Assembly (NCBI GenBank): GCA_907163375.1
Contig: CAJQUW010006824.1
Location: forward strand, 1-64,000
Reading direction: 5' to 3'
DNA length: 64,000 bases
Source: Prostheceraeus crozeri
Lineage: Eukaryota > Platyhelminthes > Polycladida > Euryleptidae
This document shows positions 1-64,000 of the stretch, one piece after another. Every line of letters begins with the position of its first letter. Position 1 is the stretch's first letter. The position numbers and the translations under genes are program-made. The notes under the pieces are model-generated. The model was given only the letters and a program-made list of their open reading frames with translations, was not told the origin of the DNA and made no database searches.

Positions 1-1440
1 CCCACTCGCCGTCCGCCTTAGAGCCACAACGAGCGCAGATGTGCTCAATGGTTACGGGGCTCCGATGCGGATGGCAGAAGCAACGCGGAGTTGGTCGTCC
101 GTCAAATGAAGACCGAGCGATGTGGACGGTAGGACGTTAATCCAATCGCCCGATCCCTCAGGAGGGCAGTCGCGTGCGGTCAAGCAGCTTGGAACTTCGG
201 AGGAGGTCGTCGTAGGACTGGCGGTGAAGCGGAAGTGTCCATGATTTCTGCTTGGCAAGGGGTTGCAGTGGATATGATGGGACTGAACACTGCGAGTACC
301 AATGTTCGAGCGCTGTGTCGTGTGACTTCGTTTCCTCGAGCTTCCAGTGACATGAAATAAGCTGACAAACAGAGTCTGAAGCATACAGGGAAGATAAGAA
401 TGCTGAAGCAGCTATGAAAGACGCCGAGGAAATACCCAGTCCACTTAACTTGGCTGGGAGCGCAACTTGTCTCTTTTGAAAATCGCTCAACTCAACATTC
501 AAAATGGAAGACACAACATGCATCATCGATTCATCAATAAGTAGAAGAAGGTCCGTTCTTGTGAACGAAGGTGACGTTCGTAATAGATGAAGGAGCTTAG
601 GCAAATAAAAACAGTTGCGCAGTAAAAACAGAGCATCATGACACGATAGAACCTTCAAGCGGGATCCCAAGACTTCAAAGGTTTTCTGTGAATCTAGAAT
701 CAGGGTCTCAAGCGAATTTTCCCCCAAGGCAGCTCCTAAAAGAGTGATTTTATCTTTGGGAACAAAGGTCAAGTTCGGTAGCTCTTTGAAATCATTGAGG
801 ATGGCCGGATCAAGGCTACCAATAACAGACAATTCACATTTGCTACTATTCAACTCCAGGCCAACATCCTTGCATGATGGAATAAACTTCTTGAGATCGG
901 CAAGTAGCGAATCATGCTTCCCTAGCAGTGTGACATCATCTAAATAGGCTATCTTGAGTGAGCAATCACTAAGACTTGCTAAGGCATCGTGGAGACTGAG
1001 GCAAAAAAGAGCCGGGGCAAGTGGGTCTCCGTGTTGTAGGCCTTCGTCAGACTCAAAGGAAAGATCGCCATAAGTCAACACTGTGGCCTCCGAGCAACAG
1101 GCAGTGAACAGATCAAGCAGATGAGGAGCATACCTGTCCAAACATTCAGCGATGTGGTCTCTCCTGATGGTGTTGAAAGCATTCTTAAAACCTAGCTTTA
1201 CCAGAATCTCCCCCTCGCGTGGAGCATAGACGCGGTTTCTGGTGAAGTGGATGGCCGCATCCAAACCGGCTCGCACCCCACATCCTAATTGGGATGGAGC
1301 GAACAATTCCTTGAATGCCTGCTCTGAATGAGAGACTGCACATTTGCAGGCAATGCGTCTAAAAGTTTCCCAAACTGCGATGGGCCTGATTTCTCCATCT
1401 CGCTTGTTTAGAGCAGTGACATTGGCTCCTAGTAAAACAG
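1..1440 (-). pseudogene. Non-LTR retrotransposon reverse transcriptase, frameshifted
   Basis: Reading on the minus strand from about 1440 gives a reverse-transcriptase domain. It runs through an N-terminal stretch with RPIAVWETFRR, motif A as VKLGFKNAFNTI, the QHGDPLAP motif and YLDD in motif C. The usual catalytic Asp of motif A is Gly, so the enzyme should be inactive. The frame stops at 158, and the C-terminal continuation (SGDWINVLPSTSLGLHL) is in another frame at 52-175, which shows a second frameshift. The window edge cuts the end of the element. The family (Cys-rich N-terminus, RT, Cys/His C-terminus) is common in marine invertebrates. It is a decayed LINE-like element and not a host gene. 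The family name is uncertain. Confidence 0.85.
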
Positions 1441-1442
1441 CC

Positions 1443-2389
1443 TTAATGGCCCGGGCCCATCAACTTGTTAGAGATGATGGCATTGGTCAGATCAGTCAAA
1501 GCCGATAGAAGCTGATCTCTTTGGCTGGAGGCATCAATGCCAAGCGATTCCTTCAGGTGTTGAGGGCGCAAACGGATGATCCCACCTGCTGAACCGGTTG
1601 GAAAAGATTTGATGGCCTTGATAACACTGTTTTCGTCTACTGTGAAGGAATGCAATTGACTTGGGTACGGAAAAGGACGACGATCACTTGGTCTACTGGG
1701 GTGTTTCACCTGCAAGGCGGAGAGGATAGTAGGTGTGTAAGGCGCTACATTGTCCTCCGAGCTTACGATTCTAACCGCCCCACGAACGTCTCCGTCCTTG
1801 ATCTTGCCTGAAACAAGAGATCGGAGCTGCTGATCTTGATTCCGTCTCTTTTTCTTATGCGAAGTCGAGCTAGTCGGTCCAATCGATTTCAAAAGTGTGT
1901 CAACATCCGCTGTATCTTCAAAAATTGCGTTTCTCTCGTTTATGATGCTACATAATTTCCTCGAATGTTTCCGACCGTTGTGAGGAGGTGAGCGGAGGCA
2001 GAAAGTCGGGAAGAGTAGTAGGCGTGCCCATGAAACATAGTCGTTTTGTGAGAGTGCCGAATCAATAACTTTGGTCAAGCTCTTAGTGAACTGAAAACGC
2101 GAAGATTTAGGAGTGTGTTTTGACTGAGAGGAACGACATGATCGGATGGCTTGGACTACAGGTTTGAAAACCGTGGGGTCTGATAAATCCTCAACATTAC
2201 TAGAGGTAGTTGCATTCGAATCATTGGCTTGGCCAGACTCACTAACGTGATCGCTGTTAACAACAACAGAGGGTGTAGGCCTACACGCAGTAACAATTGG
2301 CACACTGTCTGTGTTTTGACATCTGCCATGGCGTTTGGGGTAGCAAGATATACAGCTGACATTATTGCGAGCACAGACACAGCTAACGC
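1443..2389 (-). pseudogene. N-terminal/pre-RT region of the same LINE-like element
   Basis: An open frame runs on the minus strand from the hAT junction at 2389 to a stop at 1443. It begins with a Cys-rich stretch (CVCARNNVSCISC) that continues the Cys-rich start at 4662-4709 on the other side of the hAT. It then has a basic segment (HKKKRRNQ) and the pre-RT region ending SAGGIIRLRPQHL. It should continue into the RT frame, but a frameshift near 1445-1460 separates them. The part upstream of 2303 has no ATG, because the start lies beyond the inserted element. Confidence 0.75.
2382..2389. repeat. Target site duplication of hAT element (left)
   Basis: GCTAACGC occurs directly before the hAT end at 2390 and again at 4662-4669. 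Eight bases is the duplication length of hAT transposons. Confidence 0.9.
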
Positions 2390-3060
2390 TAGAGCTGTGT
2401 GCGGTTAACCGGTTAAAATATTATTAACCGGTCAAAACCGGTTAATTTATCTTAACCGGTTAACCGATATTGTTCCCTATACTCACATAAAATTTAGTTT
2501 GAGAATATATTGTGTATGATTTTACAGGCCTTATACACCCTACTTGTCACTTCTGTCAATTCATACATCTATTAATTAACTCTCAGTACCCATCTAGTAC
2601 AAAAACTATCTTCGAATCGCTATGAATAGAATATAGTCAATATACGCTGTGCATTTGTACAAGATAATTTGATGACAAGTCCAGCTGAGTGCGAAAGTGT
2701 TTTCGATGTTGGCAAGCGACAAGGGAGTTGACTGTGCGTTATAAATTTTAATGGGTCGGGAAAATTGATCGATAGCTCTCAACTGCGGCTGCGAATTCAG
2801 TCAATGCATACAGTCAGTCGCACTTCGTCGACCCACTCATTGTCATTGACATTAGAGTTTCCGCCTGCCTATAGTTATGTCTTGGATTTGGAAGCATTTC
2901 AAGAAAGACGATGCAAATTCGATTGCCTAATGCTCGCTTTGCCCAGAGACTTGCTCATTCAAGGGTGGCAATTGTACGCTCATTTATCATTTGAAAAGTG
3001 CGCATCATTTATCATCTGGTAATATCAAGTCTATTGCTTTATCACAATCTACAATTTCGT

Positions 3061-3892
3061 GGAAGACCGAGGAAGACCGGTGAGTGTTGCAAGCAATGAG
3101 AATACTCAGCGTGTTTTACATGCCATTGAAAATGACAACACAGCATCAACTCGAAGATTATCAAGCGATTTGAATATATCCAAATCATCAGTGCACAGAA
3201 TCCTTCAACAGTGTGATATGCATCCATATAAGCCAGTGTACAGTCAAGAACTAATTGATGGTGATGACGATCGTCGTCGTCAATTTTGTGAAACTATGAA
3301 TGACCGTTTCGTCAACGATCCAGCGTTTCTAAGAAAGCTCTCATTTTCGGATGAATGTGTCTTTCATTTGACAGGCTCTATCAACAAGCACAACATTCAT
3401 TATTGGAGTACAACAAGTCCTCATGAGCGAATTACAAACCCAGGTCAAACTCCATCTTTAACAGTATGGGCGTGTGTTTCTTTCTATGGCATTGTAGCCA
3501 GTGACATTAGTTCTCAAACCATGAATGGTGACCGATACTGTGGTATTTTGCGTGAGAAAGTCATTCCATACTTTTCAAGGTACAGACAAACACTGTTTCA
3601 GCAAGACGGAGCCTCCAGTCACTATTGTCTCAATGCCAGGCGGCTGCTCGACGATAATCTTCCCGGGCAATGGATTGGACGACGTGGTCATATTGAATGG
3701 CTGGCAAGGTCTCCAGACCTAACTGTGTGTGACTTTTGGCTTTGGGCCTATCTACGTGATCGTGTTTTCCAACCTCCCGGTATCCATTTTCTGTCGACAG
3801 GAGAACTGGAAGAACGAATTCAACAAGAACTGAATGCCATACCACAGAAAATGCTTTCAGAGACTTCCCGAAGCGATGCCAACGGTGTTTAG
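3061..3892 (+). pseudogene. Tc1/mariner (IS630-like) DDE transposase, 5' truncated
   Basis: About 276 residues without a credible ATG at the start (the frame opens at GTG 3059). The N-terminus is the second helix-turn-helix with a GRPVSV hook and SSVHRIL. The catalytic core shows FSDECVFHL (first Asp), FQQDGASSHY (second Asp) and ARSPDLTVCDFWLW (third acidic residue, Asp). The first DNA-binding helix-turn-helix is missing. The terminal repeat remains only at the right (GGGACACCCTGTA, 4036-4048) and no matching copy lies upstream, so the insertion is truncated. The C-terminus runs to a stop with ELNAIPQKML intact. Confidence 0.8.
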
Positions 3893-4035
3893 ATGAGAAT
3901 GGCGGACAGTTTGAAAAATGAATGATGATAGAGAGATGAGAAATGATGACTACAGTAAAGTATATTTTGTAAATGTTGTTAATGTCTTATTTTTTAAATG
4001 AATGAATTACATAAAAGCATTTCACCGCTAATTTT

Positions 4036-4048
4036 GGGACACCCTGTA
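4036..4048 (+). repeat. Remaining terminal repeat of the mariner-like element
   Basis: GGGACACCCTGTA follows the transposase by about 140 bases and matches the common end of mariner-like elements of this transposase group. I found no complementary TACAGGGTGTCCC between 2390 and 3060. Confidence 0.55.
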
Positions 4049-4361
4049 TGACACAAAACGCACATCTCTAAAAAGAGAGACGGCTTCAGCAATAGTAGTT
4101 CTACATCACAACTAGAAAGCTACTTTTTGCGCTAATTCCTACGTGATTTTTTCCCTATTACCATACCGAGAGAACAGTCATGTTTCTCTTTCCAATCATA
4201 CGTGTATAATGTTCGTGTTTTTGTGCGTGATCCCTGATTAATTGATAGTAAAGCTTCTTCAGAAATTTACTCGTTTTCTGTAAACCAAAGTAGATGTCTT
4301 TGTATAGTAATTTATTATTAATGCACAGTCGGAGTTGCTCAATATGATATAAGTAAAGGAC

Positions 4362-4479
4362 GCATATTTAGGGGTACACAATTGCCTATTGTTTGTATCT
4401 TGCACTAACATCCAGTAGAAGCATATTTAGGGGTACACAATTGCCTATTGTTTGTATCTTGCACTAACATCCAGTAGAA
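4362..4479. repeat. 59-bp tandem duplication
   Basis: Two adjacent 59-bp copies start at 4362 (GCATATTTAGGGGTACACAA) and 4421, with no difference that I can see. A third, diverged copy may follow at about 4495 (ATTGCCTTTTACTTGTATATTGC). It lies in the right half of the hAT element. Confidence 0.85.
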
Positions 4480-4661
4480 GACATAAAGATTGTCAATATA
4501 TAGTGGAGACGATTGCCTTTTACTTGTATATTGCAACAACATACCAGTAAAAAAGCTTTAAGACAGTCAATAAGATGTTTAACCGATATCGGTTAACCGG
4601 TTAAAATTTGTTTAACCGATTTTAACCGGTTAAAGGAAAAAATTAACCGCGCACAGCTCTA

Positions 4662-4709
4662 GCTAACGCATTTAGCATTGGAGCCATTCCAGGAGCAACA
4701 TTTAGACAT
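4662..4709 (-). pseudogene. Start of the LINE-like ORF, cut off by the hAT insertion
   Basis: An ATG on the minus strand at 4709 opens MSKCCSWNGSNAKCVS and reads straight to the hAT target duplication. Across the hAT the frame continues with CVCARNNVSC, giving a Cys-rich zinc-finger-like start known from metazoan non-LTR elements. The region upstream (4710-5160) would be its 5' region. No gene is recognised there. Confidence 0.6.
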
Positions 4710-5564
4710 GAGTGGATCGATGTCTATGAGCAGATGAGAGAGAAAGCTTGATGCAGCAGCAGACTGATTGATATGTCATCAAACAATCGAAGCGCTTCTG
4801 CCGACGACTAGCTGAATGGAAATGCAAGACTCTGAGTAGATATCTATGAACAATCAGTCTGAAAATTTGAAAATGCGTGGCAATGGCAGGCTCGTAGCAA
4901 GATCGCATTGAGAGAATGTGGAGGTGAATAGAGATGAACAAGAGGCTATCAAGGAATGATACAAAACATGGAGAGCCTCCCTGATATAAAATTGAGTAGG
5001 AGGGTGTCTAATTAAGAAAAACGGGCGAACCGATGAGCCGATCCTTCCCACTCTTGGAAGAGATGCAGACCATGGGTAGCCAATTATAAAAACGAAAAAG
5101 CACGACCCAAAACTAACACAAAACAGAGCTACAGCAGGCACAAACAGAGGAGAGGCACTAAATGTGAGCGTAGAACGTTAAAATCACAGGAGCACTGATT
5201 GAGACACGACCGCACGCGACGAAGTTCGAAGTTACTATTATTAGTATTTTCGTACACCTGCTACTTTTTTTAATAATGATCGGTAGGGCCAACATTATGG
5301 TGAAAACTTGTTGCCAAATGATCTGAATTCTTCGAATCTGAAGGAATTTTGGCAATCGAAGCACTTTGCTGGAACTCACATTGATCCGCAAGCGACGCAC
5401 GACTTTTTTCCTATCTCTGTAAGTTATTAGGAATTCCTTTTTGCCCACTTATTAAGTTGCTCTATGTGCCGTCGATTTCGTATTAATCACACTTCTTGCA
5501 GACCGAAACAAAATATTTAATTCTGTGGTGCTGTACGTGTTAAATGAACAAATTAAAGCAACTA
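4710..5564. other. No recognisable gene
   Basis: Between the LINE start and the Tc1-like element I see only short open frames (for example 5158-5448 minus) without recognisable motifs. The part next to 4709 is probably the 5' untranslated region of the LINE. Confidence 0.5.
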
Positions 5565-5713
5565 CAGTCCGTTTCATAAAAAGTGGATCATCCTAAAATT
5601 TGACTAAATAAAACATAAGTATGATACAGAAAGCATTTTTCATGTTATTTCATGTCCCTAATATATTTAAATTTCCTTATATAATCTGATAAGCTATGAT
5701 ACAGTAGCGGTTC

Positions 5714-6058
5714 TTAAGAAGCTAATATATTTGTGGCCCTACCCTTATTGTCAATGACATTACCAATTCGTCTAGGCATTGATTCGATGATATCGTTGAT
5801 TTTTGACTGATCTAACTTTCTTTTCCACTCTCTTTTTAACAGTGACGTAAGTTGTGATACGCCATCTGTAGGTAGCAGTGAACGACGAACGTTACGTTTT
5901 AGAATACTCCATACATTTTCTATGGGATTCAGATCAGGAGAACGAGCTGGCCAAGATAATGTCCTAAGCCCTAATTGAGACTTGCATAAGTTGACTCTAC
6001 TACTCCTGTGACACGTAGCATTATCATCCATAAATAAACCAAGTCGATGGATCACCAA
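5714..6058 (-). pseudogene. Tc1-like transposase, C-terminal half
   Basis: The frame has FMDDNATCHRS (second catalytic Asp) and PARSPDLNPIENVWSILK (third acidic residue, Glu, in the Tc1 signature), then ends IGNVIDNKG, the normal C-terminus. It is in a different frame from the N-terminal half at 6116-6721, with the break between 6058 and 6116. Confidence 0.85.
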
Positions 6059-6115
6059 GTTGATCTGTCATTTGGCCAATGTTCATTCGTAAAACATTCA
6101 CATAGCGTTCAGAAT

Positions 6116-6721
6116 TCATGGTTCCTTGCTGTATGTGAAGTTCAGAGCGGCCATTGTCCAAATGCCAGCCCAAATCAGTAGAGTCGCACCACCTTGTACC
6201 CGGGGACGATGTAAATGTCTCGGAATTTCCTGATCAGATTTTATCCATAATCTCAATCGACCATCACTATCCTTCAGACGGACTGATGCCTCATCAGACC
6301 AGACAACCCGATCCCATTGATTTCGCCAGTGACAATGACTCATTGCCCATCTGAGACGTCTTTTTGTATGCTGATCTGATAATTCGATCTGAGAGGGCCT
6401 CTTACAGCTCTTGAAATTCGACTCAATAAGTCTTCTACGAATAGTGGACTTAGAAATAGACGAGTCTTGTGCAGCCATCTCAGTTAACGAGAGACTTGGA
6501 TCAACTTGAACAAATCTCAAAATTAGGCGGTCTCTACGTTTGGATGTTTTGCGTGGACGGCCAGAGCCCTCTTTACGACAGAGTCGAAAATCATCATTAT
6601 GCCATCGATGCACATTTGTGTAAGGGACATTTAGTCGCTTGCTTGTAGCTCGCAAAGAAAACCCTAGTTCTAGCAAGGCTGACACTTTGCCTTTTGTGAA
6701 TGCGATCTCGTTATTGTTCAT
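6116..6721 (-). pseudogene. Tc1-like transposase, N-terminal half
   Basis: It starts MNNNEIAFTKGKVSALLELG and includes the paired-like helix-turn-helix region, the GSGRPRKTSKRRDRLI hook, the second HTH (SISKSTIRRRL) and the first catalytic Asp in VVWSDEASVRL. It stops prematurely after TYSKEP. Together with 5714-6058 it would make a transposase of the usual ~340 residues, broken once. Confidence 0.85.
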
Positions 6722-7224
6722 TTGTGCTTTGTATTGTTCTCAACCGGTAAGAGATAGATTTCTAGCTGAAAGCAATCAGGAGTGCTGCCAACACCACCGC
6801 AACGAAGTCAGGAAGCTATGGAACATGAAGTCCAGTTAATCACATGTAGCAGTTACATTATTGTTGATGAATAATGGTGCTATACTGGCTCTGATTGACC
6901 GATATTCTTTATTTTTGCTTTGCTTGATAGTTTTTGGCTTGTAGAACAACATATTACATAACAAAGGAAACAAATGTAATTTTATAAGAGTGAGGTATGA
7001 TTTTGTGCAACATTGCTAAATGAAGATCAAATTATCTACTACTTTTTTATCTATAACAGGAAAACAACTTAATATTCATGCTTGAAATTTCCAACAATGA
7101 TATTAGTAAGCACAACTGACATATCTTCCAAATTTCAGAGAAATTCGTTCAAGTTTGGCGGAGTTAGACAAAGTTCAAGTTAAGGCGATGTTTAAGGGTG
7201 ATCCATTTTTTATGAAACAATCTG

Positions 7225-7439
7225 TATTTCTAAGCTGTCCTAAGTCACCTCTATTCGTATGCTAATTGCTGTTGTTTTCTTCTTATTGTTAGATATAGTT
7301 ATTTGTTGCCTCTTTTTTTGATTGATAGTACCCGTACGAAAATTTTTTGGAAAACATTGATGAAAAATATAATGAAACATTACATGAAACAGTATAATGA
7401 AACATTAATGATTTGTCTACGGAAATTTAGCCATTTCAT
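7225..7439. repeat. Imperfect inverted repeat of ATGAAACATTA-type words
   Basis: ATAATGAAACATTACATGAAAC around 7367-7410 is mirrored by GTTTCATGTAATGTTTCATTAG around 7457-7480, so the DNA could fold into a long AT-rich hairpin at the start of the minisatellite. No gene is seen. Confidence 0.55.
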
Positions 7440-7925
7440 TAGTATTTTCATTAATGTTTCATGTAATGTTTCATTAGTATTTACATTAGTATTTACGTTA
7501 CATGGAGCATACGCATGGTTCATTAATGTTCCCAGTACTATTTCATTAATGTCTCCAGTACTGTTTCATTAATGTTCCCGGTACTGTTTCATTAATGTTC
7601 CCAGTACTGTTTCATTAATGCTGACAGTACTGTTTCATTAATGTTCCCAGTACTGTTTCAGTAATGTTCACAGTACTGATTCATTAATGTTCCCAGTACT
7701 GTTTCAGTAATGTTCCCAGTACTGTTTCATTAATGCTGACAGTACTGTTTCATTAATGTTCCCAGTACTGTTTCAGTAATGTTCACAGTACTGATTCATT
7801 AATGTTCCCAGTACTATTTCATTAATACTCACAGTACTGTTTCATTAGTGTTCCTAGTACTGCTTCAACGTCGTTCCTAATGCTATTTCATAAATGTTCT
7901 TATTAATGTTTCATTAATGCTGCCC
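7440..7925 (+). repeat. Minisatellite, ~25-bp unit
   Basis: Many tandem copies of a unit close to TTTCATTAATGTTCCCAGTA + CTG are present, with variants such as TTCAGTAATGTTCACAGTACTG and TTCATTAATGCTGACAGTACTG. A higher-order pattern is visible, because a block of about four units recurs around 7610-7690 and 7720-7800. It is non-coding. Confidence 0.85.
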
Positions 7926-9103
7926 GGTACTTTCATTTGTGGTCTACGATAATGCATCATAATTATTTCTAGAATGATCCTACATTATATAATGTGTCAT
8001 TATTAGCAAAAAGAATACCATCATCAAGTTTGTATGACACCTTTATTCCAAAGTACATGTATCTACTTGTCTACCTAACACTATCTATCTACTTGTCTCT
8101 AAAAGAGTTGCCCACGACAAATGCAGACAGCATACGTCCAATGTTCTCACAATTCCTCGGTTGCCGGTTCTTCCAAGTCTCTTAATGTCGACTTTGATGT
8201 TGCTGAAAAGAAGACGGAACCCTTTTTAATACACATTTTTGGTAGATCACTAGTATGACGATAATGCGTTTAAATGCTTTGACGAAGTGCTTTTGAATTA
8301 AAATTGCAATTTGTATTTTCTCCAAAAATCTATTTGATATTCGATATCAGATAGGATGAAAACCTACAACTGTTACATGTATGTACATGTTTCTACATTA
8401 GAACGCACAATTGTAGTCACATACCCGCTTTAAGAATTTATTTCAGTTTATTGTAGAGGTAAAAAAATTGGGTCATTAATTCTCGGTATCCCAATTTGCA
8501 TATTTTTGTTCAATTACTTTTGATTTTAGGCCGACCGGAAACTACAATTTTTTTCTAGTGATTATATTAAATGTTAGTATTATTTGCAATAGTGTTTTCT
8601 ATTTATGATATTTTGTCACATTTCTGTGTGATGACTTCAGCTATAATAACTAAGTGCACTATGCGGTGTGTAGGTCTGCATGTGAACTGCAGTAGGCCTA
8701 CATGCATGCATGTTTTCAATGCACGTTGCTATTTGTCAACAGGTTTACAATTTATAAGTAATTTTCAATTGATGTAAAAGTCTATTCCCATTAAGCCGGA
8801 TACAGAAAAACAGAAGAAAACACGTTGAAAACCAAATAGGTTCTTGGTTTTGTATTTTTATGAATAAAGATTGGATATATTTGATCTCGAGCGATAGTTT
8901 TATCGGTGCCGACATCGTTTATTACTCCTTCCAAGCGTTAACTTTGTCTTTCAAATGTTCAACTAATGATTTGATGGAGATGATGAAATATGATGATCAT
9001 GATATGACGCACTTGGTTTAATTTAAAACTGTTATAACAAATGCAGCTATGGAGATTAGTCCACTGTTTGCTGGCGGTTGATCACTGCACTGATCAATAA
9101 CCG

Positions 9104-9135
9104 TGAAGCAAGAACATGATCATGTTCTTGCTTCA
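9104..9135. repeat. Perfect 32-bp palindrome
   Basis: The 16-base half TGAAGCAAGAACATGA is followed immediately by its exact reverse complement, with no spacer. It is flanked on both sides by TGATCA words. Confidence 0.95.
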
Positions 9136-9349
9136 GCCTTACTGATCAAAAGCATTTATCTTCATTCAGTTGTCAGACAACAAATTATGCAGTTAATGGA
9201 TTAACTGCAATTGATATCAACTGATGTCATCCTTTTTTGGGATATCACTTTTTCGGTCGACTTCAGTTTATAAAAATGTTCAGAGAAAATTCAGGGAATT
9301 TTTTTTCAAAAAGTGCATGCACCCTGGTTTTATATGTATATGACAGGGG

Positions 9350-9445
9350 CATTTCGTCGACACGTAAAGGGTGACCTTCATCGACAGCCCACGTACTTTT
9401 CATCGACAGGTGCACTTCATTGACAGGGTTCATTTCATCGACAAA
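9350..9445 (+). repeat. Degenerate TTCATCGACAGG-like short repeats
   Basis: TTCGTCGACA, TTCATCGACAG, TTCATCGACAGG, TTCATTGACAGG and TTCATCGACAAA recur within 95 bases at uneven spacing. It is non-coding and its significance is unknown. Confidence 0.6.
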
Positions 9446-10595
9446 TAATTTTCAATGTAGTTAGTTGATCTACAGCACTTAGATATTTGGAAGGAATAGT
9501 TTCTAAATAATTGAAATTTTAAATATGTGAGCACAAAAGCATGTATCAAAAATGAATGTATGCATGCATAAATCATACAAATCAATCAAGAAGAGACCGA
9601 AAAAAGTCGTTTGATCAACACGACGGTTACACTTGTCTGCCATAGGCTAGTCATGGGAAATGAATGTCTTTTATTTGAAATCAACACATGAAAATCATAC
9701 GTAGAAGTTAATTCAAGTGTACGTTCATTTAGACTGGTATGAACGAGTTTGCTTATAGATTTTTCTTTTAACTCACGTTTAATGCGATTAGCACTAGAGT
9801 GTAATTGAAAAATTGGAGCAGCCTCAAACATGGCATTAAAACCTCCAGCACAAACAGTAAAGTGCTTACTAACTTCTGAGATCCTGTAACTTTGAGCAAC
9901 CTGTTGTCAACGAACAATCAGCCGAAGTCACCAGTGTTATCCACGTAAAATTTTTCACAAGACGTCCATCTTAGAGTAAGAATAGCATTTCTGGAGATAC
10001 AATTCAAATTCCTACTGCTGCAGAATGTTTTGGCGTAATAAACTCTGTCACTCCCACACACAGCTGAATAATGAAAGGCTATCTGTCATAAGTTCATTGA
10101 AAAAGTGAAACCTTTAGTTTCATTTTCCCCAAGTGACATTATCGTTTTATTTCAAACACACAATGTATTTCGATAGAATCAGTGACGGCCATATTAATTA
10201 ATGTCATCCTGCAGTTGGTATGTTGAGAAATGTCAACAACTGAAAGAAGGTGAACGCGTGGCGTTGAGAAGCATTTTGTCAGAATATTTATTTTATTTTT
10301 TTTATTGATTTTAGATGTCTGTTCACAATGTTATTGTAGTGCTCTATACGTTTGATAAAAGTGGCAACTAGCTCTTACTTTGAATCAATCTGGATTGCGT
10401 AGTTGTCATTGTCATTGATGCAATGTTCGCTCGCCTTCGAAAATTATGCCAATCAGAACTCAGACTGATGAAACAATAGCGTAAATAGAAACAAATACAG
10501 CTGGTCGTTCTTTTGAGAGTCCAGGCTTAGTGTGAGAATTTTCTTAGAAGATTTAATTTTGGCGGTTGTGATTTTGAAAGAGAAAAGTGAGACAA

Positions 10596-10997
10596 ATGAT
10601 TAATATACTCCGATCACATTTTCGCTCAATATGGACGCATCTGATTTTCCTTTTCGTCGTATGTGGTAAGTTGAATATATGTGATATGACAGGTGGCAGG
10701 AGGACCACGATGTGTAAATGATTGCAAGAAAAACCATGGGGTTATTCATTTGCCGGCATAAAATTGGACCGATTTAACATTCTGTCTCGAGAATATTCCG
10801 CTGACTTAATGAACGACGGTGCAACACCGATTCCGCAGAATATTAAATTGGCATATTTTCTGCCGGCAGAATTTTGGTCAATGAACAGTACCCGTGTCTC
10901 TTTCGAAGTTAAGCATGCCGATAAAGTGAAATCGTACACGAAAGTAAAAATACCGCCTGACGTTTTAGGTTCACAGTCCCTCACCCTTTGTCAATAG
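10596..10997 (+). CDS. Candidate host gene: small secreted protein, two exons
   Basis: Exon 1 (10596-10665) starts at an ATG and encodes MINILRSHFRSIWTHLIFLF followed by VVC. This looks like a signal peptide, with a short basic start and a hydrophobic core. A consensus donor GTAAGT follows at 10666. An acceptor at 10727-10728 (ATTGCAAG) gives a 63-bp intron, and exon 2 (10729-10997) continues in frame for about 88 residues (EKPWGYSFAGIKLDRFNIL...) to a TAG stop. The total would be 112 aa. I recognise no family. The last donor-like AGGTTCAC near 10970 leaves open that further exons once followed. The Polinton begins only 21 bases after the stop, so the insertion hit the 3' region of this gene. 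The splice model is inferred from sequence only. Confidence 0.4.
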
Positions 10998-11012
10998 CAA
11001 ACATAAAGAAAA

Positions 11013-11018
11013 TTTGAT
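11013..11018. repeat. Polinton 6-bp target site duplication, left
   Basis: TTTGAT directly precedes the left end of the Polinton, and the identical TTTGAT lies at 32270-32275. Six bases is the duplication length of Polinton/Maverick integration. Confidence 0.95.
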
Positions 11019-11797
11019 AGTAGTATTAAAAGGGCTCACACTGTCCCAGGATCAGTACATTTTGAATTTGAACCTAATGTACCGATTTGTTTTTAAACTT
11101 GATCTTGTGGTTGTAGTCGTCTGTTATTTGAAGTGTTGATTGCGAACACAAGTGTACTGTTTTGTGTTATTTGTGAAGAGAATAGTGTAATGTGTTGATG
11201 ATGTGAGTTCGGTTAGGTACATTTAAATGTTCTAGAGTTGTTAATTTGAACATGAATGGCAAAGTGTGAGGATTGAAACGTTGAGGATTGCTGTAATTGT
11301 GTTGAGTATGAGTAGGTAATATTCTAATTGTGTTGAGGATGAGTACGTAATGTTCTAATTGTATTGAGGATGAATACATAATGTTCTAATTGTATTGAGG
11401 ATGAATACATAATGTTCTAATTGTATTGAGGATGAATACATAATGTTCTAATTGTGTTGAGGATGAGTACGTAATGTTCTAATTGTATTGAGGATGAATA
11501 CATAATGTTGTAATTGTGTTGAGGATGAGTACGCAGATGTTCTAATTGTATTGAGGATGAATACATAATGTTCTAATTGTATTGAGGATGAGTACGCAGA
11601 TGTTCTAATGCTGAACTTGTTATTTTTTTTGAATGATTATGTTGAAGGCTATCTATCTATATATATATATATATTATATGCATGGAGAATTGTTTATTAT
11701 TATCATTATGGTTTGTGTTCGATTGAGACAATTGTGACCATTGTGTCCATTGTGACCATTGAATCCTTCATTTCTATTTTGTGTTCTTTTGTCAAAT
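11019..11797 (+). repeat. Polinton left terminal inverted repeat
   Basis: It is almost identical to the reverse complement of 31495-32269. Differences are confined to a TA microsatellite and a few bases. It contains a minisatellite of ~31-bp units (AATGTTCTAATTGTATTGAG...) at 11290-11606 and poly(TA) at 11660-11680. Identity stops at GTCAAAT (11797). Confidence 0.95.
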
Positions 11798-11817
11798 TTC
11801 TATCACACTCTATATAT

Positions 11818-12351
11818 ATGATGAATGGTCGTCCAACATCATGGATTGTTGCAAGAGATCTTGGTTTTTCATTGCAAGCTATAAAAACAGTTACAAACTT
11901 AAATGAAACCATCCGAGCTGGTGAACTAATTGAGCGGTTAATGGATTTACTTGAAAGTACTACAAGACTAAATTTAGATCACAGTTGGATAGAAGATTTT
12001 TCGCCATCAAATTATAATGAGATACCTGAATTTAAGACAGCAATTTTGAAACAGCGAGACGTGACTGGGAGATCAGAAGAGAGACATTCGTCAAAAATTA
12101 TTTCTCCAAGTTCTTCGGCAGACCGTGGAATTCATTTGGATGAGAGGCGAAAATTGGAAAACGAGACATTTAAATTGCTGTGCGAAGTGAACTGTGTTGA
12201 ATGCTTTGAACGACCAAGGTCCATTCTCTTGGTCCCATGTGAACACTTTGTTTTATGTTCTCATTGTTATCATAAACAGAATAATTATATAAAGAAATGT
12301 CCTCTTTGTCAAGGGTTTGTAACATCCTATACGAATGTGTATAGATCATGA
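11818..12351 (+). CDS. IAP-like protein with UBA and RING domains, no BIR
   Basis: The predicted 177 aa protein starts MMNGRPTSWIVARDLGFSL, the beginning of a UBA-type three-helix domain (to about residue 45) like those of inhibitor-of-apoptosis proteins. The C-terminus is an IAP-type RING finger with CVECFERP, LVPCEHFVLCSHC and KKCPLC, then a short tail. No BIR domain is present. IAP RINGs are E3 ubiquitin ligases, so a role in blocking host cell death or degrading a host factor is an inference. It is the first gene inside the left TIR. The frame stays open upstream to an ATG at 11608 within the TIR, but that part is AT-rich low-complexity sequence, so I chose 11818. TATATATA lies directly upstream. 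Confidence 0.8.
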   Translation: MMNGRPTSWIVARDLGFSLQAIKTVTNLNETIRAGELIERLMDLLESTTRLNLDHSWIEDFSPSNYNEIPEFKTAILKQRDVTGRSEERHSSKIISPSSSADRGIHLDERRKLENETFKLLCEVNCVECFERPRSILLVPCEHFVLCSHCYHKQNNYIKKCPLCQGFVTSYTNVYRS

Positions 12352-12399
12352 TGACTCATCAAGCTCGCTTTTCATTGGTCATTAATGCTTTAGCCTGGC

Positions 12400-12406
12400 T
12401 ATAAGA
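12400..12406 (+). promoter_or_regulatory. TATA box for the gene at 12464
   Basis: TATAAGA preceded by GGC lies 64 bases before the ATG, with ATTGG (an inverted CCAAT box) about 25 bases further up and a TCA-type initiator near 12428. Confidence 0.6.
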
Positions 12407-12463
12407 GAGAGAGATAATGGTTCTCGTTTCACTCATTCATTCATTCATTGAACAAGATTGAGC

Positions 12464-13075
12464 ATGACCTTCAGCAGCTATATCCCTGTAGCACTTGTTC
12501 ATCAAGGCAAGAAATTCAAAGGATTTATATTTTATTGTAGTGACGACGTAACAGGTTACAAAGCTGACTTAGTAGATTTGATGGAGGACATTGTAAAATT
12601 CTTCAAGTGTAAAGACAACGTTGAGGTGCAGAAAATCCTAATGAACGCATTGATTGAAGTGCTGACAAGAGTGACCAAATTTTGGCTTGAAGAAGTGTTC
12701 CAACCACTAAGTGGAACTGAGACAATTCCTGCTCATTCTCGCTGTTATTGCTATAACAGAACGCGATATTTCAACACATGCCTGCATGACCTGATAACGT
12801 TCAGCCATTATGAAGAAGATGGTGTAAAATTGAAAGTTGACGTATTTGCTGGTCCACCATCCGTCAGCATCAACGTGGCGGCGCTGGACCGAGATGACAC
12901 TGCTAAGTTTCGAGCATACTATGTGAATCTTCTGCGTTTGTACGCCCAAATGTCATGTTGTAGGTGTTGTCCCCTCTCGATGGACTTAATGAGTGATCTT
13001 AAACAGTTGATAATTGCAACGAAACAGACCTTAAGTGACATTGATGACTATAAACTACCATCTGTCAATGTTTGA
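12464..13075 (+). CDS. Polinton protein of unknown function (203 aa)
   Basis: The first ATG (12464, MTFSSYIPVALVHQGKKFKG) follows a TATA box by 64 bases. The protein has no recognised domain. Visible features are several clustered cysteines (CYCYNRTRYFNTC in the middle and SCCRCCPLSMDL near the end), which could bind a metal, and a mixed charged helical N-terminus. It sits between the IAP-like gene and a basic protein at the edge of the element, a position where Polintons often carry accessory genes. An unknown capsid-associated role is equally possible. Confidence 0.6.
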   Translation: MTFSSYIPVALVHQGKKFKGFIFYCSDDVTGYKADLVDLMEDIVKFFKCKDNVEVQKILMNALIEVLTRVTKFWLEEVFQPLSGTETIPAHSRCYCYNRTRYFNTCLHDLITFSHYEEDGVKLKVDVFAGPPSVSINVAALDRDDTAKFRAYYVNLLRLYAQMSCCRCCPLSMDLMSDLKQLIIATKQTLSDIDDYKLPSVNV

Positions 13076-13203
13076 AGTGACATTGTGTATTACATGTATG
13101 TATTGAGCAACAATGCTATTTGTAGTTTGAATTATCATCATTGTATGTATTAAGCAATAATGTTATTCGCTTTCTTCTCATTCATTGTTGTAAAAAAAGA
13201 AAT

Positions 13204-13599
13204 ATGGTTGTACAAAGAAAACGACGGTCTTTTCCCCGAAAGAAACGGTCATTTAAACCTTCAAGTCAGTTTAAGAAGGCATTGCGGAAATTGAATAAAA
13301 TACATAATAATCGGAGGAAGTGTGAATTAATTCAAAATTCAAGTGATGACTTCATACGTGATTTGGCCTTTACAATTCACAAGTGTCTTCCAATATACAA
13401 GCCTTTGTTGAATCCTAGGTCTATCAAAAACATTCGCAAATTTTCGAATCCTAGGGGTAGTGATAAAGTCAGGAGAAATATGATTCAACATGGAGGTGGT
13501 GGCTTCATGGATATGCTAAATGACATCAGTAATAGTATCTCCAAAGTGCTTGACAGTCCTCTAGGAAGAATTATTACAGGTGTTGCTTTGCTGGCATAA
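13204..13599 (+). CDS. Basic protein with GGGG-F site, candidate minor capsid/core precursor
   Basis: The first ATG of the frame is at 13204 and gives 131 aa. The N-terminal third is very basic (MVVQRKRRSFPRKKRSFK). At residues 95-101 QHGGGGF resembles the Gly-Gly cleavage sites of adenain-type proteases. The remaining C-terminus (MDMLNDISNSISKVLDS) is amphipathic and ends in a hydrophobic segment. This layout resembles adenoviral pVI/pX-type precursors that are cut during maturation, and the element encodes such a protease at 20668. It is a second protein of this kind beside 18904-19374. The function is inferred from layout only. Confidence 0.5.
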   Translation: MVVQRKRRSFPRKKRSFKPSSQFKKALRKLNKIHNNRRKCELIQNSSDDFIRDLAFTIHKCLPIYKPLLNPRSIKNIRKFSNPRGSDKVRRNMIQHGGGGFMDMLNDISNSISKVLDSPLGRIITGVALLA

Positions 13600-13656
13600 A
13601 GCCAACAAATCAGAAGTCGACACGTCATCGATTACTCATTGACATTGATTGAAGGC

Positions 13657-13664
13657 TATATAAG
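13657..13664 (+). promoter_or_regulatory. TATA box for the gene at 13731
   Basis: GGCTATATAAG is centred here, 67 bases before the ATG. The same 11-base string recurs at 30985-30995 before another gene of the element. TGACATTGATTG lies directly upstream. Confidence 0.75.
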
Positions 13665-13730
13665 ATAGGCGTGCGAGCTTTCAGTAGTCATTTTCAAGTG
13701 ATCATCCGTCAGTGTGAGTACAACAACAAA

Positions 13731-14504
13731 ATGTCTCTTAAAATGCACATAATTAAGGAAGAGGGCGTCGCTGTTGATCGCGATCTCTTGAAATTTAGAC
13801 CAACGCGTAAGGTTCAAGGAATTGGAAACACGTTTTATTTTCAAACGCTTAATTATGGTGATGATGGATTATATTTACAAGTTCCATTTTTTCATAGCAA
13901 TGGGATGTCATCGTCTAGCTACAGCAATCTAAGACAAATGCGTGTCACATTTCCTAAATGGCAGCAAACTATACTAAAAATGATTGATTCATTCGCAAAG
14001 GAATGTGTCGAACTACCTGACAGTGCTCCGGTACATTGGAAGAAGAAGTTGGAGGAAGGGAGTGGATTCAAAGATCTACCTGAGTTTCATACTCTCTTCT
14101 TAAAATTATCTGACCATTTCCAAGCGTTTGATGTGCTGTCAAACCCAATGGATTGTGATGATCTCAAGCGTGGGCGGTACATGGGCTTGGTACACGTTAC
14201 TGGACTTTACATTGGCGCTCATGGTTCAACTGGTAAATTGGCTTCTCTTCAGATGAAGGTTCTACAATTGGTTTATGAACCATTACCAATTGACAAGTGC
14301 TTAATTCATATTGAAGACATTGCTACACCAAGTGAGCCGAAAGAATCAAACGATGCAAAAGAAGCCAAGGAGGTTGATGAAAGCAAGAAAAGGACGCGCA
14401 GATCGAGGGACAGCATGAAGCTAAAACTGAGGCGACAGGATGCACAACCTGACTTGAAGAGTTCCTTCGATTCTACTCTCGATGAAGACACTCAAATGTG
14501 GTAA
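13731..14504 (+). CDS. Polinton protein with acidic, Trp-ending tail (candidate ssDNA-binding protein)
   Basis: The ATG at 13731 follows a TATATAAG box and gives 257 aa. Residues 1-185 look like a folded beta-rich domain (GIGNTFYFQTLNYGDDGLYL; GRYMGLVHVTGLYIGAHG). This is followed by a charged linker with KKRTRRSR and an acidic tail ending DSTLDEDTQMW. A basic stretch followed by an acidic tail with a terminal aromatic residue is typical of viral and phage single-strand-binding proteins, so that role is proposed. No family match can be claimed. An AATAAA signal at 14529 lies 25 bases after the stop. Confidence 0.5.
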   Translation: MSLKMHIIKEEGVAVDRDLLKFRPTRKVQGIGNTFYFQTLNYGDDGLYLQVPFFHSNGMSSSSYSNLRQMRVTFPKWQQTILKMIDSFAKECVELPDSAPVHWKKKLEEGSGFKDLPEFHTLFLKLSDHFQAFDVLSNPMDCDDLKRGRYMGLVHVTGLYIGAHGSTGKLASLQMKVLQLVYEPLPIDKCLIHIEDIATPSEPKESNDAKEAKEVDESKKRTRRSRDSMKLKLRRQDAQPDLKSSFDSTLDEDTQMW

Positions 14505-14528
14505 ATTAAAACAACTGTTTATCGTTTC

Positions 14529-14534
14529 AATAAA
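14529..14534 (+). terminator. Polyadenylation signal AATAAA
   Basis: AATAAA lies 25 bases after the stop codon of the 13731-14504 gene, in a short gap before the ATPase gene. Confidence 0.6.
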
Positions 14535-14597
14535 ACTTGTTTGGAAATAATTTACATGTTTTAAGTTCTAACTAAGCAAAATAATGGGTGTTAGTAA

Positions 14598-15263
14598 ATG
14601 ATGATGATGATATTGAATGACTCTGAAATGACAGATTTTCGACTATTCACTGACCGTACAATGTGTGTGGCCGGACCAAGTCAGTCTGGTAAAACAACTT
14701 TTGTAACTCAGCTACTGCAATACAGAGATGAGATGTTTAATAAGAAAATAAAACAGGTTAAATGGTACTACGGTATTTTTCAACCAGATCTGCATTCTGC
14801 ACTTCGACAGCAGGGATACGAAGTAAAACAGGGGCTACCACCAACTGAGGATATCCGAGCAGGTGATTTGATCGTGTTGGATGATCTACTTCGCGAAAGC
14901 AAATCTTCAAAAGATGTAACCGAAATGTTTATTCAAACAGCACACCATAGGCAAGCTTTTATCATCTACATCACTCAAAATATCTTTGATGGAGGAAAAG
15001 AGCAGAGAACTAGAAGTCTTAATACACACTATTTGGTGGTTTTCAAGAATCCAAGAGATAGTAGTCAGATACATCATTTGAGTCGACAAATATTACCTCA
15101 GCAGCCTAAAACTCTTTCGAAAATATATGATGAAGTGACGAAGAAGCCACATGGCTACCTCTTCATTGACTTAACGCAAGAATGCCCAGAGCGATTTCGA
15201 TTTCGAACTAATATTATACCAAACTCTGGAGATGCAATGATAGTATTCACTGTCAACAGTTAA
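14598..15263 (+). CDS. Genome-packaging ATPase (FtsK/HerA, A32-like)
   Basis: The 221 aa protein has Walker A GPSQSGKT at residues 26-33 and Walker B LIVLDD at 91-96, followed by a sensor-like IIYITQN near 131-137. This is the pattern of the A32-type packaging ATPases found in Polintons, virophages and large DNA viruses. It would drive DNA into preformed capsids. It opens the dense rightward late gene block. The first of four consecutive ATGs is at 14598, and the conserved part starts around residue 10. Confidence 0.92.
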   Translation: MMMMILNDSEMTDFRLFTDRTMCVAGPSQSGKTTFVTQLLQYRDEMFNKKIKQVKWYYGIFQPDLHSALRQQGYEVKQGLPPTEDIRAGDLIVLDDLLRESKSSKDVTEMFIQTAHHRQAFIIYITQNIFDGGKEQRTRSLNTHYLVVFKNPRDSSQIHHLSRQILPQQPKTLSKIYDEVTKKPHGYLFIDLTQECPERFRFRTNIIPNSGDAMIVFTVNS

Positions 15264-15297
15264 TTAATTGGACCAATGACAGTTTTAAGCAATACAT

Positions 15298-15978
15298 ATG
15301 TGCTTCAGCTACTATGACATTTTCAATATGAGTTTTTCAAAAATGGTTGTCATTCCTCAAGAGGAATATCTACAGCTATCAATGACAAGAAATATTCAGG
15401 AAGCTAAAAATGTGGATCAGCCGGTTACAGATCAACTTAAGCAATTATCTCAACAGGATAGGGAAATTCAAAAGATTGAGGATCCTTATCGACGAATGCA
15501 GTTACAGGCTGAGAATTTAGAGGAAAGACGACATATTAGGGAAAAGCTGCGCAAATTCATAACTCTTTCAACTCCTCGAGCATATCGCATGCGAGCTGAA
15601 AGGTTGTTTGATTTTATTGATCCTCACGTAAAGTTCAATGAGCGAGGAGAAATAATAGAAGAAAACGGTGATGTAATTAGGAACAGTCACATCGATGATC
15701 TTCTACAATATGCTGTGAGAGATGTAAGGCGAAAGCTGGGTGCTCCACAAGGATGGGAATACTTTCAAAAAGTGCTATCTAATCACAACGTTCCCCATAA
15801 TATAATCGGAGGACCAACTATAAATGAACTGAATAAAGTGTTGGCAACCGATTCTTCAAAAGGAAAAGTAGTTACCACAGTCAAGCGAGAACCCATTGTT
15901 TCTCCTGCTACGTCTCCAACTCCGAAGAGAAGAGGGAGACGCTCAACACGAACACCGAAAAGTTACAGCAAATATTAG
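15298..15978 (+). CDS. Polinton-conserved helical protein, basic C-terminus
   Basis: A 226 aa frame starts at 15298. The ATG at 15328 (MSFSKMVVIPQEEYLQL) fits better the start commonly seen in proteins at this place in Polintons. The middle is rich in Gln, Glu and Arg and probably helical or coiled coil (QDREIQKIEDPYRRMQLQAE). The C-terminus is basic (TPKRRGRRSTRTPKSY). It lies between the ATPase and integrase genes. The function is unknown; a scaffold or DNA-associated virion protein is conceivable. Confidence 0.65.
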   Translation: MCFSYYDIFNMSFSKMVVIPQEEYLQLSMTRNIQEAKNVDQPVTDQLKQLSQQDREIQKIEDPYRRMQLQAENLEERRHIREKLRKFITLSTPRAYRMRAERLFDFIDPHVKFNERGEIIEENGDVIRNSHIDDLLQYAVRDVRRKLGAPQGWEYFQKVLSNHNVPHNIIGGPTINELNKVLATDSSKGKVVTTVKREPIVSPATSPTPKRRGRRSTRTPKSYSKY

Positions 15979-16144
15979 GCAAATAACAGTGAAATTGCTT
16001 CCCATATCATGTCTATGCAGAAAATTTGCTGCTGTTTGAAGTCTGCGCTCGATAGTAAAGGAGAAGAGGGTATAGAAGTTGATATCAATTGCGTTAGCAG
16101 TTGCTGTGCAAGTAATACTCGAGCGAGTCGCCAGAATAAGGAGG

Positions 16145-17233
16145 ATGAGCGCAGCGGAAAAACTGAGACAAATCTACTACGATATCAATCATCCCGCAAG
16201 CTTCAGTCGTCCGAGCGTTTTAGCCCGTGCAGCAGGTGTACGAATAGAGACAGTGAAGAAATGGTTGAAGAGTCAACCAACCTACACGCTACACAAGGAT
16301 GCGAGGAAGCGGTTTCCAACTAGGAGATATGTTGTCAATAATATTGACAGTCAATGGCAAGCAGATTTGGCTGATATGCAGCAGATATCTCAATACAATG
16401 ACGGTTACAAGTACATCCTAACCGTAATAGATATTTTATCACGATATGCTTGGGTTCGCGCCTTGAAATCCAAGAGAGGAGCAGAAGTTGAGGCGGCTTT
16501 TCAAAGTATTCTAAATGAAGGGAGGATCCCACAAAGAATACAAACAGATCAAGGAAAGGAATTCGAAAATTCCCACGTTCGTGGTCTACTTGAGCGATAT
16601 GACATTGAACTGTTCAGTGTTAAAAGTGCTTACAAAGCTGCGATGGTTGAGAGGTTCAATCGTACACTCAAGACAAAGATATGGCGGTATTTCAGTGCTA
16701 AAAATACACATGTCTGGATAGATGATTTACAGAAGTTCGTGAGAAATTACAATGAGAGCTATCATCGGATTATAAAGATGCGTCCAATCGACGTCACTCG
16801 GGATAATGCTATGGATTTGTGGCTTCGCCTGTATGGCAAGGCACCAAAAACAACTACCGATAAGAAGAAAATCGACGTTGGTGATAGAGTTCGCATCTCT
16901 AAAGTGAAGTCTACATTCGAGAAGGGCTATCTACCGAACTGGACCGAAGAAGAATTTTTTGTTGATGAAGTAAATAAAAAATTTAAACCAACAATGTATA
17001 AGTTAATAGACTATCATGGTAATCCAATTGAAGGGAAATTCTACTCATATGAATTACAAGTGGTTGATCGGAGTGAAGAAGTGTATATGATAGATAGAAT
17101 AGTTAAGAGGAAAGGACATGGTAATCATAGAAAATATCTCGTCAAATGGAAGGGATATCCTGACTCGTTCAACAGTTGGATAGCCCATCAAGACTTGAGA
17201 AATGTGGAAGTAGGAGACATTAGAAGCTTTTAA
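16145..17233 (+). CDS. Retroviral-type integrase with C-terminal chromodomain
   Basis: The first ATG of the frame is at 16145 (MSAAEKLRQIYYDINHPASF), 362 aa. The N-terminal helix-turn-helix is followed by the rve core with WQADLADM (first Asp, near residue 72), RIQTDQGKEF (second Asp) and AAMVERFNRTLK (Glu), the D-D-E triad of Polinton integrases. Near residue 300 a chromodomain begins (YMIDRIVKRKGHGNHRKYLV, then KWKGYP). It joins the element ends to host DNA with a 6-bp stagger, matching the TTTGAT duplication. The chromodomain may direct integration to methylated histones. The frame stays open upstream to about 16079 without ATG. Confidence 0.95.
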   Translation: MSAAEKLRQIYYDINHPASFSRPSVLARAAGVRIETVKKWLKSQPTYTLHKDARKRFPTRRYVVNNIDSQWQADLADMQQISQYNDGYKYILTVIDILSRYAWVRALKSKRGAEVEAAFQSILNEGRIPQRIQTDQGKEFENSHVRGLLERYDIELFSVKSAYKAAMVERFNRTLKTKIWRYFSAKNTHVWIDDLQKFVRNYNESYHRIIKMRPIDVTRDNAMDLWLRLYGKAPKTTTDKKKIDVGDRVRISKVKSTFEKGYLPNWTEEEFFVDEVNKKFKPTMYKLIDYHGNPIEGKFYSYELQVVDRSEEVYMIDRIVKRKGHGNHRKYLVKWKGYPDSFNSWIAHQDLRNVEVGDIRSF

Positions 17234-17277
17234 GCTAATATTGGTGAATGACTACTGATCCCACATTATATCCAATA

Positions 17278-18861
17278 ATGTCGTCTGCTGAGTTCAACAT
17301 CATTCTCCCGAGCAACAGCAATCCAAAGATATTTCCAGAGAACAAACCATCGGAGTATTCGGTTGAGTTTGCCAAGCCTCTTTATCTGAGTGGCCCTCAC
17401 GAAGTCGCATTAACTGAAGTCACATATTACAATGATATTAGTTTGTTAACGAATAATTATTTTGAAATACACACGGAAGTACGTGAAAAGGATGATTGTT
17501 TTCGCCTATTTCAGAATGGTCTACATGGAACATGGGATTTTCATCATCTTACTTTACATCCTTTCTCACCATCGCTACCGTCTGTCAAGAACATGATCAA
17601 AATTGAAAAGGCATATGCAACGTCTTCCTTCAATTCTACAGTTCCCACACTCAGCTTGCAAGATACAGAGAATGAAATTGGTAAAATGTTCCGACGAATA
17701 AACGATCTCTTCACTCTCACTTTAAATAGATTCTTCAAGCCAGTTGTAAAAGGCTCAACTAAACTATTGAAAGAAGGGAGGAAGCATGTTCTGCTAATAT
17801 TAGGTAGAGATTTGGCACACACTCTAGGGTTTCCCAGAACTACATTTTCATCTCTACATTGGTATAATGGACTTGGATGGAAAGCTGAGAGAACAGTTAG
17901 TGATTTTCAATGTAGAATTGCACCGTTGTATGCACTACAGAAAAGGAGTGTCCGCGTCAAGGAAAAATTTGAAGTTATTAAAAATATTGAAGACGTTGCA
18001 AGAAAGTTTCAAGGATCAGTGCCAGAAAGTTTAATGACTTGTGAATATAAGAAAGAGAAAGTAACTCTTTTTACTGCTGAAATGGAGGTAGAATTTCTTG
18101 TTTTCACTAAAAAGACACCTTTGGAAAAGTCTAATTCCGCTGTTATTGAATTCGGATCAGAAATTCAGAGACTATTCAAGCATCCTGATAGTCCACCGTG
18201 TTTGACAGAATTAAATGATACATATAAGATTCAGTTGAATTCCAATAAACTAAAGACAGCAACAAACGACGCATGGCACATCAATGTATATTCCGATAAA
18301 ATACTGGCTGACGAATTGAGTACCTCAACTGAGCTAGTAAGGAGGGTCAATTTAAACGTTGAAGATCTAAACACACCATCGGAAATTTGTACAAAACTAA
18401 ATGAAAATGGTGCACACTACCTCAACGCAGATGAGTACTTCTTTTCATATGATCCCTTAAAGAAGCGAATGGTTTTAAAAGTAGGGAGAAATTACCTCAT
18501 TAAGCTCGACAAGATGTTGGCAACAATTCTAGGGTTCTCAAAATTCACAATAAATGAAGGTACAACCATTGGTAATTCAGCACCTTCATTAGAGAGAGAC
18601 ATCAGTAACTTATATATTTACTGCAATATTGTTGAGTATACTAGAGTTGGTGACATCGAGGCTCCATTGCTACGCACATTTCCCCTATCATCCGGCCGGA
18701 AGCAGTTAATCAATCGTGAATTCATCAACAAAATGTATTTACCGATCAATCGAAGTGTTATCAATAGAATCGACATTTCAATTCATGATGATGCGGGTGA
18801 AATTGTTCCATTCTATGGTGGTGTTACTGTGCTGACACTACATATTAAGAATCGAGACTAA
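17278..18861 (+). CDS. Polinton virion-associated protein with duplicated LGF module
   Basis: The family is recognised by its start (NIILPSNSNPKIFPENKPSE, then VEFAKPLYLSGPHEVALTEV), which recurs in Polintons of many invertebrates. An upstream in-frame ATG at 17248 would add ten residues. The 527 aa protein seems internally repeated, because ILGRDLAHTLGF near residue 185 has a counterpart KLDKMLATILGF near 410. The gene lies between integrase and capsid genes. A penton, spike or other minor capsid role is likely but not shown by the sequence. Confidence 0.65.
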   Translation: MSSAEFNIILPSNSNPKIFPENKPSEYSVEFAKPLYLSGPHEVALTEVTYYNDISLLTNNYFEIHTEVREKDDCFRLFQNGLHGTWDFHHLTLHPFSPSLPSVKNMIKIEKAYATSSFNSTVPTLSLQDTENEIGKMFRRINDLFTLTLNRFFKPVVKGSTKLLKEGRKHVLLILGRDLAHTLGFPRTTFSSLHWYNGLGWKAERTVSDFQCRIAPLYALQKRSVRVKEKFEVIKNIEDVARKFQGSVPESLMTCEYKKEKVTLFTAEMEVEFLVFTKKTPLEKSNSAVIEFGSEIQRLFKHPDSPPCLTELNDTYKIQLNSNKLKTATNDAWHINVYSDKILADELSTSTELVRRVNLNVEDLNTPSEICTKLNENGAHYLNADEYFFSYDPLKKRMVLKVGRNYLIKLDKMLATILGFSKFTINEGTTIGNSAPSLERDISNLYIYCNIVEYTRVGDIEAPLLRTFPLSSGRKQLINREFINKMYLPINRSVINRIDISIHDDAGEIVPFYGGVTVLTLHIKNRD

Positions 18862-18903
18862 GGCTTTACGCTATTGTGAAATTCTTCAGAATTCAAATTT
18901 ACA

Positions 18904-19374
18904 ATGACAGGCTTTTATAGCAGACCATCATATCAAAGCGGATATCCCGTATTTGCTGGAGGTAGGCGACAAGTAGGAGGCGGAATATTTGGTGCATTAA
19001 AGCGTGCATTACTTCCTGGACTTAAACGCTATGCGTTGCCAGTGATGAAACGCGTAGGAAACAGAGCTTTAGATTTTGGTGCAAATGTTGCTGCGGATGC
19101 ACTCCAAGGAGCGGATATAGGAGAATCAATGAAAGTCCGTGCTCAGCAATCAGCTATTGATGCATTGGATGACCTAACAAAGTCGAGACGACCTGTTCGT
19201 AAGAGGCGCAACAAGACAAGACAAGTTGGATCCGGTCGAGTTACTAAGCAAAGACGAAGAGTTAGGAAATCTAGATCGAAGCTTCCTGTGAAGAAGACAA
19301 GAAAGCGAAAGCGAAAGCGGAAATCGAAATCAGTTGGAAATAAGTCGAAACGAAGGAGATTAACGTATTTCTAA
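18904..19374 (+). CDS. pVI/pX-like minor capsid or core precursor
   Basis: 156 aa. After a Tyr/Ser/Gly-rich leader, RRQVGGGIFGALKRALLPGL (residues ~22-41) combines a Gly-Gly protease site with an amphipathic helix, as in the membrane-lytic minor capsid protein of adenoviruses. The second half is extremely Lys/Arg-rich (KKTRKRKRKRKSKS), suited for binding packaged DNA. It lies directly upstream of the major capsid gene, the usual place in Polintons. Maturation by the protease at 20668 is an inference. Confidence 0.75.
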   Translation: MTGFYSRPSYQSGYPVFAGGRRQVGGGIFGALKRALLPGLKRYALPVMKRVGNRALDFGANVAADALQGADIGESMKVRAQQSAIDALDDLTKSRRPVRKRRNKTRQVGSGRVTKQRRRVRKSRSKLPVKKTRKRKRKRKSKSVGNKSKRRRLTYF

Positions 19375-19384
19375 ACTGAGCGAA

Positions 19385-20671
19385 ATGCAATCGACTATCA
19401 ATTCAGCTTTGTGCTTTTTTGATACATCACCCCAGCAAACTGACATAATTTCGTCGAGAATTGTTGACTATTTTCCCTCAACAAATATTGTGGGTAATGA
19501 CATACCTATTCAGTTTGATGTTACTGCTAATGCTGACGACTACATCGACTGTCAGTCTATTGACTTGGAATTGTGTGTACAAATTAAAAAAACTGATGGT
19601 ACTAACATTGATTCTAAGGACAAAGTGGGGTTGATTAATCTCCCAATTGCCAGTCTCTTCTCAGATGTCACTTTATCACTAAATAATAAGCAGATTGAAG
19701 GAGGAGATTCATCATATCCATATGGAGCTTACTTATATACATTGACTCAGTTTCAAAACCAGGCCAAACAAACGCACTTACAAGCTGCTGGTTGGTTTAC
19801 AGATCAGTCTGGTAAGTTCGATGATTTCGCTAATAATGGTTTGAAAAAGCGTGTGGAATTAACTGCTGATTCAGCTGAACTACATCTAAAAGGTCCTGTC
19901 TATCTTGATTTTTTCCGTCAATCGAGATACCTCCTATCTCAAGTACAAATGCGATTGACATTTGTTCGTGCTAAATCAAAATTTGCTTTGATGTCATTCG
20001 GACCTGCTGCATCCTATGATGTACACATAACGGAAGCTGTCCTCAATGTAAGGCGAGTAAAAATGAATCCCACAGTCATCAATCAACATGCTGTAGGACT
20101 GAAGAACCACAATGCTATATATCCAGTCAATCATAGTGTACTAACCACTTTTACGATTCCGGCGACTACCTCATCTTTTGATTATCCCAACCTCTTTCCA
20201 ATTGCCCTACCGAAGGCGGTGTACATCGCGTTTGTAGAAAATGAATCATTTTGTGGTAACTTTCAGAAGAATCCGTTTCATTTTCAACATTTTGGTATCA
20301 CGAAACTCGGTCTATTCGCAGATGGCAATTCAGTTGCTTGTAAGGCCTATCAACCGAATTTTAAGGAAAACAATTTTGTTCGCGAATATTGCTCTACTTT
20401 CATGGCACTAGACATGTTCAACACTGACGATTCAAATGGTATTACGATGGATATGTATAAGAATGGCTACTTCTATATATTATACAACCTCAAAGCAGAT
20501 TGTGATATAACTGGGGAAAATGTGGATGTTACAAAAGCTGGTAACCTTCGATTGGAACTCACATTTGCGGATCCTTTGAAAGTTCCTGTAACGGGTTTAC
20601 TTTACGCAATCTATGACAGCAGCATTGAAATTACTAGATTGAGAGACGTCTTGGCCAACTATCAGAGATGA
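19385..20671 (+). CDS. Major capsid protein, double jelly-roll type
   Basis: 428 aa. The region NLPIASLFSDVTLSLNNKQI (residues ~80-100) followed by YPYGAYLYTLTQF is the conserved signature of Polinton major capsid proteins. These are double-jelly-roll proteins that trimerise into hexons. LDFFRQSRYLLSQVQMRL in the middle is the second typical conserved block. It is shorter than many relatives but open from start to stop. Its stop overlaps the protease start (ATGA at 20668), so the two genes are tightly coupled. Confidence 0.88.
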   Translation: MQSTINSALCFFDTSPQQTDIISSRIVDYFPSTNIVGNDIPIQFDVTANADDYIDCQSIDLELCVQIKKTDGTNIDSKDKVGLINLPIASLFSDVTLSLNNKQIEGGDSSYPYGAYLYTLTQFQNQAKQTHLQAAGWFTDQSGKFDDFANNGLKKRVELTADSAELHLKGPVYLDFFRQSRYLLSQVQMRLTFVRAKSKFALMSFGPAASYDVHITEAVLNVRRVKMNPTVINQHAVGLKNHNAIYPVNHSVLTTFTIPATTSSFDYPNLFPIALPKAVYIAFVENESFCGNFQKNPFHFQHFGITKLGLFADGNSVACKAYQPNFKENNFVREYCSTFMALDMFNTDDSNGITMDMYKNGYFYILYNLKADCDITGENVDVTKAGNLRLELTFADPLKVPVTGLLYAIYDSSIEITRLRDVLANYQR

Positions 20672-21129
20672 GCAACCTCAGTAATGTGGAAATCTTAAAC
20701 TTAATGAAGAAAGCTCATCCCTATTCCAAGAAATTGTTTCTCAATGTATTCCCAAGAGATGAACTACCTACATCAATTCAGTCATATCCCTGTTCTCTGA
20801 TTATAAATACAGACACGGTTAATCTTCGTGGTAAACATTGGGTTGCGGTGTACATAAATCGCAATAGAGTAGCTGAATATTTTGATTCTCTCAATCAGCC
20901 GCCATTACATGATATATCAATATGGATCAATAGATTCTCATGGACTAGAAAGAAAGTGACATCGTTCCCACTCCAAAGTAATAGATCCCTCATGTGTGGG
21001 GGCTACGTACTATATTTTGTTAATGAACGACCTTTGAAAAGTGACTATAAAAGTGTTATTCGATTATTCTCTAGAAATTGTGCTAAAAACGATGTAATTC
21101 TCAACAATTATATGAACTCAGTCTTGTAA
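20668..21129 (+). CDS. Adenain-type maturation cysteine protease
   Basis: 153 aa. The catalytic residues visible are His57 in GKHWVAVYI, Asp73 in EYFDSLNQPP, Gln103 and Cys110 in LMCGGYVLYF. The Gln-Cys spacing of seven is the one found in adenain. It would cut Gly-Gly sites in virion precursors, such as those at 13204 and 18904. The start overlaps the capsid stop by four bases (ATGA), so translation may rely on reinitiation, or a separate transcript is made. The stop codon overlaps an AATAAA signal (21128-21133). Confidence 0.92.
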   Translation: MSNLSNVEILNLMKKAHPYSKKLFLNVFPRDELPTSIQSYPCSLIINTDTVNLRGKHWVAVYINRNRVAEYFDSLNQPPLHDISIWINRFSWTRKKVTSFPLQSNRSLMCGGYVLYFVNERPLKSDYKSVIRLFSRNCAKNDVILNNYMNSVL

Positions 21130-21133
21130 TAAA
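21128..21133 (+). terminator. AATAAA overlapping the protease stop codon
   Basis: TAATAAA combines the protease stop (21127-21129) with a polyadenylation signal and would end the rightward late gene block. Confidence 0.6.
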
Positions 21134-21216
21134 TTCATTATATATGCAAAATTTGTTTTATTTCCCAGAGCGTAATGTTTAGAGGGAGAGCAAAGTTTCA
21201 CAATTGAAATGTATAT

Positions 21217-21284
21217 TTACAAACTATTTACAACAGTCCATCAACTTTTTACAAACTATTTACAACAGTCCATCAACTTTTTAC
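21217..21284. repeat. Short tandem duplication between convergent genes
   Basis: TTTACAAACTATTTACAACA followed by GTCCATCAACTT occurs twice in a row, at the junction of the rightward and leftward gene blocks. Confidence 0.85.
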
Positions 21285-21836
21285 AAAATAATTTTTCAAA
21301 TCACTTATTATTTGGGATACAACTTTCAAGTCTTTAATGCCAGTTATCACAACTTTCCCATTGTGGAACACGTGAACGTGATAAGGATGCCAATTTGTCA
21401 TTTGCGCAGCAGGAAATAACTCCACCTCATAAGTAAGATTGGACGTAGAGGAAACTTTGCGAAAGTCATAGCGATAATTCAATTCGCATAACACTGTCAT
21501 GGTTTTTACTTTCCAATTAGGTAATTTATCCCGTAATAGTATTTCCAACACGGAGTGTAGGTAATTGAGATCACAATCATCGAAGCACCCAACACACTGC
21601 ACTGTTCCATTAGGAAAGAAAAGGACAGTCATAGATTTCTCCTTCCTCAAGATTCTCCATGTCAACATTGTGGGTCGCCCCAGATACAAACTCGTCGTCG
21701 GCTTTCGCCTCTTCTTCACTATTAGCCATTGCTTTCTGTTGGGTATGTCTCGCTCGATTTGATGTAGATCGAGTTTTGAGTTTGCTTTTGTAACCACCAT
21801 GCGATTCACCACTTTCATCTGACTGATGTCGTCCAT
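21273..21836 (-). CDS. TATA-binding-protein-like protein
   Basis: 187 aa with the two-repeat layout of the TBP saddle. Repeat 1 starts VVNRMVVTKANSKLDLHQIE (residues 9-28), then has an extra ~20-residue basic insertion, then TWRILRKEKSMTVLFFPNG and VQCVGC (59-84). Repeat 2 has YEVELFPA (136-143) and VHVFHNGKVVITG (154-166). The LDL in the first strand-helix, the two NG-V-G strands and the ELFP signature are the most conserved parts of TBP. It could recruit polymerase II to the element's TATATAAG promoters. The N-terminal 75 codons overlap the gene upstream (21610-22194) in another frame. The ATG at 21818 is an alternative start. The similarity is my reading and needs a profile search. Confidence 0.7.
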   Translation of the reverse strand: MDDISQMKVVNRMVVTKANSKLDLHQIERDIPNRKQWLIVKKRRKPTTSLYLGRPTMLTWRILRKEKSMTVLFFPNGTVQCVGCFDDCDLNYLHSVLEILLRDKLPNWKVKTMTVLCELNYRYDFRKVSSTSNLTYEVELFPAAQMTNWHPYHVHVFHNGKVVITGIKDLKVVSQIISDLKNYFVKS

Positions 21837-22194
21837 CTCTGACGAATGAAATTATACTTGGTAGAATCTCCTTTATAAAGGAACCCCATGTGACGTCACT
21901 AAAACGAAAAAATCGATGATCAACGTCTTTCCTCTTGGATGAACATACGTAAAGTTTGACAGTTGAATCATATTTTATCCATACCTTTTCATCCAGAGGA
22001 ATCTTCATCCGAGTATCATGTCGCTCAATCAGATTAGCAAAATCTTTAAGTGAGGGCAATGCGTCACTACTAATAGAAACACCACGATGATTTCTACTAT
22101 TTGTTACAGAATGTCGAAAAACTATTTTGCTTGAATCTGTTAGGTGAATTTTTTGTCTGTCACTTAACTTCCATGTTCTGATATAATGAGGCAT
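21610..22194 (-). CDS. Candidate PC4-like ssDNA-binding/transcription coactivator
   Basis: 194 aa. Residues ~7-55 (KLSDRQKIHLTDSSKIVFRH, then RGVSISSDALPSLKDFANLI) and ~63-115 (KIPLDEKVWIKYDSTVKLYV, then FRFSDVTWGSFIKEILPSI) look like two copies of one unit. Each has beta strands followed by a short strand and a helix beginning with a W or L/P position, the plan of PC4/p15 domains that bind single-stranded DNA. The tail is Ser/Lys-rich, then acidic (NSEEEAKADDEF; NLEEGEIYDC). It lies between PolB and the TBP-like gene on the same strand, so a replication or transcription role fits. The assignment is tentative. Confidence 0.45.
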   Translation of the reverse strand: MPHYIRTWKLSDRQKIHLTDSSKIVFRHSVTNSRNHRGVSISSDALPSLKDFANLIERHDTRMKIPLDEKVWIKYDSTVKLYVCSSKRKDVDHRFFRFSDVTWGSFIKEILPSIISFVRDGRHQSDESGESHGGYKSKLKTRSTSNRARHTQQKAMANSEEEAKADDEFVSGATHNVDMENLEEGEIYDCPFLS

Positions 22195-22401
22195 ATTCTG
22201 AAGTTATTCTTAATGTAATTATTATAATCTGATAATTGCCTAAAGTTAGTTTATGTTTGCAAATCAACATATCGGAAGGATGCTGAATGCTGTTATGTAT
22301 TCAAATTCAATTTCTACATATCGGAAAGATGTAGAAATGTACACTCAAATATTTACTACCTACGTGTTATTTTTTTATGGATTCTACCGTTGTTCTATCC
22401 G

Positions 22402-25400
22402 CTATTCTACATCACCTGCTGTGGGAAGACATTTTCGTCTTTTTGACGGAGGAGGAAGTCCAAGGCTATAGTGTCCATATGGTAAAGATAAGTTCTTATT
22501 TATCCAGCAGCGCTTATCTTCCCAAAGTGAGAGCCCTCGCTTTCTAAACGTTTTTGTTTCAACTATGTGGTTTTTTGAATTTATGACGGTTATTTGCTCA
22601 TTGGTATCTTTCTCAGTATAGTAAACATTTCTATAGTCACTATGTTCTATGCGTCTAACCACTGCTCTCTGTATACCCTTTGCTCGCCTAATGCTATGAT
22701 GTGTTGAATCTAGAAATTTCATTGAATACATTTTTGGTTTCAAAAGAACCATCTCCTCAAGCAACTTTCCCGCGCACTCATCCTTAAAACAACCGAGTCT
22801 AGCCTTGTTTGTAATTGAATATAAACGGTGATTCACATCATAATTTGAGGAATCAAATTTTTCACCGAAATACAGGAATATATCCTCTAGACGAACAGAT
22901 GGTGAGGTGTATAGACAAAGGAAAAAGCTATCGGTATCACCTCCACAAAGACGTGCTCTATTTATCAGTGGACATCTAATTAAATCTTTATAATACAACT
23001 GGTACATTTCTAATTTACTATAGTCAAGAACTGCTTGACCAACATAAATTAGTTTATTTAGAACTATTGAAGGTTTATACAGTTCCATACCAACTAAATC
23101 TTCATCGAATATCTTATGCTGGACATATAGGGGATGATTGGCCAATTTAGATAGTTGCAATGTTGTATTTACTAATTTGAAGTTCCTCCGACGTCTCACA
23201 TTCTCCATAGTCTTACCAAACAGGGAGTTGTTTTTTAATTTATAAAACGCTTTTTCAAAATCAGATTTTGATTGAGCTCTTTTCTGCGAATTCATATCAA
23301 TATATTGTCTCAGCCACGATTTTTGTGTGAACTGGATTCCAGCATGGACCTTCTTTATCTTCATTCCCATAGAGAGGTAGAATTTTAGAATCGAGTAATG
23401 AACAACATAATTTTCTCGATCGAACTGATGCAGCAACAGTTTCTTTGTGCTTGTGAAACACATATTTGGTCTTAAAGTTTCATAGAAATTTTTCATATAT
23501 GTAGAAAACATTTTTTGCTCTACCAATTGCATTTCTGGAGCTAATGGAAAATCAGCCGTGTCATCGTGAATGTCTGAAGGATATTCTAAATCCAAATCAA
23601 AGACATAACCTATATCAGCCTCATTATCAATATTTTGAATGTTTTCCTCATTTGAGAAGTACACTACTTGACCTTCATCAAGCCATTTGAAGTTTGAATG
23701 TGGGAGATTCTCACTTAGCGACGAACCGTAAAGGTTGTTGACGTCTAAATATGCTAAATGACGGCTCTCATGTGGATTGTTTTGCAACTCTGAAATACGA
23801 GCACGCGCTCTATGAATATTTGTAAACGTCATACCTCCTCGGATCCCCCTCTCAAAAAGATTATACATGCTCTCATCTTGAATGTAGTGTGGAGGATCAT
23901 TCGAAGCAAAATTCAATGCTGATGTGAAGCTAAGGTGAGGTAGGCTAACAAAATGAACTGGATCTACTTGATCTTCATCCTGACTTAATTTCCTAAATGT
24001 CTCAAAAATGTCTGCCAACAGCAAGACATCTAACTTGAGGTATGCAAGCATGTAGTCTCCAAATGTTTTGCAATTAAACGCATTCCATGCTTTTTTCGCG
24101 TGCTCATAATCTATATCGTTGCAATGCTCAAGAGTAAGATCGTTGTAAAATTCCCTTTGAGGAGGAAGACAGAGCTCCGTTAGAGTTGCCAAACTACTAA
24201 AATATGAGTACGGAAACACTCCTTTTTCGTAAAGAATATCATCAGTTAATTTTGGAAATTCATTTCGCAGCGCTTCTACATGTTTGTAGACTTTCAGACT
24301 TTTGGCTAATTCAGCAAGCGATGCGCTCAGAAATTGATAAGAGTCCAAAAATTTCAATTTAAAATATACAGGCTTTCCATTATATTCGCTTACTGGAATT
24401 TTTGATGATAGAGTAATATATTTCTCAGCAGTAGCTGCAATAACATCTAACTTCCAAGATTTCTTTTTACCAATTGCTTTATAACAAACAATATGGCTGT
24501 CATAGTTTTTGAAATTGTGAAAGAAAACAGGAAGCTCTCGTCGATTCAATCTTAATCGCAAATTGCACTTTGAACATAATGCTTGCCTGTACTTTCCGGT
24601 TATGTGATCGTGATCACGAACTTTTGATATATCTTCACTAAATTTTATCTTACATTTATTGCAATTTTCTGCATTTTTATGAGCAATATCTTCCACTGCT
24701 GTCAATCGCATCGGCATTCTGGTCATGACATTTTGATTATCATATAAATTTTGGACAACATCTAAATGATTTAGGAACTCAGCGATGCAATTTTCCCCTT
24801 CAAACAGATAATAGGTGTTATTGTAGGTTGACTGAAGTGCCTCATGCCAGACGTGGTACACACCTACAGCCGCAGGTTTATGAATTTTGTTTTCTATTAA
24901 ACACTCGATATCGGCGTATATGACTAAAGGTGGACTGAGTTGGTGCTCAGTACTACTTATCTGAACTTCTAAATGTTTGGGCATTTTTTCTATTTGCGCC
25001 TTACCACGACTACAGAATTGAAAATGTCGTTCTAAAACGCTTCTCTTTGAAAAGGATTGAGTGCATCTTTCACAAAAAATCTTGCGACTTGTGTAAAATT
25101 TGCTATATAACCTAGATAATTTTCGTATGCCGCAATAATGGGCAAAACCGTTATGTAGCACTAGCAAAATATTAACGGTTCTTTTGCCAATGAAATTGCT
25201 GTTGTATCTTACTCCCTTGAGACCATTTTCATACAAGTGGATATTTACTTTTATATCATTGTTTTTCTCAAACTTAGGAATGTCCTTTATTGACACTGGT
25301 GTGGAAATGCCATCCATAACCAATTCAGATGTCCACTTTCTATATGAGTTTACCTCGTTTATCTTTGAATGAGTAACTTCATCGTAGTGAATGATTGACA

Positions 25401-26259
25401 AGATAGAATACATGAAGCAGTCATTTGAATTTGAATTTACATTTATTACAGCCTTAGAACTTCTTAACTTTTTAGGTAAAGTATTCATTTTACCACCAGA
25501 TAGTAGAGGAGTTGAAATTAAATTGAATTCTACATTTACTACTTTATCAACAACCCAATTGCTTCCTCTATTTGCAAAAGTTGAAACATGATTTGATAAA
25601 CTATTTAAATTATCCTGAAACCATGTGTCAAAGTCATATATATAATTTGATGATAATGAGGTGAAGTGCGCGAGAAAAGTTTCTTCCTCTTGAGGATTAG
25701 AACGGACATAGCGAATTTGAGCAATTAATCGACCACGTAGTTGAAGACTAGTTCGCAAGTCATTAACTAAATTTTCTAGTAAGGTTCGCATGTTGAATAA
25801 AAAAGATGTTACATCTACTGTTTGAATGGTTGGTGTAATGTCATACACGCGAGCACGTCCGCTGAAGGCGCTTTCACTAAGGGTGAGTGTTCCATAATTA
25901 TTGTGACTACTCATTTCAATGTTCATATCATGTATATTATTGTGTTGACGGAATCTACTTGTGCTATTATAATTCTTACCACAGTGAGAGCAGCAATGCC
26001 TAAAAGCTTCATCATTATTTAAAGCGCTATCTGGAATGTCCCTAACATGACTACTACAAGTTGATAAATTAGTATTATTTGTTCCTATTCCTTCTTGACT
26101 GCAACATACGAGATTGTGTCTTTTTAAATTATCTTTCCTACTGGTTTCATATGGACAATTACTACATTTATGCTTTATTCCTAGCTTGCAAAATTTTTCA
26201 TGACGCGTTAAATTGCTAACAATTGTAAACTTCTTTCCACACTTAGAGCAGACAACCAT
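22402..26259 (-). CDS. polB: Protein-primed family B DNA polymerase with N-terminal zinc fingers
   Basis: 1285 aa. Residues 1-110 hold C2H2-type fingers (VCSKCGKKF..., KCSNCPYETS, CCSHCGKNY). Around 280-390 is an OTU-like segment starting NDCFMYSILSIIHYDEV, and a further CxxC finger (FCERCTQSF) follows. The exonuclease has YADIECLIE (~446) and FHNFKNYDSH (~580). The polymerase has YLDVNNLYG (motif A, ~838), NNSLFGKTMENVRRRR (motif B, ~1015) and GGDTDSF (motif C, ~1105). The C-terminus ends with the Polinton-type LPYGHY. It replicates the element from its protein-capped ends. All catalytic motifs are intact. The start codon is 33 bases downstream of a TATATAAG box. Confidence 0.97.
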   Translation of the reverse strand: MVVCSKCGKKFTIVSNLTRHEKFCKLGIKHKCSNCPYETSRKDNLKRHNLVCCSQEGIGTNNTNLSTCSSHVRDIPDSALNNDEAFRHCCSHCGKNYNSTSRFRQHNNIHDMNIEMSSHNNYGTLTLSESAFSGRARVYDITPTIQTVDVTSFLFNMRTLLENLVNDLRTSLQLRGRLIAQIRYVRSNPQEEETFLAHFTSLSSNYIYDFDTWFQDNLNSLSNHVSTFANRGSNWVVDKVVNVEFNLISTPLLSGGKMNTLPKKLRSSKAVINVNSNSNDCFMYSILSIIHYDEVTHSKINEVNSYRKWTSELVMDGISTPVSIKDIPKFEKNNDIKVNIHLYENGLKGVRYNSNFIGKRTVNILLVLHNGFAHYCGIRKLSRLYSKFYTSRKIFCERCTQSFSKRSVLERHFQFCSRGKAQIEKMPKHLEVQISSTEHQLSPPLVIYADIECLIENKIHKPAAVGVYHVWHEALQSTYNNTYYLFEGENCIAEFLNHLDVVQNLYDNQNVMTRMPMRLTAVEDIAHKNAENCNKCKIKFSEDISKVRDHDHITGKYRQALCSKCNLRLRLNRRELPVFFHNFKNYDSHIVCYKAIGKKKSWKLDVIAATAEKYITLSSKIPVSEYNGKPVYFKLKFLDSYQFLSASLAELAKSLKVYKHVEALRNEFPKLTDDILYEKGVFPYSYFSSLATLTELCLPPQREFYNDLTLEHCNDIDYEHAKKAWNAFNCKTFGDYMLAYLKLDVLLLADIFETFRKLSQDEDQVDPVHFVSLPHLSFTSALNFASNDPPHYIQDESMYNLFERGIRGGMTFTNIHRARARISELQNNPHESRHLAYLDVNNLYGSSLSENLPHSNFKWLDEGQVVYFSNEENIQNIDNEADIGYVFDLDLEYPSDIHDDTADFPLAPEMQLVEQKMFSTYMKNFYETLRPNMCFTSTKKLLLHQFDRENYVVHYSILKFYLSMGMKIKKVHAGIQFTQKSWLRQYIDMNSQKRAQSKSDFEKAFYKLKNNSLFGKTMENVRRRRNFKLVNTTLQLSKLANHPLYVQHKIFDEDLVGMELYKPSIVLNKLIYVGQAVLDYSKLEMYQLYYKDLIRCPLINRARLCGGDTDSFFLCLYTSPSVRLEDIFLYFGEKFDSSNYDVNHRLYSITNKARLGCFKDECAGKLLEEMVLLKPKMYSMKFLDSTHHSIRRAKGIQRAVVRRIEHSDYRNVYYTEKDTNEQITVINSKNHIVETKTFRKRGLSLWEDKRCWINKNLSLPYGHYSLGLPPPSKRRKCLPTAGDVE

Positions 26260-26291
26260 GATGATCGTTAAGGATTAACAATTTGCGTCTA

Positions 26292-26299
26292 CTTATATA
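26292..26299 (-). promoter_or_regulatory. TATA box of polB
   Basis: TATATAAG on the minus strand lies about 33 bases before the polB ATG, implying a very short leader. Upstream are CCAAT (26336-26340) and TGACGTC (26328-26334). Confidence 0.75.
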
Positions 26300-26461
26300 C
26301 TGTCTACATATTATATTACGTAACCAGTGACGTCGACCAATGGAATTTGTTCTCAACCTAAGACATATTTCCACTTAAATACATAAATAAGAAGACATAC
26401 AAAGTGTACAAGTAATTATTTTTTCCAAAAGAAGTCAAAAAAGTCAAAGAAGTCAAAAAAG

Positions 26462-28177
26462 TCAAAGAGATTGACACTTAATAATGTCACTATGCGTCAC
26501 CTTGACGTGAGCACAATGTCCATGACACCTTGAGAAGTCATCGACATGTGTCATGCGCACTTTGTTGATAACTGCCGCTTTCGATAGCTCAACGTGCATT
26601 ATTGTTTCACGCTTCACTATCGATTGCGACAGTTGCAGGTTAGCCTGCGAAATGTTGCGGAACGACTCAAGCAAAGACTTGTAGTCAGCGCGAAGAGCCG
26701 TCTCGCGTTCCTCTTGTTGGCGCAACTTACGTTCAAGGTGACGCACTTTGTCCTCCGTCGAACGAGGTTCCACCACCTCGAGCACAGATTCAACTGTCTC
26801 ATCGAGGTCGCAGTTGAACGTTGGATCGCAAGTTGGGAGGATTACTGTCGGTGTAGGACTGTTGGGCATCGGCGTAGGAGCAGGTGGTGACGATGGGACC
26901 CAGTTGTTACTCATTGGTGGCTGAGGTGGTGTTGGGACGTGGTGGAGAATTGGAGACGGTGGGAAGCAGACATCAATATCGGGTGAGGCGCGGATTTGGG
27001 AGAACGGAATCTCCTCTTCCGGAACAAGTGTCAACTGTTGCTGGAAAAAACAGAGATTTGAATAAATGAAAGGGACATAACATCACGAGTTCGATGTGAC
27101 GACATGATAGTTAGGATTATTAGCCTATTCCTATGATTGATACTTACATTTTCTTCATCTGAAGAGGACTCCCGGATGGAGTACGGGCGCTCCTCATTTT
27201 CCTCCATCGACGATGTCGTTGCAGGTGTTAAGCCGAGGAAATTCGATTGCCTGCTCTTTTTTAGAGAGAGCGATCGGTAGCTCTACAAGGGAAAATACAT
27301 TTAAATTCCTCTCGAATTTGAATGTATGCATGTGACCTAAGTTAGTAATCTAATCATGTTATTTTATATGACTAAAATGATTTTCTATTACTTACTCTCT
27401 GTGAAGGCGGCGTAGGCTTCGCAGCCCAGCTGCTACATGCGGGCGTACTAGCGACTACCTGTGGATAGAAAAGAAACATAGTTAAAATGTAAAAATCGGA
27501 AAATACATATGAATAGATAAATTGCTGATTTGACATTTCAAACTTACATTCCTTTCAGGAATCGATGGCTTCTGCCCGACTTTCATCTTCTTAACAGGTG
27601 GCTTCTTGATCTGAAATGGTGAAAAGAAATGCACACTATTATATATGAAAAACAGAAGTCAACTTTCCCTATAAGGTTTGAACTCTAAATATTTTCTTTA
27701 AATTATGTTACTGCTAATTTTCTAAATATGAACTCACCTCAACATCACTATCCGAGGAGTCGGAATCGGTGTCGATATACCTGCGGGACTTGGGTTTGGG
27801 TTTCGCCTTCGCTTGGGGCATTGCAGGGGTAGAGTCCTCCTGGGCTTGGCTGAGGATGCCTTCAAGAGGTCGATCTTTGGCGAACAGCCTCTCGACTCTC
27901 TTCTTCTCCTCCAAACTAGTGAGGTTTAGGCCCTCCCGCCCGTTTCGTAAGGCGCACTTGGTGTGGGTGGAGATAAATCTCTTTGGATTTTCGCCTTTTG
28001 CCTCCATGTCCGTTAAAAGGTATCTTTTACACGATAGGCAGTAAAGGAAACTGCGGTCCTGTCGTAGAGTGCAGCCCTTATGTTGACTCTTCATGGAGTG
28101 GCGGACCACCTGCTTACAGGTCTCACAATAATGAAAAATTAGACGTTGGCGAGGTAAGCAGCTGGGACGAGGCATGT
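26462..28177 (-). CDS. Five-coding-exon zinc-binding/coiled-coil protein
   Basis: Coding exons on the minus strand are 28175-27738, 27610-27548, 27458-27396, 27282-27148 and 27040-26462. Each junction has a consensus donor (GTGAGT or GTAAGT) and a pyrimidine-rich acceptor. Every intron is phase 0, and the joined frame is open for 425 codons. Exon 1 carries two similar zinc-binding units (YCETCKQVVRHSMKSQHKGC; YCLSCKRY ... THTKC). The middle is Lys-, Ser/Asp- and Pro-rich with a nuclear-signal-like KKPPVKKMK. Exon 5 has a coiled coil (VRHLERKLRQQEERETAL) and a His/Cys tail (CHGHCAH). An acceptor at 28178 shows that a non-coding leader exon precedes. The function is unknown; a DNA-binding regulator is plausible. 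Spliced genes are unusual cargo here. Confidence 0.75.
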
Positions 28178-28490
28178 CTGTAAAAAAATAAATCCATATT
28201 TAAAACACAAAATAGCTTAAATGTAAATTTTGCATCTGTAGGTGGTAGAACATATTGATGTACATACTTATACACTTAGAAAAAGTAGCATTTAAATTGT
28301 TCCAAGTCACATCGTAGTAGTGAATATTATTCGAAGTAGAACACCTAAAGTCTGTAATAAACTTAATAATCAAAACTCAAAGTCTATTAATTTTGATCAA
28401 GTCTTTTTCTATCTCTCTAGGTTTAGAACTTATTGATGTACCTACTTTTAAACTTAGAAAAAAGTAACATTTAAATTGTTCCAAACTCAC
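28178..28490 (-). other. Intron in the 5' leader of the five-exon gene
   Basis: The donor GTGAGT (minus strand, 28490-28485) and the acceptor TTTTTTTACAG (ending 28178) bracket this stretch, two bases before the ATG at 28175. The leader exon would be 28491 to about 28560. Confidence 0.6.
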
Positions 28491-28595
28491 TTTAGAATAT
28501 TGATCAAGGTTTGAAAGAACGGAGCTGACGTCTTGCTAGGCAGGCTGATAATTCAAAAATGAGTGAAGAACTGGCTTCAACACTTTATTTATATA
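28491..28595 (-). promoter_or_regulatory. Proximal promoter and leader exon of the five-exon gene
   Basis: TATATAAA on the minus strand (28595-28588) is followed about 30 bases later by a possible start, then a leader containing GACGTCAGC and ending at the GTGAGT donor. The whole block recurs 541 bases upstream. Confidence 0.6.
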
Positions 28596-29388
28596 TGAAA
28601 TGCACAAAGCAACTACGAACAAAGACCTACTGACGTCATGCCATTGAGATGATATAGTTAAACAAAATGTATTCATTTAAACAAGATTCAAAATCAAACA
28701 GCTGATAAAGTGTAACATTAATAACTTGACATTAAATTGTAACAGAGTTTATTAATTTTGATCAAGTTATTTTCTCTCTTTAGGTTTAGAACATTAATGT
28801 ACCTACTTATGAACTTAGAAGAAAGTAACATGTAAATTGTTCCAAACTCACATCGTGGTAGTGAGTATTATACGTAAGAGAATAGCTAAAGTCTTTAATA
28901 AATTTCATAAACACAACTTCAAGTCTATTAATTTTGATCAAGTTATTTTCTATCTCTTAAGGTTTAGAACTTATTAATGTACCTACTTATGAACTTAGAA
29001 AAAAGTAACATATAAATTGTTCCAAACTCACTTTAGAATATTGATCAAGGTTTGAAAGAACGGAGCTGACGTCTTGCTAGGCAGGCTGATAATTCAAAAA
29101 TGAGTGAAGAACTGGCTTCAACACTTTCTTTATATATGAAATACACAAAGCAACTACGAACAAAGACCTATTGACGTCATGCCATTGAGATGATATAGTT
29201 AAACAAAATGTATTCATTTAAACAAGATTCAAAATCAAACAGCTGATAAAGTGTAACATTAATAACTTGACATTAAATTGTAACAGAGTTTATTAATTTT
29301 GATCAAGTTATTTTCTATCTCTTTAGGTTTAGAACATTAATGTACCTACTTATGAACTCAGAAGAAAGTAACATGTAAATTGTTCCAG
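28491..29388 (-). repeat. Tandem duplication of promoter plus leader exon (541-bp period)
   Basis: 28491-28847 and 29032-29388 are nearly identical, including the TATATAAA box (second copy 29129-29136), the TGACGTC words and the leader exon with its GTGAGT donor (second donor 29026-29031). The interval between them repeats shorter blocks also seen at 28381-28490. This gives two possible promoters that could both splice to 28178. Confidence 0.85.
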
Positions 29389-29429
29389 AGTGATAAATCT
29401 TAATAGAATTATCACCCAATCAAAATTTC

Positions 29430-29570
29430 GAATTTCGCGCACTTATCAAATGATCCATTTAAACAAACCATATGGTGAACACATGAGGCATCAGCTGAGG
29501 ATGTTTATGTGGTCATCGCATTTTGAAATTTTGCGCACTTATCAATTGCTGCATTAAAACAAGACTGTGG
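29430..29570. repeat. Diverged ~35-bp direct repeat
   Basis: GCGCACTTATCAA followed by a TTTAAAACAA-like tail occurs at about 29437 and 29533. No gene is seen between 29389 and 30515; the stretch is a patchwork of the repeats listed here. Confidence 0.6.
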
Positions 29571-29586
29571 AAGATATGCGCCTCTG

Positions 29587-29675
29587 GTTAGGGTTAGGGT
29601 TAGGTTAGGGTTAGGGTTAGGTTAGGGTTAGGGTTAGGTTAGGGTTAGGGTTAGGGTTAGGTCAGGGTTAGGGTT
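29587..29675 (+). repeat. Interstitial TTAGGG-type telomeric repeat
   Basis: About 90 bases consist of GGTTAGGGTTAGGG with alternating 6- and 5-base units (TTAGGG, TTAGG) and one TCAGGG. This is the animal telomere motif, located inside the Polinton near its right end. Confidence 0.9.
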
Positions 29676-29715
29676 CAGTTGAGAAGAAATAGTACCTATG
29701 GCGCTCGGAGCCCAT

Positions 29716-29766
29716 GGGTAAATAAATTTTCGAGTGCGCGTAGCGCACGAGAAAATTTATTTACCC
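29716..29766. repeat. Hairpin 1 with GTA triloop
   Basis: Two 24-base arms are complementary except for a tandem G-A/A-G mismatch. The top of the stem is GTGCGC-GTA-GCGCAC. Outer pairs run from GGGTAAATAAATTTTC. Loops of the GNA type closed by C-G are known to make very stable DNA hairpins. Confidence 0.9.
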
Positions 29767-29774
29767 TATAATCC

Positions 29775-29811
29775 GAAAAATTTCGAGGGCGCGAAGCGCC
29801 CGAGAAATTTT
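29775..29811. repeat. Hairpin 2 with GAA triloop
   Basis: AAATTTCGAGGGCGC-GAA-GCGCCCGAGAAATTT has the same plan as the preceding hairpin (GNA loop, tandem G-A mismatches, A/T-rich lower stem) but a different stem sequence (GGGCGC instead of GTGCGC). A C14 tract follows at 29815-29828. Confidence 0.9.
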
Positions 29812-29844
29812 GAGGCCCCCCCCCCCCCGCGGCGCGTCGTGTAT

Positions 29845-29887
29845 GAAGTGTATGAAGGTCAAAGGTCAAAGGTCAGGTCAGGTCAAG
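29845..29887 (+). repeat. AGGTCA direct repeats
   Basis: AGGTCAAAGGTCAAAGGTCA is followed by GGTCAGGTCAAGG. Three AGGTCA half-sites spaced by one base match the DR1 pattern bound by nuclear receptors of the RXR/HNF4 type. It may simply be a simple-sequence repeat. Confidence 0.75.
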
Positions 29888-30029
29888 GTTGAGGGTAAAA
29901 GTGTTAAGTATTGTGATAATTTTGAGTTGTAAACTTTAAGTTTGGAACTTGGTCAAAATCTGGAAAATCAGTCATTTTTCGAGAAAAACTTGGAAATTTT
30001 CCATTTGCATACACGTGCATACAACATGG

Positions 30030-30335
30030 ATTTTTTAAGCAAATGGGTGCATACCTTATATCATTGGAAAGCTCTTTTCATTGTGATTCCAATGGTGTAT
30101 TGTATGCATCATGTATGATACCTTCCTGACGAGCTACATGCGTTTGAAAACTAGATTGATTTTGCAAAATTTTAAAAAGTCAATTTTTTTCCATCGTTTG
30201 TCTATCTTCAAGGCTGTCATACAGCAAGTTTTTTTGAGGAAGTGGGTGCATACCGTATATCATTCGAAAGCTCTTTTCATTCTCATTCTAATGGTGTATT
30301 GTATGCACTACGTATGACAATTTCCAGGGGAACTA
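30030..30335 (+). repeat. Diverged ~196-bp-spaced direct repeat
   Basis: GTGGGTGCATACCGTATATC-like blocks at about 30045 and 30241 share AAAGCTCTTTTCATT and AATGGTGTATTGTATGCA. The two copies differ at scattered positions. It is non-coding. Confidence 0.8.
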
Positions 30336-30515
30336 CATGTCGTTCCATCCTCATATGTAAGTAGATGTTATTTCAAAACTTTAATCCCAACTTCCACTCA
30401 AATCTTGGAGGCAATACTCCTTTGAAAAGAAATCAAAACACCAATTTTGTACTCATAATAACATTGATATTTTGAAGATTACAAAAAAGCGTTACGATAC
30501 AGAAAGCTAGAGAGT

Positions 30516-30857
30516 CTACAAATTGTCCAAGATCGGGAACGGTGGTATCTTCCGCAGGTCCACTTGCAGACTGACCTTCGTCTTTCGCGGCGCATCGGGA
30601 CATCGCCTCGGAGTTTCTGATTCAATAAAGGAGAACTCTATCAAGTTCTTTAGCTTCTCGTCGTCAGGTTCAAGTCTCAACTTCAGCCGCTTTGTGTGCA
30701 CTCTTTCTGGAGCGTTCCACACCTTAACACTAATGCGTGCTTCTATCGGTGGTGTTGTCTGATCTTCGCTGACATGTGAGTCAACCAAATCGAATATGTT
30801 CGATGTCGATCCCTCGGTTGGAACAGGCGATTGAGGTGGTGTGTTGGGGCCTACCAT
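30516..30857 (-). CDS. Small Polinton accessory protein (113 aa)
   Basis: The first ATG of the frame is at 30857 (MVGPNTPPQSPVPTEGSTSN), 61 bases downstream of a minus-strand TATATAAG box (30925-30918). The N-terminus is Pro/Ser-rich and disordered. The rest is mixed charged with RISVKVWNAPERVHTKRLK, which may form beta strands. No family is recognised. It is divergent to the gene at 31043 and shares a ~185-bp bidirectional promoter with it. Confidence 0.55.
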   Translation of the reverse strand: MVGPNTPPQSPVPTEGSTSNIFDLVDSHVSEDQTTPPIEARISVKVWNAPERVHTKRLKLRLEPDDEKLKNLIEFSFIESETPRRCPDAPRKTKVSLQVDLRKIPPFPILDNL

Positions 30858-30917
30858 TTTGACTATCTCTTTCAATTTCACAACAACTTCAGGATTGGAA
30901 TTGGTACAATTTCAGGA

Positions 30918-30995
30918 CTTATATACTTTCTAAACAAAGGAATTCCCAACAGCCAATCAGAATTGTTCTAATTCTCCCTCCTTTGGCTATATAAG
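30918..30995. promoter_or_regulatory. Bidirectional promoter with two TATATAAG boxes
   Basis: A minus-strand TATATAAG (30925-30918) serves the gene starting at 30857, and a plus-strand GGCTATATAAG (30985-30995) serves the gene at 31043. CCAAT lies between them at 30952-30956. Confidence 0.75.
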
Positions 30996-31042
30996 ACGTG
31001 GGATAGTTCCAATTGTTATCTGTTCTAATCCTCACTACTACC

Positions 31043-31420
31043 ATGGCAGGAAGCTCAAACAACATTATCTTATCGGGGAACACAACGGAACCCATTGAAG
31101 GTGGTAAACTCGATACGGTGATTCGAGAAATAAAAGATAAGTCCAGGAGTGGTGAGATATTCTTCTCTGGTACCTCCTCTGGGATATTCCTCATTGGTGG
31201 AAAACTGGATACGGTTATGAGACTATCATGTGGTTGTGAAGTATACTTGTGGAGAGTACTTGTAGTGACGGCCCTGCAACTTCGGAGCAGTCAGCCAGTC
31301 GTTTGCCCCGTCCACATGAAGGAGCATGACTACTCAAATAACACTGCTTTCCATCAGTGGGGAGAGGGCTTTCTCTCTGAGATGGTCATCATGTACCCTA
31401 ACGTATTTTCGCATATTTAA
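31043..31420 (+). CDS. Small Polinton accessory protein with internal repeat (125 aa)
   Basis: The ATG in ACCATGG is 48 bases after the plus-strand TATATAAG box. The protein begins MAGSSNNIILSGNTTEPIEG. The unit GGKLDTV occurs twice (GGKLDTVIREI and GGKLDTVMRLS) about 32 residues apart. The second half has several Cys and His residues (CGCEVYLW; CPVHMKEHD). The family is unknown. It lies just inside the right TIR, the mirror position of the IAP-like gene, where accessory genes would be expected. Confidence 0.55.
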   Translation: MAGSSNNIILSGNTTEPIEGGKLDTVIREIKDKSRSGEIFFSGTSSGIFLIGGKLDTVMRLSCGCEVYLWRVLVVTALQLRSSQPVVCPVHMKEHDYSNNTAFHQWGEGFLSEMVIMYPNVFSHI

Positions 31421-31494
31421 TTAAACATACATAGTAAATGTTGTCTTTTTCACTTTGTAAACTATTATGGAATTTGGGGAATCATATTATCAAT

Positions 31495-32269
31495 ATTTGA
31501 CAAAAGAACACAAAATAGAAATGAAGGATTCAATGGTCACAATGGACACAATGGTCACAATTGTCTCAATCGAACACAAACCATAATGATAATAATAAAC
31601 AATTCTCCATGCATATAATATATATATATAGATAGATAGCCTTCAACATAATCATTCAAAAAAAATAACAAGTTCAGCATTAGAACATCTGCGTACTCAT
31701 CCTCAATACAATTAGAACATTATGTATTCATCCTCAATACAATTAGAACATCTGCGTACTCATCCTCAACACAATTACAACATTATGTATTCATCCTCAA
31801 TACAATTAGAACATTACGTACTCATCCTCAACACAATTAGAACATTATGTATTCATCCTCAATACAATTAGAACATTATGTATTCATCCTCAATACAATT
31901 AGAACATTATGTATTCATCCTCAATACAATTAGAACATTACGTACTCATCCTCAACACAATTAGAATATTACCTACTCATACTCAACACAATTACAGCAA
32001 TCCTCAACGTTTCAATCCTCACACTTTGCCATTCATGTTCAAATTAACAACTCTAGAACATTTAAATGTACCTAACCGAACTCACATCATCAACACATTA
32101 CACTATTCTCTTCACAAATAACACAAAACAGTACACTTGTGTTCGCAATCAACACTTCAAATAACAGACGACTACAACCACAAGATCAAGTTTAAAAACA
32201 AATCGGTACATTAGGTTCAAATTCAAAATGTACTGATCCTGGGACAGTGTGAGCCCTTTTAATACTACT
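31495..32269 (-). repeat. Polinton right terminal inverted repeat
   Basis: Reverse complement of 11019-11797 with only a few differences. It carries the mirrored minisatellite (31670-31995) and ends CCCTTTTAATACTACT, followed by the TTTGAT duplication at 32270-32275. Confidence 0.95.
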
Positions 32270-32275
32270 TTTGAT

Positions 32276-33249
32276 AGTTTTGTCGCCTTTGATAAATTGA
32301 GAATATATGACAACACGTTCGCAGAAGATTGCATTTTTCATTATAATTCAGATTTGGTGACAAGTCGAGTATGAAGGTTAATTTTAGTGAAACATGTATC
32401 TTTGAAACAATGAGTTAACATGCAGCACTGTTTTACGGTGTGTATCTCGGTCGCAGACTCGTCATTATTTTTAAATGCTTCACTAAGGTCTCTCAAAGCA
32501 TAAGTCGGAGAGCTTTTACAAAGAGAAGAGGAGACTGCGGGAAATTGGTAGTCACAATCCATCATTGGGATGAAATACGATCACAATGTACGTAGAGAAA
32601 GTCGTTGATTAGTTGGAGAACCAAATCAAGACTATACACGGTGTAGATGATGATCACACGATATGCGATGAAGTGAGAATGAAATGCGGGAGTTAGGTAG
32701 CAAACCCATCGTACCATGTAGCTCTTGCAGAGCCAAAAACTTGAATCTATAAAATTCCTTTTGTTGTGATCAGTACACGAGAGGCGAATGGCGGACAGTG
32801 GACACAGGATATTGACAATTCACACCGTGGGACTCTTCAGTTTCTCTGCAGATGATGCGATGATGCGCGGAGTGCACCGAAAGTTTTCGGAATAATTGAA
32901 TTTGTTTTTTTCTTGCCAACATCAGTCCTCAGGGATTTCCTCTGACATAAGCAATGCATCATGCAATCCCATATTTTCAACAATGCCTTTGTTTAGATGG
33001 TGACGGATTTTCCAAGAACATGTAGCAAAGGAAAGTATGGCTAACGAGTCTCAAATTTGCAAAAAAACAAATTTCGACACTGATTTTAATTTAATGACAG
33101 AATGGAAAGGGAGCTTTATTTAAAATCCAAATCTGAATTTTGATAAGATGAATTGACTAAAACATAAATTTTGGGAAAGTGTTAAGCAGATCTGAAATAA
33201 ATTCTATTTTTTTATCATGCGATAGTATTTCAGCGTTATGAACAAGGTT
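32276..33249. other. Right flank of the Polinton, no clear gene
   Basis: One open frame, 32341-32565 minus (74 aa, MMDCDYQFPAVSSSLCKSSP), has no recognisable motif and might be an exon of a host gene. Nothing else is supported here. Confidence 0.3.
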
Positions 33250-33257
33250 ATTTTTAG

Positions 33258-34143
33258 CAGTGGCGGGCGTTGCGATAAGTAAAGCGATAAAGCTTTAGCT
33301 AAAAATGTATCGCTTATCGCTGTAAAGACCCTAAAATTTCATCGCTCAAATTTACCGATTTATAGAAAGCAAAAAGCCTTTTGTTAACATTATTTTTTTA
33401 TTTACTGTTTTAATCAAAAATTTTAAAGCATTCTATTATTAGTTTCATTTTTCATTTCACGTGAGTCGGTAGACAGAATTTGCTCATATCGGCGAGTGTG
33501 GAGTTTAAAAACTTCAATTGAAATGGTCTCGTAGACTGTATTGAACTGTTTTATGACCTATTAAGTGAAGATAAAAGTAAAGTATTTTGCCTATTGAGTG
33601 AAGACAAAAGATATGAGATATATTTTTCAATTTGACACAAGACTAGGCCTGACTTTACACAAGAAGAGTAGGCGTATGCATAATCCTTTGGGAAAATAAT
33701 AGAAAACCCTTTACTAAAAGACAGTGTTTGTGATGTGCTGTGACAGTTTTGTTGATTTTTGTATTGTTGTAAAGTAACAGAATGTTAATTTCGAGTCTTT
33801 CAGTATTTTTATCTTATTCAATATTGCATGTACATGTATATGGTGTTTTAAGTGTAAAAAAAGAGGTTTTAAGTACACATAAGTAACAAAATAGAGCACC
33901 CTATTTTTGAATTTATCGCAGGATTTATCGCTTACTCCTTAATTTTGCAAGTCCAAATTTACCGTTATTGGACGTAGCGGGAAAATGTTTCGTTTGATCG
34001 TTATCGCTTTTTTTGGAAGTCCAAGTTTATCGCTTTATCGCTATTGGACTTAGCGGAAAAATTGATCGCTTTGTCGTTATCGGACTTGGTGGAAAAATTT
34101 ATCGTTGTCGCTTTATCGGAAAATTTATCGCTGCCGACCACTG
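33258..34143. mobile_element. Non-autonomous hAT element (886 bp)
   Basis: It begins CAGTGGCGGGC and ends GCCGACCACTG, with the 8-bp duplication ATTTTTAG at 33250-33257 and 34144-34151. Both ends are filled with TATCGCTT/AAGCGATA words, probable transposase-binding repeats. There is no transposase gene. The open frame inside (33714-33899) is not coding. Confidence 0.88.
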
Positions 34144-34151
34144 ATTTTTAG

Positions 34152-35261
34152 GTTATGACAAACAGCATTTTAATTTTAACAAATATGTAGAAATATCGAT
34201 GGCTTAGGAAGCGAAACTCTTAAAGAAATAGTACACACCTGTAGTCAGGTTTTTACAATACAAACAAGAATGCAGCTCAAACAAAAATAATTATAAAATT
34301 GATGTCGTAGAATTTGATCCAGAATCCAGATGAAGCAAATTTGATGGTGTGAGAGGCTATCTATATCAAGAAGCACAAACCGCAAATGAATTAAAAAGCT
34401 GAAATTTAAGAACTTAATGACTTTTTATATCTGTGAGTCTACCTATCTCATACATTTCTGCATTCACTTTCTATGTTTCTATATTCTTTTTTGTGTTTTG
34501 TCTCTGCGACCACATATTTGTAAAAATTTGGATGTTGTTTATCATAATCTGAAGATTCCAGCGTGATACTGATCTTCCTGCTGATTTTTTCTCTCCTTTT
34601 ATCTTCACTTAAAATAGTACTAAAGCCATTATCTGTGACCTAAACCGGTATCTCAATTAGCTTTGTTGCAGATATAGTAAACTTACATTGCTCATGAATT
34701 TAAATTCATAATTTGAATATGTCAACTTATATTAATGTTTGTTGAATTTTCAAGCACTGTATTATTGCAAAAAGGGAAAGACGATGGAGCATCGTAATTT
34801 TACGAGCTGAGAAATAGTAGCAATAGTGTCGTAAGCCTTCGTGTTTGACTGTGAAAAGGCAAGGCGTAGCTTTGAAGAATAGTTTGAAAGGCAGGCGCCG
34901 GAGCCTTTCCAAACATAATGTTTTGTTTATTCAAAAAAATTCTTATCTTTTCGTTGAAGACAAGGTGGTGCATTCTCCTACGGTCACATGTTGGGCTATG
35001 GTCTCACCACGTTTCGGCGTTGTTTACCAATACCTGATACTACAACACTTCATACATTACTTCATACTACTGCATGGTGAACGCAATGAACACATTATCA
35101 TGAATTTTGTTATCCCCTCTTTTAACGGAAAAAAACGTCAATAATTTTTAAATTTTGAGCTGATTTTGTTGAATAGTTTCTTTTTGTAATATGTGCTCTG
35201 AAGATAACGACGCTTAGTCGTTGAAATATATTGGCTTGCAATAAAAATAATTACAACAACA
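34152..35261. other. No gene; possible retroelement 3' end
   Basis: AT-rich sequence with short open frames only. Near 35190-35245, AACGACGCTTAGTCGTT (a hairpin) followed by GAAATATATTGGCTTGCAAT and AATAAAAATAATT resembles the 3' end of a LINE- or Penelope-type element. It is weakly supported. Confidence 0.35.
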
Positions 35262-35743
35262 TTACTTCAACTTTCCAATTTTGAATATGAATTTGAATGA
35301 AGGCCCTTTTGCTACAAAGCAAGAAAATGTGGAGCGAAGAGATGCGATCACTGATTTTGATGAACCATCTTTTAATCGGAAAGCAAATGGATAGCACGAG
35401 CACGTGTAGTAGTCAATAACTGTAAGCAGAATAGAGCCTCCAAATAAGTCGGACGGTCCCGTCAGATCAATGGATATCTTTTCGAATGGATGCGAAGCTG
35501 TAATGGTATCTGTTGGTGCTCGTTTGGTCACTTTTTGATGTTTGAGCATGATGGACAACACTTTATGAAGTCTTCTACATCTTGCGACATTCCTTCACAC
35601 CAAGCATATGATCTGATGACCTCCTTAGTCTTCTGAATTCCTGAATGACTTCTATGTGACTGTTGTAGGATAGTATGCCGTAAGGTAGCTGCTATGTACG
35701 TTATATACGAGAACCACGCAATATATCTGTTAATCCATTGCAT
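35262..35743 (-). pseudogene. Ty3/Gypsy integrase fragments
   Basis: The frame 35743-35528 has the zinc-binding start (HRSHSGIQKTKEVIRSYAWC, then CCPSCSNIKK). The frame 35561-35262 has the core start (PFEKISIDLTGPSDLFGGS, then VIDYYTC). The two overlap in different frames, so a frameshift separates them. The catalytic core is incomplete at 35262. Confidence 0.8.
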
Positions 35744-35939
35744 TCGTTTGTAGAAAATTCATTTTTATGCATAAACAATTTTGAGACTATATTGCGGTAT
35801 GACTTGTGCCAAACAGATGTAATCGCGCAGATCAGATTCTTGCTAAGTGGATATGTACTAGTTTCCTCAGCAACTTGACGAAGATTCAGGGGACTTTTAG
35901 TAAGTGTAAAACACATTATACTCAGGATTTCCTTCGGGA

Positions 35940-36260
35940 TGACTATTATATAGTTGCTCCGCAACGTCCACAGTACTCTAAAAAGTTCAGTGTACCTACA
36001 TGTAAGTCCGCCATGTGAAAAAAATTGCTGTCTTCTTTCAATGATACGGCTTGTGAATGCTGGGATAGACCATAGCCTTCAACCAGCTTTGTGCTTGTGT
36101 TACTGTTACTGCAAGACTATAATTTATGAATTTTGTTTTCTTGTTTTTCTTGTTATAATTTCATTCTGAGTATATTTCGTGTCCATTTTCTGGTCTTCGC
36201 CTCACGATTTCCAAAATTGAGGCTTGTGATTTCAAATAAACGTATTATTATTATTATATG
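35940..36260 (+). mobile_element. Inserted retroelement 3' tail with (ATT)n end
   Basis: Sequence unlike the surrounding retroelement ends in AAATAAACGTATTATTATTA, a typical microsatellite 3' end of a plus-strand LINE or SINE. The 5' limit is uncertain. Confidence 0.4.
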
Positions 36261-36365
36261 AGATCGGATCGCGTGACAATCCATTCGGAACAGAGTTATA
36301 CTTGCCAGGAATAAATTCAATTGTAAAGTGAAAAGGTTGCAGAGATAACATCCACCTTTGAATCC

Positions 36366-37560
36366 TCAGAGAGAGAGAGAGAGAGAGAGAGAATCTATAG
36401 ATCTCCAAAAGAATGAAAGTAATGACAGTGGTAGGTCAGTGGTAGCTTTAAATTTTTGACCGATGAGCAACGAACGGAACCGGTGTGTACCAAAAACCAA
36501 TGCAAGAAATTCTCGTTCTATCTGTGAGTAACGCCATTCTGTTGGATTAAGTTTTCTGATAGCACATGCAGCTAACCTTCCATTTTGAATTATTACGGCG
36601 CCTGATCCTCGTGGACTAGCGTCTACCGACAGTGCTACCGAAATTGTCGCCAGTGATTTATTGTCAAAATAGGCCAATGTTATTTGCTCAGCGAGCAAAC
36701 TTCGTATTTCTTTGAATGCACGTATAGCGTTTTGGTCCCAAACAAATGGCTTGTTTTTGAGCATATTCCACAATGGTTTAGTAATCGATGAGTAGTTTGG
36801 CACAAACCTTTGTCCAATGTATGTTGCCATACCCAAAAAGGATCGTAGTTCATCTGATGTGCATGGTCGAGGCACATTTGATAATGCTAACACCTTTTCC
36901 GGCGATGGTGATATGCCATTTGAAGACAAAATTGATGCCCCATAAACTCCAATTTTGATGCACCAATTTCAGATTTTGATTTATTCAGTTTTAAACCACT
37001 CTTATTAAATCGACCAAGGACGCTTTTCAATCGCTTGTCATGCTCTTCTTTGCTATTACCAAATATAAGTACGTTATCTTGATAGCAAATGACTACAGGT
37101 AGACCTGTCATAAGTTCTGATATTGCTTGATGATATACGCACTTGCTGATGAAATGCCAAAAAGGAATTATTTGAAAACAAAATCGCTCCCATGGCGAAC
37201 TGAATGTAAGTAAATGTTGGCTGTCTTTATGAACTGGAATCTGGTGGTATCCAGAAGCGCAGAGAAAACCTTCGCATATGCCAGCGTAGGCAACATGTCA
37301 TATAAACGTGGAATTTGGTAATTCTGTCGTCGAACTGAGTTTTAGATTTCTAAAATCCACAACTATCCTGATATCTCCCTACTTCTTCTTTGTTATGAGA
37401 AGAGGAGAACACCAATCTGTCGGTTCACTTATTGGTCTTGTAACATTAATAGTGTGTCTTTTCAAGTTCACGTTTTACCTGTTCAAGCATGGCAGGTGGC
37501 AGACGTCCAGCTGGAATATTTCTTGGATTAACGTCGTCTTTGAGAGCGATTTTGTACTCG
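36366..37560 (-). pseudogene. Ty3/Gypsy reverse transcriptase and RNase H, broken
   Basis: 37560-37440 reads YKIALKDDVNPRNIPAGRLP, the RT start. 37111-36887 has VICYQDNVLIFG, where the usual YxDD is YQDN, and LEFMGHQF. 36929-36366 has the connection (RSFLGMATYIGQRF) and RNase H with SVDASPRGSGAVI and EREFLALVFG. The end runs into a (GA)n tract at 36370-36392. Several frameshifts and the Asp-to-Asn change mark it as dead. Confidence 0.82.
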
Positions 37561-37579
37561 AAACCATTATTCAAGTATC

Positions 37580-38025
37580 CTATTCCAGCGAATAATTGAT
37601 ACTTCGAACTTGAACTAATTCGTCTACCATACCCAAACTTCTTGACAAAGGTAAATTGAATAGAGGTAGAGTTTTTGTATCATTTGGCTCTTTTAATTTA
37701 ACAACAGTAAATTTCGCATTAACTGATGTGCCTCTATACGAAACCGTACACTTCCTCATACCAACCACGTGTCTGTCGTATTGACTCCAAGCTTGTACAC
37801 GGGCAGTAGACGGTTGAATTACTGCTGGAATGCCTAAATGTGAAGCCAAAATATTTAGATCTGTACCGGTATCAATGAGAATATTCACATCATGGCTGTT
37901 GATGCAAACATTTCCCAACGTTTCACGATTATGTGAGGATGCAAAAATTTTGTAAGAGTCAGTATCACTTTCAGTGTCTTGAGGGCATTCAGACGTTGTC
38001 TGCATTACTTTCTTTGACTTGCACA
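37580..38025 (-). pseudogene. Retroelement aspartic protease region
   Basis: VNILIDTGTDLNILASHLG carries the DTG active site of retroviral-type proteases. VVGMRKCTVSYRGTSVNAKF and NLPLSRSLGMVDEL are the following strands. The frame begins immediately next to the hAT insertion at 38034. Confidence 0.75.
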
Positions 38026-38033
38026 TCTTAGAC

Positions 38034-38811
38034 CAGGGGTGCGCAACCTTTTACATTTTCCGGCCACCATTTCGAAGACCGAAAGAATCACCGCCGCACT
38101 TAATATTTGTGCAAACAACTAGGTCAATAGCCAATCCTTTTTATATTCCACCACTCAAATTAGCTTTCCCTGATGAATGACGCACTGAAAATCGCATAAA
38201 GGCCTACTTCGTAAAGAATGATTTAGCAAGTTAGCCCATATACGACCGACGGTCATTTTTGATTCGAAAGGATTCTAAGCTTAAGGTGTTATTAGCACTT
38301 GAAAAGTTGAAAGCATGTTTTTGTAAAGGCAACCGAAGGAGAAAACACTTCACTAAGCTACTGTAATAATTCATAAAGGAATCACGAGCCATACAAAATT
38401 CATTCATTTATTCATCACAGGGCCGGTGATCTAGCAGGCATCCTTATTCAGGTCATGGATTTGAAGCTTACACGCACAAACAATTCGAGCAAACTTCAGT
38501 TGCCCCTTTTGTTTCTTTTAGCTGATGACTGTAGCCATGAATGCACGTGAATGTAACTTCCCTAAAATATTCTATTCATGAGTTATCGAACTGCTTGAAC
38601 TTCATCGCGACTGCGGGCGCGCATTTTTCCAAACACTATGGGCATAAAGGTTTTCGACAGTGCTACTATAGTAACGATTGTTTTTCGATTGCCTTGAACT
38701 CCAGAAATATTTGCAATATACATGTACAATATTCTTTTTTCATTTAGGCCTACTTCTAATTGTCACGGCCACACTTTGCCTCTGCAACGGCCGCAGGTTG
38801 CGCACCCCTGG
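38034..38811. mobile_element. Non-autonomous hAT element (778 bp) in the retroelement
   Basis: It begins CAGGGGTGCGCAACCT and ends AGGTTGCGCACCCCTGG, with the duplication TCTTAGAC at 38026-38033 and 38812-38819. CAGGGGTG ends are typical of hAT elements. There is no transposase. It split the zinc knuckle of the retroelement between CSKLGH and SKMCKSK. Confidence 0.9.
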
Positions 38812-39551
38812 TCTTAGACTAATGTCCCAATTTAGAGCACTTTCTGCAAGTACGGTCTTTCGCAGGACAATTCGTTGCTGATGCTAAATGGCGATTTGAA
38901 CCACAACTATAGCATACTCTTACAAATCCTTTTCGTATTTTATTGAATTGGTGAGTTTTCGTGCGGTTAGATTTGCAAGGTTGAGGGCTGTGACGTTTTT
39001 CTTTGTCCATATGGTGCGTAGTAGGCTTATTTGGCTTGTTGTAAATGAATTTCGTGTCATTGCATGTGTTCGATTGTTTGACTATCGCAACAGCAAGGTT
39101 TTGACGAACCTGTTCCATCTCTTGCTCTTTCAAATGCTTCAGCTTTCTTAACAACAAGAGGGAATGTCAAATTGAATCTTCTTCGGCGAGTAATGTTTCG
39201 CCCAATCTATCATTGAGAACTTCTATAACGAATATATCCCGCGAAAGAGTTTCTTTGTAAAATCAGAAATTGCTACCAGCTGCAAGTTTTCGTAATCGGC
39301 AAGCAAATGAATAAGCATTTTCTCGTGGCTCCTGATCGGATGAAGAGAAAATCTTGCTACGCAACAAGTCATGATTTCTCACCGAAATATTCATTGAAGC
39401 GATCAATGCAATCGTTAAACTTAACTTGAGGTTGTGGAAGACCTTCAAGTATGTCTGTCCCTTCTCTTCCAATAGTAATGAGCAGCAAGGCTTTCTGTCT
39501 TTCTTCAGATACCTCTTCTAATTGACAAGTGCATTTTATACCTGATGGCAA
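38812..39551 (-). pseudogene. Ty3/Gypsy gag with zinc knuckles
   Basis: 39157-38819 contains CYSCGSNRHLASATNCPAKD and CRKCSKLGH, two CCHC-like knuckles; the final Cys of the second lies across the hAT insertion. 39551-39263 contains gag capsid parts (ALLLITIGREGTDILEGL; RENAYSFACRLRKLA) in two overlapping frames. Confidence 0.75.
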
Positions 39552-40649
39552 ATTTTATTTAGATACATTCCTACATTCCATATCGAAGATGATTCTCATT
39601 ATAATGAAGATCAATAAGAGTCTCAATCTCATTGATCCGAGTGAATTTGCATATATTGTGATCATGATCATTGAAGTGTAAATTTTGTATAGATGATTTT
39701 GTTACATTCATTTCTGTATTAGATGTTGAGCATTTACGTTCTTTTTCTCCATTGTGAGGACTCCCATCCAGTGAACTCTTATCATGTCGTGATCATCACT
39801 TTTCAAATTTGTAAATATAGGCCCTATAGATCTCACGTATTTTGTATATGGTATATGATGTATATCATGATGACTCTTAAAATTTGCAAATATGTAGGTC
39901 TCATATAATTTGTTTATGATGTGCATGTACATCATGATCACTCGGTAAATTTGCAAATATATGTCTCATGTATTTTTTATTGATGCAAAACGTTGCGTAT
40001 GCATATGTAACACGTTATCAACGCTTGCTTGTAAGTGCCCTTGCGGCCATCGCTTTGCGTTTTCTGTATATTTCAGAATAAAGATTTATGACTTATGACT
40101 TATTATTCAGGAAAATGTCAAGTAATTGAAAAATTGATCACGAAAGCATCTCCAATCTTGGTCATTGGGGTTCCCTGGTAATGGAGCGGGTTTAACGTCA
40201 GTACTCGTCGGCATTAAATATGTTGTATTCGTACCAGCTTTGCTAGAAGGCAAAACTTGTTACATGCAGTTTATTGTAGCTCTGACACCACATTCATGGA
40301 CGAGGCCGTAGCACGTTAAGTAGATGAACGTCAATGAGATACTGATACACATATAGATATCAAACACCACATAACCACTGTTTTATTTTATCCACGCCAT
40401 ATTGTTTTTCTACAAAAAAATCTTAAGGGTACTGCTTGGAATAAAGAATGAATCACAGATCACCGCCAGTATGGTCTTGGGACAGAGGGGTCTCTCTGCA
40501 AACCTTGGTCGGGCCAAACCAAAGACGTAAAATATGCATGCATATTCTGCATTCTTGCTAAGCATTCAGCAGAAAGGAATGAGTGGGACATAGAAATCGG
40601 CCAAATGAAAGAAAGCACTCGTGGAAAATATGACCTGAATTGTTGTGAT
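39552..40649. other. No gene recognised
   Basis: AT-rich, with repeated GATCATGATC-like words around 39660-39950 and CAGAATAAAGATTTATGACTT at 40075-40100, which may be the polyadenylation region of an LTR. I could not find a second copy to confirm an LTR. Confidence 0.35.
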
Positions 40650-41643
40650 CAGAGATGCAACCTGTCGCCGGTATACCGGTGCCGGTCCGGTATGGAAAAT
40701 CAGACTGGCCATACCGGTGCAATTCCGTTCCAGTCTTTTTTGAGAAATTGCACTTGTCGGACGGAGTCCTTGACTTAGAAACGGTCGTTGTTTTCACGAT
40801 CCAGTTAGGCATGCGATTATATAGGCGTATTTGTATGGCATTCGGACAAAACTATTGTATACAAATAGTTGAACTGAAAGTCTACGCTTATCACTGCTTG
40901 GCTTCTGGATCATGTGCCTTTTTCATCAAATCGAATGTAGTTATCAATAGAGACTTCTCAACAGGTGGCTGTTCTTGGCATAGGAACGCCAAGATGAACG
41001 AGCTACAACAATAGACAACTTGTGATTGGCGATCTTGATTTGGGCTGCAAATCTTTTGTCTTTACGCATTGACTTTTACTAGGCCTAGGCTTATGTAAAT
41101 TTGCGGAGAACCAAACCAAGAAAAGGCCCAGTTATTCCGATCAGTGAAACACATTCTCAACGAGTCCTTCAATTTCTGCCTTCTCATCTGAGTAACACGC
41201 TTGGTGTGTTATTAAGCCTAGTATGAGTGATAATATTATTCCGTGTAGAGGATTTATCCATAGACATATGCTAGCAATAACAAGACCTAGATAAGTTTGA
41301 TTGGATTTCTTGTAGGCCTATCTTGATTGATAACTTTGAAAGGTTAAATAGCCTCTCTCAGCATCCACGGAGTTGCTATTGGTATTGGATTGTGGCATTC
41401 CTGCATTCGGTCTCCTGTCTGGAGGTTGCCGCCGGACCGGCCCGATAATCTCGGATCGGTTTCCATCTCTGCTGCAACATCGGGCATACACAACAATAGA
41501 TGATATCAACCGGTGTGGTAGTCATATATCATCCTATATATACAAGTACATCAACAACAGCTATTTACAACTACGGTACATACTTTATCGAAAAGCTCGG
41601 TCGCCGGTCCGGTCTCGAAAATTGCGAACCGGTTACAACTCTT
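40650..41643. mobile_element. Non-autonomous hAT element (994 bp)
   Basis: It begins CAGAGATGCAACC and ends GGTTACAACTCTT, with the duplication GTTGTGAT at 40642-40649 and 41644-41651. Subterminal ACCGGT/CCGGTCCGG palindromes occur at both ends (40670-40720, 41600-41635). The last base deviates from the expected G. No transposase is present. Confidence 0.82.
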
Positions 41644-41777
41644 GTTGTGATGCGCTGCTATACTCGGAGGAATCTACCGTCTCTTTTTAATTAAGTTCCG
41701 TGGCGCTTATTATTTCGCTCCTTAGTTCCGCTTTAGTTGATAGATGGCGGCCCTTATTAGAGAGAATGCGGTATCTG

Positions 41778-44561
41778 CAGGGTTGCTGTGGGTATGGGGA
41801 TTCTGTGGGGATCCCCATGGGTATGGGGATTGAGGCCATCCCCACAGCTCCCATAGGGCTTCTATGGGGATTCTGAAGATTTTTGACGTTCATTAGAAAC
41901 AATCGGAACTGACATCATATCACACAATCAACTTCGATGTTGAATTACAAAGTATCACGCAGCCTACTCATCTCACCACTTAAGATGCATAAAATATTAA
42001 TTTGCTGATTATTTTCACATTCGCAACACACGTTCAATAGTTTTTATTGACTTATAATGATAGTTCCTGGGGTGTCACGGACGTCTGAAGGGGAAGAATT
42101 CTGCAAGTCTCCTTTGCTGCAGAGACTTACAAATATTTGCTCTAATAATATAAATAGCTCAGATAAGATTATTTGTCATACAATTAAGCTTGTGTGATCA
42201 ATGCGATTAATAATTGTTAACCTACACTGTATATTTCAAACAAAAATACGATATAGAAGACCTGTTGGGTCCAACCCACAAAGAAAGACACATGAAAATG
42301 TTGAATGATTTTCGTCGGATACATGAACAGTGTGATAAAGATTTCTCACAACAAATCATTCAACTGCAAGCCATCTATTCGCATTGCAGTCATAGTTATA
42401 ATGAAAGCTCAGATTTTCACTTGTCCACGACTTGTCAGAACTTTCACTTTCATCTGATAGGCATCCGTAACTGCACACTTAAGTGTACCTCAATAAATGG
42501 TTCATTGTGCTGTATTTCATCACCATACACAAATGGGTCAACATCCTCCCAATTCTTGTGCAATAATTCGATGACATGAATGGTCGAGAATATCAGGATG
42601 ATTTTCGTCGAAGTCTTTATTCATAATAGTAGATTAGATTGATTTAAGGTTTTTTCCGTCATTACGTGTAGGCCTATATAGTCGATTTCTAGTGCGAAAC
42701 AATTCTAGACTTGAGATGCAAAAGGACAAACTCGCTTTGACATTTTGGTTCTTTATCGGCATTAATGGAGATAGAATTATCAATGATTGCTAAATTATAT
42801 CAACTAACGAATATTGAACGGGAATATTCACACATATGAACATGGCATGATCCACTGAGCAATAGACGATGGCTCTAATACACATTGGTAGACCGCAAAC
42901 ATGTAGTGAAGGCCTACATAAGAATTTTTGACAGGTGACTATTTTGTGAGAGTGACCATTTTGAAGCACTGACAGTGTTGCAACATATGAATATTTTTAA
43001 TTTATGTTCAACTCTGTTGTTGTATGTTGATGAACTTCATATTATTTGAGAATAGCACCACTATAGGCAACTCACAATAAAGAACTCACATTGGGAACCC
43101 CAAATACCAACTTACAGGACAGCCAAGGAATATATTCTCACAAATGGAACATGTGAAACTCGTATATAATCTATCAAAACAGCCAAATACATGCACTTAA
43201 AAGTATTTGCAGTAAAAATCGAGTCTTCATGAAAAGCAGCTGACCAAAAATATTGTGGGGACATTAAGGTCCTTCAGGACTTAAACTAACAGTTGAAATG
43301 TCAATAGATACTTGTATACTGATAAATATTCATGCTTGCTTTTGTGAAACATGTTGTACTTAATCACGATTGTCTACAGCGAGGAACTTAAGTATAGTTC
43401 TTTTGAAATGAGTGTGTGTATACTTCATGAGAATGCTTCGCATAACATGTATACATGATGTAATGTAAGCTTAGGTTTGATTTTACTTGATGTAGACTGG
43501 TTGCTTAGTGCTATAACAGCGAACGGTAAAAGGCGAATATAAGAAACATCGAAATTTCAAAATAGCGCACTATTCAATGCTCGAGTGTTGTGCAGAACTA
43601 AGCACACACTCGTATTAATATTTCATTCCAACATTTTAATAAGGCCGTGTTTCCTTTAGTCTACATGTATAGTTGTTGAATTTTTATACAAATGTGTCTC
43701 CTTTAAGGGAACAGCAATGCAAAAATTGTACCATTAAAATAATCCTGTAGCAAAATGAAGTAGGATCGACATGGTCAATAACTAGGTTAAGTGAACCAAA
43801 AATCCAATGTGAGTAAAAGATGAAGTTTGAAAAGCACAGGCTGATCAATAACCGATTTGTTATAAAAGCAAAGAAATAAAGACAATGTCGTCAGGCTATT
43901 AAAAAGAAACATTTCGAGATAGAATTGCGTTTATGGTAAACTACGTAATGGCAGTTTTGTGCAAAAAGGAAATAGAGTGTCATGTCTTATGAATCATTAA
44001 AGAATTATGAGCGCAATGGGAAGAACCGATGTAAACTGTGCGTGTAAGGAATCAGTAGAGATAGATAAAGAACACCTATCTGCTAATGCAACCAAATGAT
44101 TCAAGAAAATGTAAATTTGTAAGTCAAATACGTGTGCATAGCGGGCTCTATTCCTTATTTGAACGAGCATTTAATCAAATGTTCCGCACAATAATTTCTA
44201 GGTGGCAAGTCAGAATCAAGGCTCAATGATGATAGAAAATTGGCTACTACAATTTTAAACTGCAATAGTCCTATACCGAAGATAGCAAAGAAATTTCATA
44301 AAAGTTGCAACACGCAATCGGTGACTTTCTTCACGGGCTCCCATTCCACATCTCTGGATTCAAATACGGCCTTCGGATCGCGGAATGCTGTGCAAAAGTT
44401 CCACTGAGATGGAGATATTGGACACCAAACATTCTATACGAACAGGAGCAACATATTGATCAGGAGCCTATCCTGTAAGGATTCTGTGGGGATACCCACA
44501 GGTTTTTCTGTGGGTATGGGGTGGGATGGGGATTCAAATATCAATCCCCACGGCAACCCTG
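41778..44561. mobile_element. Non-autonomous hAT element (2784 bp)
   Basis: It begins CAGGGTTGCTGTGGGTATGG and ends with the inverse (CGGCAACCCTG), with GGTATCTG duplicated at 41770-41777 and 44562-44569. Both ends carry several GTGGGGAT/ATCCCCAC repeats. The interior is AT-rich. The only longer frame (42214-42579, 121 aa) has no transposase motif. Confidence 0.88.
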
Positions 44562-44696
44562 GGTATCTGATCTAAGATGCTCTTCCTTTCTTACTCGGCA
44601 ACGTCAATCGTGCCTTTGATTAGCTGCAAGCTTGGTTATTCGAGATGACAGCTTTGAGCACATCAACGGTCTTTGAAACAGAACATGGATGGAATG

Positions 44697-44697
<1 letters not shown>

Positions 44698-44752
<55 letters not shown>
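44698..44752. repeat. (TA)n microsatellite
   Basis: About 55 bases of pure TA lie just after the 3' end of the minus-strand LINE fragment. This fits a LINE whose 3' tail is a microsatellite. Confidence 0.95.
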
Positions 44753-44754
<2 letters not shown>

Positions 44755-44786
44755 GTATGAAATGTACAGTGATAAAGAGAAAAAAG

Positions 44787-45680
44787 TTAAACACAAAGAT
44801 CAGTTTCACGAAGCCACGTGCGTAAGTCACGATCGACGGTCTTCAGGTCACCACACATTCCAATTACAGGACACATCAGGACGTGTTCACTAGTTTGAAC
44901 GTCTCCGCATCTGCAGGAATCACGTGAGGACAGACCGATCTTATGCATGAATGCAGCGAATCTGCCGTGTCCAGATCGGAGGCGATTCAGGAGGACCCAC
45001 TGTCCTCTGGGGAGATCGGAGCCGGGAGGATGGTAAGCCGGTTCGGATATGAAGCGCCGAAGTCCGTGACTCGCCTGTGTCCATTTTCGTCTCCATTCAT
45101 CTGCAGCCCATGAGTTGGAATAGGTTGTTGATAGTGGGATAAGGCCGTTGTGTCGTCTGGATAGAGGGTTGCGTGACTTAAGTCTTCTTGATGGTCGGTC
45201 GTTGGCGAAGAGCTTCTTATGCAGCAGGTGGTCACTGTCCGAAGCTCTTTGGTGAAGTCGTATCGCGAGTCTTTCGCGGCGGATGTCAGGAGGTTCAATG
45301 CCACTCAGAATGGGTAGGATGTCAATTGGTGTACTGCGTATACAACCAGAGATTAGTCGCATAGTGTCATTTAGAGCGCAGTCTATCTTCTTGGAGTGGG
45401 TACTCTGCATCCAGATTGGCGAGCAATACTCCGCGCTGGAGTAGCAGAGAGCAAGGGCGGAGGTTCGAAGCACAGAGAACTCGGCGCCCCAACGGTAACT
45501 AGCGAGGGTGCGTAGTATTGAATTACGGGCGTTGATCTTGGCTGCGAATTGTTTAAGGTGTTGCCCGTACGTAAGTGATCGGTCTAGCGTTATGCCGAGG
45601 TACTTCGGAGAGATAACAGGTGAGATGACTTTCCCTCGTAGATGGACGTTTAACTGTTTGTTGGCCTGACAGTTCTTGAG
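44787..45680 (-). pseudogene. 5'-truncated LINE: C-terminus of the polyprotein
   Basis: The minus-strand frame is open from about 45680 to the stop at 44787. It has YLGITLDRSLTYGQHLKQF and SALALCYSSAEYCSPIWM, the typical thumb region of Jockey/CR1-type elements. It ends with the C-terminal zinc region (GQWVLLNRLRSGHGRF; CRCGDVQTSEHVLMC). The RT catalytic part is absent, as in the common 5' truncation of LINE copies. There are no internal stops, so the copy may be young. An ATG in the frame exists only at 45473. Confidence 0.82.
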
Positions 45681-46009
45681 ATGAAAAAAATTGTATTGTA
45701 ATGCTATTGTAGTTAAATGCTACAGACCATAAATAATACCATTTGATTTTAAGAAAGATTGTCCACCTTACTGTGGTGTCACAGTATACGTCCATTTATA
45801 TCATGCGATAAATAACATCGGAAGCCTGATGACAACCGAACTGATGGATGACAAACAATTTACGTTTGTGTATCATCGCCGCGATTTATGCAGTCGAGTC
45901 AACGAACAACCGAAAGAAGTCGATTCAAGACTGACCCAAGAAAACTGCGTCCCATGAAGTCCGAGAGCTACTGACATTTTCTTCCTCAATTCGCGCACGA
46001 CCTTCTTAT
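45681..46009. other. No gene recognised
   Basis: Short AT-rich stretch between the truncated LINE and the hAT element. Nothing supported. Confidence 0.4.
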
Positions 46010-46310
46010 CAGTGGTTGGATTCATGCACGAATTTTAGGAAGTATGCACAAATGCACGAAATATCAGATGGATGCACGAATTTTATGTATGAGAATACAC
46101 GAATTCTTTCCCAGTGAAATTCCTGCTTTTGCCAGAGGGAAGCCGCAAACTGCGTTAAACTACCTAAAATCATATCAATGGAACTCATATTTGCTATCAT
46201 GGAATTATGCGGATATCGCTGCTAACAGCAAGAAATCAGGGTCATGTTTCCTATAAATTTATGTCTCATTTACTTATGGCTGTCTCCGTACAATATCAGC
46301 ACAGGCCACC

Positions 46311-46592
46311 ATGCAAGAAGACATTTTCGCTTCCATGAACATGGCAGACCAGTCTGCTTGCGTGGAATTCATGAAAAAGTTCTTCAAGACAGGCACTGTG
46401 AAGCTTCGGGAGCATCTACCCCTGGGGAACAAATTTCTTCGATCGTGCAAGCTGGTGAACCCTGTCCATTCACTTGATATGCAATTCACGAAATGGGTTA
46501 CTCATGCTGCAAAACAACTTTCTCTTGTGGTACCTTTTGAAGCTTTTACGTCACTACTCCCCATACTTGGGGCTTGGACGGTGCTGACATAG
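46311..46592 (+). pseudogene. hAT transposase fragment (middle)
   Basis: The frame MQEDIFASMNMADQSACVEF ... REHLPLGNKFLRSCKLVNPV resembles the region of hAT transposases with a LPLxNxxL..L..L.P signature. It ends at a stop next to the SINE. No catalytic triad is intact here. Confidence 0.5.
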
Positions 46593-46731
46593 TCAGACTT
46601 ACGGAGCGTTGTAGTACTTTTAGTCCGGATGCCCTTCTAGCCGACTTCCAATGACACCTTCTGGGCTCGACCTCTGGACCAAAAGATCGCTACGCCAAGC
46701 ACTTAACCACTGTGCCACGGAGACCACATAG
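46573..46731 (-). mobile_element. tRNA-derived SINE
   Basis: On the minus strand, GTCTCCGTGGCACAGTGGTT is a tRNA-like 5' part with an A box (TGGCACAGTGGTTAAG, 46717-46702). A B-box-like GGTCGAGCCC follows (46672-46663). The downstream body GCATCCGGACTAAAAGTACT is unrelated to tRNA. It cannot fold as a full tRNA, so it is a SINE head. Confidence 0.65.
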
Positions 46732-46799
46732 AAGACCACACCGGTACCAGAAGAGGAAATCGGCACTCTTGAGGTCTAGGCAAGATAGCATCAAGAAAG

Positions 46800-48829
46800 A
46801 GTCAGCAAAGCCCCCTCGGAGATCGGACAAACGAGAAAATGATCGATTTCTGGACGAGTGTTGCGGATTCTGGCGATACACCACTTCCTGTGACAGGGTT
46901 TCCGCGATCGTGGAAACTCTTGGAATTTTCAATTTTTACCTAACCTCGTAGAAGCTCCTGGAATTTTATGATTGTGAAAGATAAATACGTGCATCTCTAC
47001 ATGATCACTAGAAGTTTTTAATGACATTTTTCTATTCATACAAAGTAGATGTGATGACCACTGACGAAGCCCTTGAAGTGGGCGAATATATTGGTGACTT
47101 CAAATATTAACAAAAGTTTTGATAAAATTCTAAATTGGAACTTGATTGGCAAAGTGAGAGACATGTGTCGATCACCTAATGGTCGATGCTTTCTTTTACC
47201 TACTCCAATTTTTTCGGAACTTTTCAAATTATCCGCACTTTATTGGTGTCGAGTGAGAGATGAATGTTAGAACTATAACGTCGTTTTCTTTTTCACGAAC
47301 CCAGATATATCTGGGCAGAGTGAGAGACTTGTCTTGATCATTCAATGGTCGACATTTTCTTTTCACCGCTCCTACTTTTTGGGTATGAATTTCTTCAGTT
47401 GCATTGTATGGGCAGAATCAAAGACTTGCGTTGAAAACACGAAAAAGCTTTCGCTTTCTTCTACCTACATGTTCTTTGAGCATTGCACCAGCTTATTGTA
47501 CCTAGATTCTGTACAGGCCTGTCTAGATCATCAAATTCTCGACGTTTTCCTTTTCCCGCTCCAATTTCGGAAATTTCTTCAATTCTTTCTGTCTGGATTC
47601 TGCTCTGGGTGAGAGCTTCGATTGATCGTCAAAAGGATTGACGCATTCTTTTCCCGCTAAAAAATAACATAAAATGTCGTTTTCCTTTCCCGCTTGTGTT
47701 TTTTGAGAATTTCTCCCTCTTTTCTAGCATACGTAGGCCGAGGATCGAGTTCCACCTTAGTGGTCACGCTCTCTAATTATTCTCTCGTTCTGCACCATTG
47801 TGTCTGTCCGGAACTCCACTTTGAACCTTGAATGACGAAGAGGGACATACAAGTTAGTTTCATGCAAGAACTCAATAATAGTTCAGCGAGTCTACTCTGC
47901 TACACACCACAACTACCGATCTGAATTATCCCTTTCTCACAGTCCTTTATGAAAAGGTGTTTTACACTTTCTGACGCAAAAAGACATCGATGTCTCAAGA
48001 AATCAAATGAGCGTCAATTAAATAGAAATATCCGAATTTTGCTCAGTCTCAAGTGTTTTATGGCACCGATCAGGATTCATAAATTGTGGTTTGTGCTAAC
48101 TTGCTTTAATCGAAGAGATGCTTGTCCTCCCAACCATTGCTTCTTGGGTATTCATTCGATCTTCGATTAAAGGATTCGAAATTCGATGGCCAGAAATCGA
48201 ATCCCAGAAATCTTATAGAATTTCATGGCGTCGCTTCTTTAAAAAATATTGAAATCTTAGTTTCAATTCACTTAGAGAAAGGAACAAAGATTCAAGAAAA
48301 TAGTAAGGAGCAAACAAAAAAGTTAAAAAAACATCTTCATTGTCCTATTTTTGCGCTTATTGACCACTTCAAGTTAACCCTCCTATTTGTACATGCTTGC
48401 TTGCTGTGAGGCCTGTGTAGCTAGTAATACCGACGATTTTTCATGGATGGACCAATTGATCAATGGTGCGTTTCAGCCACAGTGGAACGTCGTACTCAGA
48501 GTGCCTGAAATATATAGATCGTTACAAATCATAAATTACTTGTCAGGAACAGAGTTCATGAATTTTAAGGCCTGTTCAGATTCATTCGGGATTCGTTTTA
48601 AGGCTGAAGTGGAAACATACGTTAAAGCTATTGTAAAATCAGTTGTTATATCCCTCCCATATGTAATGCAAAGAACTTGCATCTGGTACTCGTATATTAC
48701 GAATTCTGTAACATCCGTTTGTAAATCCAATTATGTAAACCTCCTGGAAAACTCCTGGAAATTTCATCGGAAGGCTCCTGGAAACTCCTGGAAAAATAAT
48801 CCTTGAAGACCGCGAAAACCCTGTGTGAA
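46800..48829. other. Interior of the hAT element without intact gene
   Basis: Contains repeated motifs such as ATGGTCGA(T/C)(G/A)(C/T)TTTTC-like words (47170, 47340, 47530) with GAGAGACATG/GAGAGACTTG, a diverged tandem repeat of roughly 150-180 bases. No transposase core with intact catalytic residues is seen. Confidence 0.45.
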
Positions 48830-49207
48830 CTTGGTCAAAGCCATTCTTGTCCTACCACATGGAAACGCTGAAGTGGAAAGGTTGTTTCGCAACCTGTCTG
48901 ATGTAGTCACTAAGAAAAGGAGCAGCCTTGCTCCTTATGCGGTGAAAGCGTATTGATCAGCCGGTCTTACTTGATGACAAACTACTGGACTGCGGGAAAC
49001 ATTCCTTTTACAAATGCTCTGAAAGACCTATGTTTGAATGCTAATGCATCGTATATTGAGACACTCCGTTATGATGAGAATGCAGCAAAAGGTGCTCAAC
49101 AAAAGAAGCTTGAAATGGACATTCTCGCAGATGTACAAGCTGCCAAGGAAACAATATCGGATTTGGAGCAAAACCTGGAGAATAAAGAAAAGGAAATCAA
49201 AGATTAG
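48830..49207 (+). pseudogene. hAT transposase C-terminus (dimerisation region)
   Basis: From 48830 the frame reads KAILVLPHGNAEVERLFRNL and VVTKKRSSLAPYAVKA, the conserved dimerisation motif of hAT transposases, and then hits a stop. A second frame at 48953-49207 contains a coiled-coil tail (ILADVQAAKETISDLEQNLE). The two are separated by stop and frameshift, and the gene is dead. Confidence 0.7.
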
Positions 49208-50372
49208 GTGAAAGTCCAAGGAAAGCAGCGTCGATTGTTGGAGGATTTGCAGAAAAGGTCAAGGGAAAATGAGGAGGAAATTCATCGCCTTTTGTTAGAG
49301 CAAGAATCTCTCACTAAGAAAAAATAAAGGAAGCGGAGCGTTTCACACAAAGCGTTCTGAAGAGGAAGGCGGTGGAATTGGTGTGTCTTTGCCATGGAAA
49401 GATACACAAAAGAAATTAACATTGTTTAACTCATGCATAGTTAAGCATCAGATGCTGTAATATGCCGGTGCCTATGACGGTAATCTAGTCATTATGTGCA
49501 GTAATATTAATTGATCACTATGTGCAAGCGAAAAATTGTTGAACAATATATTGTTTTGTCTCATGGAATATTTTCTGAGCCCCACCATACTGGTATAGAC
49601 GTGATACAACGATAACATATAGAAATGTACAAATTGTAAGAGCTATGGTACCTAGAAAGTCCGTGCAATTTGTGACGATGAATACTTTTTTTCCTGGTAT
49701 AAACGAGTATCCGAATAAGCAACATCCATGGCGAGGGATCTGTTTATAGATAATTTGAAAACAAGCACAGGTATTCGTTTTAATTCCTGCATTTTTGGGT
49801 ATTCGCATGCATTCCTTTTATACCATGAGTAGAATGATGAAATCGCTATGTCTTTCAACATGCAATGAAGGTCGCTGCACGACTTTTTGTGGATGTGAAT
49901 ATTTTTCCATTGAAATGGTTAGGCCTATATGCACCTAAATGGCAAAAAAAGCATTCATCCTATGTGCTTGTGGGTTTGATACCTCTTGGAATTATATGCA
50001 ACTTTTTGTGCATTGTTTGAGTGAATAATCAAAATTATTTTTTGAAACAATACAGGTTCCGATTTGATGTGTCGAGATGAATACTACGTATTACCTATTA
50101 TACTATTCATATTCGTAGATAGCGCCTGTCTGGATAACGTCTATGTGGTCAGTTAACGGATGACATCCAGAATACACCAGTGTTAGGGGCTAGGGATGAC
50201 TACATTTTTAGTCCAGCCATATTAAGTGAGGCCCCAAAAATGGATCACATTTTTCATTCTAAGATTTTACCTCAGAAATTGACATATGAATGTATGTATG
50301 TACATGAGGGTATTTAATTCAGATGGGTAGGGTTAAAATGATCGAAAAATGCATTATTGACATCCACAGAAA
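49208..50372. other. Right interior of the hAT element
   Basis: No coding region recognised. A short Glu/Lys-rich continuation of the transposase tail (to about 49330) is interrupted by stops. Confidence 0.45.
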
Positions 50373-50459
50373 TTATGCACGAAAATTTTCATGATGCACG
50401 AAGTTTTCAAAATTTAAGAATCCGACCACTGGAGTAGTAAGCAAATGACAAACACTCGA

Positions 50460-53110
50460 CCGGCGCCCCCCCCCCCTCTGGAACGGCAGAGTGTCGTGGT
50501 CGGCCGCCGTGGTGCTTCGGGTCTGAGTCCCCCCCCCCTCTGGAACGACAGAGTCTGTCGTGGTGTGCCGGCCAGGTGGGTTCACAACATGTTCGCTGAC
50601 TCCCCCCCCCCTCTGGAACGTCAGAGTGTGAGACTCGAGTGAGTTGGTCCGACCGCCTGGTTGACTTGGGCGACCGTCCAGGTTGACGTGGGCGACCGTC
50701 TAGGTTGACGTGGGCGACCGTCTAGGTTGACGTGGGCGACCGTCTAGGTTGTCGTGGATGGTGAAATGGCTGCCAGATTCGGATTCAGCGTAAAATTCTG
50801 CATCGGTAGGGTGAGTTTCAAGGCAATTGGTGAGAAAAAATTTTTCTTCAAAATTTTAACAGAGTTAGAATTTGGGACGTTTTGGTGTGTAGCGCCCAAA
50901 CGAAGCATCGGATGAGAAAACGGAGGCCAGATTCGGAATCTACGTGAAATTTTGGGTTAGGAAGGATGTTTCCAGCGAAATCGGAGATAAAAAATTTTTC
51001 GCTGACGTCCCCCCCCCCTCTGGAACGGCAGAGTGTCGTGGTCGGCCGCCGTGGTGCTTCGGGTCTGAGTCCCCCCCCCCTCTGGAACGACAGAGTCTGT
51101 CGTGGTGTGCCGGCCACAACATGTTCGCTGACTCCCCCCCCCTCTGGAATGACAGAGTGTGAGACTCGGATGTGTTGGTCTCGTATGGGTTGACGTGACC
51201 GACCGCCTAGGTTGACGTGGGCGACCGCCTAGGTTGACGTGGGCGACCGTCTAGGTTGACGTGGGCGACCGTCTAGGTTGTCGTGGATGGTGAAATGGCT
51301 GCCAGATTCGGATTCAGCGTAAAATTCTGCATCGGTAGGGTGAGTTTCAAGGCAATTGGCGAGAAAAAATTTTTCTTCAAAATTTTAACAGAGTTAGAAT
51401 TTGGGATGTTTTGGTGTGTAGCGCCCAAACGAAGCATCGGATGAGAAAACGGAGGCCAGATTCGGAATCTACGTGAAATTTTGGGTTAGGAAGGATGTTT
51501 CCAGCGAAATCGGAGAGAAAAAATTTTTCGCTGACGTCCCCCCCCCCCCCTCTGGACAGCTTGCTTCGATTTTGGCTTCCAGTGGACGGATTTTGTCGTG
51601 CGATAGCTCGTTTGAAAGCTAAGAGTGAGACAAGTTCAGTGAAAGAATCGGCTTGTTCCTATCTGTCTTCGTTCAAAAGTTAGAGCGGTTACAAGATTTT
51701 AGGTCGGAGCTCGCTCACCTGAAAAAATCCTAAGTGTCAGAGTGGCTTTGTATGGGTAAAAATTTGAAAATTTTCCAAAGTGTGGAATTTCGACCTGGGA
51801 CCGTCACCAAAACATTTTTCATCAAATTTTGAAATTTCACTGACGTCCCCCCCCCCTCTGGACAGCTTGCTTCGATTTTGGCTTCCAGTGGACGGATTTT
51901 GTCGTGCGATAGCTCGTTTGAAAGCTAAGAGTGAGACAAATTCAGTGAAAGAATCGGCTTGTTCCTATCTGTCTTCATTCAAAAGTTAGAGCGGTTACAA
52001 GATTTTAGGTCGGAGCTCGCTTACCTGAAAAAATCCTAAGTGTCAGAGTGACTTTGTATGGGTAAAATTTTGAAAATTTTCCAAAGTGTGGAATTTCGAC
52101 CTGGGACCGTCACCAAAACATTTTTCATCAAATTTTGAAATTTCACTGACGTCCCCCCCCCCCTCTGGACAGCTTGCTTCGATTTTAGCTTCCAGTGGAC
52201 GGATTTTGTCGTGCGATAGCTCGTTTGAAAGCTAAGAGTGAGACAAATTCAGTGAAAGAATCGGCTTGTTCCTATCTGTCTTCGTTTAGATGTGAGACGC
52301 CATTTGAGATTTTGGGACATTGGCGAAAAACGACAGAGTTAGAATTTGGGACGTTTTGGGCTGTAGCTTCAAAACGAAGCATCGGATGGGAAAACGGATT
52401 TCAGATTTGGAATCAGCGTCAAATTCTTTATCTGTATGGTGAGTTTCAAGTCAATCGGAGAGAAAAAATTTTCAACATTTTTCGAAAAAACGACAGAGTT
52501 AGAATTTGGGACGTTTTGGTGTGTAGCGCCCAAACGAAGCATCGGATGAGAAAACGGAGGCCAGATTCGGAATCTACGTGAAATTTTGGGTTAGGAAGGA
52601 TGTTTCCAGCGAAATCGGAGATAAAAAATTTTTCGCTGACGTCCCCCCCCCCCTCTGGACAGCTTGCTTCGATTTTGGCTTCCAGTGGACGGATTTTGTC
52701 GTGCGATAGCTCGTTTGAAAGCTAAGAGTAAGACAAGTTCAGTGAAAGAATCGGCTTGTTCCTATCTGTCTTCGTTTAGGTGTGAGACGCCATTTAAGAT
52801 TTTGTGACATTGGCGAAAAACGACAGAGTTAGAATTTGGGACGTTTTGGGCTCTAGCTTCAAAACGAAGCATCGGATTGGAAAACGGATTTCAGATTTGG
52901 AATCAGCGTCAGATTCTTTATCTGTATGGTGAGTTTCATGTCAATCGGAGAGTTTCAAGTCATCGGCGAGAAAAATTTTCAACATTTTTCGGAAAAACGA
53001 CAGAGTTAGAATTTTTGCGATGGCTGCCTACTGTAGAGCCAAAACGAAGCATCGGATGGGAAAACGGAGGTCAGATTCGGATTCAGCGTCAAATTCTACA
53101 TGGAAATGGT
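50460..53110 (+). repeat. Complex tandem repeats punctuated by poly-C
   Basis: Blocks starting with C8-C10 then TCTGG recur at about 50467, 50530, 50602, 51009, 51070, 51134, 51537, 51847, 52153 and 52646. One unit type (545 bp, 50460-51004 and 51005-51540) contains CTCTGGAACGNCAGAG hairpins, a 22-bp minisatellite (50660-50755; 51190-51287) and AACGAAGCATCGGATGAGAA. Another (~306 bp, from 51541) starts with CTCTGGACAGCTTGCTTCGA. Open frames here repeat with the DNA and are not genes. Confidence 0.85.
50660..50755 (+). repeat. 22-bp minisatellite GTTGACGTGGGCGACCGTCT
   Basis: About four tandem copies of GTTGACGTGGGCGACCGTCT+AG. A second set is at 51190-51287 in the next large unit. Confidence 0.9.
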
Positions 53111-53206
53111 GTATTTCCAGCTCAATCGGAGCACTAGAACCGGAGATAGACGGGATTTTTAGTGTTTGGATGATGGGTATTACGTCATCAGCTGATCGCC
53201 ACACAC

Positions 53207-53214
53207 TATATAAG
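53207..53214 (+). promoter_or_regulatory. TATA box starting the 53-54.6 kb transcript candidate
   Basis: ACACTATATAAGCTGGG follows a TTACGTCATCAGCTGATC element about 20 bases upstream. No sizeable ORF follows; instead come RNA-like repeats and hairpins. A possible splice donor AGAGGTAGGT lies at about 53258-53267. Confidence 0.55.
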
Positions 53215-53701
53215 CTGGGAACCGACGGAGACTTGTCATTTAGAGGAGAACGATTGTCAGAGGTAGGTCGTCTCTCTGAGCTCCGATGATAGCTTCGGAC
53301 ATTCCAAATTCCAAGTTTCTGTAAGAAACCGACTTAGAAAATTTCATTGCTGATATCAGCTAAGGCGTCAGACTTAGAGGTTCGCCAGGAGATGGCCTTC
53401 GTCTCCAGGCCATAAAAGACTCCAAAACTTTAAAGGCTCGTAACTTTGCTTCTACAAGTCCGTTTGACTTGATTCAAAAAAGGTTCGGTCGCTATTGACC
53501 TGCCCTAAGTGATGGACTACTTATAAAATTTCATAAGTAGTGCTAAAAAGTTGAAAAATTTAAATTCACTAGTTTTGGAGGTTTTCTGGGGTTTTCGACC
53601 CTGCTGAAGTCAATGAAAGCATTTTTAATGATGTCTGAGCCAGTCTTCTCTTGGTATAAGCGGCTTTTCACTGAAAGCGAGCAAGACACGGAGAGTTTTG
53701 C

Positions 53702-53877
53702 TGTAATATTCCACTGACAGGGTGTTCCTTCGGGACGGCGGACGATGCCGTAGTGATAAGTGTGGCAAGGGAATGTGTCATATTTAAGACCGTAACCGCT
53801 GGGACAACTCATGTCTCATGTTGGGCATTTGACACAGCTCTCAACGTAGCACTTTGAACGCCAATCGGTTGAGTCTT
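53702..53877 (+). ncRNA. Structured RNA-like repeat, copy A
   Basis: Starts TGTAATATTCC, has GTTCCTTCGGGACGGCGG (TCC-TTCG-GGA tetraloop stem) and TGCCGTAG, then TCATGTTGGGCATT and CTCAACGTAGC, ending CGGTTGAGTC. These blocks occur in the same order in copies B, C and D. It is preceded by TATA-type promoters of this segment and has no conserved ORF on the plus strand. Confidence 0.55.
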
Positions 53878-53945
53878 AGCTATCTTGTCATGGGTGGCCT
53901 CTAAACATCTCCATTGCAAAACGCTGGTGAATCAAGCTCTCTACG

Positions 53946-54350
53946 GCTTGCTATCAAGCAGATCAAAGCAATAACTTGGGATGTTTCCTCAAGGTTTTCA
54001 AGTATGCTGAGTTCAAATCTGCTATCAGATTTCAAATTCAACTAAGACTAAGGCAGCTTTGAGGGGTTAGATCCCAGCTACTGTTCACTACCTTTGACTC
54101 GGCGTTGCTGTTACCACTTCGGGGCAGTGACAATGATGTCTTCAGCTGTAAAGAGCGGGTATCGGGGAAGATCTCTCACTTCCCTAGTGATCAGTACAAG
54201 GCCTTCGGGCTGTCGACGGGATCGAGTGCCACTCACTACACTCAAATCTATCATTCCTCACTAAGTGTAAATTACTGACTATACATTTGTCCTGCTATCA
54301 GGTTATTTTTGACTTGCTATCTAGTTGAATAGTCTCTTGCTATCAAGAGA
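53946..54350 (+). repeat. Cluster of hairpins with invariant loop GCTATC
   Basis: GCTT-GCTATC-AAGC (53946-53959), AAATCT-GCTATC-AGATTT (54015-54032), CCT-GCTATC-AGG (54291-54302) and TCTCTT-GCTATC-AAGAGA (54333-54350) have perfectly paired, different stems around the same loop. ACT-TGCTATCT-AGT (54312-54325) is a variant. Three more sit at 54802-54827, 55273-55298 and 56157-56182, where the outer stem is AAGTTGA/TCAACTT. Confidence 0.85.
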
Positions 54351-54380
54351 TTCACTTCTACTCATAAAGCACATCATCGC

Positions 54381-54577
54381 TGTAATACCTCCTTTGCTCG
54401 AGCGTTCCTTCGGGACGGCGGGTACTGCCGTAGAGGGATTGTGTTGCACGGGTTGTTCGTCGTTTGTTAGACCGAAACCTCTGAGCCGTTGCTCATGTTG
54501 GGCGTTCGACTTCATACTCAACGTGACGCTTTCTCTCGCCAGGTCAGAGTACTTCAGCCATTCGACAAAGGTTAGTC
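54381..54577 (+). ncRNA. Structured RNA-like repeat, copy B
   Basis: TGTAATACCTCC, GTTCCTTCGGGACGGCGG with TGCCGTAG, CTCATGTTGGGCGTTCGAC, CTCAACGTGACGC and the end CGACAAAGGTTAGTC are in the same order as copy A. It is well diverged from C and D outside the conserved blocks. Confidence 0.55.
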
Positions 54578-54724
54578 TTTATGATATGGAGTAGAGTGAA
54601 ATGTAATTCATTAGATGTCCCTTCAATGATTGCTCCCATGATAAACGTTGATGAGACAAATGAAATGATTCTCATCTTCCCTTTTCAATGATTGAAATCT
54701 ACTAACACACTACCGTATAATCGT

Positions 54725-54845
54725 CCACTATGGGGCAAGACATGATAGAGCCTCCACGCGGTTTGCCCTGGGCAGTCTTTAGACTGGCGAATACTATCAT
54801 TAAGTTGAATCTGCTATCAGTCAACTTGAACGTTGCGTCACATTA
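54725..54845 (+). repeat. Partial copy of the repeated module (upstream half)
   Basis: GGGGCAAGACATGATAGAGC to TTGAACGTTGC matches the upstream halves of the modules at 55164 and 56048. It has a GGGCAA/TTGCCC stem and one GCTATC hairpin, and stops before the RNA-like part. It leads directly into the TATA box at 54852. Confidence 0.85.
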
Positions 54846-54851
54846 GAGGGG

Positions 54852-54859
54852 TATATAAA
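54852..54859 (+). promoter_or_regulatory. TATA box for the gene at 54886
   Basis: GGGGTATATAAACC lies 27-34 bases before the ATG, so the leader would be only a few bases long. Confidence 0.7.
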
Positions 54860-54885
54860 CCACTGCGTCTCATTTCATTTCAATC

Positions 54886-55152
54886 ATGCAGACGCCGAAC
54901 AGTCAAGTCAGCTCTCCTCGCGGACCGCAGTTAAGGCCGCGAAATTTATTTGAGGAGTTTGTCAGGCTAGAGGGGCAAGACAGAGTTTTTAATAATCTTG
55001 CTCGGATTGGCAATCCGATGACAGCAACTGCTGTCAATCCAACGGAATGGCGCTACATTCCACTTTTTAGCCATGTACCAGTTAGTGTGGAAGTCGACAG
55101 TGCTACCAAAGAGAGAGTCTTTGACTCTCTCAGTAGAATTGGTAGGGTGTAA
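54886..55152 (+). CDS. Small protein of virus-like segment (88 aa), internal repeat
   Basis: The ATG (MQTPNSQVSSPRGPQLRPRN) follows a TATATAAA box. The protein has a disordered N-terminus, then two related pieces: GQDRVFNNLARIGNP and TKERVFDSLSRIGRV, about 45 residues apart, with WRYIPLFSH between them. No family is recognised. WRYIPLF echoes the (Y/H)R(D/T)IPLF motif in the genes at 56985 and 57744. A separate promoter per small gene is the rule in this segment. Confidence 0.55.
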   Translation: MQTPNSQVSSPRGPQLRPRNLFEEFVRLEGQDRVFNNLARIGNPMTATAVNPTEWRYIPLFSHVPVSVEVDSATKERVFDSLSRIGRV

Positions 55153-55163
55153 GGTGACGTTAC

Positions 55164-55695
55164 TCCCGAGAATGAACCATCGGCTCTCTTAAGGGCCACC
55201 ATGGGGCAAGACATGATAGAACCTCCTCGCGGTTTGCCCTGGGCAGTCTTCGGACTGGCGAATACTATCATTAAGTTGAATCTGCTATCAGTCAACTTGA
55301 ACGTTGCAAATGAAGTTCGGTGTAATACTTCCTTTCGACGGGCGTTCCTGTAAAGGGCGGCGGTGAAACCCGTAGCTATGTATACCGCAAGGGACATTCG
55401 GCAATGGTCAATCTTGTTAAACCTCTCTGCGTCATGTTTGCAAGTGATTGCCTCTGTCTCAACGTAGTATGCATTCGCGCCAGGGCGACATTTAGCCAAC
55501 TGTCGAAGGTTGCCTAAAACTTTCCATTGCATACGTTATGAGAGCCATGAGTTCTACCTGTCTCTATCAATGAGACGAATTGATGAATGGAATGAAAGGG
55601 AGGATACTCACGCGCCACACGCAACATAACACACTTCTCTCTTCCGTAGTCTAACAAGCTCTTTACACATGGATCGCAGTCGATTGCTATCCCTG
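55164..55695 (+). repeat. 532-bp direct repeat, first copy
   Basis: Nearly identical to 56048-56579 (period 884 bp). Contains the GGGCAA...TTGCCC stem, the AAGTTGA-type GCTATC hairpin and structured RNA copy C. A partial earlier copy is at 54725-54845. Confidence 0.95.
55321..55514 (+). ncRNA. Structured RNA-like repeat, copy C
   Basis: Aligned blocks: TGTAATACTTCC, GTTCCTGTAAAGGGCGGCGG (CCT-GTAA-AGG, a GNRA loop in place of TTCG), CCCGTAG, TCATGTTTGC, CTCAACGTAGTATGC and CGAAGGTTGCC. The minus strand is open across it (159-codon frame), which I regard as chance. Confidence 0.55.
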
Positions 55696-55738
55696 AAGCA
55701 TTCTGATTCGCTGTTGAGCAATTCATTGTTGAAAACCC

Positions 55739-55746
55739 TATATAAG
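55739..55746 (+). promoter_or_regulatory. TATA box for the gene at 55787
   Basis: CCCTATATAAGCC lies 48 bases before the ATG. Confidence 0.7.
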
Positions 55747-55786
55747 CCAGAAGATTGTAGCGCTTCTCATTCAATTTGAAGTCACG

Positions 55787-56038
55787 ATGGAAGCCACATC
55801 TGCCGACAACATTCCCGTCTTCATCGATGAAGACAACGCCATTCCCGAGTTCGTCATCCTCGACGAGTGGGATGAGGATGAGAAGAAGGGGAAGATCAAG
55901 AGGATCATTTGGACGGATGAGGTGTGGACTCCGAATACCACTCGCATCCGAAAGGTGCCAGATGCACCAGCACGGCTTAGGCGGTATAGGGTTTATGACA
56001 ACCTAACCGTCATACCCCTTGACTATTCAAGCCAATAG
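55787..56038 (+). CDS. Small acidic protein of virus-like segment (83 aa)
   Basis: The ATG follows a TATATAAG box by 40 bases. The first half is acidic (PVFIDEDNAIPEFVILDEWD, then EDEKKG); the second half is basic with TRIRKVPDAPARLRRYRVYD. No family is recognised. It sits between the two copies of the 532-bp repeat, and its stop is 10 bases before the second copy. Confidence 0.55.
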   Translation: MEATSADNIPVFIDEDNAIPEFVILDEWDEDEKKGKIKRIIWTDEVWTPNTTRIRKVPDAPARLRRYRVYDNLTVIPLDYSSQ

Positions 56039-56047
56039 TCAACCTAA

Positions 56048-56579
56048 TCCCGAGAATGAACCATCGGCTCTCTTAAGGGCCACCATGGGGCAAGACATGA
56101 TAGAACCTCCACGCGGTTTGTCCTGGGCAGTCTTCGGACTGGCGAATACTATCATTAAGTTGAATCTGCTATCAGTCAACTTGAACGTTGCAAATGAAGT
56201 TCGGTGTAATACTTCCTTTCGACGGGCGTTCCTGTAAAGGGCGGCGGTGAAACCCGTAGCTATGTATACCGCAAGGGACATTCGGCAATGGTCAATCTTG
56301 TTAAACCTCTCTGCGTCATGTTTGCAAGTGATTGCCTCTGTCTCAACGTAGTATGCATTCGCGCCAGGGCGACATTTAGCCAACTGTCGAAGGTTGCCTA
56401 AAACTTTCCATTGCATACGTTATGAGAACCATGAGTTCTACCTGTCTCTATCAATGAGACGAATTGATGAATGGAATGAAAGGGAGGACACTCACGCGCC
56501 ACACGCAATATAACACACTTCTCTCTTCCGTAGTCTAACAAGCTCTTTACACATGGATCGCAGTCGATTGCTATCCCTG
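56048..56579 (+). repeat. 532-bp direct repeat, second copy
   Basis: Same as 55164-55695 apart from a few substitutions (for example CACGCGGTTTGTCC for CTCGCGGTTTGCCC). The substitution breaks one pair of the GGGCAA/TTGCCC stem. Confidence 0.95.
56205..56398 (+). ncRNA. Structured RNA-like repeat, copy D
   Basis: Near-identical to copy C as part of the direct repeat, including the GTAA loop (GTTCCTGTAAAGGGC at 56228-56242). Confidence 0.5.
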
Positions 56580-56870
56580 TATCAGAAGTGTAAGCTATCT
56601 TAATTTATTTGACACTATTTGATCTATTATCATCGTCCATATGAAATGTTTTTAGATTTACAAGTTAGACTAAGCGTGCTACTATTTCCAAATGAAAAAG
56701 TATACATGGTTAAATCATCCACTTAAGCCCATCCATAGTCTAACAAGCTCTTTACACATGGATCGCAGTCGATTGCTATCCCTGTATCAGAAGTGTAAGC
56801 TATCTTAATTTATTTGACACTATTTTATCTACCATCATCGTCCATATGAAATGTTTTTAGATTTACAAAC
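56531..56870 (+). repeat. ~135-bp direct repeat (205-bp period)
   Basis: TAGTCTAACAAGCTCTTTAC to ATGTTTTTAGATTTACAA occurs at 56531 and again at 56736. Its 3' part (GATTTACAAGTTAGACTAAG, CTACTATTT, AAATGAAA) reappears at 59707 and 61837, tying this area to the AT-rich array. Confidence 0.85.
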
Positions 56871-56929
56871 GGGTCCCGTAACTAAGGGACCCGTTACTAA
56901 GGGTCGGGCCCCTTTAGAGAATATATAAG
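56869..56929 (+). promoter_or_regulatory. Promoter with GGGTCCCG/GGGACCCG motifs and TATA box
   Basis: ACGGGTCCCGT (palindrome), AGGGACCCGTTA and GGGTCGGGCCCC precede CTTTAGAGAATATATAAG. The TATATAAG box (56922-56929) is 56 bases before the ATG at 56985. The same motif set precedes two other genes (58301-58359, 58599-58680). Confidence 0.7.
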
Positions 56930-56984
56930 AAGGAGTTTGAATGTAGATGAATTATACCGTTGAAGAAGACTACTCAGATACAAT

Positions 56985-57584
56985 ATGGCAGTAGCCGGTG
57001 AAGTAACGATATCTACAACGTCAGCATCAACGTCAGCATCAACGTCAGCATCTATTTTCTTCCCATTGCTTCGGGATCGAGTACCTGCAATGGTGTATCG
57101 AGATATTCCCCTTTTCGCTGGGGATGTGATCCTATCAGATAAGATATCATGTGTGGTGGTCAAGCGGGCTGTGGTACAGACAGAGACTCACATATTTCCA
57201 ACTACGATTGACACTTTTTATTTTACTAAATCACCTGTATATCGTATACATTCAAGTACGAATGACCCACCGGAGAAGCCACTATACATGGAACGAGATG
57301 TGCCTATGTACGAAGGGGATGTAATTCTGGGGTACTCCCCTACAAGAATGATGATACGTCGTGCACCAGGATGGGTGGATGATGGAAGGTGGATGGGGGC
57401 GTATGTGGAAGTTGAACATCATTCAAAGCCACTCATGGACCCACCGTATGAGACGCAACGATTCCGTCTAGATGGTGAAGCATGGATTCGTGTCATTCCC
57501 AACGGATGGTACAGAGACATTGATGAAGAGAGAGGTGATTATAAGTCCTTTAGTGAAATAAGTGGAGAATTTGTATTTCAATGA
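56985..57584 (+). CDS. Virus-like segment protein with duplicated PLF-GD domain (paralog 1)
   Basis: 199 aa. After a Thr/Ser/Ala repeat (TSASTSASTSAS) comes YRDIPLFAGDVILSDKISCV with VVKRA, and about 60 residues later ERDVPMYEGDVILGYSPTRM with MIRRAPG, a duplicated unit. TIDTFYFTKSPVY lies between. The C-terminus has TQRFRLDGEAWIRVIP. It is paralogous to 57744-58298 over nearly its whole length. There is no signal peptide or membrane segment. The family is unknown. It is the first of five rightward genes with separate promoters. Confidence 0.65.
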   Translation: MAVAGEVTISTTSASTSASTSASIFFPLLRDRVPAMVYRDIPLFAGDVILSDKISCVVVKRAVVQTETHIFPTTIDTFYFTKSPVYRIHSSTNDPPEKPLYMERDVPMYEGDVILGYSPTRMMIRRAPGWVDDGRWMGAYVEVEHHSKPLMDPPYETQRFRLDGEAWIRVIPNGWYRDIDEERGDYKSFSEISGEFVFQ

Positions 57585-57702
57585 ACTTTTATGTATATAT
57601 TGAATGAACTTTTATTGAATAAACATACTTCATACATGTGATCATTTTCCTTTGAGTTATACTATAATGAATAGGATGGTATTAGAAGAAGATGGATATG
57701 GG

Positions 57703-57710
57703 TATAAATA
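57703..57710 (+). promoter_or_regulatory. TATA box for the gene at 57744
   Basis: GGGTATAAATAAG lies about 40 bases before the ATG. Unlike its neighbours it has no GGGWCCC motif upstream. Confidence 0.55.
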
Positions 57711-57743
57711 AGTTAAGTGAAAATAGATGGGAATATAATCATC

Positions 57744-58298
57744 ATGAGTGAGGTTCCAGAGTGTGAGGTTCCAGAGTGTGAGGTACGTTATCCAATACGT
57801 CATTGGAAAGGTAAATTTTGGCAATATCACCGTACCATTCCATTATTTCATGGAGACAAGATAATTTCAGAGACGAAGAACTGTGTAGTGATATCACGCC
57901 GTAAGATAGAATTGGAAAATGAAATAATTCCAACGTATATTGACACATTCTATTTTGAAGTAACACCGACATATCAGCATCCAATTACAACAACGGTGGA
58001 GAAACCGAAAGACTGTCTTTATTTTGAACGTGATTACATTCCAATGTATGAAGGAGATGTAGTTATATCATGGAATCCTACAGAAACATGTATTCGACGT
58101 TCTCCAGGTAGAAAGCGTGAAGATGGAGGAGGTTTGGCACGGGCTATGTATATAGTATATCAACATACTCCAGAAGTGTATAAACGACCGAAATTGACAC
58201 GACGATTTCGTTTGGATATTGAGAAGAAGGTGTGGGTTCAGATTCTTCATACTGATACATTGACTGACATTGAATGGACGGGTGGACAAACGAGGTGA
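57744..58298 (+). CDS. Virus-like segment protein with duplicated PLF-GD domain (paralog 2)
   Basis: 184 aa from the first ATG (MSEVPECEVPECEVRYPIRH). It has YHRTIPLFHGDKIISETKNC with VVISRR and then YIPMYEGDVVISWNPTETCI with RRSPG, the same duplicated unit as paralog 1. TYIDTFYFEVTPTY and TRRFRLDIEKKVWVQIL also match. The N-terminus has a VPECE repeat instead of the Thr/Ser/Ala tract. The changes are spread over the protein while the motif residues stay, which argues for selection on the protein. Confidence 0.65.
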   Translation: MSEVPECEVPECEVRYPIRHWKGKFWQYHRTIPLFHGDKIISETKNCVVISRRKIELENEIIPTYIDTFYFEVTPTYQHPITTTVEKPKDCLYFERDYIPMYEGDVVISWNPTETCIRRSPGRKREDGGGLARAMYIVYQHTPEVYKRPKLTRRFRLDIEKKVWVQILHTDTLTDIEWTGGQTR

Positions 58299-58300
58299 TT

Positions 58301-58359
58301 TCAGGGTCCCCTGAAGGGGACCCATGAAGGGATCGGGTCCTTTGAGAGATGTATATAAG
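58301..58359 (+). promoter_or_regulatory. Promoter with GGGTCCC motifs and TATA box
   Basis: TCAGGGTCCCCTGA (near-palindrome), GGGGACCC and ATCGGGTCCTTTGAGAGATG precede TATATAAG (58352-58359), which is 39 bases before the ATG at 58391. Confidence 0.7.
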
Positions 58360-58390
58360 AGTGGATGAAATGAGTGTCACAATCATAATC

Positions 58391-58630
58391 ATGGTAGAAA
58401 CAAGAGAAGAGTTGAGAGTAAGGCAGCGTGAGGAGATGAAGACCATCAAACAAATGATTGAAAGATATAAGAGGAGAGCCTATAAATCGAAGAATCCAGA
58501 GAAGATCAGAGAGTGTGAGGACACATGCGACTTTGTGCTGAAAGCGACGATAGTGAGTCATCAACGACAATCAAATTATTGGAGAGATGGATTGTGGAAG
58601 GGACCCGATAGAGGACCCGATACCTTTTAG
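58391..58630 (+). CDS. Small basic helical protein (79 aa)
   Basis: The ATG at 58391 (MVETREELRVRQREEMKTIK) is the first beyond the expected start site after TATATAAG. In-frame ATGs at 58349 and 58370 lie in or near the TATA box. The sequence is highly charged and helical (QMIERYKRRAYKSKNPEKIR), with two Cys (CEDTCDF) and a Trp-containing end. No family is recognised. Confidence 0.5.
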   Translation: MVETREELRVRQREEMKTIKQMIERYKRRAYKSKNPEKIRECEDTCDFVLKATIVSHQRQSNYWRDGLWKGPDRGPDTF

Positions 58631-58680
58631 AGGACCTGATACCTTTTAGAGGAGCCGATCCACTAAAAACTGTATATAAA
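58599..58680 (+). promoter_or_regulatory. Promoter with repeated GAGGACCCGAT motifs and TATA box
   Basis: GGGACCCGATAGAGGACCCG and two copies of ATACCTTTTAGAGGA(C/G) precede TATATAAA (58673-58680), 48 bases before the ATG at 58728. The motif overlaps the end of the preceding gene. Confidence 0.7.
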
Positions 58681-58727
58681 TGACTTTTGAAATCATTTAC
58701 TTCATATTTTGACTTGAGCTAGTGAAC

Positions 58728-59225
58728 ATGCCCGACGTAACGATGATCCAACCTTTACGGATTCGCATTCCCGAAGTGTTAGTGCCAGAGAGCGACGAGG
58801 AAGACTGGTCAACTGATCTTCCGTCTGGATGGGGATCGTGGCCCGATTTGAGTGAATTGACTGATGAAGGACTTCCAGAGTTGGTGACGCCTACCCCGAT
58901 GGACAATCTTCCTCCAAGGTTTTCACCAGACATTACACAGTTGGACAGATTTTTAAATTCACCATCTTCCAGTCGGACGAATTTTAGTGAAATGACGGAT
59001 GAAGAGTGGGTGACGTACGAAAAGGAGAAGGAGAAAGAGAATAATCCACCTAACTCGAGGGCAGGATCTCCGGTGGTCCCATTGGGATTACGTATGCTTA
59101 TCCCACAATTGCCGCATCGACAGTTTCATGGACGCATTTCATCAGAATCAAATATACGACGTGAGGTGGATTTGGTGGATGAAGCGTTGGTGCATGTCAT
59201 TGATATGAACAGTGTTTTCTCATGA
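58728..59225 (+). CDS. Acidic protein of virus-like segment (165 aa)
   Basis: The ATG (MPDVTMIQPLRIRIPEVLVP) follows TATATAAA. The first two thirds are acidic with Trp/Ser/Pro (ESDEEDWSTDLPSGWGSWPD; LTDEGLPELV; EMTDEEWVTYEKEK), looking like an activation or protein-binding region. The C-terminus is more ordered (RQFHGRISSESNIRREVDLV). No family is known. An AATAAA lies at 59266-59271. Confidence 0.6.
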   Translation: MPDVTMIQPLRIRIPEVLVPESDEEDWSTDLPSGWGSWPDLSELTDEGLPELVTPTPMDNLPPRFSPDITQLDRFLNSPSSSRTNFSEMTDEEWVTYEKEKEKENNPPNSRAGSPVVPLGLRMLIPQLPHRQFHGRISSESNIRREVDLVDEALVHVIDMNSVFS

Positions 59226-59265
59226 TTTACTTTCTCATGATTTACTTTCTCGTGTGTGCTTCTTC

Positions 59266-59271
59266 AATAAA
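59266..59271 (+). terminator. Polyadenylation signal AATAAA
   Basis: CAATAAAC lies about 40 bases after the stop of the 58728 gene. Confidence 0.55.
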
Positions 59272-59359
59272 CTTACATGGTAAGCCTTGATTCTTTTGAA
59301 TGAAAGGGTATGGGATGTAGAAGTTTAAGTAATCATATACATAGCAGATTGTATGAATC

Positions 59360-59515
59360 ATGCCATGTTATAGACGAAGACGAAGACGTCAGAGAGGGGG
59401 TATTCTTTTACCTCTAGCGGGAATGCTTGGTAAACATTTTGCAGGAACTATTACAAAGGGTGTTTCACGACATATAGCAAGGAAAGCCATTAGACGTATT
59501 AAGCGAAAGCGCTAA
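59360..59515 (+). CDS. Arg-rich micro-protein with RRQRGG motif (51 aa), copy 1
   Basis: MPCYRRRRRRQRGGILLPLA starts with a run of six Arg, then QRGG, then a hydrophobic/amphipathic part (MLGKHFAGTITKGVSRHIAR) and a basic end (RRIKRKR). Arg-rich segment, Gly-Gly and Ile-Leu-rich helix in this order is the layout of the adenoviral core protein X precursor, cut after Gly-Gly by the viral protease. A DNA-condensing virion peptide is therefore proposed. It is too short for normal gene callers. A paralog follows 30 bases downstream. Confidence 0.6.
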   Translation: MPCYRRRRRRQRGGILLPLAGMLGKHFAGTITKGVSRHIARKAIRRIKRKR

Positions 59516-59544
59516 GTAACAGTGAATGGAATGTTATTATGACA

Positions 59545-59706
59545 ATGCCATATCGTACTAGACGAAGACGAAGACGAAGACGACGTCAGAGGGGTGGTCT
59601 TATCATTTCAATTTTACCACGTGTCCTTAATAAAGTAATGAAAGTAATGACACATCGAGATCTAGGTGCAGGTCCTACATTGCTGCATAGATTTGGTGAC
59701 GAATAA
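59545..59706 (+). CDS. Arg-rich micro-protein with RRQRGG motif (53 aa), copy 2
   Basis: MPYRTRRRRRRRRRQRGGLI has nine consecutive Arg, then QRGGL, then ISILPRVLNKVMKVMTHRD and an uncharged end. An ATG two codons upstream (59539) is also possible. The shared MP.Y..R(n)QRGG plan with the preceding gene and the differing remainder suggest an old tandem duplication. The role is inferred as for copy 1. Confidence 0.6.
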   Translation: MPYRTRRRRRRRRRQRGGLIISILPRVLNKVMKVMTHRDLGAGPTLLHRFGDE

Positions 59707-62365
59707 GATTTACTAGTTTGCAATTTAGACTAAGCGTTCTATTATTTGTAAATGAAAGATATAGTTTCAATAGTTTACACGTTTAAAAATAAAAATTCAA
59801 TAGTGTGTATGTTAAGAATAAAGTTCTATCTGTTTGTATGTTAGAAATAAAATGAAGTTTCATCAGTTTACAAGTTAAGAATAAAGTTTTATCTGTTTGT
59901 ATGTTAGAAATAAAACAAAGTTTCAACGGTTAACAAGTTAAAAATAAAGTTTCAATAGTTTACAAGTTAAAACTAATGTTTCAATAGTGCGTATGTTAAG
60001 AATAAAGTTTTATCTGTTTATATGTTAGAAATAAAATGAAGTTTCGCCAGTTTACAAGTTAAGAATAAATTTTATCTGCTTGTATGTTAGAATTAAAACA
60101 AAGTTTCAACCGTTTACAGGTTAAAAATAAAGTTTCAATAGTTAACACGTTAAAAATAAAGTTTCAATAGTGTGTATGTTAAGAATAAAGTTCTATCTGT
60201 TTCTATGTTAGAAATAAAATGAAGGTTCATCAGTTTACAAGTTAAGAATAAAGTTTTATCTGTTTGTATGTTAGAAATAAAACAAAGTTTCAACCGTTAA
60301 CAAGTTAAAAATAAAGTTTCAATAGTTTGCAAGTTAAAACTAATGTTTCAATAGTGCGTATGTTAAGAATAAAGTTTTATCTGTTTCTATGTTAGAAATA
60401 AAATGAAGTTTCGCCAGTTTACAAGTTAAGAATAAATTTTATCTGCTTGTATGTTAGAATTAAAACAAAGTTTCAACCGTTTACAAGTTAAAAATGAAGT
60501 TTCAATAGTGTATATGTTAAGAATAAAGTTCTATCTGTTTATATGTTAGAAATAAAAATGAAGGTTCACCAGTTTACAAGTTAAGAATAAAGTTTTATCT
60601 GCTTGTATGTCAGAAATGAAATAAAGTTTCACCAGTTTACAAGTTAAAAATGAAGTTTCAATAGTGTGTACGTTAGAAATAAAGTTTCAATAGTGTGTAT
60701 GTTAAGAATAAAGTTTTATCTGTTTGTATGTTAGAATTAAAAAACCGGTTTCAACCGTATACAAGTTAAAAATAAAGTTTCAATAGTTAACACGTTAAAA
60801 ATAAAGTTTCAATAGTGTGTATGTTAAGAATAAAGTTCTATCTGCTTCTATGTTAGAAATAAAATGAAGTTTCATCAGTTTACAAGTTAATAATAAAGTT
60901 GTATCTGTTTGTATGTTAGACATAAAATAAAGTTTTAGCTGTTTGTATGTTAAAAATAAAATAAAGTTTCAATAGTGTGTATGTTAAGATTAAAGTTCTA
61001 TCTGCTTCTATGTTAGAAATAAAATGAAGTTTCATCAGTTTACAAGTTAATAATAGAGTTTTATCTGTTTGTATGTTAGACATAAAACAAAGTTTCAACC
61101 GTTAACAAGTTAAAAATAAAGTTTCAGATTAAAATAAAGTTTCAATAGTGTGTATGATGGAAATAAAGTTTAAGCGCTTTGTGCGTTAAAAATAAAGTTT
61201 CAACATTGTGTACGTTAAGAATAAAGTTCTATCTGTTTATATGTTAGAAATAAAATGAAGTTTCGCCAGTTTACAAGTTAAGAATAAATTTTATCTGCTT
61301 GTATGTTAGAATTAAAACAAAGTTTCAACCGTTTACAGGTTAAAAATAAAGTTTCAATAGTTAACACGTTAAAAATAAAGTTTCAATAGTGTGTATGTTA
61401 AGAATAAAGTTCTATCTGTTTCTATGTTAGAAATAAAATGAAGGTTCATCAGTTTACAAGTTAAGAATAAAGTTTTATCTGTTTGTATGTTAGACATAAA
61501 ACAAAGTTTCAACCGTTAACAAGTTAAAAATAAAGTTTCAATAGTTTACAAGTTAAAACTAATGTTTCAATAGTGCGTATGTTAAGAATAAAGTTTTATC
61601 TGTTTCTATGTTAGAAATAAAATGAAGCTTCACCAGTTTACAAGTTAAGAATAAAGTTTTATCAGCTTGTATGTTAGAAATAAAATGAAGTTTCACCAGT
61701 TTACAATTTAAAAATAAAGTTTCAATAGTGTGTACGTTAGAAATAAAGTTTCAACCGTTTACAAGTTGAAAAATAAAGTTTTAACAGTGTCTACGTTAGA
61801 AATAAAGTTTTATCTGTTCGTAAAGTACGATCGTAGGATTTACTAGTTTGCAAGTTAGACTCAGCATTCTACTAGTTGTAAATGAAAATATCGTTTCAAC
61901 AGTTTACAGATTAAAATAAACTTTTAACAGTGTGTACGTTAGAAATAAAGTTTTAGCTGTTTATATGTTAGAAACAAAATAAAGTTTCAACAGTTTACAA
62001 GTTGAAAAATAAAGTTTCAACAGTGTGTACGTTAGAAATAAATGAAAGTAAAAACTTCATCGTATGAGTATTCAAAGCATGTTTTGTAAATCAAATGTGT
62101 GTAGTCCTGACATGATAGAATCGCGTTAGAAATAAAGTTTCAGCCGTTTACAAGTTAAAAATAAAGTTTCAACGGTGTGTACGTTAGAAATAAAGTTTTA
62201 GCTGTTTATATGTTAGAAACAAAATAAAGTTTCAACAGTTTACAAGTTGAAAATAAAGTTTCAACAGTGTGTACATTAGAAATAAATGAAAGTAAGAACT
62301 TCATCGTATGAGTATTCAAAGCATGTTTTGTAAATCAATTGTGTGTAGTCCTGACATGATAGAAT
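59707..62365 (+). repeat. AATAAA-rich minisatellite array, left palindrome arm included
   Basis: Dozens of ~30-bp units of the form GTTARAAATAAAGTTTCAAY + AGTKTRYAA alternate with GTTAGAAATAAAATGAAGTT units. Nearly every unit has AATAAA on the plus strand. Higher-order blocks of several units repeat (for example 60120-60420 against 61330-61620). From about 60767 onward it mirrors the right arm. Confidence 0.95.
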
Positions 62366-62400
62366 TAAGCTTGACAAACGCGTTTTGTCAAGTTCATTTG
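62366..62400. repeat. Asymmetric hairpin at the palindrome centre
   Basis: CTTGACAAA-CGCGT-TTTGTCAAG (62370-62392) forms a 9-bp stem with a 5-base loop. It is separated from the arms by 4 bases on the left (TAAG) and 8 on the right (TTCATTTG), so the centre is not symmetric. Confidence 0.9.
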
Positions 62401-64000
62401 ATTCTATCATGTCAGGACTACACACAATTGATTTACAAAACATGCTTTGAATACTCATACGATGAAGTTCTTACTTTCATTTATTTCTAATGTACACACT
62501 GTTGAAACTTTATTTTCAACTTGTAAACTGTTGAAACTTTATTTTGTTTCTAACATATAAACAGCTAAAACTTTATTTCTAACGTACACACCGTTGAAAC
62601 TTTATTTTTAACTTGTAAACGGCTGAAACTTTATTTCTAACGCGATTCTATCATGTCAGGACTACACACATTTGATTTACAAAACATGCTTTGAATACTC
62701 ATACGATGAAGTTTTTACTTTCATTTATTTCTAACGTACACACTGTTGAAACTTTATTTTTCAACTTGTAAACTGTTGAAACTTTATTTTGTTTCTAACA
62801 TATAAACAGCTAAAACTTTATTTCTAACGTACACACTGTTAAAAGTTTATTTTAATCTGTAAACTGTTGAAACGATATTTTCATTTACAACTAGTAGAAT
62901 GCTGAGTCTAACTTGCAAACTAGTAAATCCTACGATCGTACTTTACGAACAGATAAAACTTTATTTCTAACGTAGACACTGTTAAAAACTTCATTTTTCA
63001 ACTTGTAAACGGTTGAAACTTTATTTCTAACGTACACACTATTGAAACTTTATTTTTAAATTGTAAACTGGTGAAACTTCATTTTATTTCTAACATACAA
63101 GCTGATAAAACTTTATTCTTAACTTGTAAACTGGTGAAGCTTCATTTTATTTCTAACATAGAAACAGATAAAACTTTATTCTTAACATACGCACTATTGA
63201 AACATTAGTTTTAACTTGTAAACTATTGAAACTTTATTTTTAACTTGTTAACGGTTGAAACTTTGTTTTATGTCTAACATACAAACAGATAAAACTTTAT
63301 TCTTAACTTGTAAACTGATGAACCTTCATTTTATTTCTAACATAGAAACAGATAGAACTTTATTCTTAACATACACACTATTGAAACTTTATTTTTAACG
63401 TGTTAACTATTGAAACTTTATTTTTAACCTGTAAACGGTTGAAACTTTGTTTTAATTCTAACATACAAGCAGATAAAATTTATTCTTAACTTGTAAACTG
63501 GCGAAACTTCATTTTATTTCTAACATATAAACAGATAGAACTTTATTCTTAACGTACACAATGTTGAAACTTTATTTTTAACGCACAAAGCGCTTAAACT
63601 TTATTTCCATCATACACACTATTGAAACTTTATTTTAATCTGAAACTTTATTTTTAACTTGTTAACGGTTGAAACTTTGTTTTATGTCTAACATACAAAC
63701 AGATAAAACTCTATTATTAACTTGTAAACTGATGAAACTTCATTTTATTTCTAACATAGAAGCAGATAGAACTTTAATCTTAACATACACACTATTGAAA
63801 CTTTATTTTATTTTTAACATACAAACAGCTAAAACTTTATTTTATGTCTAACATACAAACAGATACAACTTTATTATTAACTTGTAAACTGATGAAACTT
63901 CATTTTATTTCTAACATAGAAGCAGATAGAACTTTATTCTTAACATACACACTATTGAAACTTTATTTTTAACGTGTTAACTATTGAAACTTTATTTTTA
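62401..64000 (-). repeat. Right palindrome arm (mirrored minisatellite)
   Basis: Reverse complement of about 60767-62365. The units read AACTTTATTTYTAACNTRYA on the plus strand. It is cut by the window end, so a mirrored copy of the genes at 53-60 kb may follow outside. Confidence 0.9.

Follow-up and report, generated by a model that had tools for sequence, protein, structure and literature searches.

A non-canonical TATA-binding protein gene in Polintons of the flatworm Prostheceraeus crozeri, with a candidate promoter box

Polintons are often placed near the root of the eukaryotic dsDNA viruses, and we know of no account of how they switch on their virion genes. A 64,000 nt stretch of the Prostheceraeus crozeri genome (contig CAJQUW010006824.1, positions 1 to 64,000; hereafter the window) raises this question in a concrete form, for within it an initial annotation had read a frame at 21273-21836 as a TATA-binding protein (TBP) carried by a Polinton. 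Is the gene a TBP, is it maintained by the element, and which promoters would its product read?

A TBP-family gene within a Polinton

The placement of the gene within a Polinton held: long terminal inverted repeats (TIRs), a 6 bp target-site duplication (TSD), and a DNA polymerase B (PolB) and RVE integrase above their Pfam cut-offs, all hallmarks of these elements, were found. The principal features are as follows.

11013..11018, no strand: target-site duplication TTTGAT, left copy, read at the element end
11019..32269, no strand: Polinton/Maverick element, 21,251 bp, with TIR arms 100% and 99% complementary; ends read
11019..11797, no strand: left TIR, with internal subrepeats of about 31 nt (arms 11019-11670 and 11653-11797)
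14598..15263, plus strand: packaging-type ATPase (P-loop), from AAA_14 (6.2e-6, 26.7 bits against a cut-off of 27) and position
16079..17233, plus strand: RVE integrase with chromodomain (rve 8.5e-13, Chromo 3.3e-9)
17248..18861, plus strand: putative penton/minor capsid protein, by position
18904..19374, plus strand: basic protein gene
19385..20671, plus strand: putative major capsid protein (MCP), by position and size
20668..21129, plus strand: Ulp1/adenain-type protease, convergent with TBP, from Peptidase_C48 (E = 0.0013, just under the Pfam cut-off) and position
21273..21836, minus strand: TBP gene, 187 aa, from Pfam, phmmer against the PDB, predicted fold and selection
21610..22194, minus strand: O194, a conserved ORF of no known family, upstream of TBP and overlapping it in another frame
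22402..26259, minus strand: DNA polymerase B, carrying zinc fingers at its N-terminus and an endonuclease VII-like region
31495..32269, no strand: right TIR, by inverted-repeat comparison
32270..32275, no strand: target-site duplication TTTGAT, right copy, read at the element end

The protease and ATPase score just under their Pfam cut-offs, and their positions are conserved across loci. The PolB match to DNA_pol_B_2 (2.5e-19) was obtained using the C-terminal 666 aa; the whole ORF listed Endonuclease_7 (4.5e-7) and not DNA_pol_B_2. The capsid genes (MCP and minor capsid) were recognised by no library scanned and are assigned by position; the putative MCP is conserved, yet had no relevant match in Pfam, NCBIfam or the other library scanned. 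The TIR array of subrepeats of about 31 nt lies at 11289-11609 and the mirror position, and a RING-finger gene (11608-12351; zf-C3HC4_3, 3.5e-10) adjoins the left TIR. Pyrimidine-rich AG stretches resembling 3' splice sites (27035-27060 and 28176-28200) abut ORFs 26462-27034 and 27714-28175, and these sequence features hint at introns in a Polinton.

The 187 aa frame, which lies on the minus strand (a detail the initial annotation left unstated), matched the Pfam family PF00352 in two stretches (E = 1.6e-13; 50.7 bits, the cut-off being 22.9). A phmmer search of the PDB sequences (E≤10) returned 44 matches, the 35 best of which were TBPs (E 4.1e-5 to 0.0061; four were fusion constructs and one was listed solely as ECU04_1440), and the remaining nine (E≥0.35) were unrelated to TBP. 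The best TBP model of NCBIfam gave 1.4e-9 and 37.7 bits, far under its cut-off of 181 bits. A profile of the family (A3) reached PDB TBPs with a best E of 5e-25, and the predicted structure is the two-repeat TBP saddle; a TBP profile match and a saddle were the tests proposed with the initial annotation. The two related halves, with LDL, NG-V-G strands and ELFP, described there correspond to two TBP repeats in which SKLDL, NG-V-G and ELFP are seen. A basic insertion in repeat 1 was also confirmed, with a length of about 14 residues and not the roughly 20 originally given; among the alignment rows shown it occurs only in the window's subgroup (P0001, P0003 and L021). By profile match and structural model, the product is a member of the TBP family, but a non-canonical one.

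O194 overlaps the start of the TBP gene by 227 nt, and its dN/dS is 0.21 outside the overlap and 1.27 inside it. A tail of the EEG(E) type is shared by O194-type proteins of several families, and two tandem O194-type copies stand in some loci of family D. A likeness to PC4, seen by eye in two repeats with RG-SIS-type motif ends, was unsupported by family, PDB and hhalign searches: one O194 member matched no Pfam family, eight members gave weak unrelated matches only (E 0.06 and 0.13), a 9-row profile found nothing in the PDB at E≤10, and hhalign against the host PC4 gave 0.5-1.4%. The AF2 model of O194 is poor (pLDDT 41.5), with a beta-beta-beta-alpha order present twice.

Maintenance, neighbourhood and relatives of the TBP gene

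In the host genome (2.05 Gb), 150 of 10,609 first-look candidates were scored, so that the counts are lower bounds. All 150 were TBP matches, giving at least 150 in the genome, and 12 of them contained an internal stop. At least 18 copies, the window's included, are identical to the window protein, and a second group lies at about 73% identity. For a single family pair, the window copy against one copy (L022) of the 73% family, dN/dS of the TBP gene was 0.156 and fell to 0.104 outside the O194 overlap; the other element genes of this pair gave 0.125 (MCP), 0.144 (protease) and 0.079 (PolB).

Twenty stretches of 10 kb around TBP matches were fetched; being chosen for TBP, they describe the surroundings of the gene and not its frequency among Polintons. 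It had been suggested that the gene be sought beside polB elsewhere, and a PolB match was present in 20 of 20 of these loci, all picked by their TBP. TBP is convergent with the protease in 15 of the 20; the other five (L028, L034, L036, L038 and L039) lack a protease match and are laid out differently. A penton gene separates TBP from PolB in families C, D and E, where TBP nevertheless still adjoins the protease. The best identities of the other element proteins in distant families are about 25-63%, which makes the gene arrangement an old one. The putative penton gene between TBP and polB, outside the capsid block, was seen in L026, L027, L029-L033, L035, L037 and L040.

Searching with the window TBP itself listed 12 proteins. 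With a 20-row profile, 104 proteins out of 872 candidates were listed at E≤1e-3, and every one carried PF00352. The profile-search relatives, known from protein sequences alone, come from contigs of at most 24.7 kb and from the sources ena, jgi, lgn and, once, ncbi. P0002, present in both lists, is the window's own fragment, and P0004 and P0014 look like families of the same host. IMG/VR scans with TBP, MCP and POLB produced no relatives.

For comparison of residues we assembled 85 members, namely 80 database proteins of 150-235 aa, loci L021, L027, L030 and L037, and the window protein; shorter proteins outside the length range were dropped. A FastTree phylogeny that contained no other viral TBP placed the 85 members apart from five cellular TBPs with a support of 0.93, and their median identity was 23.5% to the host TBP and 25.6% (M. 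jannaschii) and 22.6% to archaeal TBPs. Exons that we read as those of a host TBP and a TRF2-like protein were found in the host genome. That the element gene is a recent capture of the host TBP, functionless in its new setting, appears extremely improbable: we found no evidence in its favor, the tree separation and an identity to the host TBP not above that to archaeal TBPs give no sign of such a capture, and purifying selection and conserved position also speak against it. Homology, predicted fold, selection and conserved position together show that the predicted TBP gene is of old standing in a large Polinton lineage and has been maintained there.

Residues of the two lobes and the promoter boxes

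In known TBP complexes the C-lobe grips the upstream half of the box together with TFIIB, and the N-lobe the downstream half. The element TBP shares with cellular TBPs, eukaryotic and archaeal, the PF00352 match, the two-lobe saddle, colinearity over the full length, and the C-lobe contacts to DNA and TFIIB. Residues were numbered as in yeast TBP, anchored on the aligned yeast chain, with Phe 99, 116, 190 and 207 taken by us to be the intercalating ones. In the C-lobe, F190, P191 and F207 are each kept in 85 of 85 members, and the TFIIB-contact acids of the C-terminal stirrup are nearly invariant (E186 in 82, E188 in 84, the remainder Asp). T215 is kept in 83 (Ser in two), N159 in 81 (Thr in four, the window protein among them), V161 in 80 (Thr in four, of which the window protein is one, and Met in one), F116 in 84, and N69 in 72, the other 13 being gaps. 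The element TBP departs from cellular TBPs, to which its median identity is 22-26%, in the N-lobe: F99 is replaced by Pro and V122 by Gln in 85/85, and T124 is replaced throughout (Leu 74, Phe 6, Val 3, Met 2). L114 has become Gln in 79, with Leu retained in six including the window protein, and V71 has become Met in 67 and is Val in six. Position 205 falls in an alignment gap of the 85-member set and was left unjudged. Three of the canonical four intercalating Phe are thus kept, and the fourth, 99, is Pro in every member. The C-lobe being kept and the N-lobe changed, the TFIIB side appears intact and the downstream reading head rebuilt with polar Gln. A Pfam scan of 18 element ORFs gave no match to a TFIIB family.

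These residues bear on two further readings. The retained TFIIB acids and the loss of one intercalating Phe would suit a protein that serves as adaptor or decoy, in the manner of TRF2 or of a transcription inhibitor, binding host TFIIB without reading specific DNA and either reaching Pol II via partners or blunting host transcription. We think this quite unlikely, since a protein that does not bind DNA would have no need of F116, F190, P191, F207, T215, N159 and N69, at the frequencies given above. A role at the element ends in replication, integration or packaging, in place of transcription, could be suggested by the strand that TBP shares with PolB in the window, but the retained TFIIB contacts argue otherwise, nothing specific favors it, and we regard it as very unlikely.

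The initial annotation had placed TATA boxes (TATATAAG) on several genes and proposed that the element may bring its own promoter-recognition factor; in line with this, the protein could be a general TBP that reads the element's ordinary TATATAAG boxes and frees it from the supply of host TBP. The element has six TATATAAG sites where 1.03 would be expected, a count equalled but not exceeded among 100 shuffles, and the whole window has 11 against 2.72 expected, a count reached in 0 of 100 shuffles. Four of the six sit 40-74 nt before ORF starts; TATAAR generally is not enriched in the element (37 against 37.9 expected). These four sites, and two upstream of TBP, are listed below.

13657..13664, plus strand: TATATAAG, 74 nt before ORF 13731-14504
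21870..21881, minus strand: palindrome containing TATAAA, 41 nt upstream of the TBP ATG, within O194 coding sequence
21891..21898, no strand: TGACGTCA (CRE), 62 nt before the TBP ATG, in family B too, within O194 coding sequence
26292..26299, minus strand: TATATAAG, 40 nt before the polB ATG
30918..30925, minus strand: TATATAAG, 68 nt before ORF 30516-30857
30988..30995, plus strand: TATATAAG, 55 nt before the ATG at 31043

Both TATATAAG matches of another locus, L044, also precede ORFs, at 63 and 95 nt. A CRE-like site lies upstream of polB in both families compared, with TATATATAG replacing TATATAAG in family B. The CRE and TATAAA of the TBP gene are confounded as promoter evidence, because both lie inside O194 coding sequence; family B has no TATAAA upstream of TBP, and the TATAAA found 20-48 nt before TBP in other families was set aside as evidence for a promoter, since where compared it coincides with WEKYKR codons of the O194-type gene.

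Several related observations were made. The palindromic CRE TGACGTCA occurs three times in the element (21891, 28631 and 29172; six strand matches where 0.62 are expected, a number that was also the maximum among 100 shuffles), and CATATCGGAA occurs twice between O194 and polB (22268 and 22317; 0.03 expected). Four further TATATAAG sites lie in 53200-59300 of the window, one of them 63 nt before ORF 56985-57584, and the ORFs at 56985 and 57717 look mutually related.

The excess of TATATAAG, its placement before ORFs here and in L044, and the canonical C-lobe contacts all favor a general TBP. Against it, changes to the DNA face of the N-lobe (F99, V122 and T124 in 85/85, L114 in 79/85) would be unlikely to reach fixation in a protein aimed at canonical TATA, genes with TATATAAG should already suit the host TBP, and polB of family B does without TATATAAG. 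We therefore consider a general TBP unlikely.

A second box emerged when all 7-mers were ranked, in an unbiased way, over upstream windows of 85 nt. The ranking covered 73 ORFs (≥100 aa, both strands) of six families, taken from the window element and L022, L027, L028, L029, L030, L044 and L045. TAAGCAA ranked first, in 10 of 73 upstream windows, and no 7-mer exceeded 9 in 400 shuffles; TTTAAGC was second, in 8 of 73, and some 7-mer reached at least 8 in 6 of 400. The own counts of both were reached in 0 of 400 shuffles, and in the downstream 85 nt they occurred in 3/73 and 0/73. The orthologues of families A and B are not independent in these counts; without family B, TAAGCAA was found in 7 of 60 and TTTAAGC in 6 of 60, their own counts again in 0/400, with some 7-mer reaching 7 or more in 24/400. 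Searched on both strands, a degenerate form of the box had 13 of 22 matches within 60 nt of an ORF start (2.9% expected), for which the binomial value of 4e-15 is inflated by the motif having been defined on the same sequences. Ten of these 13 lie at 36-54 nt; the window's element accounts for the remaining three, at 14-26 nt. The sites in the window's element include:

13150..13157, plus strand: TAAGCAA box, 54 nt before ORF 13204
14572..14579, plus strand: TAAGCAA box, 26 nt upstream of the ATPase ATG
15283..15292, plus strand: TTTTAAGCAA box, before ORF 15298
17228..17237, plus strand: TTTTAAGCTA box, before the putative penton gene, overlapping the integrase stop codon
19244..19251, plus strand: CTAAGCAA box within the basic gene, 141 nt upstream of the ATG of the putative MCP
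28213..28221, minus strand: TTTAAGCTA box, 46 nt upstream of ORF 27714-28175, which is not part of the capsid block

In family B the MCP box lies 153 nt before MCP. The window's basic and protease genes have one-mismatch variants only, and no box was found upstream of its integrase gene. The box was first seen upstream of ORFs in the window, L022, L027 and L029. Of two loci fetched later, L044 has a single TTTAAGC, which precedes an ORF by 37 nt. L045 has two: one precedes an ORF by 39 nt, and the other was already known from L027 (before the ATPase). Families D and F, which carry TBP, have no box within 60 nt of ORF starts. This, together with the distant or missing boxes at the window's MCP, basic, protease and integrase genes, the overlap of the penton box with a stop codon, the box at ORF 27714 and the Thr at positions 159 and 161 of the window protein, weighs against the reading proposed below. 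TAAGCAA/TTTAAGC is no TATA box. Since the DNA-reading surface of the N-lobe is changed in 85/85 members, this second box, TTTAAGCAA, rather than TATATAAG, is the likely special target of the element TBP, as judged from sequence.

A proposed promoter system and its viral counterparts

We propose, at about an even chance of being right, that the element TBP is an alternative TBP which brings host TFIIB and Pol II to boxes of a non-canonical kind, chiefly those of structural genes. Its C-lobe would grip and kink the upstream half of the promoter box and dock host TFIIB, which would bring host RNA polymerase II. The N-lobe, with Pro for the intercalating Phe99 and Gln for Val122 and usually Leu114, would read a non-TATA downstream half, where the Gln side chains may tolerate G:C pairs that the hydrophobic residues of TBP exclude. 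The likely target would be TTTAAGC[A/T]A, a box that precedes mostly structural genes and to which, we infer, the element TBP binds; on such TTTAAGCAA boxes it would nucleate complexes of host TFIIB and Pol II. The TATATAAG/CRE-like promoters of polB and some other genes could be serviced by host TBP. Host factors would read this first gene set and the element TBP would then switch on the second, the 'early' and 'late' classes being assumed from gene function. That the element brings its own promoter-recognition factor, as initially proposed, and runs its own promoter system is well motivated by these features, which suggest it.

A TBP mimic of the beta- and gammaherpesviruses, ORF24 of KSHV, acts with host Pol II at a late-gene box other than TATA; it keeps the four Phe, does without the TFIIB acids, carries an additional DNA-binding CTD and works with five partner proteins (PMC12529657). 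Set against ORF24, the Polinton TBP is reversed, with one Phe lost, the TFIIB acids kept, and a bare 187 aa TBP core. In the TBP-like proteins of giant viruses and poxviruses the L5.1 Phe is mostly kept and the TFIIB acids are only about 40% conserved, and almost all dsDNA viruses with a TBP, poxviruses excepted, also have a viral TFIIB (PMC7221094); by comparison, the Polinton TBP keeps the acids, and no TFIIB was found in the 18 element ORFs scanned. TBP genes also occur in other, large-genome DNA virus groups of eukaryotes, the mirusviruses and WSSV/nimavirus, according to PMC10132985 and PMC4506587, and we liken these to the Polinton TBP by gene presence, not sequence.

The initial annotation knew of no TBP described for Polintons, and our searches of the openly licensed literature found none. 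In the passages concerned, papers naming both Polintons and a TATA-binding protein deal with giant viruses, mirusviruses or mirus-like elements, or cite such work. The main texts of PMC8097293, PMC10328495, PMC3671162 and PMC10120064 contain neither 'TATA' nor 'TBP', and that of PMC4028283 does not contain 'TATA'.

Vertebrate Mavericks have two modules, both directed toward the center, one of ppolb, atp, pm and pz and the other of int, minor capsid, pw, MCP and pro, and pz and pw are called uncharacterised (PMC8097293). In this layout TBP occupies the pz slot, as the last gene of the polB module and convergent with pro, a match by position alone; O194 lies in or near the pm slot, again by position; and the ATPase is here in the opposite module, unlike the vertebrate atp beside ppolb. 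We offer as a tentative guess, with a modest chance of being correct, that the core gene pz belongs to the TBP family, having diverged too far for earlier searches to recognise it, and that animal Polintons generally carry a private promoter-recognition factor which directs host Pol II to TTTAAGCAA-type boxes of virion genes. Its chances are lowered by an HHpred survey of 72 Polintons that, in the parts seen, reported no TBP (PMC4028283). If true, this system would parallel the late system of herpesviruses in a minimal form that depends on TFIIB, and the guess itself is a concrete and checkable one for an orphan gene.

The element TBP would be a simple virus TBP, seemingly built for the use of host TFIIB. 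With a widespread TBP of one canonical and one redesigned lobe, and a candidate cognate box, the switching on of virion genes in Polintons is now directly testable.
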